Under the pieces are notes generated by a model. That model was not told the origin of the DNA. It did no database searches and saw only the letters and a list, made by a program, of their open reading frames with translations. From NCBI GenBank assembly GCA_008933045.1, contig WBXJ01000004.1, positions 1 through 34,711 on the forward strand: 34,711 nucleotides of DNA. The letters are read 5' to 3'. Both the position numbers and the translations under genes were made by a program. The DNA is from Verrucomicrobiota bacterium. GTDB taxonomy: Bacteria; Verrucomicrobiota; Verrucomicrobiia; Limisphaerales; SXQI01. This document shows, in pieces, positions 1-34,711 of the stretch (the stretch's first letter is position 1; each line of letters starts with the position of its first letter).

Positions 1-483
1 ATCAAGCGTTCTTTAGGTCGTATGCGTCAGATCGAGAAGATGGAAGAAGACAAGTCCATCAACGATTACGTCAAGCAAGAGCAATCTGCCATCCGCCGCG
101 AGGCCGCACGTCTGCATAAAAATTTAGATGGTTTGCGGATTCTGGAAACCAATCCCGCTGTGATGTTCATTATCGACGTCAAGCGCGAACACAACGCCGT
201 GGCCGAAGCCCGTCGTTTGAAAATTCCCATTGTCGCGTTGGTTGATACCAACTGCGATCCTGATCTAGTTGATTACCCGATCCCGGGCAACGACGACGCG
301 ATCCGCTCAGTGCGATTGATTCTTTCCGTTGTCACGGGGGCGATCACCCAAGCTCGGGCCGAGTTCGAAGCCAAACATAGCCGCCGTAAGGAAGAGGCCG
401 CTAGCGTAGTGGAAGCCCCTGCCGTGGAAGCACCGGCTCTAGCTCCTGCAGCAGAAGCTGAAGTTGCACCCGCTCTGGTTTAA
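1..483 (+). CDS. rpsB: 30S ribosomal protein S2, C-terminal part (5' end outside window)
   Basis: Frame is open from base 1 (IKRSLGRMRQIEKMEED...). S2 motifs NPAVMFIIDVKREHNAVAEARRLKIPIVALVDTNCDPDLVDYPIPGNDDAIRSVRLI. Followed by tsf, the canonical order. Confidence 0.97.
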   Translation: MKRSLGRMRQIEKMEEDKSINDYVKQEQSAIRREAARLHKNLDGLRILETNPAVMFIIDVKREHNAVAEARRLKIPIVALVDTNCDPDLVDYPIPGNDDAIRSVRLILSVVTGAITQARAEFEAKHSRRKEEAASVVEAPAVEAPALAPAAEAEVAPALV

Positions 484-502
484 TTAAACCCATTTTCTGC
501 AC

Positions 503-534
503 AACGCCGAGGAGGTCAAAATCCTCCCGGCGTT
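503..534 (+). promoter_or_regulatory. Strong hairpin in the rpsB-tsf intergenic region (attenuator-like; no downstream U-tract)
   Basis: aacgccg-a-ggagg / tcaaaat loop / cctcc-cggcgtt: 12 paired bases with one bulged A, between the rpsB stop (483) and tsf start (590). Confidence 0.6.
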
Positions 535-589
535 CCTGCTGAAATATGGATGACTTTGAAATTGATAATTCCCGAACCCATTTTTTTCT

Positions 590-1432
590 ATGGCCGATAT
601 TACTGCTGCTGCCGTTGGTAAACTCCGCGAGATGACCAATGCTGGTCTGATGGACTGCAAAAAAGCCCTTGTCGAAGCTCAAGGCGACTTGGAGGCAGCC
701 GTTGATATCCTGCGTAAAAAAGGGGTTGCAACAGCCGCCAAGAAATCCTCCCGCGATGCAAATGATGGGGTCATTTCCCAGTTTGTGCAGCCGGGGGCCC
801 GCGTGGGAGTCCTCGTGGAAATTAACTGCGAGACTGATTTTGTTGCCAAGAACGAGGCTTTCCGTGCCTTTGCCGACGAGATCGCAAAAATTCATTCCAC
901 CGAGCCAGCCGGCGATACCGAATCGCTGCGCGTCGCCGTCGTGGCCAAGATGGGTGAGAATGTCCGAATCTCGCGCCACCACCGCCTCGCCGTCACCGGC
1001 AACGGATTGATCGCCGCATATATCCACACGGGCGCCAAAGTCGGTGTGTTAGTCGAAGTCGGCGCTGGAAAAGAAGCCACCACCTTGCACGACGACTTCA
1101 AACAATTAGTCCGCGACATCACCCTACAGATCGCTGCAGCCAGCCCGACCTCAGTCTCTCGCGACCAAGTTGACCCGACGATCTTGGCTAAGGAAAGGGA
1201 AATTGCGCAAGATCAAGCCAAGGGCAAACCCGTTCAAGCCGTCCAGAAGATTGTCGAAGGCAAACTCGATAAATATTTTCAAGTGCACTGCTTAGTCGAT
1301 CAAGGCTTCGTCAAACGTTCCGGAGAAGTCACCGTGAGCGAGCACGTCAACAGCATCGCTAAACAATTAGGCGACGAGATCACGATCCGCCGTTTCATCC
1401 GCTTTCAAGTGGGCGAAACCTTCGCCGCCTGA
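590..1432 (+). CDS. tsf: Translation elongation factor Ts
   Basis: [45 protein letters not shown] and [18 protein letters not shown] are EF-Ts signatures. Located downstream of rpsB. Confidence 0.97.
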
Positions 1433-1532
1433 TCTGATCTCCACAAAACCATCCGCGCCGCCCCGTGGTCGAATGGATCCTGTTTTCCCTTGCACCAGGG
1501 CGATTTCTGGTTAGGCTGAACCTGCATCCATT

Positions 1533-1608
1533 GGGGTCGTAGCTCAGTTGGTAGAGCGTCTCGTTCGCAATGAGAAGGTCAGGGGTTCGACTCCCCTCGG
1601 CTCCACCA
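1533..1608 (+). tRNA. tRNA-Ala (anticodon CGC), CCA encoded
   Basis: ggggtcgtagctcagttggtagagcgtctcgttcgcaatgagaaggtcaggggttcgactcccctcggctccacca. Acceptor stem GGGGTCG/CGGCTCC includes the G3:U70 pair. Anticodon loop is TTCGCAA. Confidence 0.95.
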
Positions 1609-1700
1609 ATTTTCTTGGCTGCGTTCTGGAATCGCTTTGCGAGATCACGTTTGAAGCTGGCACCTTTTCTGGTCGTCAGATATGATGTGAGCTCTGCACT

Positions 1701-4700
1701 ATGAGATTGTTGACGCCTTTTTTTACAACCCGTTTTCTTGGTTTCGTCGCGTTTTCTTGGGTCGGTTGCGCGATGGCGGCGGTCGATTTCACCAAGGATA
1801 TTCAGCCGATCTTTGTCGAGCACTGTTATGCCTGTCATGGCGAGAAGAAGCAGGAGGCGGGGTTCCGATTGGATCGCAAGGAGTCTTTTTTTAAAGGTGG
1901 GGAGTATGGGCCTGCTTTGGTGCTCGGGAAGAGCGCGGAGAGCTTATTGTTTCTGGCGGTCTCAGGTGCGACCGATCAAGTAGCACGGATGCCCAAGAAG
2001 AGTCCTGCGCTTTCCTCGGAAGAAATCGGGTTGCTCAAGGCTTGGATCGACGAAGGGGCACAATGGCCCGATCACGGTGTGGCCCAAGCCAAGTCGGCCA
2101 AGGATCATTGGGCATTCAAAGCTCCGGTCAAACCCGTCCCGCGAGCCGTGAAGGGTCAGAAGTGGGTGCGCGGTGATGTGGATCGATTCATTCTCAGCGA
2201 CTTAGAAAAAGAAGGGTTGAAGCCCTCTCCCGAAACGGATCGAGTCACTTTGCTCAGGCGTGTGTATCTGGACTTGATCGGTCTGCCGCCAACTCTGGAA
2301 CAGACCGATGCGTTTCTCGGGGATAAATCAGCGAATGCCTATCCAAAGGTGGTGGAGCAACTGCTCAAATCGCCGCACTACGGGGAGCGTTGGGCGCGGC
2401 ATTGGTTGGATGCGGCGCGGTATGCGGATTCCGACGGTTTTGAGAAAGATAAGCCTCGGTTCATCTGGGCGTATCGGGATTGGGTGGTCAATGCGCTGAA
2501 TCGGGATTTGCCTTACGACGCGTTCATTACCGAACAACTCGCTGGCGACCTCCTGCCTGGATCGACGGAGGATCAAAAGATCGCGACGGGGTTTTTGCGT
2601 AATTCGATGGTGAACGAGGAGGGCGGTGTGGATCCCGAGCAGTTTCGGACGGATGGTCTTTTCGATCGGATGGATGCTATCGGAAAATCTGTGCTGGGGA
2701 TAACGATTCAGTGCGCCCAGTGTCATACTCATAAGTTCGACCCGATATCGCAGGAGGAATATTATCGGCTCTTTGCTTTCCTGAATAACGATCATGAATC
2801 GAGCCGAGTTTATTATCCGCCGAGCTTGCAACAATCAGTTTCGGATCTCACGCGTCAAATGCGGGATTTAGAGGATGGCCTGCGCCATGTGACTCCGGAT
2901 TGGCAGGAGCGAATGAAGGGTTGGGAGGATTCAGTGAAGCAAGATCAGCCCGACTGGAAAGTGGCGAGAGCCTTTCATCAAGGCGAAAAAGGGGAACGCT
3001 TTTACGATTACGTCGATGGCTCAATTCGAGCCTCGAGTTACGCACCAACCTATTGGACGGCTGAATTCTGGGCGACCAACCATGCGGCAACCGTCGGTGC
3101 ATTCCGATTCGAGCAATTGAACGATCCCAACTTACCCTGCGGCGGCCCCGGCCGTTCGATCAAAGGAATGGCCGCTCTCAGTGAATTCCGTGCGGAGCTG
3201 GAAGACCTTTCCACGACGAATAAAATCAAGGTGAAGTTCGTTAACGCCACCGCCGATTTCTCGAACGCGGAGAAGCCGCTTGAGGCTGAGTTTGATGACA
3301 GGTCAGGAGGTAAGGCGCGGCCGTATGGCCCGATCCAATTTGCTATCGATGGAAAACCGTCAACGGCCTGGGGGATAGATGCCGGGCCGGGCCGTCGGAA
3401 CGTCCCTCGAAAAGCGGTTTTTGCTGCAGAGAAACCGATCACATTCACCAATGATTTTCGGGTGCGCTTCTTCCTCGAACAGAACCATGGAGGTTTTAAC
3501 TCAGACGATAATCAAAATCATAATTTGGGCCGATTTCGGATGAGCCACACCGCAGGTACCAATGCCGTCGCCGACCCGTTGCCGGCAACGGTGCGGGAGA
3601 TCTTAGCGATTGCCCCTGAACGCCGTTCCACCGCGCAGATTGCGGCGGTGTTCAGCTATTGGCGGACGACGGTGCCGAGTTTCAAAGAGACCAATGAGAA
3701 GATTGAAGCTCTTTGGAAAACTTGGCCGGAAGGCACCCCCACCATGACCCTCGCAATGCGGAAGGGCGCAATGCCGGGCGACGAAGCGCGGGCCACTCAT
3801 ATGTTTCGCCGTGGAGATTGGCTCAAACCTGGAAAAGAAGTGGCCTTCGGCACACCCGCATTTTTGCATCCCTTGCCTCCAGATGCAGATGGTTCGCGGT
3901 TGGCATTCGCTCGTTGGTTGACGGATAAGAAATCTCCCACCACGGCCCGCGTCGCGGTCAACCGGACATGGCAGCAACTGTTTGGCACTGGCCTGTTGGA
4001 GACGCCGGAAGATTTTGGAACTCAAAGCCCGCCTCCCTACCATCCGGAGCTGTTGGATTGGTTGGCCTGTCAATTGATGGAGGAGGGATGGAGTATGAAA
4101 TCCTTGCTGCGAACCCTCGTCACCTCAGCGACCTATCGACAGAGCAGTCGAGTCACGCCCGCGCTCTTGGCACGAGACCCTGCCAACCGATTGCTGGCTC
4201 GCGGATCACGGTTCCGTGTTGAAGGTGAAATCGTCCGTGATGTTGCGCTGGCAACCAGCGGCCTTCTCAATCCCGTGCTCGGTGGCCGAGGAGTTTACCC
4301 GCCCGCACCTGAGTTTCTCTTTCTTCCACCCGCCAGCTACGGGCCCAAGGTTTGGACGGAGGAAAAAGGTGCGGATCGTTATCGCCGCAGTCTTTACGTG
4401 TTCAAATTCCGTTCCATTCCGTACCCGGTCTTGATGAATTTTGATGCGCCAAACGGTGATTTTTCCTGCGTCAGACGTGGACGTTCAAACACCCCTCTCC
4501 AAGCATTAACGTCATTGAACGAAACGGTTTTCATGGAATGCGCCCAGCAACTCGCGATGCAAGTATTGACCCACGGTGGCAACACGGATGACGACCGTAT
4601 CACGTATGCCTTCCGGCGAGTTCTCAGTCGTCATCCCACCCCGTTCGAGAGAACCGAGCTCAAATCGTTGCTGCAACGACAGAGTCAACGAATTGCCGAG

Positions 4701-4844
4701 GGTTGGATCAATCCTGCGGAACTGGCCACGGGTAAGAACGAACCCGCAAAACTTCCACCCAACACAAATCCCACGCAACTCGCCGCCTACACCGTGGTGA
4801 GCCGAGCCTTGCTGAATTTGGACGAAGCAATCACCAAGGAGTAA
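1701..4844 (+). CDS. Planctomycete-type cytochrome c domain protein (PSCyt1 / DUF1549 / DUF1553)
   Basis: N-terminal signal-like segment. Heme motif CYACH in [24 protein letters not shown]1549-like [39 protein letters not shown]. Second CAQCH. DUF1553-like C-terminus ending [11 protein letters not shown]. Confidence 0.92.
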
Positions 4845-4866
4845 TCTTACCTCGAAAGCGAATTCT

Positions 4867-6303
4867 ATGAATAAGTTTGAGCAACTTCTCCATCAACAAC
4901 GCCAGTTCACGACCCGCCGTTGGTTTTTCAAGGAGTGCGGTGTTGGTTTAGGCGCAATCGCCCTGCGTGGGTTGTTAGGCCAGAACTCGGCTCAGGCGGC
5001 GGCTCCTGCGGGATTGCATCCGCTTGCTCCCAAGAAAAGTCATTTCCCGGGTAAAGCAAAACGGGTCATCTACCTCTTTATGGCCGGTGCTCCGAGCCAT
5101 TTGGAACTCTTCGATTACAAACCACAGCTTGCAAAATTTAATGGGACATTGCCGCCCGAGGAATTGATCAAAGGTTATCGAGCGGCTTTTATCAATCCGA
5201 GTAGCACTCTTCTCGGCCCCAAATTTAAATTCGCGAAACATGGAAAATCGGGTGCTGAACTTTCCGAGGTTCTTCCCTATCTTGCGGAAGTCGCGGACGA
5301 TATTGCGATCGTCCGATCCATGCATACCGATGCGTTTAATCATGCTCCTGCTCAGATCATGATGAACACGGGTTCTCAACAATTTGGCCGCCCCAGCCTC
5401 GGTGCATGGACGACTTACGGGCTGGGTTCGGAAACACAAGATTTACCTTCCTACGTGGTTTTCAGCACCGGCGGCAAGGGAACCAGCGGCGGTGCCTCCA
5501 ACTGGGGTTCAGGATTCCTTCCCGCCTTCCATAACGGCACTCTATTCCGGACCGGTGGCGATCCCGTATTGTATCTTTCTAATCCCAAGGGTGTGGATGA
5601 TCCCATGCAAAAGGACACACTCGATACCATCAACCGTCTGAATTCGAAACGACTCGGAACGATTGGTGACCCCGAAATTGCCGCGCGGATCAATGCCTAC
5701 GAGATGGCTTACCGCATGCAACACGTCGCGCCAGAGGTCATGGATATTTCCAAGGAACCTCAGCATATCCGGGACATGTATGGTGCGGAACCCGGCAAAC
5801 CCACCTTTGCAAACTCCTGCCTTCTCGCTCGGCGTTTGATCGAAAAAGGAGTGCGCTTTGTTCAGATATTCCATGAGTCTTGGGATCAACACGGCAGCCT
5901 GAAAAAAGATTTAAAGCACAATTGTGAGGTTACAGATAAAGCAAGCGCGGCCTTGGTCAAAGACCTCAAGCAACGCGGATTGCTTGAGGATACGATCGTC
6001 ATCTGGGGTGGCGAATTTGGGCGCACCCCCATGGTGCAGGGAGGGGATGATGGGCGAGATCATCACCCGAATTGTTTTTCCATGTGGATGGCGGGCGGAG
6101 GCATCAAGCCAGGCCTAACCTTGGGTGCGTCAGATGATTTTGGATTTAATGCTACCGTGGACAAAGTCCATGTGCATGACCTCCATGCCACCCTTCTTCA
6201 TTTGCTCGGCTTTGATCACACCAAGCTAACGCACCGGTTCCAAGGCCGAGATTTTCGACTGACGGATGTCAGTGGGGAAGTTGTGACAAAACTCCTCGCC
6301 TAA
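4867..6303 (+). CDS. DUF1501 domain-containing protein with Tat-like signal
   Basis: [23 protein letters not shown] Tat-like N-terminus. [15 protein letters not shown] and [39 protein letters not shown] are DUF1501 (sulfatase-like) signatures. Located 22 nt after the DUF1549/1553 gene. Confidence 0.92.
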
Positions 6304-6322
6304 ACTTCGGCATCGTGCGGGT

Positions 6323-7195
6323 ATGGAACCAGAATCCAGCAAAAGCCCGCAAGTGCTGACAATCCATGATCAACCGGAAGCACCCTCGGGAATGGCGCCT
6401 TGGACGTGGTCGGAGCTTTTTCCGGACGCGGATTATCGTTTCAATTTTCAATTTAAACGCGGCCTCATTTCGTCGTTTTACCAGCCGAGCGCACGCGGAT
6501 CACTCGCACTCCGCGAGCGCGCACGATTGCTGACCCACCATCGCGCCGATTGTCTCGCCTGGCTTCCTTCGAGCGAGGGAGCTATTGCTGATGCCCATCA
6601 GGTATTTGCCGACCTTGGGCTTGTCCCAAACCCGAATGCTTCCAACCCAACGGAATCGCTGCTCGCCCTTGGACAATCTCTGGAGGCAGATCTAATTCTG
6701 CTCCAGATCACGGAGAACCAGCCCGTGGTCATCGCAGGTGTCGCCTGTTTTCCTACAGGTTGGAGCTTACCCGCTAAACTGGGACGGTCACTCTTGGGAG
6801 TTCACCATGAGGTCCCGGAGTTGAATGAGGAACTCGGATCGAGGATCCATCGGTTCCTCAGTGGTTTGAAACCGGAAACCTCCTGGGAACGGGCTAACTG
6901 GGGACTTGCTGCGACTTCGCAACTCAATCTTAACCCTTCGACATTTTTCCCACGGTTGACCGCCGAGACTCCACTTGAGGAAATTTATGTTCGAGTCGAA
7001 ACGCAATCCTTGACCCTACTTCCGACGAGCGCGGCCATTCTTTTTGGCATCCGAATCCACCTCACCCCATTGCTGAGTCTCTGGAGCCACTCGGAACTTC
7101 GACAACGAATCCAACGCGCTCTGCGAACCCTGCCACCCGCGTTGGCCGATTACAAAGGCCTAACCTCCATCAGGGCAAAGTTGATCGAATACTAA
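6323..7195 (+). CDS. DUF3445 / heme-dependent oxidative N-demethylase (HODM) alpha-like protein
   Basis: VVIAGVACFPTGWSLPAKLGRSLLGVHHEVPELNEELGSRIHRFLSGLKPETSWERANWGL and EIYVRVETQSLTLLPTSAAILFGIRIHLTPL match the remembered DUF3445 pattern (AGVVCFPSGW, RANW, R.E.QTL..LP.S.AI.F.IR). Confidence 0.8.
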   Translation: MEPESSKSPQVLTIHDQPEAPSGMAPWTWSELFPDADYRFNFQFKRGLISSFYQPSARGSLALRERARLLTHHRADCLAWLPSSEGAIADAHQVFADLGLVPNPNASNPTESLLALGQSLEADLILLQITENQPVVIAGVACFPTGWSLPAKLGRSLLGVHHEVPELNEELGSRIHRFLSGLKPETSWERANWGLAATSQLNLNPSTFFPRLTAETPLEEIYVRVETQSLTLLPTSAAILFGIRIHLTPLLSLWSHSELRQRIQRALRTLPPALADYKGLTSIRAKLIEY

Positions 7196-7220
7196 TCATG
7201 CACCGGCGAGTATCGAACGA

Positions 7221-7874
7221 TCATTCGCTCTGCCAAGTTTCCACAGGAAACTCGAGACTGCGCCAACAATACCACGCGGCGATACTGGCGTAGGGAGCCC
7301 ACGGAGCGGCGATCTGATGGGCTTGCTTCTTATCGGGGGCTTCCTTCAATCGGTAGATATTGCGTAGAGCATTGCGTATGCCCAAATCCTCAAACGGAAA
7401 CACGTTGGGTCGATTGAGGGAGAAGATCAGAAACATTTGGGCGGTCCAGACTCCGATGCCCTTGACCTGAGTCAACTCCTTGATGACCTCATCATCGTTA
7501 AGTCGGTGCAGTTGGGCTAATCGCACGGTGCCAGCAACCACTTTCTCGGTGAGATCGCCGAGATACCGACGCTTCTGGGGGGAAAGTCCAGCGGCCTGCA
7601 TTTGTTCCTCGCTGAGTGCCGCGACGATCGCCGGCTCCATTCCATCCGGAGCGATGGTTTCGATAAGCCGACGATGGATCGAATCCGCAGCCTTGGTTGA
7701 AATCTGTTGGGAGATAATCGATTTAACCAACGTGGCGTACCGCTGACGATGGCGAGGGAGTTGGCAGGGACCCACCTTCTCGATCACGCGACGAAGCACT
7801 GGGTCAGCGGTCTTCAAATGGGCCACAGCATCGACCAACCAAGGAGGTGCGGCATCGTTGGTGATCGATTTCAT
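7221..7874 (-). CDS. DNA-3-methyladenine glycosylase II-like (HhH-GPD family)
   Basis: SIISQQISTKAADSIHRRL, VKGIGVWTAQMFLIFSLNRPNVFPFEDLGIRNAL (HhH plus catalytic Asp region), APWAPYASIAAWYCWRSLE. Start overlaps the hflX stop by 4 nt (ATGA). Confidence 0.88.
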   Translation of the reverse strand: MKSITNDAAPPWLVDAVAHLKTADPVLRRVIEKVGPCQLPRHRQRYATLVKSIISQQISTKAADSIHRRLIETIAPDGMEPAIVAALSEEQMQAAGLSPQKRRYLGDLTEKVVAGTVRLAQLHRLNDDEVIKELTQVKGIGVWTAQMFLIFSLNRPNVFPFEDLGIRNALRNIYRLKEAPDKKQAHQIAAPWAPYASIAAWYCWRSLEFPVETWQSE

Positions 7875-9175
7875 AGATTTGTCGACGTGTGAGCATCTCC
7901 GACAATATAGGGGGCAAATTCTGCGTGCAAATAGGGCGGGATGCGTGCTTTGAATCGGGCTTGTTGACCTTCAAAATCTTTCTCCACAACTTGGGCGACG
8001 CTATACAAGCGAGCCATCACATGGCCGGCTTGGTGTGGGATTTCTAAATCCAAAAACTCACGAACCGGCCGCAACGCAATGCCAAGCTCGCCCATCAGCA
8101 ACTCGAGACCCTCGCCCGTCTTGGCGGAGATGGGGACGCCCTGCGGATATTGTTCCAGAAAACGGGCCAGCAATCCTTCCTGATTATGCTTATCAACTTT
8201 GTTAAAGACCATCAAGGTGGGCTTGCTAGCGGCACCTAACTCCTGCAACACCGTGTTGACCGCGAGGATTTGTTCATCCGCATGCGGGTGGCTGACATCA
8301 ACCACATGCACAAGAATATCGGCTTGAATCACCTCCTCAAGCGTCGCCTTGAAGGCCTCCACTAATCCATGGGGCAACTTGCGAATGAATCCTACCGTGT
8401 CTGAGAGCAGGACGTTTTGGTTTGTAGGCAATCGTAACCGGCGCGTGGTCGGGTCAAGTGTCGCGAAAAGTTTGTCTTCAGCGAGCACGGTCGCACCTGT
8501 CAGCGTGTTTAAAAGAGTAGATTTACCCGCATTCGTATAACCCACGATCGAAGCCATGGGCCATTGGTTGCGTTGCCTGCCCGCACGCTGAGTGGTTCGC
8601 TGCTTTCGCACGATCTCCAACTCGCTCCGCAATCGTTCTATACGCTCCTGAACCTTGCGACGGTCTGCCTCCAGTTGAGTCTCCCCTTCACCGCCCCGCA
8701 TTCCGATACCGCCCTTTTGGCGCGATAAATGCGTCCAATACCGTGTCAGGCGAGGAAGCAGGTGTTCCAGTTGCGCCAATTCGACCTGCAACCGACCCTC
8801 ACGCGTCCGCGCACGTTGTGCAAAAATATCGAGAATCAGTTGGGTGCGATCCAATATCTTGCATTCAAAAAGCTTTTCCAAATTGCGTCCCTGCGCGGCA
8901 GAAAGGTCATCGTCAAAGATAACCGTATCAACCAAATCCTCCTTGCACCGACGCGCCAACTCCTCCGCCTTGCCGGGCCCGATGTAAGTTGCAGCGGTTG
9001 GTTTTTCGATTTTTTGCGTCGCCACGCCAACCACATCACCTCCGGCGGTGACGGCTAACTCCGACAATTCCTCCAGAGAATCATGAAGATCCCAGTGGGA
9101 ACGGGATTTAAGCTCGGCCCCGATGAGAAATACCCGTTCGGTTTTTCGGCGAGCAGTTTCGATTAGTGATTTCAA
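7871..9175 (-). CDS. hflX: GTPase HflX
   Basis: GKAEELARRCKEDLVDTVIFDDDLSAAQGRNLEKLFECKILDRTQLILDIFAQRARTREGRLQVELAQLEHLLPRL; GGEGETQLEADRR; Walker A GYTNAGKSTLLN; DTVGFIRKLPHGLVEAFKATLEE; NKVDK. Confidence 0.96.
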   Translation of the reverse strand: MKSLIETARRKTERVFLIGAELKSRSHWDLHDSLEELSELAVTAGGDVVGVATQKIEKPTAATYIGPGKAEELARRCKEDLVDTVIFDDDLSAAQGRNLEKLFECKILDRTQLILDIFAQRARTREGRLQVELAQLEHLLPRLTRYWTHLSRQKGGIGMRGGEGETQLEADRRKVQERIERLRSELEIVRKQRTTQRAGRQRNQWPMASIVGYTNAGKSTLLNTLTGATVLAEDKLFATLDPTTRRLRLPTNQNVLLSDTVGFIRKLPHGLVEAFKATLEEVIQADILVHVVDVSHPHADEQILAVNTVLQELGAASKPTLMVFNKVDKHNQEGLLARFLEQYPQGVPISAKTGEGLELLMGELGIALRPVREFLDLEIPHQAGHVMARLYSVAQVVEKDFEGQQARFKARIPPYLHAEFAPYIVGDAHTSTNL

Positions 9176-9223
9176 TTGGGTAAAATGACTATGAACCTAC
9201 GGTAACCAAACGCAATCATTGCC

Positions 9224-9718
9224 TCAGCCTGGTTGTTGTGCTTTAAGAAAACCTACTTGAAACCACGTCGCCATATTGATGGCCCATGTCAGCTCGATGG
9301 TAGCCTCACTAAGCTGAACACCCGTCATCAATTCGATATCAGCGGGACAGCCTAAACGCATCCAACTCCCAACGCGGACATCATTCAGAATTTGCAGCAT
9401 GATTTCCAACTGATCAGGCGTGAGTAAAAGCCGCACCCCTCGAGGATCCTCGGCCCAACTGTCCTCATTTCTTAGAATGTTTTTGAGCTCAAGTCGGATC
9501 TGTTGGCGGGCTTGAGTTAAGGCCTCCGCCAATAATTGTTCCTCACCATCCGGAAGGATATTGAGGGCGGTTGATCGTTCGCCTTGATAGCTGTCAGTCG
9601 TCACCGGATATCGCTGGAGCAACTCTAATAAGATCCGTCGCGCTTTTTTTCCAATGAGAAATGTGCAGCCGTCGTGGTTACGACTTAGCAGCTTCATACC
9701 TAATCCATCCTTAGACAT
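9224..9718 (-). CDS. DUF2017-like protein, clpS neighbour
   Basis: 164 aa. Partial resemblance (ILNDVRVGSWMRLGCPADIE) to DUF2017, which in other lineages sits beside clpS. ORF start overlaps the end of clpS by 8 nt. Confidence 0.6.
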   Translation of the reverse strand: MSKDGLGMKLLSRNHDGCTFLIGKKARRILLELLQRYPVTTDSYQGERSTALNILPDGEEQLLAEALTQARQQIRLELKNILRNEDSWAEDPRGVRLLLTPDQLEIMLQILNDVRVGSWMRLGCPADIELMTGVQLSEATIELTWAINMATWFQVGFLKAQQPG

Positions 9719-10016
9719 CAGCTTTTTCTAAGGTGGCGTGGAGAGCATACTTTTGCAGGGTGTGTGCGTAATGCTCCGCCTTCTCCAAACATTCACAAGC
9801 CACCACGCTTCGCCCCTGATGATGCACTTCCAGCATGTGCTGCTTCGCCTTGGCTTGATCCCAACCAAACACCCGTTGGAAGACATGGGTGACATACTCC
9901 ATCAGGTTGATGGGGTCGTTCCAACAAATCACCAAAAAACTCGGATCAAAATCCGTTTGGTTTTTTGACTGCGCATCAACCTTCGGTGTTGATTTGGTTT
10001 TTGTTGTGGCCACCAC
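9711..10016 (-). CDS. clpS: ATP-dependent Clp protease adaptor ClpS
   Basis: VICWNDPINLMEYVTHVFQRVFGWDQAKAKQHMLEVHHQGRSVVACECLEKAEHYAHTLQKYALHATLEKA closely follows the ClpS core. Confidence 0.93.
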   Translation of the reverse strand: MVATTKTKSTPKVDAQSKNQTDFDPSFLVICWNDPINLMEYVTHVFQRVFGWDQAKAKQHMLEVHHQGRSVVACECLEKAEHYAHTLQKYALHATLEKADV

Positions 10017-10082
10017 GCGGATACCCTACGAAAGAAATCCCATCATTTCAAGCCATCGAAGCGGTTGACCTTGCTTGCGCTC

Positions 10083-10117
10083 AAAAAAAACCCGCACGAC
10101 CTGATGGACGTGCGGGG
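10083..10117 (-). terminator. Rho-independent terminator downstream of the ThuA/DUF1080 gene
   Basis: Minus-strand reading: cccgcacg-tccatcaggt-cgtgcggg followed by tttttttt. Perfect 8-bp stem plus 8-nt U-tract, 20 nt past the stop at 10138. Confidence 0.9.
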
Positions 10118-10137
10118 CGATACTTTTCAATAATTAT

Positions 10138-11520
10138 CTACTTCAACGGAAGGATCCGCATGTTTCTGAAAGCTACGGAACCATGATCACCTTGCAGAAA
10201 GAACGGGCCCGGCTCATTGATATTATCGTCCAACTGACTGCCGGTGGGCTTCGGAACATCCGCATCCGCATGCACCTTCACGCCATTCAGAAACACGGTC
10301 ACCTTCTGACCCCGCATCGTGACTTCCGCATGCTGCCACTCACCCGCTTTGCGAGAAACAAAGAGGGTGGGAGGTGCCGTGTTGTAGATACCACCGTTAC
10401 CGCCCATGGCAGGTTTACCGGAGCTATAGTCGTCATAAATCTGAATCTCATGACGTCCGCGCAGGTAGAAACCGCTGTTTGCACCTTTGGGCACACGATA
10501 TTCGTAACGAACTTTGAAATCGCGGAACTTTTCATCACCCACCAAGTCCGTGCCATGTTGACCCTCCGCCACTGTGTTCACGAGGATCCCATCCTGAACG
10601 CTCCAACTTGGAGTGCCATCCGCCCGGCGCAGATGCCATCCGCTTAAGTTCTGACCGTTGAACATCGATTTCCAGCCCGCAGCCTTTTCCTCCGCGCTCA
10701 GGCCTGACGGAGTGCTCGTTGGGGCACCCCCCGCCGGCACCAAACCCAACGCCCATTGAATGCCTCCGAGAATGTGCTTTTGATAAGCTTCGCTAGTCCA
10801 AACATCTTCGCGGTGCCCAAGCGAGGTGTAGAACAATCGGCCCTTGCCAATGTTTTTGCTCCACGAGATAGGATAATCACCGGGTTGGCCAGTGTTCGGG
10901 TGCTTATCCAGAGTGAGCAGGCCATGAACCTGATCCCGTTGGAAGCTTTTCATGATATAAATCTCGTCATGCACAGAAAACTTCGGGCCTAAATGCGCGG
11001 TTGCGGGGTGATCAGCCTGGTCATTATTGCAATTCACTGTGGCTTGCGCACCGTGAGTCAAAAATTCGCCACCCAACATGTCAATGTAGGGCTTAAAACC
11101 GTGGAAGGTATCGCTGGCCGCGTGCATTCCCACAAAAGCATGCCCCGCCTCCACATAATCAATCAGGGCCTTGGGTTCCGGCAGTGGCAGATCCCCCGTG
11201 GTATTTGCAAAGATTACACCATCATAATTCTTAAGCGATTCAGCCGTCATCTTGGCCTTCACATCCTCGCTCCCCTTCCCATCAGCGCCCCCTCGGACAA
11301 AATCAACCGTCCATAAACCCGTCTGTTCCCCCATGCTTTCCAGCACACGCTCTGCCGTGCCAATCGAGCTGTGACGGAAGCCTTGGGTGGCAGTCACCAC
11401 TAATAATTTTTTTGGAGCGGCCCACGCTGGGACGACCGCAGCCATAGAGAGTGCCAAGACCAGCGCGGCACGGTAGAGAGGTTTCATACAAGTTTTGTTC
11501 ATAATTGGGTTCAGACACAC
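10138..11520 (-). CDS. Secreted ThuA-domain + DUF1080 (3-keto-disaccharide hydrolase-like) protein
   Basis: Signal peptide MKPLYRAALVLALSMAAVVPAWA (the true start is probably one of the internal Met codons). ThuA-like DGVIFANTTGDLPLPEPKALIDYVEAGHAFVGMHAASDTFHGFKPYIDMLGGEF. DUF1080-like GWKSMFNGQNLSGWHLRRADGTPSWSVQDGILVN, RGRHEIQIYDDY and FLQGDHGSVAFRNMRILPLK. Confidence 0.92.
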   Translation of the reverse strand: MCLNPIMNKTCMKPLYRAALVLALSMAAVVPAWAAPKKLLVVTATQGFRHSSIGTAERVLESMGEQTGLWTVDFVRGGADGKGSEDVKAKMTAESLKNYDGVIFANTTGDLPLPEPKALIDYVEAGHAFVGMHAASDTFHGFKPYIDMLGGEFLTHGAQATVNCNNDQADHPATAHLGPKFSVHDEIYIMKSFQRDQVHGLLTLDKHPNTGQPGDYPISWSKNIGKGRLFYTSLGHREDVWTSEAYQKHILGGIQWALGLVPAGGAPTSTPSGLSAEEKAAGWKSMFNGQNLSGWHLRRADGTPSWSVQDGILVNTVAEGQHGTDLVGDEKFRDFKVRYEYRVPKGANSGFYLRGRHEIQIYDDYSSGKPAMGGNGGIYNTAPPTLFVSRKAGEWQHAEVTMRGQKVTVFLNGVKVHADADVPKPTGSQLDDNINEPGPFFLQGDHGSVAFRNMRILPLK

Positions 11521-11961
11521 AGCCTAAGCTAAAGGTTCACTCGGATCCAATGATAAGACGCGGTGGAATCGAGAGAATTCAATAAACGAAAAAACTTACT
11601 AATCGCAAGCCGAAAACCTACCTCGGATTTCACGGGCATGGCTAATTCATGAGAGGATTTTTAGTGGAGGACGGTTGATCAATACCCAGTTAATGGCTCG
11701 CGTGGAAGTTTTGGTGGATTTGGTTTTGCTAATCGAACAAACATGAATGAATGCCGCCCGTCTGCCGAAAGCGATTCGTGAGGCATTTCAACGTAGGAAG
11801 ACGCACGGGATTCCTCCTGCACTCGCCCTGCCTCCAGCCTCATGATCTGGGGGATTTTCTGCTTCGCGAACCGTTGTGCCCAAGCTCTAGTGATTCGGAA
11901 TCGATTGCGTTGGGATTGTATTTGATGCTGCTTTGCGGTTTCAATAGCCTTCGCCCTATCC

Positions 11962-13326
11962 ATGGACCATTCTTGCGACGAACTTTCCCGAGCTGAGCAA
12001 ATTGCTACAATGCGAAAGGTCACTTGGCGGCTCATCCCATTGTTGTCCTGTTGTTACTTGATCGCTTATGTGGACCGGATCAATGTCGGATTCGCGAAGC
12101 TTCATTTGCACGCTGCGCTCGGGGTAGATTCCAGAATCTACGATAGTGTTTTTGGTCTGGGAGCAGGTATCTTTTTTATTGGTTACTTGTTTTTCGAAGT
12201 GCCAAGCAATTTGATTCTGGAACGAGTCGGAGCCCGTTTTTGGTTCGCTCGCATCATGATTGTTTGGGGCATTGTTTCCATGGCTTTCATGTTCCTCAAG
12301 GGCGTAACTATGTTTTATAGTTTGCGGTTTTTGCTGGGGGCTGCCGAGGCCGGTTTCGCGCCGGGGGTGTTGTTGTATCTCACTTATTGGTATCCGGCTA
12401 AGGAGCGAGCGCAGATCATCGCATTGGTCGCCATGGGAGGCGTGGCGGCAGGGGTGGTGAGTTCTCCGATCTCCGGTGCCTTACTCAATTTGGATGGCCT
12501 TCTGGGATTGGAGGGTTGGCAATGGCTCTTTTTTGTCGAAGCGTTACCGGCCATTTTGATGGGGTTCGTGGTCCTGGCTGTCCTGCCGGATCGTCCGCAA
12601 GACGCTCGTTGGCTTTCCGAACGGGAGAAGCGTTGGGTTCAATCGCGGGTGGATGCCGAGGTGAGACCTAACAGCGTGGGTCAGGGTGCGAGTTTATTGG
12701 CGATTTTTTCGAACGGCGGCGTCTGGATGTTTTGTGCTATTTATTTCCTCATGAACATGGGGGGATATGGCTACGAAATGTGGCTGCCGAGTATCGTAAA
12801 AAGCTTGTCTGGAAAGGGCGATGTGACGGTGGGGTTTATCAATGCGATCCCCTATTTTGCCGCTGGCGTCGCGATGTATTGGGTTGGCAGAAATTCAGAT
12901 AGGACCGGCGAAACCCGCTGGCACATCGCGATCGCAGCTCTCCTCGCGGCCTTGGGTTTCTTGGTCGCGGCCACGGTGGCTAATCCCTACATCGCCATGG
13001 CAGGTCTAACCCTAGCCTTCGCCGGCATGAAATCGACTATCGCGCCGTTTTGGGCGGTGACCACCACGTTCATGTCGGGCGCGGCGGCCGCCGGCGGCAT
13101 CGCATTTATTAACTCGGTCGGAAATCTTGGCGGCTTTTTCGGCCCCTCCCTTGTCGGCTTTGCGAAGGATCACTCAAAGGACGGCAATTTTGCGGCCTTG
13201 TTGATGCTAGGTGGGGCACTCGTGTTGATGGGGGTCCTCGCTCTGATCACGTTCAAGACCCAAAGCCCCTTCCTTCGAAGGATGGCACAAGGGAAGGCCC
13301 CAATCTTTGGTGTCAAGGCGGAGTAG
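11962..13326 (+). CDS. MFS transporter (anion:cation symporter / phthalate-permease-like)
   Basis: RLIPLLSCCYLIAYVDRINVGFAKL, FFIGYLFFEVPSNLILERVGARFWFARIMIVWGIVS, FLLGAAEAGFAPGVLLYLTYWYPAKERA. Multiple TM segments. Confidence 0.93.
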   Translation: MDHSCDELSRAEQIATMRKVTWRLIPLLSCCYLIAYVDRINVGFAKLHLHAALGVDSRIYDSVFGLGAGIFFIGYLFFEVPSNLILERVGARFWFARIMIVWGIVSMAFMFLKGVTMFYSLRFLLGAAEAGFAPGVLLYLTYWYPAKERAQIIALVAMGGVAAGVVSSPISGALLNLDGLLGLEGWQWLFFVEALPAILMGFVVLAVLPDRPQDARWLSEREKRWVQSRVDAEVRPNSVGQGASLLAIFSNGGVWMFCAIYFLMNMGGYGYEMWLPSIVKSLSGKGDVTVGFINAIPYFAAGVAMYWVGRNSDRTGETRWHIAIAALLAALGFLVAATVANPYIAMAGLTLAFAGMKSTIAPFWAVTTTFMSGAAAAGGIAFINSVGNLGGFFGPSLVGFAKDHSKDGNFAALLMLGGALVLMGVLALITFKTQSPFLRRMAQGKAPIFGVKAE

Positions 13327-13738
13327 ATTTCTCCCGGCAACCTACGCCGATTTTTTGGTGTCTGGTCGTTTGATCCAGCGGTTAGCCTGTGATCGATATG
13401 CCGCTGACAATATGCCAAGCGATTTTACAGCATGTGGTTTGCGCGACAACTACACCCGTGGCGAGTGGCAGCAACGCAAAGGCTGGCTGGAAACAGTGTC
13501 GCAATCCCTTGTGTTACTGCCGTTCTCGACGCCCCGCAAACAGCACTGTTACTGAAACTAGAAAAAGCGCACCAATCGGACTTTTCATTCGCTTGAACCA
13601 TGGGAATAAAACCGCTTCAAACGTCAGTGACGCAAAGGGTTCTACGGCTTTGCTGCTCCGAGAGTTTGAGGAGCTAACTCGCGTGCTTCTAGTGTTGGAT
13701 TCCTCGCATCCAAGCTGCAAAACAGATGCTCATGTCTT

Positions 13739-15454
13739 TTAATGGGAGGGCCCTCCTGCTTTTACCCAAGAATCTTTGAGCGTTACAGTGCGGTTGAAGA
13801 CGGGTCGTTCGGGCTTGGAGTCTTTCGGATCAACCTGGAAATAGCCGATTCGTTCAAATTGGTAACTCTTATCCGGGCTCGCTTGGGCTAGGCTAGGTTC
13901 GAGTTTTGCGTTCGTAATGGTTTCCAGCGAGTGAGGATTAAGAAACGTCTTAAAATCCCGGCCTTCCGAGTCACCATCGGGTGATTCGACGGTAAACAAC
14001 CGGTCATAAAGTCGAACCTCAGCCTCCAACGCATGGTCGGCGGAAACCCAATGGATGGTTCCCTTTATCTTGCGCCCCGACGTAATCCCCCCTGATTTTG
14101 AATCGAGATCCACACTGCATTTGAGTTCGATTACCGTTCCGTGCGCGTCTTTGATGACCTCCTCACATTTCAGAATGTAGGCGTAGCGCAACCGCACTTC
14201 ACCCCCAGGAATGAGCCGGAAGAATTTCTTCGATGGAACCTCCATGAAGTCGTCCTGCTCAATGAAGATCGTGCGTGAAAATGGCAACCGTCGCGTGCCG
14301 TCGCCTAGGTTCTCTGGATTGTTGATGGCCTCAAGTTGCTCGACCTGTCCCTCGGGGTAATTCAGGATTTCAACTTTCAAGGGTCGCAAAACGGCCAACG
14401 TGCGAAGTGCCCGCTTATTGAGATCCTCGCGTAAGGAGTATTCAAGCAACGCAATATCGGTCAGGCCATTATATTTCGTGACACCAATGCGCTTGCAGAA
14501 AGCACGAATCGCGCTCGGCGTAAATCCTCGGCGTCGGAGACCAGCCAAGGTCGGCATCCGTGGATCATCCCAGCCCGAAACCAGTCCTTCCTGCACGAGT
14601 TGCAGGAGCTTGCGTTTGCTCAACACGGTGTAGCTCAGGTTGAGGCGTGCAAATTCGATTTGCTGCGGATGCGCCGGCACAGGGAGCTGATTGAGAATCC
14701 AATCGTAAAGCGGTCGATGCACCTCAAATTCCAACGTGCAAATCGAGTGCGTAATCGTTTCCAGCGCATCGGAAAGGCAATGCGCGTAATCGTAGATCGG
14801 ATAAATACACCATTGATTGCCGGTGCGATGATGGAATGCGTGCCGAATGCGATACAGACCGGGATCACGCAAGTGTATGTTGGGTGAAGCCATGTCGATC
14901 TTCCCTCGCAGCGTACGGGCACCATCCGGAAATTCACCCGCTCGCATCCGTTGGAACAGGTCGAGATTCTCTTCCACAGTGCGGTTGCGCCACGGGCTGG
15001 GAGTCCCGGGAACTGTGGGAGTGCCACGGTCGCGTTTGAACTCCTCGGCACTTTGATCGCACACATAAGCATGGCCCGAACGGATTAGTTTGAGTCCAAA
15101 CTGATAAAGTTGTTCAAAATAATCCGAGGCGTAAAATTGATGCGCTCCCCAGTCAAAACCCAGCCATCGCACATCCTCTTGAATGGAATGCACATACTCG
15201 ATCTCCTCTCGAGTCGGGTTCGTATCGTCAAAACGCAGATGGCACCGGCCCCCTGAATGTTCAGCGGCAATGCCAAAATTGAGGCAGATCGATTTGGCAT
15301 GCCCAATATGCAGATAGCCGTTGGGTTCGGGCGGGAACCGTGTGATGACGTTACTCTCATTCTTACCAGAGAGAATATCAGCAGCCACGATTTCGCGAAT
15401 GAAGTCTGAAGCGACGGCTTCAACTTGCTCGGATGGATTCGGTTCTGTGGACAT
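13739..15454 (-). CDS. glnS: Glutaminyl-tRNA synthetase
   Basis: Class I motifs [21 protein letters not shown] (HIGH) and YTVLSKRKL (KMSKS variant). [42 protein letters not shown]. Confidence 0.97.
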
Positions 15455-15585
15455 ACATCAAAGAAAACTAGAATGCGGTGAACAACTGAAAAAACTCAAG
15501 TTTATCACGTCGATATGTCGTGTAGTTTTTGAACGGAGACTTCTTAAAATACAGGACCATGGGTTTTGTTCTGGGGTCTGGGCCA

Positions 15586-15758
15586 TGACGAAGGTAAGTG
15601 TGGAACCAGAAAAACAATTGGAGATGGATCCTGTGGATGATCGTCGAGGGTTTAGCAGTGGGTGTTTTTTACCTTCCACGAAATCGATGGCCGCTTTTCC
15701 CACAATCATGCTCGCAGCGCGGGTTAAACCGATCGCAACGGCCGAAACCCAGACTTGA
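15586..15758 (+). pseudogene. Degenerate, frameshifted fragment of the ankyrin-repeat protein C-terminus
   Basis: tgtggaaccagaaaaacaattggagatgga aligns with tatggaaccaaaaaaacaattggggctgga of the intact gene (26/30 by hand). After a 1-nt deletion it encodes GFSSGCFLPSTKSMAAFPTIMLAARVKP against GFRPGNFKPSFETIAAIHQAMLACGVTP with no further gap. A net 2-nt deletion lies just before the WNQKNNW segment. Confidence 0.8.
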
Positions 15759-15794
15759 ACAACGAGAATTACGTAGTAAAAAGGAGCACAGCCA

Positions 15795-18140
15795 ATGAAG
15801 TTCTTGCCGTCGTTCCACATTCGCTTCCTCAGCGCGTTGTTCGCCGCGATCACGCTTAATCCGCGCGCGATGCCCGCTGTTCCTAACGAAACAGCCAAAG
15901 TGTTGAAAAAATACTGTTATGATTGCCATGATCGTGAAGTGCAAAAGGGGTCACTCAATCTGGAGGCTTTGGTGGGAGTGCGCGTTGACGAGAATGGCGA
16001 CGCGTGGGAAAAAGTAATTCGAAAAGTAAATTCACGGCAGATGCCTCCCATTGGCAAGCCGCGTCCGAATGAAAAAACATACCATGAGGTGATCGGGGAA
16101 CTGGCCACGGCACTCGACATAATCGCCGCAAAGAATCCGAACCCAGGCCGCACCGAGACATTTCGCCGGCTGAATCGGACTGAATATCAGAATGCCATCC
16201 GCGATCTGCTTGGAGTAGAAATCGACGCCACGGCACTGCTCCCGAAGGACGAGGCGAGTCATGGTTTTGACAACGTCACGGTCGGAATGCTTTCGCCAAC
16301 CCTTCTGGGCCGCTACATCACCGCCGCTCAAAAGATCAGTCAATTAGCCATCGGCGCGCCGCGCAACAAACCGGGGGGCGACACCTACCGCATTCCTGCG
16401 GACGTAACGCAGGAATCGCACGTTGAGGGGCTACCTTTGGGCACGCGCGGTGGGAAGTTGATTCGCCACACCTTTCCCGTCGATGGCGATTATGATTTTC
16501 AGATTCGACTGGCTCGTGATCGAAACGAAGAAATTGAAGGGTTGAATGGGACGTATAACCTTGAACTGATCCTCGACCAGGATTGCATTCAATCCTTCAC
16601 CGTGGCACCGCCAGTGGTCCCCAACGATTACGAGAGTGTGGATGGAAAACTGAAAATTCGCGCGCCGGTGAAAGCCGGATTTCATGAAGTCGGCGTTACG
16701 TTCGTCCAAAGCTCCGCCGCGTTGCTCGAGCGAAAACGCCAGCCTTACTCGGTGGCCTTTAATATGCACCGGCATCCGCGTTTGAGTCCCGCCATCTACG
16801 AGGTTTCCATCACCGGCCCCTATAACTCAACGGGCTCAGGAGATACGCTGAGCCGCCGGCGGATTTTTGTGGCGAAGCCTTCGCGGGCCTCCGAGGAGGA
16901 ACCGTGCGCGGAGAAAATTCTTTCGTCGCTGATGCGGCGCGCCTTTTGCCGTCCAGTCACGAAAGAAGACATGGATCTGCCGATGAGTTACTTCCGTAAA
17001 GCCAGGGCGCAGGACGGTTTTGAGGCTGGCATTGAGACGGCCTTGAGTTCAATTCTGGTCAGCCCTCACTTTCTTTTCCACATCGAGCAAGATCCGGACG
17101 GGGTTTCGCCGAAGACCGCGTACCGTCTACCTGACCTTCAACTTGCCTCGCGTTTGTCATTTTTCATCTGGAGCAGCATCCCGGACGATGAGTTGCTGGA
17201 TTTAGCGAGCCGGAGCGAACTCAGCAAACCGAAAACACTTGCGAAGCAAGTTAAACGGATGCTCGCAGATCCCCGCGCGCGCAGTCTGGCGACCAATTTC
17301 GCGGACCAATGGCTGTATCTCCGGAACCTCAACTCCCTCTCGCCGGATGCGCGGCTTTTTCCGGATTTCGACGACAACCTGCGTCAGGCCTTCCGGCAGG
17401 AAACAATCCTCTTTTTTGAAAGCATCTTGGAAGGAGATCAAAGCGTCTTGCGACTGCTCAAAAGCGACTACACTTTTCTGAATGATCGGCTGGCGAAGCA
17501 TTATGGCATCACTGGAATTCAGGGCAGCCATTTTCGTAAAGTGGCACTGAAGCCCGACAGCAAACGGGGCGGGTTGCTCCGCCACGGAAGCATTCTTTCC
17601 GTGACCTCATACGCCACGCGCACTTCGCCGGTGATCCGTGGCCACTGGATTCTTGGCAATCTGCTCGGCTCGCCGCCGCCTCCACCGCCGGCGGATGTGC
17701 CCGCGCTTAAAGAAAGGACAATTTCTTCAACGTTGTCGGGTCGCGAACGCTTGGCGCAACACCGAGCCAATCCGGCATGCGCGAGTTGCCACAACCTGAT
17801 GGACCCGGTCGGCTTCTCTTTAGAGAATTTCGATGCGTTGGGCCGTTGGCGGGATTTGGAGGACGGCAAACCAGTAGACGCTTCGGGTGGATTTCCGGAT
17901 GGGAGCCAATTGACGGGAGTCGATGCCCTCGAACAAACGCTTTTGAAACGACCGGACTTATTTGTCGGCACATTCGCCGAGAAACTTCTCACCTTTGCTC
18001 TTGGCCGCGGGATTGAATCGTACGATGGGCCTGCCATTCGCAAAATCGTCAATCAAACCGAAGCTGATGACTTTAGATTTTCGTCCCTGATCATTGCGGT
18101 CGTAAACAGCGTGCCCTTTAAAATGAGGAACTCCCTATGA
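15795..18140 (+). CDS. Planctomycete-type cytochrome c domain protein (PSCyt3 / DUF1587 / DUF1595 / DUF1592 / DUF1588 / DUF1585)
   Basis: CYDCHDREVQKGSLNLEAL, FRRLNRTEYQNAIRDLLGVEIDATALLPKDEASHGFDNV, RLSFFIWSSIPDDELLDLA, FADQWLYLRNL, KRGGLLRHGSILSVTSYATRTSPVIRGHWILGNLLGSPPPPPPADVPALKE, CASCHNLMDPVGFSLENFDALGRWR. aaggag RBS at about 15781-15785. Confidence 0.94.
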   Translation: MKFLPSFHIRFLSALFAAITLNPRAMPAVPNETAKVLKKYCYDCHDREVQKGSLNLEALVGVRVDENGDAWEKVIRKVNSRQMPPIGKPRPNEKTYHEVIGELATALDIIAAKNPNPGRTETFRRLNRTEYQNAIRDLLGVEIDATALLPKDEASHGFDNVTVGMLSPTLLGRYITAAQKISQLAIGAPRNKPGGDTYRIPADVTQESHVEGLPLGTRGGKLIRHTFPVDGDYDFQIRLARDRNEEIEGLNGTYNLELILDQDCIQSFTVAPPVVPNDYESVDGKLKIRAPVKAGFHEVGVTFVQSSAALLERKRQPYSVAFNMHRHPRLSPAIYEVSITGPYNSTGSGDTLSRRRIFVAKPSRASEEEPCAEKILSSLMRRAFCRPVTKEDMDLPMSYFRKARAQDGFEAGIETALSSILVSPHFLFHIEQDPDGVSPKTAYRLPDLQLASRLSFFIWSSIPDDELLDLASRSELSKPKTLAKQVKRMLADPRARSLATNFADQWLYLRNLNSLSPDARLFPDFDDNLRQAFRQETILFFESILEGDQSVLRLLKSDYTFLNDRLAKHYGITGIQGSHFRKVALKPDSKRGGLLRHGSILSVTSYATRTSPVIRGHWILGNLLGSPPPPPPADVPALKERTISSTLSGRERLAQHRANPACASCHNLMDPVGFSLENFDALGRWRDLEDGKPVDASGGFPDGSQLTGVDALEQTLLKRPDLFVGTFAEKLLTFALGRGIESYDGPAIRKIVNQTEADDFRFSSLIIAVVNSVPFKMRNSL

Positions 18141-19477
18141 TTATCACCAAAAAATTCCTGCCCCGAAGGACCTTTCTGAAGTCGGTGGGCGCCACATTGG
18201 CTCTGCCCTTGCTGGACGCGATGATTCCTGCAGCCACGGCACTGGACAAAACGGCGGCTAAACCCATCCGTCGCCTCGGGTTTGTTTTCATGCCGATGGG
18301 ATGCGACCAATCCCGCTGGACACCGCGCAGCGAGGGAACTCTCGATGAACTTTCGCCGATTCTCGACTCGCTCGCGCCGGTCAAGAACCACTTGACTGTG
18401 CTGACGAACATGGAATTGGCCAACGCCTATCCTGGATCCCACGCCACCTCCAATGCTGCTTTCCTCAGCGCCGCCAAAGCGAAGCACACGGAAGGAAGTG
18501 ATTATTATTTGGGCACCACCGTCGACCAAATTGCGGCTCGACAGGTCGGGCTGGCAACGCAGCTTCCTTCCCTAGAAATGTCGATGGATTTAATGCAGAC
18601 CGTTGGCCAATGCGACAACGGTTACGCCTGCGTCTATCAAAATAATCTTTCATGGTCTTCACCCACCACGCCGTTGCCTGCTGAAGCGCATCCTCGAATC
18701 GTATTTGAAAGCCTGTTTGGCGAGGGTGGCAACGCGGCTGAACGTCAGGCGACCCTGCGAAAGCGCGCCAGCCTGCTGGACGGTTTCAACCACGAAATTT
18801 CGCGTCTCAAAAGAAAAGTGGGCCTTGGCGATCGCGCCAAGATCGACCAGTATCTTGAAACGGTGCGCGAGGTGGAACGCAGGATTCAGCGCGCGGAAGC
18901 AGACGCCGCAAACACCGCGTTGCCCGATTTGGATCGGCCCCTGGGGGTGCCGCCGGCGTACGCGGATCATGCGCGGCTCATGTTCGATCTGCAATTGCTT
19001 GCCTTTCAGGGGGATGTCACTCGCGTGATTACCTTCCAACTTGCGCGCGAAACCAGCAATCGGACCTATCCGGAGATTGGCGTCCCAGATCCCCATCATC
19101 CCCTTTCCCATCACGGGAATGACCCCGACAAAATCGCGCGCATGGCCAAGATCAATGCGTTCCACGTCTCTCTTTTCGGGGAGTTTCTACAAAAGCTGAA
19201 AAACACACCGGAAGGAAATGGCTCCCTCCTCGATCACTCCCTCTATCTTTACGGTAGCGGCATTGGCAATCCGAACGTGCACGACCACACCAATCTCCCG
19301 ATTATCTTGGCCGGCGGAGCGGCGGGAGGCATGAAAGGAAATCGGCATATTCGATTTAAAAAGCCAACGCCGCTGGCGAACCTGCATCTGACGTTGCTGG
19401 ACAAAGTGGGGGTGCGGCTCGATTCATTTGCGGATAGCACCGGCAAACTCACCGACCTGTTTCCTCTTTCGATGTGA
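18137..19477 (+). CDS. DUF1552 domain-containing protein with Tat-like N-terminus
   Basis: PRRTFLKSVGATLALPLLDAM; FVFMPMGCDQSRWTPRSEG; LDGFNHEISRLKRKVGLGDRAKIDQYLETVREVERRIQ; SLYLYGSGIGNPNVHDHTNLPIILAGGAAGGMKGNRHI. ATG overlaps the upstream stop (ATGA). Confidence 0.92.
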   Translation: MIITKKFLPRRTFLKSVGATLALPLLDAMIPAATALDKTAAKPIRRLGFVFMPMGCDQSRWTPRSEGTLDELSPILDSLAPVKNHLTVLTNMELANAYPGSHATSNAAFLSAAKAKHTEGSDYYLGTTVDQIAARQVGLATQLPSLEMSMDLMQTVGQCDNGYACVYQNNLSWSSPTTPLPAEAHPRIVFESLFGEGGNAAERQATLRKRASLLDGFNHEISRLKRKVGLGDRAKIDQYLETVREVERRIQRAEADAANTALPDLDRPLGVPPAYADHARLMFDLQLLAFQGDVTRVITFQLARETSNRTYPEIGVPDPHHPLSHHGNDPDKIARMAKINAFHVSLFGEFLQKLKNTPEGNGSLLDHSLYLYGSGIGNPNVHDHTNLPIILAGGAAGGMKGNRHIRFKKPTPLANLHLTLLDKVGVRLDSFADSTGKLTDLFPLSM

Positions 19478-20880
19478 GACTCGCGCGCATCTTTATTTGC
19501 TTCCTGCTGGCCGGCATTTTGATCCGGGCGGATAATATTTTCACGCCTTTGATCGACGCGGCGCGGAACAACGATCTTGCCCAAGTCAAAGCACTTTTGA
19601 AAGCCGGCGCGGATGCGAACGAGACCAACCGTTATGGAATATCGCCTCTTTTGATGGCCTGCCAAAACGGCAACGCCGAGATAATTAAATCGTTGTTAGC
19701 CGTTGGCGCAGACGCGAACACCCATGCACGGAGTTCCGAAACGGTTTTAATGACCGCTGCTCGCACCGGCAATGCCGAGTGCGTTCGAGCACTCCTTGCC
19801 AAAGGGGCCAACGTGAATGCCAAGGAACGTCGGGGGCAAACGGCGATCATGTGGGCCGCCGCCGAAGGGCACGCCAACGTCGTGAAGTCGTTGCTGGAGG
19901 CTGGCGCCGATTTTCAAACTCCACTCGATGGCGGATTCACCCCCTTCTTGTTTGCCATTCGCGAAGGCCGCGCCAACGTCGTCAAACTTCTTCTCCAAGC
20001 TGGCGTCGATGTAAACGAGCCGATACGGGCCAAACGCAAAGTCGGGCGCGGCCCACAGGCTGGAATGACTCCGTTGCTCATGGCGGTTGAAAATGGCTAC
20101 TTCGAAATGGCGATTGATCTGGTCAAAGCGGGTGCCGATCCGAACGACCAACGCGGCGGTTACACAGCTCTGCACAACATCACTTGGGTTCGCAAACCCA
20201 ACCACGGCGAGGATGAAGACGGCGCGCCGCCGCCCGATGGCTCCGGCAACATCGATTCCCTTGCGTTCGTCCGCAAACTCGTCGCCCTAGGCGCCAACGT
20301 GAACGCGCGCATCGCCAAAGGGCACGGTGGCAAAAATCTCCTCAACACCACCGGCGGCACTCCGTTCCTTCTCGCGTCCAAGACTGCGGACATCGCCCTC
20401 TTGAAATTGCTCTACGACTTGGGGGCCGACCCGACGATCACTAATGTGGATGGCGACACACCGCTGATCGCTGCGGCTGGGTTCGGCACACCGACGGCGG
20501 GTGAAGTCGCCGGCGAGGAGCCAGAAGTGTTGGAAGTTCTCGAATGGCTTTTGACAATTGGCGCCGATATCAACGCCGTCGACAAGCATGGCGAAACGGC
20601 CATGCACGGTGCTGCTTACAAGAATTTGCCCAAAGTCGTCCATTTCCTCGCCAACCACGGCGCGAAGGTCGAAGTATGGAACCAAAAAAACAATTGGGGC
20701 TGGACGCCGCTGTTGATTGCTGAAGGGTTTCGTCCGGGAAACTTCAAGCCTTCCTTCGAAACGATTGCCGCGATTCATCAAGCCATGCTTGCCTGCGGTG
20801 TGACGCCGCCGCCACCCACTAGTGCCAAAGGCGTCAATAACAGTGACTTCGTGCCGCCAGAGAAAAAATCCATCCCCTAA
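19474..20880 (+). CDS. Secreted ankyrin-repeat protein (GTG start)
   Basis: N-terminal signal-like MRLARIFICFLLAGILIRADN. Multiple ANK repeats (TPLIDAARNNDLAQVKALLKAGADANETNRYG...). Start overlaps the DUF1552 stop (GTGA). C-terminal tail WNQKNNWGWTPLLIAEGFRPGNFKPSFETIAAIHQAM. Confidence 0.92.
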   Translation: MRLARIFICFLLAGILIRADNIFTPLIDAARNNDLAQVKALLKAGADANETNRYGISPLLMACQNGNAEIIKSLLAVGADANTHARSSETVLMTAARTGNAECVRALLAKGANVNAKERRGQTAIMWAAAEGHANVVKSLLEAGADFQTPLDGGFTPFLFAIREGRANVVKLLLQAGVDVNEPIRAKRKVGRGPQAGMTPLLMAVENGYFEMAIDLVKAGADPNDQRGGYTALHNITWVRKPNHGEDEDGAPPPDGSGNIDSLAFVRKLVALGANVNARIAKGHGGKNLLNTTGGTPFLLASKTADIALLKLLYDLGADPTITNVDGDTPLIAAAGFGTPTAGEVAGEEPEVLEVLEWLLTIGADINAVDKHGETAMHGAAYKNLPKVVHFLANHGAKVEVWNQKNNWGWTPLLIAEGFRPGNFKPSFETIAAIHQAMLACGVTPPPPTSAKGVNNSDFVPPEKKSIP

Positions 20881-20889
20881 CAGTCTTTG

Positions 20890-21579
20890 TCATTCCGCGC
20901 CAAACACGCTTGAGAAAACCGCTTCTTTAATTTTCCAAATCAGCGTCATCGTCATCGCCAAGGGTAGCAGGATCAACACTGCAAATAATCCCAGAACCAA
21001 TGGTTTCGCGAAGGTCAGCGCAAGCATTACACGAATGAGCCAATCGGGTAAGTTTGTGATCTGTAACAGCACCAAATATCCTGCCAGTCCACCAAGAACC
21101 AGAAGTAATAGGATACGATTTAGATTACCGAAAATTCGCGTCTCCGACCGCAGCGTTTCATCGGGGAGCATCGCCGCCAGACGTTGCAGAACGAGGTTCA
21201 GATTGAAAATAAACAGCACACCCGAAACCAATAACATTCCGACGGCGATATTGTAAAAAAGGATGCTGGGTAATTGACCCCACCAGAAACAAAATGGGGA
21301 TAAGCCGATATTGACGACCGCAACCAATTTCGCACGGTCGAGAGCCAGTCGCCACACACGTTCTTGCTGTTGAAAATGACTCAGCAACGCGAGTCCATAA
21401 AAGAGCAATGCCGTGGCACCGACGGGTGCCAAAATAAATAGCGGCTTTGTCCACTCGACCGTCGCAATTTTGACGCAAACAAACAACGCGATGGGTAAAC
21501 CCCAAAAGAGCGCGGATAACCCACGCACCAAACGACCCAAGGAGCGAAGCAGTTCGGTTTTGGGTACGTAATCAGACAT
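20890..21579 (-). CDS. Hypothetical integral membrane protein
   Basis: 229 aa with several long hydrophobic segments. Starts 17 nt after the speA stop on the same strand. Confidence 0.7.
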   Translation of the reverse strand: MSDYVPKTELLRSLGRLVRGLSALFWGLPIALFVCVKIATVEWTKPLFILAPVGATALLFYGLALLSHFQQQERVWRLALDRAKLVAVVNIGLSPFCFWWGQLPSILFYNIAVGMLLVSGVLFIFNLNLVLQRLAAMLPDETLRSETRIFGNLNRILLLLVLGGLAGYLVLLQITNLPDWLIRVMLALTFAKPLVLGLFAVLILLPLAMTMTLIWKIKEAVFSSVFGAE

Positions 21580-21596
21580 GCGGCACAGTGACAGGA

Positions 21597-23534
21597 TCAG
21601 AAGGAAAGGTAAGTGTATTCCTTCAAGCCTCGCTCATACTCATCGAGCAAACGCATCGCCTCGGAGGGCTTTAATCGGTCGCTCTTGATCGCTTCATCCA
21701 TCTGGGCCTTCATCTGTCGCTTGAGTTCGTGCTCGTCATACTGCACTGCAGCCAAGGTCTGCACGATCGTGTTCCCTTCGATGACTTCCTCAATATAATA
21801 GCCTGCGGGTTCATCGGGATCTAGAAACACATGGACCTCGTTGACGCGGCCAAAAAGGTTATGCAGATCGCCCATGATATCCTGATAGGCTCCCATCAGA
21901 AAAAATCCGAGATAATAGGGTTCCGTTCCTTGCGCGTTCGTCTTGAGCGCATGGAGGGGTAACGTGTCATGCACATCGCGTAGCCCCACAAACTTGTTGA
22001 TCTGACCATCGGAGTCGCACGTGATATCAACCAGCGTCCCTTCGTTCGTTGGTGCCTCATCAAGTCGATGAACCGGCATGATCGGGAATAGTTGTCCCAG
22101 TGCCCAGTGATCGAGCAACGATTGAAAAACAGAAAAGTTACAGAGGTATTGATCTCCCAGCAGGTCTCCCAACTTCCGAATCTCAGCGGGAATATAAGCT
22201 TGCCCCTTAAAACTCTCGACGACTTTGCCGCTGATCTCCCAGTAAAGACTCTCGATTTTGGCCTTCTCCGGCAACTCCATCAAGCCAAGGGTAAACATGT
22301 TATGCGCATCCTCCTTACGCTCCAGCGCATCATGAAAGGCCTCCAGCTTATTCAGCTTTGCGAAGTTCTTATTGATGTCCAACAGCTCTCTGACAAGCGC
22401 ATGCTCGTTCTCGCCATAAGTGAGGCCAAGGTCCTCACGGTTTTTTGCAATCGCACCAAAGACTTCAACAATGAGCACGCTGTGATGAGCCACAATCGCC
22501 CGACCACTCTCGCTTACGATGATAGGATGGGGCACCTTTTCCGCGTTGCAGACATCCCCGATGTAATACACCACGTCGTTTGTGTATTCTTGCAGCGAAT
22601 AATTCGTGGAATTATCGAACGCCGATCGGCTTCCATCATAATCCACTCCCAACCCTCCGCCCACATCCATGAACTCGATCAAAAAACCCATCTTATAGAG
22701 CTTGGCGTAAAACCGCGTCGCTTCCTGCACCGCCTTCTTGACGGTCAAAATATCGGGCACTTGCGACCCAATGTGGAAGTGCAGAAGTTTGAAGCAATGG
22801 CTCAAATTGTCTTTGCGCAACATTTCTGCCGCCGCCAAAAGCTCCCCGGTGCTCAATCCGAACTTCGCGTTCTCACCGCCACTCTCGGCCCATTTTCCCG
22901 CACCCTTGCTCAGCAACCGAGCGCGGATACCGATCAACGGTTCCACATTCATTTGCTTGGAGACCGTGAGGATCTGGCGCAACTCCTCAAGCTTCTCGAC
23001 AACCATGATCACTTTGCGCCCGAGCTTGATCCCCATCAACGCCATCCGGATAAACACCACGTCCTTATAACCGTTGCAAATGATCAGATCACCAATCTGT
23101 CGTTGAAGTGCTAGGCCAGCAAACAATTCGGGTTTGCTCCCGACCTCCAACCCAAATTGGAACGGCTTTCCGGCATCAAGAATTTCCTCCACCACCTCGC
23201 GAAGTTGGTTCACCTTGATCGGAAAAACGCCGCGGTATTGGCCTTGGTAATTAAACTCCACGATGGAGTTCCGAAACGCCTGGTTGATCGCCTCGACTCG
23301 ATGGCGCAAAATATCCTGAAAACGGATCAACAGCGGGAAACGCAAACCCCGCGATTTTGCCTCCTCGATCACATCCGTCAGGTCTACAGAAGCCCCCGCC
23401 TCTTGCAGTGGCGTCGCCACGACATGCCCCGCATCGTTGATGTCGAAGTATTTAGCTCCCCATCGGTCGATATTATACAGACCTCGGGCCGCGTTGACAT
23501 CCCACGGTTGGCGACTCTCTTGTGAATTACTCAT
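21597..23534 (-). CDS. speA: Biosynthetic arginine decarboxylase (PLP-dependent, SpeA type)
   Basis: YNIDRWGAKYFDINDAGHV, PLLIRFQDILRHRVEAINQAF, FPIKVNQLREVVEEIL, LHFHIGSQVPD, DVGGGLGVDYDGS, VSESGRAIVAHHSVL, FFLMGAYQDIMGDLHNLFGRVNEVHV. The ORF extends to 23612; MSNSQESRQPWDV at 23534 is the likelier start. Confidence 0.95.
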   Translation of the reverse strand: MSNSQESRQPWDVNAARGLYNIDRWGAKYFDINDAGHVVATPLQEAGASVDLTDVIEEAKSRGLRFPLLIRFQDILRHRVEAINQAFRNSIVEFNYQGQYRGVFPIKVNQLREVVEEILDAGKPFQFGLEVGSKPELFAGLALQRQIGDLIICNGYKDVVFIRMALMGIKLGRKVIMVVEKLEELRQILTVSKQMNVEPLIGIRARLLSKGAGKWAESGGENAKFGLSTGELLAAAEMLRKDNLSHCFKLLHFHIGSQVPDILTVKKAVQEATRFYAKLYKMGFLIEFMDVGGGLGVDYDGSRSAFDNSTNYSLQEYTNDVVYYIGDVCNAEKVPHPIIVSESGRAIVAHHSVLIVEVFGAIAKNREDLGLTYGENEHALVRELLDINKNFAKLNKLEAFHDALERKEDAHNMFTLGLMELPEKAKIESLYWEISGKVVESFKGQAYIPAEIRKLGDLLGDQYLCNFSVFQSLLDHWALGQLFPIMPVHRLDEAPTNEGTLVDITCDSDGQINKFVGLRDVHDTLPLHALKTNAQGTEPYYLGFFLMGAYQDIMGDLHNLFGRVNEVHVFLDPDEPAGYYIEEVIEGNTIVQTLAAVQYDEHELKRQMKAQMDEAIKSDRLKPSEAMRLLDEYERGLKEYTYLSF

Positions 23535-23655
23535 CAATCTTTCAGTGATGATGACTATAGAACCCAAGACAGCGATTTCAATATGGAGTACGTAAAATCT
23601 TTCACGCCCCACAACCGGGGCGACCCCACCTGAAATAGTTGCCGAGCAACCCTTG

Positions 23656-26600
23656 TTATTTCACCTTGCCCGATACGTAATCGTGCATGTTTTTGAGGAG
23701 AGTCTGGTAAGCCTTGTGGTTGTGCGCTGACGCATCGTGACCCAAGCTCATGCAGGCGATTTTTGCTTTCGGGTGAGTGGTCACCCAAACCACGGGCCAA
23801 GTTTCTCCCGCCGCGTTTCGACCCGTGGCGAGCACGGTGATTTTGGCATTCTTGGAACCCCCTTCGTAATGATAGAGTTCATCCGAAAGCTTAAATGTTT
23901 TAGGCACACCCGCCATGATAGGATGATCCGGTTGGACCACCGTCACTTCAAATTCGCCGTATTTGTCGTGTCCTCGCGCCCCTCCGCCCACCAACCCCGC
24001 GTTGTAACTCGGCCAATTGTTCCAACTATACCAAAGTGCCGCATGAACCAGCATCAACCCCTTGCCGGCATCAGCAAACGCGAAGATTCCGTCCCGCGTC
24101 GCCGCATCGGGAAACGGCTTGTTGTTGGAGAGATAAAGCACGTCCAAATCTTTGAGCACCGCGCCCACTTGATCAGTTGCTTCGGTATAATTCGCAGCGA
24201 TGCCCCCAGCCTTCAGCGTTGCGGAATCTACTTCGTTAAACCATTTATTAAAATCATGGCTGCTATTACCACCCACGATCAATGTGCGAGCCGTCACCGA
24301 CAACGCCGCAGGTGCCGCGTCCGCTTTCTGTACCGCTTGATCCCCATTATCGGCAGTAATCGCGACAAATGTCGGCGCGACGAAATTGCTAAAACTCTCC
24401 AGTGTGATCGTTTTTATCGCAGCCTCGCGCTTTAACACTTTCGTGAACCAACGTACCTGGCCCGATTTAACAATGTCCTCCACTCTCTTCGACCCCGGCA
24501 CGTCAAACTCCCCAATGTAATCAGCGAATTCCACGCCGTTCGTGAGTATGATCACCTCGCTCTGACCGTCACCATAGTTCACAGTTACTTTTGCGACCGG
24601 AAGGTTCTCGTGACGATCAGTGCCGCAGCAAGGAAACGCCCAACCGCCAACACCACCCAAGAAATGGAGACGTTTGGCTTTTACCCCATGCCCATCGATC
24701 TCCACCTTTTCCGGAAACGTACGAGCCAATCCTTCGCCACCTTTCAGAACCACCACATTATTTCCATTAGCGGTTTTAGCAGGATTAGCCACTTCGAATG
24801 GAACGCCGCCGGCCTTCATCAAACCGAAACGCTTGAACTGGACGCTCTCACTCGCAGACTCCGACGAAACATAAATCCCACGAGTCGAATTTGCAGTGAA
24901 GGCCTGTCCGAGATCGAGCACACGGAATCGTGAATCTCCTTCGGTCAAATAGGTGAGGATGTCCCGAAGACCAGCAGCCTCCAATGCTTCAAAGCCATCC
25001 GGCATTAACGACCGTCCTGTGTTACGACGATTCTTGATCTTTGCCGTCTTCAACTCCAGATCACCCACAGCCGTGCGGATGAACACGCTTTCCCGATTCT
25101 CGCGCCCCACAATTCCGTCGTAAGTTTCCCCATCGAGAGTATCGAAACTCCACGACAAATAATTGGGTTCCACCACACGATTCGGATCAATGATATGCAC
25201 CAACAATTCTGCCGCACCATGCACGCCCATGCCGGTAAGGTCCGGTGCTAGATCACGTCCATCGCCATTGAATTTGTGGCAAGCTGCGCAATTCTGTGTG
25301 AATAATTCTTTACCTCGCGCACTGTTCCCCGGCTTCTCAACCTCGGGCGTCAGTAGCGCGATCAGCGCATTTTTCTCCTTCATCTCCGGCCCTCGCAAAT
25401 CGTTGATCACCGCAATTGCGCGTTCTGAAACTCCCCTGTTTGCATGGGTCCGAAGCCGTCCAATCGAAACAGGATTCAAGAGCGACAAGGCAATCTTTTT
25501 AGAAGCCAGTGCCTCGACTAAACCTAACGACCACTCGGCCCGTTTGATAAGTTGAGCGAACGCTGCCTCCTGAGCACTTGCAGGTAGTTGCGAAAAAACC
25601 CTGGTAATCGCCGCACCGGCTGCGGGATCGCCACTGTTACCGAGCGCATCAATCACCCGACGTTGTAAATCGGCTGAAGCATTCGAGCCCGCAATGTTGG
25701 CGACTGCTGGCATGATCTTGGCGTTAACCTGACGCACAGCTAGCAGACTAGTAGCCAACTGAGCACGCTGATCATCCGACTGGCTGGCATCATTCACTTG
25801 CGTGATCATTTGCTCCACCAATGTTGCAGTCTGAGCAGCCATCTTGCCGTCCTTATCCCAACGCGAGATCAAGGGCAAGGTAGCAGTAGGGACAGCGGGA
25901 TCCTTCGACGCGAGCAACGCCGCCAATGCTTCCTGAAGCTCGCTAGACCAAGTGGGCACAACGCTGGGTTTCAGGTTCGCGCTCAGGCTTTCTAACGCCA
26001 CAACCTTCAGTGCCTCACCGCCACTCTGCCGAGCCAACGCCACCACAAGCGCACCAGCCTTGCTACTATCCTCAGACGAAGCAATCACGCGGCTCAGTTC
26101 CACTACCGGAATTCGCAGGTAATCGCCCCCAACTTCCATTGCCGTTCGAAGGAATTGCACCGGTGCTTTTTTGTAATAAGCCACCATCGCCGATTGGGAC
26201 CAACTATCCTTGAGGAACTCAAATGTTTCTAACAGATACTTGCGTGCTCCGGCACTTTCATCGGTCTCATACCAACGAGTTTCGCTCATCGCAAACGTCA
26301 TCAATATCTCCAGCCGAGTCCGCTCGTCTGCCGTCCGGATCGCTTCGCCCATACCCATGAGCAACGGCCCCCATGCCTGAAAGTCTTGGCTCAAATCCGC
26401 AGGCAACGCCGTGTGACGCAACATCTGCATTGCGGTACGTTGCAACACAGGGCTGCCGGATTTCCAGAGTGCCGTCAGCATCTCCGAATTCTGGGCCCGA
26501 GCGATCCCCAACGCCGTCCACGCCGCATTCACTCGCGTCAATGTGGAAGCATCACTGCTCAATGCCAATGCCTGAACCGCAGCGACGGTCTCCACCTTAC

Positions 26601-28692
26601 CTTGTTCGATCAGTAGACGCTGCGCGTTCATGCGCACCGTGCCATTAGCGTGGTTCAGGGCTTGCACCAATTCAGCCGACGAAGCTTTGGTGAGATTCGG
26701 AATCACCAACTTCTTGGCATCCTTGTGCTGCACTCGCCAAACACGACCAAAGTAATGGTCGCGATCCGGTCGCACCGCCGCGTTGTTCGGGCCGTGTTTC
26801 GGGCCGCGCGTATCATTGTGGATCGCGGCTTGGTTGTAGAAATCTAAAATGTAGAGTGCTCCATCAGGTCCAATTCGCGTGTGAATCGGCCGGAACCACA
26901 GATCCGTGCTCGCCACAATCTCCGAGTCAGGATACTCACCCGGTCGCGACGCGGTGAACGTGGGGCCCTTGGCCTTGAGCATATCCAAATGCACCAGATT
27001 CAACGTCGGTTCGGTAACCGTGAACGTGTAGTCCCACTTCGCCGGCCAGGCTCCCCCGTTGTAAATACAAGCTCCCGCCGCTGCCGTCCAATTGCCCACC
27101 CAATCGATCTGCACATAAGCCTGCTGATGATACTCTCGTGCAGGAAACGCTTTGTTATGATCCTCGATGTTTTTAAAACTGGTTGCGTTCCCGACCTTCG
27201 CCCGCGTTAAGACCCCTTCCGGCATCACAACGTGGTCAATATGATTCCCGTTGGCTTGAGAGTAAAAAACCTCCCCATCAGGCGCAATATCGACCCCCCA
27301 AGTATTACTTCCCTTCGAAGAGTATTGCTCAATCCCACTTCCATCAGGTCTAAACCGAAACACCCCGTCGTTGATCTTCCCAAAATACTTCGAACCATCA
27401 CCCGATTTGATATCCCCACGGCTATACCCCACCGTCGCATAAATCCATCCATCCATCCCCCATCGCAAATTGCTAATCACCGCATGCGTATCGAACGTGC
27501 CAAAACCCGTATATACCTTCTCGACAGTCTCCGCCTTTCCATCCCCGTTCGTATCCCGCACAAAAAGCACATCCGGCGCCTGAGACACAATCACACCATC
27601 CTTGTAAAACACAAAACTAGTGGCCAACTCCAAGCCCTCATAAAAAACCGTCTTTTTATCCATCACTCCATCCCCCGTCGTGTCTTCCAAAATAGAGATG
27701 CGATCCTTTGCCGGGCGGTTCTTATCGGTCTTCGCGGGATACTCCACTGCTTCCAAAACCCACATCCGACCCGCAGGATCCCAATCCACCGACATCGGCT
27801 TTTGAACCAATGGCTCCGCGGCTGCCAATGAAGTCGTAAACTCCGACCACGTTTTAATTTGCGCCAACGTCGCCTCAGGACGTGAGGGCCCACCCTCCGG
27901 ATAACGAAAACTCTCCAACTCAACCTTCGAACAAAGCGAATTCATCTCCCGTTTACCCGCCCACGCAATCCCTCGCAGCAACATCCCGCGAAAATGCGGC
28001 AACCCGAATGACTTCGTATTATGCCCGGGAATCGAAACAAACGCTCGGTAGTTATCCTTCTCGTAAACCCACATCTGCGGAACAATCTCATACACCGAAG
28101 GCATAATCCGCCCCCCTTTACTATTGCGCTTATCCGGCGCATACGACGCACACAACACCTTCGCCTCAGGCATCATTCGTAGATCATAGTAAATCTCATC
28201 ATCAAAATCCCAATTCGATACCCCCTCCGTCAGCTCATGCTTATAATCCGTGAAATACATCGAAACATCCCCCTCGAACCACTTCGAGAACCCATGCTCC
28301 CACGCTCCCCCAATCACCGTCTTCCACCACTGAGGATCCGTGCCACACACCGAATCATGGATCGCCACCAACCCACCCCCGCGTTTCAAAAACTTCTCCA
28401 AATTCGCCCGATCCTCACCCGCCACCGTACCTGCCTCCGCCGCATACATCACCACCACATCCGTATTCTCCAATTGCGTCCCCGATGGAAAACCCACCTT
28501 CCCATCCACCTTGGCACCGCGCTCGGTCAACAACTTCGTCCAATCCTTCAAAAAGACCGGCCCGTCATGCTGCCCGGCGCCATGCGTTTTCTCTCCCGCC
28601 CGGATAAACACCCGCAGTGGACCCGCGTTTTGCCCCTGCACAGGAGCCATCGCCACAAGAAACGCCAAAAGAAGAAGCAATCGAAATTTCAT
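23656..28692 (-). CDS. Secreted multidomain protein: ThuA - PVC heme-binding dehydrogenase-like propeller - HEAT-like - cytochrome c - beta-sandwich - second ThuA
   Basis: ORF to 28785; probable start at MKFRLLLLLAFLVAMAPVQGQ (28692). N-terminal ThuA (DVVVMYAAEAGTVAGEDRANLEKFLKRGGGLVAIHDS). PVC propeller (PMSVDWDPAGRMWVLEAVEYP...DGVIVSQAPDVLFVRDTNGDGKAETVEKVYTGFG). Helical repeats. Heme motif GKELFTQNCAACHKFNGDGRDLAPDLTGMG. C-terminal ThuA (VHAALWYSWNNWPSYNAGLVGGG...DHPIMAGVPKTFKLSDELYHYEGG). Confidence 0.92.
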   Translation of the reverse strand: MKFRLLLLLAFLVAMAPVQGQNAGPLRVFIRAGEKTHGAGQHDGPVFLKDWTKLLTERGAKVDGKVGFPSGTQLENTDVVVMYAAEAGTVAGEDRANLEKFLKRGGGLVAIHDSVCGTDPQWWKTVIGGAWEHGFSKWFEGDVSMYFTDYKHELTEGVSNWDFDDEIYYDLRMMPEAKVLCASYAPDKRNSKGGRIMPSVYEIVPQMWVYEKDNYRAFVSIPGHNTKSFGLPHFRGMLLRGIAWAGKREMNSLCSKVELESFRYPEGGPSRPEATLAQIKTWSEFTTSLAAAEPLVQKPMSVDWDPAGRMWVLEAVEYPAKTDKNRPAKDRISILEDTTGDGVMDKKTVFYEGLELATSFVFYKDGVIVSQAPDVLFVRDTNGDGKAETVEKVYTGFGTFDTHAVISNLRWGMDGWIYATVGYSRGDIKSGDGSKYFGKINDGVFRFRPDGSGIEQYSSKGSNTWGVDIAPDGEVFYSQANGNHIDHVVMPEGVLTRAKVGNATSFKNIEDHNKAFPAREYHQQAYVQIDWVGNWTAAAGACIYNGGAWPAKWDYTFTVTEPTLNLVHLDMLKAKGPTFTASRPGEYPDSEIVASTDLWFRPIHTRIGPDGALYILDFYNQAAIHNDTRGPKHGPNNAAVRPDRDHYFGRVWRVQHKDAKKLVIPNLTKASSAELVQALNHANGTVRMNAQRLLIEQGKVETVAAVQALALSSDASTLTRVNAAWTALGIARAQNSEMLTALWKSGSPVLQRTAMQMLRHTALPADLSQDFQAWGPLLMGMGEAIRTADERTRLEILMTFAMSETRWYETDESAGARKYLLETFEFLKDSWSQSAMVAYYKKAPVQFLRTAMEVGGDYLRIPVVELSRVIASSEDSSKAGALVVALARQSGGEALKVVALESLSANLKPSVVPTWSSELQEALAALLASKDPAVPTATLPLISRWDKDGKMAAQTATLVEQMITQVNDASQSDDQRAQLATSLLAVRQVNAKIMPAVANIAGSNASADLQRRVIDALGNSGDPAAGAAITRVFSQLPASAQEAAFAQLIKRAEWSLGLVEALASKKIALSLLNPVSIGRLRTHANRGVSERAIAVINDLRGPEMKEKNALIALLTPEVEKPGNSARGKELFTQNCAACHKFNGDGRDLAPDLTGMGVHGAAELLVHIIDPNRVVEPNYLSWSFDTLDGETYDGIVGRENRESVFIRTAVGDLELKTAKIKNRRNTGRSLMPDGFEALEAAGLRDILTYLTEGDSRFRVLDLGQAFTANSTRGIYVSSESASESVQFKRFGLMKAGGVPFEVANPAKTANGNNVVVLKGGEGLARTFPEKVEIDGHGVKAKRLHFLGGVGGWAFPCCGTDRHENLPVAKVTVNYGDGQSEVIILTNGVEFADYIGEFDVPGSKRVEDIVKSGQVRWFTKVLKREAAIKTITLESFSNFVAPTFVAITADNGDQAVQKADAAPAALSVTARTLIVGGNSSHDFNKWFNEVDSATLKAGGIAANYTEATDQVGAVLKDLDVLYLSNNKPFPDAATRDGIFAFADAGKGLMLVHAALWYSWNNWPSYNAGLVGGGARGHDKYGEFEVTVVQPDHPIMAGVPKTFKLSDELYHYEGGSKNAKITVLATGRNAAGETWPVVWVTTHPKAKIACMSLGHDASAHNHKAYQTLLKNMHDYVSGKVK

Positions 28693-28811
28693 ACGATACA
28701 TATTTGTTAACGCCAAAACCCTAATCAACCCAACGGAAGGAAGCAACGTTTCAGTCACGCAAGACTGAACGGCGAGATGAAGCACTTAACCCGAGAAGGA
28801 GTCGAACGAGA

Positions 28812-29735
28812 TTACTCGTTCTCGAAATAATCCCCATCGACATGTTTGATCTCATAGGAATGCCTAAGGGTCACCCCAATGTTGTATTGTGTCATGAGAT
28901 CAGCCAGCCGATCGCCATCAATCAGTATGACCTTCTGTGAGACTTGCTTAGCGTAATTCGTAGCCGTCTGAGCAAACTCGCTCGTCGTGATAAACACCCC
29001 TTTGTTCGCCTGTTGTCCGGCCAGTGCGCCGACGAAGCTCTGAATCTCCTTCCGACCAACCGTTTGCTGCCACCGTTTTGCCTGAACATAAATCACATCC
29101 AATCCCAGACGATCCTCATTGATCACACCGTCGATCCCTTCATCGTGGGAGGCCTTTGTTAGATTCGCTGCCTCAGTCCGTGAGCCGCCATATCCCATCG
29201 CAAGGAGTAAATCCAGCACGAGCTTCTCAAACCGCAAGGGATCCATTTCTTTGACCAAGTCCAAGACCTCTTTCTTCAGTGTCTCAGCGAGGATCTTATG
29301 GGCACTTGCCATCAATTCCAAAGGTGGTTTTGCGTTCCCTTCAAATTCCTGAATTTGTACAGAATCCCCCGTCGCAGCGACCGGCTTTGCGCCCGTTTTC
29401 TGCATGAATTCTACAAATTTTGGGAACTTCATGAGATAATCACGGTGAAGAGACTTTGGATTCCCTAAAGCCTCCTGCTTGCCTGCCTCCGTAATGGAGT
29501 AGAGACCACGTTTGACGCGGGTCAACAAACCAGCATAAAGCAGATCAAGACACGCCCAGCTTACGCGATTGCGCCAGCGGGAATTTCCACTTGGAAGCGG
29601 GTCAACAAGCTCCTCAGGTGTCAGTTGGAAGGTTTTGGCGAGGATCCCATACACATCAGAAAGACGGTGCTCATTTCCATCTGCGTAAAGCTGCAAGGCA
29701 GGAACCTTGATCTCGTTAAATTCTGGAATAGGCAT
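28812..29735 (-). CDS. Mrr-like restriction endonuclease (winged-helix N-domain + Mrr catalytic domain)
   Basis: KLVLDLLLAMGYGGSRTEAANLTKASHDEGIDGVINEDRLGLDVIYVQAKRWQQTVGRKEIQSFVGALAGQQANKGVFITTSEFAQTATNYAKQ: D...QAK catalytic arrangement. N-terminal VYGILAKTFQLTPEELVDPLPSGNSRWRNRVSWA is Mrr_N-like. The ORF extends to 29813; MPIPEFNEIKVP at 29735 is the likely start. Confidence 0.9.
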   Translation of the reverse strand: MPIPEFNEIKVPALQLYADGNEHRLSDVYGILAKTFQLTPEELVDPLPSGNSRWRNRVSWACLDLLYAGLLTRVKRGLYSITEAGKQEALGNPKSLHRDYLMKFPKFVEFMQKTGAKPVAATGDSVQIQEFEGNAKPPLELMASAHKILAETLKKEVLDLVKEMDPLRFEKLVLDLLLAMGYGGSRTEAANLTKASHDEGIDGVINEDRLGLDVIYVQAKRWQQTVGRKEIQSFVGALAGQQANKGVFITTSEFAQTATNYAKQVSQKVILIDGDRLADLMTQYNIGVTLRHSYEIKHVDGDYFENE

Positions 29736-29894
29736 AAGTGATTGAGAATTAAGCGACGCAGCCGTTGAAACAAGTTTATTCCTAGTCCGCAAATCGCGGC
29801 CCGAAGATCGCACGGGAACTCTGGCGACCGAACACTTTCAGAAAAGAAATCTTGCAATCTGGGTGCCATTCCTTAAATTCTAATAACTTGGAAC

Positions 29895-29971
29895 GCGAGC
29901 GTAGCTCAGTCTGGTAGAGCATCACCTTGCCAAGGTGAACGTCGAGGGTTCGAATCCCTTCGCTCGCTCCA
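29895..29971 (+). tRNA. tRNA-Gly (anticodon GCC), CCA encoded
   Basis: gcgagcgtagctcagtctggtagagcatcaccttgccaaggtgaacgtcgagggttcgaatcccttcgctcgctcca. Acceptor GCGAGCG/CGCTCGC, anticodon loop TTGCCAA. Confidence 0.96.
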
Positions 29972-30025
29972 TATTTCACCTAACCTAACTCCTCACATCA
30001 CAACTCGACGCACAACCGTTCTACG

Positions 30026-30835
30026 CTAAGGGTAATGTGGACGATTATCGCGGTTCCACTGCGATGCCGCTTTCTGTTTAGACCCCAAGTCTTTGTGGAG
30101 TTGGCCAATGATATCAAGTCGACGCTTGGACTCGACGTGGCCGTCGCAATAAAGAATTTTTGCACGTTTGTTATGCAGCTCCAACGGCCACTGTCGCTCC
30201 TCATACATGCCAATAAAGCCGCTCCAATCCCGATCCCCTTTTTGTTTGAGATCCCAATTGCTATCCCCAATGGCGATCATTTCGGAAGGTTTAACAACGG
30301 CTGTTTCCTTCGTCTCTCCCCAGACGGGGTCACCCAGATAAACGCCAAGACCTGTATTAGGCGTGTTGCCTGCAAAAGCACCCCAGACGTTATACCCATA
30401 ACTCATGAAAAACGTCCCCCCTGGCTTTAGCCGCACTTCATCCTTCAAATAACCGAGACCCGCAGCTTTGCCGCTTCCGAATTTTGGGATCCATTGCGAC
30501 GCGGGCGGTGCGGAAGGACAATGAAAAACCTCTGTGCTCCCTCCGCTACTATACATCGTTTGACGTAAAAGCGCGGGCCAAATCCAAGCCGCTTCGTTAG
30601 CTCCATCAATCCCCACAGGATAGACGCCATGGTCGCCGATGTAGATAGTCATCGCCAAACCCATTTGCCGTAGATTACTCAGGCACTTCGCCCCTTTGGC
30701 CTTCGCCTTGGCACTGCTCAAGGCAGGAAGCAGCATCCCCGCCAATATGGCAATGATGGCGATAACTACTAGAAGTTCAATCAGCGTAAAACCAGCCCGA
30801 GCGGAGCGGTTTTTGACGGTTAATAAAGCCTTCAT
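30026..30835 (-). CDS. Type II secretion/pilin-like pseudopilin with prepilin N-terminus and H-X9-DG motif
   Basis: [34 protein letters not shown] prepilin signal. [17 protein letters not shown] fits H-X9-DG, common in PVC pseudopilins. Confidence 0.93.
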
Positions 30836-30844
30836 AAATACTCA

Positions 30845-32371
30845 TCAATTGTAACGTAGGCGGTAGAATAATGCCGAGTTGGCGGGGCGGGTCAGTGTCT
30901 GTTGCCAAGGTGGAGCGGAGGTAAAACTATTCGTTTGGATGGGCAGCCAAACCTTGAGATTCGTTGAACTCTCCAAAACAATCGGCATCGATAACGAGTA
31001 ACTCTTGTAGATGAGGAACGGATTCGGGCCGGAGGAAACCACCAACCGAAGTTCAGCGACGGGATCACTCTTCAAAGCGTTGCTCAGATTCAGGCGACCA
31101 CCAGTGCGTGTCTTCCCAGCAAACGCAGCTACAGGATCCGTGGTCGCTAGCAACCGGTTACGTAGCTCCGCTGCCGTGAGCTGCGGAAAGCGTGCTCGAA
31201 GCAAAACGGCCGCTCCAGAGACAAAAGCTGTCGCAAACGACGTCCCGCTCTTGCGTGCATACGATTCGTCCGTAAAAATCCCAGTCGAAAAAATATCATC
31301 CCCAGGCGCGGCAAGATCCACGCTCTTCAGCCCCGTATTAGCACCCAGACCGGTGCTGGTCTTCCAAATCCCATCCGTGCGCGAATTGGCGGTGACAACG
31401 ATGATATTGTCCAATCCAAAACTACCCGGGTAAAGTGGCACCAAGTCGTTGTTGCCATTCTCATTCCCAGCAGCTGTGACAAACAGTATTCCTGCGCTGC
31501 GAACCGCCTTCAACGCATCCTCAAGCATTAGAGATTTCTGCGTTCCGTTCCAACTCGCGTTGATAATCTGCGCCCCATGACCAATCGCGTAATCAATACA
31601 CGCCACAGCATCATCAAAACTACCATCCCCCACATCATTAAAGAATTTAAGGGCCATGATCTGAACTCGCCAAGCAACCCCGGATCCGCCAATACCATTA
31701 TTCCCCATGGCACCAATCACCCCAGAAATATGAGTCCCATGACCATAAGCATCCGTCACATCACCACTAATCTTATGGATCCCAGCGAGGTCATAGTAGC
31801 TGGCGAACCCGTGAACATCATCCACCATACCATTCCGGTCATTGTCGATTTTATCCCCAGCCACCTCAGCCGGATTCCTCCACAAGTTATTCGTCAAATC
31901 GACATGAGTGACGCGCAACCCTGAATCAATAACAGCTACAACCACCTGCGGCGCATCATGCAACAAATCCCAAGCAGCGGCCGCACCGATATTAGTAAGC
32001 CCCCATTGAGAACCATTGATCACGGCGGGATCATTAGAAAGCCCTGCCGCATGAACTTTAAAGTTAGGCTCCGCAAACTCCACCAATCCACTGTCTTGAT
32101 AATCGCGAATCTTCTCGCGAACAGATTCGCCCTCCCGTAACTCGATAACTTGCCACCCCCCGAAGCGTTGAAACTCACGCAACACCTGATGCTGATTCCT
32201 CAACTGAAGTTGCCCCAAACGAGCGCCAAAACCTTCTCCTGCGCGAGGTTTCATCAAAACCTGGCCTGCACGATACGACTCATCCGCAGCACCGTTTGAA
32301 CGCATAATGCCTCCAAAAAAAAACAGGAATCCAACCACGAGAGTGCTTAGTGAGCGCATGATTAGCATCAA
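30845..32371 (-). CDS. S8 family (subtilisin-like) secreted serine protease
   Basis: Signal-like N-terminus. Triad motifs VVAVIDSGL (D), GHGTHISGV (H), GTSFATAFVSG (S). C-terminal LESSTNLKVWLPIQTNS...FYRLRYN module. Confidence 0.95.
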   Translation of the reverse strand: MMLIMRSLSTLVVGFLFFFGGIMRSNGAADESYRAGQVLMKPRAGEGFGARLGQLQLRNQHQVLREFQRFGGWQVIELREGESVREKIRDYQDSGLVEFAEPNFKVHAAGLSNDPAVINGSQWGLTNIGAAAAWDLLHDAPQVVVAVIDSGLRVTHVDLTNNLWRNPAEVAGDKIDNDRNGMVDDVHGFASYYDLAGIHKISGDVTDAYGHGTHISGVIGAMGNNGIGGSGVAWRVQIMALKFFNDVGDGSFDDAVACIDYAIGHGAQIINASWNGTQKSLMLEDALKAVRSAGILFVTAAGNENGNNDLVPLYPGSFGLDNIIVVTANSRTDGIWKTSTGLGANTGLKSVDLAAPGDDIFSTGIFTDESYARKSGTSFATAFVSGAAVLLRARFPQLTAAELRNRLLATTDPVAAFAGKTRTGGRLNLSNALKSDPVAELRLVVSSGPNPFLIYKSYSLSMPIVLESSTNLKVWLPIQTNSFTSAPPWQQTLTRPANSALFYRLRYN

Positions 32372-32457
32372 AATTGAGAAACCCCACTATCCCACCAGCC
32401 ACCAACCAAATCAACGTCTTTTCACCCGCAATCCCTTTTCGCGGCTTGTGTTTTCGA

Positions 32458-33114
32458 CTAATCGATCCTCAAATTAGCGCCCAAAACGCGCAGGCACTTC
32501 CGACCACCACGTGTTAGGAGGAAGATGGAAAATCCAGCTAGCGACATGGAGAACACGGTCGGCTCTGGCACCATGGTGAGAATGGAGGGACGCAAGAGAA
32601 CCGATAACGGATTGCCATCGCTGCCGAATAGTTCGCTGGGGCCGTTCAATGATTCGAGGCTGAGTTCCCAAGTTTGCCCGTAAAGGGAAAACCCTGTCGT
32701 ATCGAGCGTGACAGATCCGATGATGAACGTGCCTTGGTTGAGCTGAACGTAACCAGATTGAGTCAAGGTTGCGGCCTCGTAAATTTGGGGCAGGAGGCTC
32801 CCTGATCCGCCTTGGCCGTTGTTGTTGAAACCGAAAAGAACCTTGGGCGAGAAAATGTCAATATCGGTAATACTAGGGCCAGAAATAACCCCTCCAGCGG
32901 CGGGTCCACCATCAGCAATTTGAAGGTTAAGTCCCAAACCGAGAAGCGAAACGGGCAGACTATCGTTGACGGCATAGATCCACAGCGTCTGTCCTGGTGC
33001 ATTAGGCAGGATATCCGTGTCTGGCACCGACAACACAATATTAGCTTGCAGCATTTCTGCCGAAAATAATAACAGCGTCAGGGTGACCCACTGAGATTTA
33101 ATCGAGTTCCTCAT
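32458..33114 (-). CDS. PEP-CTERM sorting-domain protein
   Basis: N-terminal signal. Near the C-terminus VPEPTVFSMSLAGFSIFLLTRGGRK: PEP motif, hydrophobic stretch, basic cluster. Confidence 0.85.
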   Translation of the reverse strand: MRNSIKSQWVTLTLLLFSAEMLQANIVLSVPDTDILPNAPGQTLWIYAVNDSLPVSLLGLGLNLQIADGGPAAGGVISGPSITDIDIFSPKVLFGFNNNGQGGSGSLLPQIYEAATLTQSGYVQLNQGTFIIGSVTLDTTGFSLYGQTWELSLESLNGPSELFGSDGNPLSVLLRPSILTMVPEPTVFSMSLAGFSIFLLTRGGRKCLRVLGANLRID

Positions 33115-33153
33115 TCGCCTTCTTGAACTTTTCCGCGTGGGAATATTTGAACC

Positions 33154-34711
33154 TTACTTTGTAACATGACGTATGCAATAGAAATATTGTGAATTTCCGG
33201 GATCCACTTCGACGGTCCAACGCCAGACGTTTTCGACTGCTGTCGAGGTGGGAGGGATTTCACTTCGATGCCATGGACCCGTCACTGTGGGGGCGATCCA
33301 CAATTCAGCAGTAACCGAGTGTTGCACTGTAGCCTCGATGATGACTTGGGTGGGAGAACGTTGCGCGATTGCGGTCGCACTGATCGCGCTTGTTGGCAGG
33401 GAGAAAAGTGCGATATCTGGAGTGGGTCGAATCGTGAGACCCGAGAGGTTGAGTAATTTGAGCGCGGTCAAAAATGTGGTGATGTGCGACCGTGCCATCG
33501 CTTCGTCGGCGATGCCAACTCGTTGATCACGGTTGATATCCCATCGCGAATTCAACAGAGCAGGAGACAAAAAGGTCGCCGGATGCGCACGAATCGCGGC
33601 TTGATCTGCAATTGAAACTTGCGCATTCGCCGTGGAGTTGCCGGTGTCTCCGATGGCGTTGCCGAAGAAGAATTGATCCTCAACTCGTAAACCGGTCGCA
33701 GGTGAAGCAAGTGTCGAGATGCCAATCCATATATTTGTAAGGGTGTTATCTGGCCAAATGAGAGTTACTCGCGTTGAACCACCCACGCCTGCTCCAACAC
33801 GTGCGGTGACGCTCGCCAGGGCAGGGGCTGAGGGCCAAGCGATGGGAATATTATCATTACCCATGACTATTCTAAAATCAGCCGCCGTGATGGCATTAGG
33901 ATTAGCCACACCAGCCAGATCCACGATGATCCCATTAATACCCTTGGAATAGGACGTGTAGTTAGTGAAGGTCGCAACGCCCCCCAGCCTCAGAGGTGCT
34001 TTGTCCGTGGCGATCGCCTTATCATCCTGAGCATTGGCTGCTGCGTTATTTCCGTCCCAAGCGGAATTATTGTAAAAAATCCCACGCCCAACAACGGTTG
34101 CAAATACTGCGAAATTGATTACCACCGGCGTAGCCGCAACGTAATTCACATCTCCACCTTGCGTTGCTGTCACGATCACCGTTCCTGCTCCTGTTAATGT
34201 CAGCGTATTCCCAACAATCGTTGCTGGGCCGCTCGTCACGCTGAACGCAACCTCTAACCCAGAGCTTGCGCTCCCGCTCAACGTAATTGTGTTCGTCGAA
34301 TAGATCGTGTCCGCAATCGCTGCGAATGTGATCGTCTGTGCCGCTTTTCCTACCCCGAACGTTCTCGTCACAGACGTCGCAGCAACGTAATTCACATCTC
34401 CACCTTGCGTTGCTGTCACGATCACCGTTCCTGCTCCAGTTAATGTCAGCGTATTCCCAACAATCGTTGCTGCGCCACTCGTCACGCTGAATGCCACCTC
34501 TAACCCAGAGCTTGCGCTCCCGCTCAAGGTGATTGTGTTCGTCGAATAGATCGTGTCCACAATCGCAGCAAATGTGATCGTCTGCGACGCTTTTCCTACC
34601 GCGAACGTTTTGGTCACAGACGTGGCAGCAACATAATTCACATCTCCACCTTGCGTTGCTGTCACGATCACCGTTCCTGCTCCAGTTAATGTCAGCGTAT
34701 TCCCAACAATC
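33154..34711 (-). CDS. Secreted Ig-like-repeat protein with dockerin-like C-terminal region (5' end beyond window)
   Basis: 82-aa repeats (IVTATQGGDVNYVAAT...QTITFAAI.DTIYSTNTITLSGSASSGLEVAFSVTSG.ATIVGNTLTLTGAGTV). Paired dockerin-like segments VSIADQAAIRAHPATF and DINRDQRVGIADEAMARSHITTF. Frame stays open to the right edge. Confidence 0.88.
   Translation of the reverse strand, partial: IVGNTLTLTGAGTVIVTATQGGDVNYVAATSVTKTFAVGKASQTITFAAIVDTIYSTNTITLSGSASSGLEVAFSVTSGAATIVGNTLTLTGAGTVIVTATQGGDVNYVAATSVTRTFGVGKAAQTITFAAIADTIYSTNTITLSGSASSGLEVAFSVTSGPATIVGNTLTLTGAGTVIVTATQGGDVNYVAATPVVINFAVFATVVGRGIFYNNSAWDGNNAAANAQDDKAIATDKAPLRLGGVATFTNYTSYSKGINGIIVDLAGVANPNAITAADFRIVMGNDNIPIAWPSAPALASVTARVGAGVGGSTRVTLIWPDNTLTNIWIGISTLASPATGLRVEDQFFFGNAIGDTGNSTANAQVSIADQAAIRAHPATFLSPALLNSRWDINRDQRVGIADEAMARSHITTFLTALKLLNLSGLTIRPTPDIALFSLPTSAISATAIAQRSPTQVIIEATVQHSVTAELWIAPTVTGPWHRSEIPPTSTAVENVWRWTVEVDPGNSQYFYCIRHVTK
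34134..34711. repeat. In-gene tandem repeat, 246-bp period
   Basis: gtaattcacatctccaccttgcgttgctgtcacgatcacc recurs at 34141, 34387 and (as ataattc...) 34633: exact 246-bp spacing. About 16 differences between the two full units (about 93% identity, hand-counted). Confidence 0.95.

Follow-up and report, generated by a model that had tools for sequence, protein, structure and literature searches.

The window analysed here, 34,711 nucleotides of DNA from a Verrucomicrobiota bacterium, carries a three-gene operon (a DUF1592-type cytochrome gene, a DUF1552 gene and an ankyrin-repeat gene) inside an insert that two congeners lack, and just ahead of the first of these genes the end of an ankyrin gene survives as a decayed relic. 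Our favoured account is that this relic is probably what remains of a first copy of the cassette, which would have been present as a head-to-tail duplicate or concatemer and then been deleted but for the final ~140 bp of its ankyrin gene. The relevant features, in window positions, are as follows.

13739 to 15454, minus strand: glnS, the left flank (Pfam).
15455 to 15513: ancestral glnS-side intergenic sequence, conserved with congener G003 (blastn block, joined-flank alignment).
15514 to 20891: lineage-specific insert of 5378 bp with relic and module, empty in congeners G003 and G002.
15514 to 15588: left end of the insert, 75 bp, GC 0.44, source not matched in sequence searches.
15589 to 15731, plus strand: decayed, frameshifted relic of an ankyrin 3' end (blastn, nhmmer, tail-protein search).
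15732 to 15794, plus strand: spacer ahead of the DUF1592-type gene; its sequence includes AAGGAG, which resembles a ribosome-binding site; homology to the ankyrin end not significant.
15795 to 18140, plus strand: PSCyt1/PSD3/PSD5/PSD4/PSCyt3/PSD2 protein (DUF1587, 1595, 1592, 1588, 1585), 781 aa (Pfam).
18137 to 19477, plus strand: HXXSHH (DUF1552) protein, 446 aa (Pfam, E 7e-96).
19474 to 20880, plus strand: ankyrin-repeat protein of 468 aa that starts with a signal-like segment; the module keeps this gene in third place (Pfam, comparison of loci).
20663 to 20808, plus strand: counterpart of the relic within the intact ankyrin gene (pairwise and profile alignment).
20890 to 21579, minus strand: 229-aa gene, the right flank; in both congeners it lies next to glnS on its upstream side (synteny).
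21597 to 23612, minus strand: speA-type arginine decarboxylase, a syntenic marker (Pfam, synteny).

The module brings together PF07631, PF07627, PF07626, PF07624 and PF07637 in one gene, with PF07586 in the next, and is hence a PSCyt3/PSD4 plus DUF1552 pair completed by the ankyrin gene. The 781-aa protein shows two CxxCH haem motifs and an N-terminal signal-like segment, and the DUF1552 protein has a twin-arginine-like start (RRTFLKSVG). Both gene boundaries are 4-nt overlaps, which suggests that translation of the three genes may be coupled; in relatives the DUF1552 and ankyrin genes lie a median ~160 bp and up to 2 kb apart. No relative of the DUF1552 protein was found in the PDB by sequence. 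Its predicted fold is of low confidence (pLDDT 43 with 9 sequences, then 59 with 53), and the best Foldseek matches are mostly alkaline-phosphatase-superfamily sulfatases (E 0.02 or worse, TM about 0.2), which weakly hints at a relation to the sulfatase/alkaline-phosphatase superfamily. Most likely, the module would produce a redox/hydrolase assembly in the periplasm, to which the ankyrin protein would bind as a partner; that it is the scaffold of the complex is our guess.

The relic repeats the tail of the intact ankyrin gene on the same strand, with a frameshift. Pairwise local alignment of 15589-15715 with 20663-20792 scores 39, whereas 1000 dinucleotide shuffles averaged 11.6 (sd 1.35) and never exceeded 20, and the blastn comparison proposed in the earlier note gave significant matches (E 1.3e-7 in the window search, 5e-6 against the whole own genome). 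A DNA profile made of codon-aligned ankyrin genes from 17 relatives, with the window excluded, matches 15596-15731 in nhmmer at E 7.6e-9 (profile positions 1142-1278, one deletion), and so places the relic in the ankyrin family of the module. With a 90-aa ankyrin-tail query the own genome returns the gene itself and 15586-15669 (E 5.5e-4), and no other match. The first block of the relic contains the 26/30 nt match (VWNQKNNW) described in the earlier note, and past the 1-nt deletion the match does go on codon for codon, 49/90 bases matching ungapped compared with a mean of 22.5 matches (sd 4.2) at other ungapped offsets in the window. As for the 173-nt stretch that had been aligned, ~15589-15731 is well founded, and neither the extension 3' to 15794 nor one 5' into 15514-15588 showed significant homology; the latter segment matched nothing in the window or in the relatives' sequences compared. 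Weak DNA matches of the relic in G003:C150, G161 and G263 were discarded as short chance matches, with no ankyrin-profile support.

About 48 codons near the end of the ankyrin gene survive in this truncated copy, whose reading frame is broken and which has stops within the tail-protein match. In the one-gap alignment the relic differs from the adjacent gene at 17/45, 14/44 and 20/44 sites of codon positions 1, 2 and 3, an almost even spread that indicates lost constraint, over a short segment, whereas functional relatives differ from the window's ankyrin gene by 0.20, 0.14 and 0.53 at these positions. With its frame shifted and the conserved RPGNFKPS motif broken, the relic reads as non-coding debris of an ankyrin gene end in neutral decay, as in a pseudogene. 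It has no function of its own as a protein, and may act passively as a spacer for the divergent promoters of glnS and the operon. Searches for promoters, terminators and Rfam families at the junctions gave no match.

The earlier note had also proposed looking for an empty site upstream of glnS in related genomes, and such a site is found in G003 and G002, where glnS, the 229-aa gene and speA adjoin one another and the intergenic gap is short. The window aligns with contig G003:C151 up to 15513 (722-2473 of the contig corresponding to window 13760-15513 in the blastn block) and resumes from 20892, with 19 nt of G003 intergenic sequence between the blocks, and G002 has the same compact gene order. 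Since the site is empty in both, 15514-20891 is a lineage-specific insert among the congeners compared, relic and module together, its right junction lying at the stop codon of the 229-aa gene. The notion of a module flanked by direct repeats stands as regards a relic on the same strand, and is corrected in that the relic is part of this larger insert. No close homologue of this ankyrin gene was found in genomes G001-G004 or elsewhere in the own genome; the congeners and one other family member gave only weak, partial ankyrin matches. The simplest history is a single gain after the split from G003, a gain being preferred to two losses by parsimony over three congeners only. The relic came with the cassette or arose later. 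Neither the insert nor its junctions show terminal repeats, inverted or otherwise, a target duplication, or a transposase, integrase or recombinase gene.

It should be noted that the insert splits glnS from the 229-aa gene and speA, which lie on one strand in the congeners, and because of this separation a new promoter for glnS may be required within the 340 bp of divergent sequence at 15455-15794 that contain the relic; a search there for a sigma-70-like site found none. Where the window has its insert, the G002 spacer between glnS and the 229-aa gene (L087, G002:C49, about 4140-4165) contains GCAGCAGG...CCTGCTG, an inverted repeat rich in GC that may be a terminator or attenuator. On the other side of glnS, tsf joins the contiguous genes directly in G002, and the window has ~12.2 kb of extra DNA between tsf and glnS (1433-13738), with a PSCyt2/PSD1 plus DUF1501 pair and HODM-like, HhH-GPD, HflX-like GTPase, ThuA/3-keto-disaccharide hydrolase and MFS genes; G003 carries unrelated sequence there. 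Lineage-specific DNA is thus present on both sides of glnS in the window.

Concerning the origin of the relic, its apparent closest kin depends on the alignment. With several small gaps, the relic is identical to the adjacent ankyrin gene at 90/124 positions (next best 83) and is its sister in the tree (UFBoot 92), with no neighbouring placement rejected by the AU test; with one gap, the version that nhmmer prefers, matches to the adjacent gene, L090 and L091 are 82, 80 and 79 of 133, and AU rejects no near placement. On the question raised earlier, whether the relic is closer to the adjacent copy, the gapped alignment favours that copy and the one-gap alignment separates no near placement. 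Identity is uneven along the relic (36/40 in the first block vs 54/84 afterwards, p 0.0025). The VWNQKNNW block is nearest to the adjacent copy, and in the post-deletion part L090, L091 and L106 are no worse matched than the adjacent gene (50 vs 49 of 90). That the relic is nearer to the adjacent gene than any functional homologue was considered and rejected, the adjacent tail being 0.78 identical to L089 and 0.73 to the relic. Divergence of the relic at codon positions 1+2 is JC 0.26-0.47, depending on the alignment, and four-fold sites between window and G003 give JC 1.0-1.13, i.e. ~0.5 per lineage; because the former is below or about this neutral value, a duplication after the G003 split is possible.

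In the account we favour, the cassette would have been gained in the window's lineage as a head-to-tail duplicate, or soon have become one, through tandem duplication or a concatemeric or circular intermediate. Such a duplication would put an ankyrin 3' end directly before the next DUF1592 gene, and a deletion would then have removed the first copy, sparing DNA of the left edge and the last stretch of the ankyrin gene, a remnant that would now be decaying between glnS and the intact operon. We prefer it because an ankyrin end followed by a DUF1592 start on the same strand is the layout of a head-to-tail junction. The suggestion made earlier that most of an upstream paralogous module or ankyrin gene has disappeared agrees with a decayed, same-orientation tail just before the first module gene, and loss of such a copy is likely. 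No intact tandem pair of modules was seen in any genome examined. The main rival to duplication and deletion is import of an already decayed relic, in which a donor's decaying ankyrin tail lay upstream of the module and was carried along on the transferred fragment; we give it a smaller but appreciable chance. The relic may indeed be older and derive from another ankyrin gene imported with the cassette, since it is nearly equally close to several ankyrin lineages and the AU test on the one-gap alignment rejects none of them. The entire insert is missing from the congeners, and some genomes (G040, G123, G143) have two modules, as this import would allow, but no donor-like arrangement occurs at any of the 54 loci with upstream sequence (those where 300 bp or more precede the DUF1592 gene), and both the gapped alignment and the first block favour the adjacent gene.

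The other readings are considerably less probable than either duplication and deletion or import of an old relic. The earlier note had offered, as an alternative, entry of the module by recombination at an ankyrin tail; the recombination would be homologous and the relic the rest of a resident gene. We consider this unlikely and disfavour it because in the congeners the site holds just a short intergenic spacer, and nothing closely homologous to this ankyrin gene turns up in their genomes; bracketing repeats are moreover absent upstream at the 54 other loci, and terminal repeats or a target duplication were not seen. In its favour, two genomes have a tail remnant beside a module: in the window it lies upstream, and in G043 it lies downstream and is closer to other lineages (0.71 to L091) than to the ankyrin gene next to it (0.64). 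Vertical inheritance, with the module ancestral at the site and precisely lost in G002 and G003, is very unlikely: the module is widespread in the order (ankyrin gene in 70/320 genomes), but two precise losses leaving similar short spacers would be required, flanks mostly differ between loci, and glnS, the 229-aa gene and speA adjoin no other Limisphaerales module locus compared. Hardly credible at all is chance or low-complexity similarity, or a short unrelated coding or regulatory element upstream of the operon. An ORF does cross part of the segment, and promoters must lie in this divergent intergenic stretch, but the independent profile match, the shuffles and the ungapped continuation refute pure chance, no Rfam or promoter/terminator match was obtained, and the segment is not conserved upstream of other modules.

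Regarding generality, the order DUF1592-type, DUF1552 and ankyrin gene on one strand is kept throughout the relatives compared from the same order and in Planctomycetota such as Singulisphaera, Tautonia, Paludisphaera and Limnoglobus; in Singulisphaera acidiphila the trio is at L158. In a tree of DUF1552 plus ankyrin sequences the window groups with aquatic Verrucomicrobiota (L151, L155, L171, L152-154; SH-aLRT 100), and only 2-3 phylum changes are required. Neighbourhoods mostly differ by locus, 60/117 module flanks sharing nothing with any other. Ankyrin-tail recombination as a spreading mechanism, as had been put forward, does not find support: an upstream ankyrin-tail relic was seen at 0/54 other loci, and the single downstream case is in G043 (L094, G043:C476, 3694-3936), a truncated second ankyrin gene ~30 bp beyond the intact one. 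That fragment joins profile positions 163-202 to 1091-1291, with an internal deletion of ~0.9 kb and a frameshift near its end, and is closer to L091-type tails than to the neighbouring ankyrin gene. The relic and one such remnant are too little to sustain a general route, and it is quite improbable that ankyrin 3' ends are recurrent recombination points for cassette exchange or amplification, of which the relic and the chimeric G043 fragment would be two scars.

The clean empty site in two congeners documents the lineage-specific gain of an intact PSCyt/DUF1552/ankyrin operon, and in two phyla the three genes are kept as one unit. As a scar of the cassette's history the relic is minor, ordinary debris of genome evolution that alone reveals no transfer mechanism. 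The conserved trio offers a defined operon for testing what the "planctomycete-specific" cytochromes do.

In freshwater Verrucomicrobia, PSCyt2 and PSCyt3 genes usually adjoin one of two families of unknown genes, and the function of PSCyt genes and partner families is stated as unknown (PMC5615132). The module resembles the pairs of PSCyt3/PSD4-type (DUF1592/1588/1587/1585/1595) and DUF1552 genes of Planctomycetota and Verrucomicrobiota in domain make-up and in the adjacency of cytochrome and partner, and differs from them in the conserved third, ankyrin gene that completes the operon; a limited search of the open-access literature found no publication describing the trio. The discreteness of the insert and its empty site in congeners recall a cassette borne by an insertion sequence or integron, but no transposase or integrase, terminal inverted repeats or target duplication accompany it here. 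As in the remnants of tandem duplication and deletion, or of concatemer integration, a truncated, decaying 3' copy sits right before the intact unit and points the same way; unlike in those systems, neither the intact duplicate nor the junction is known here, and we infer the route. Pseudomonas encodes AnkB-type periplasmic ankyrin proteins beside catalase genes, and by analogy only, the module may be likened to this arrangement, with a putatively exported ankyrin protein encoded beside a haem/redox protein.
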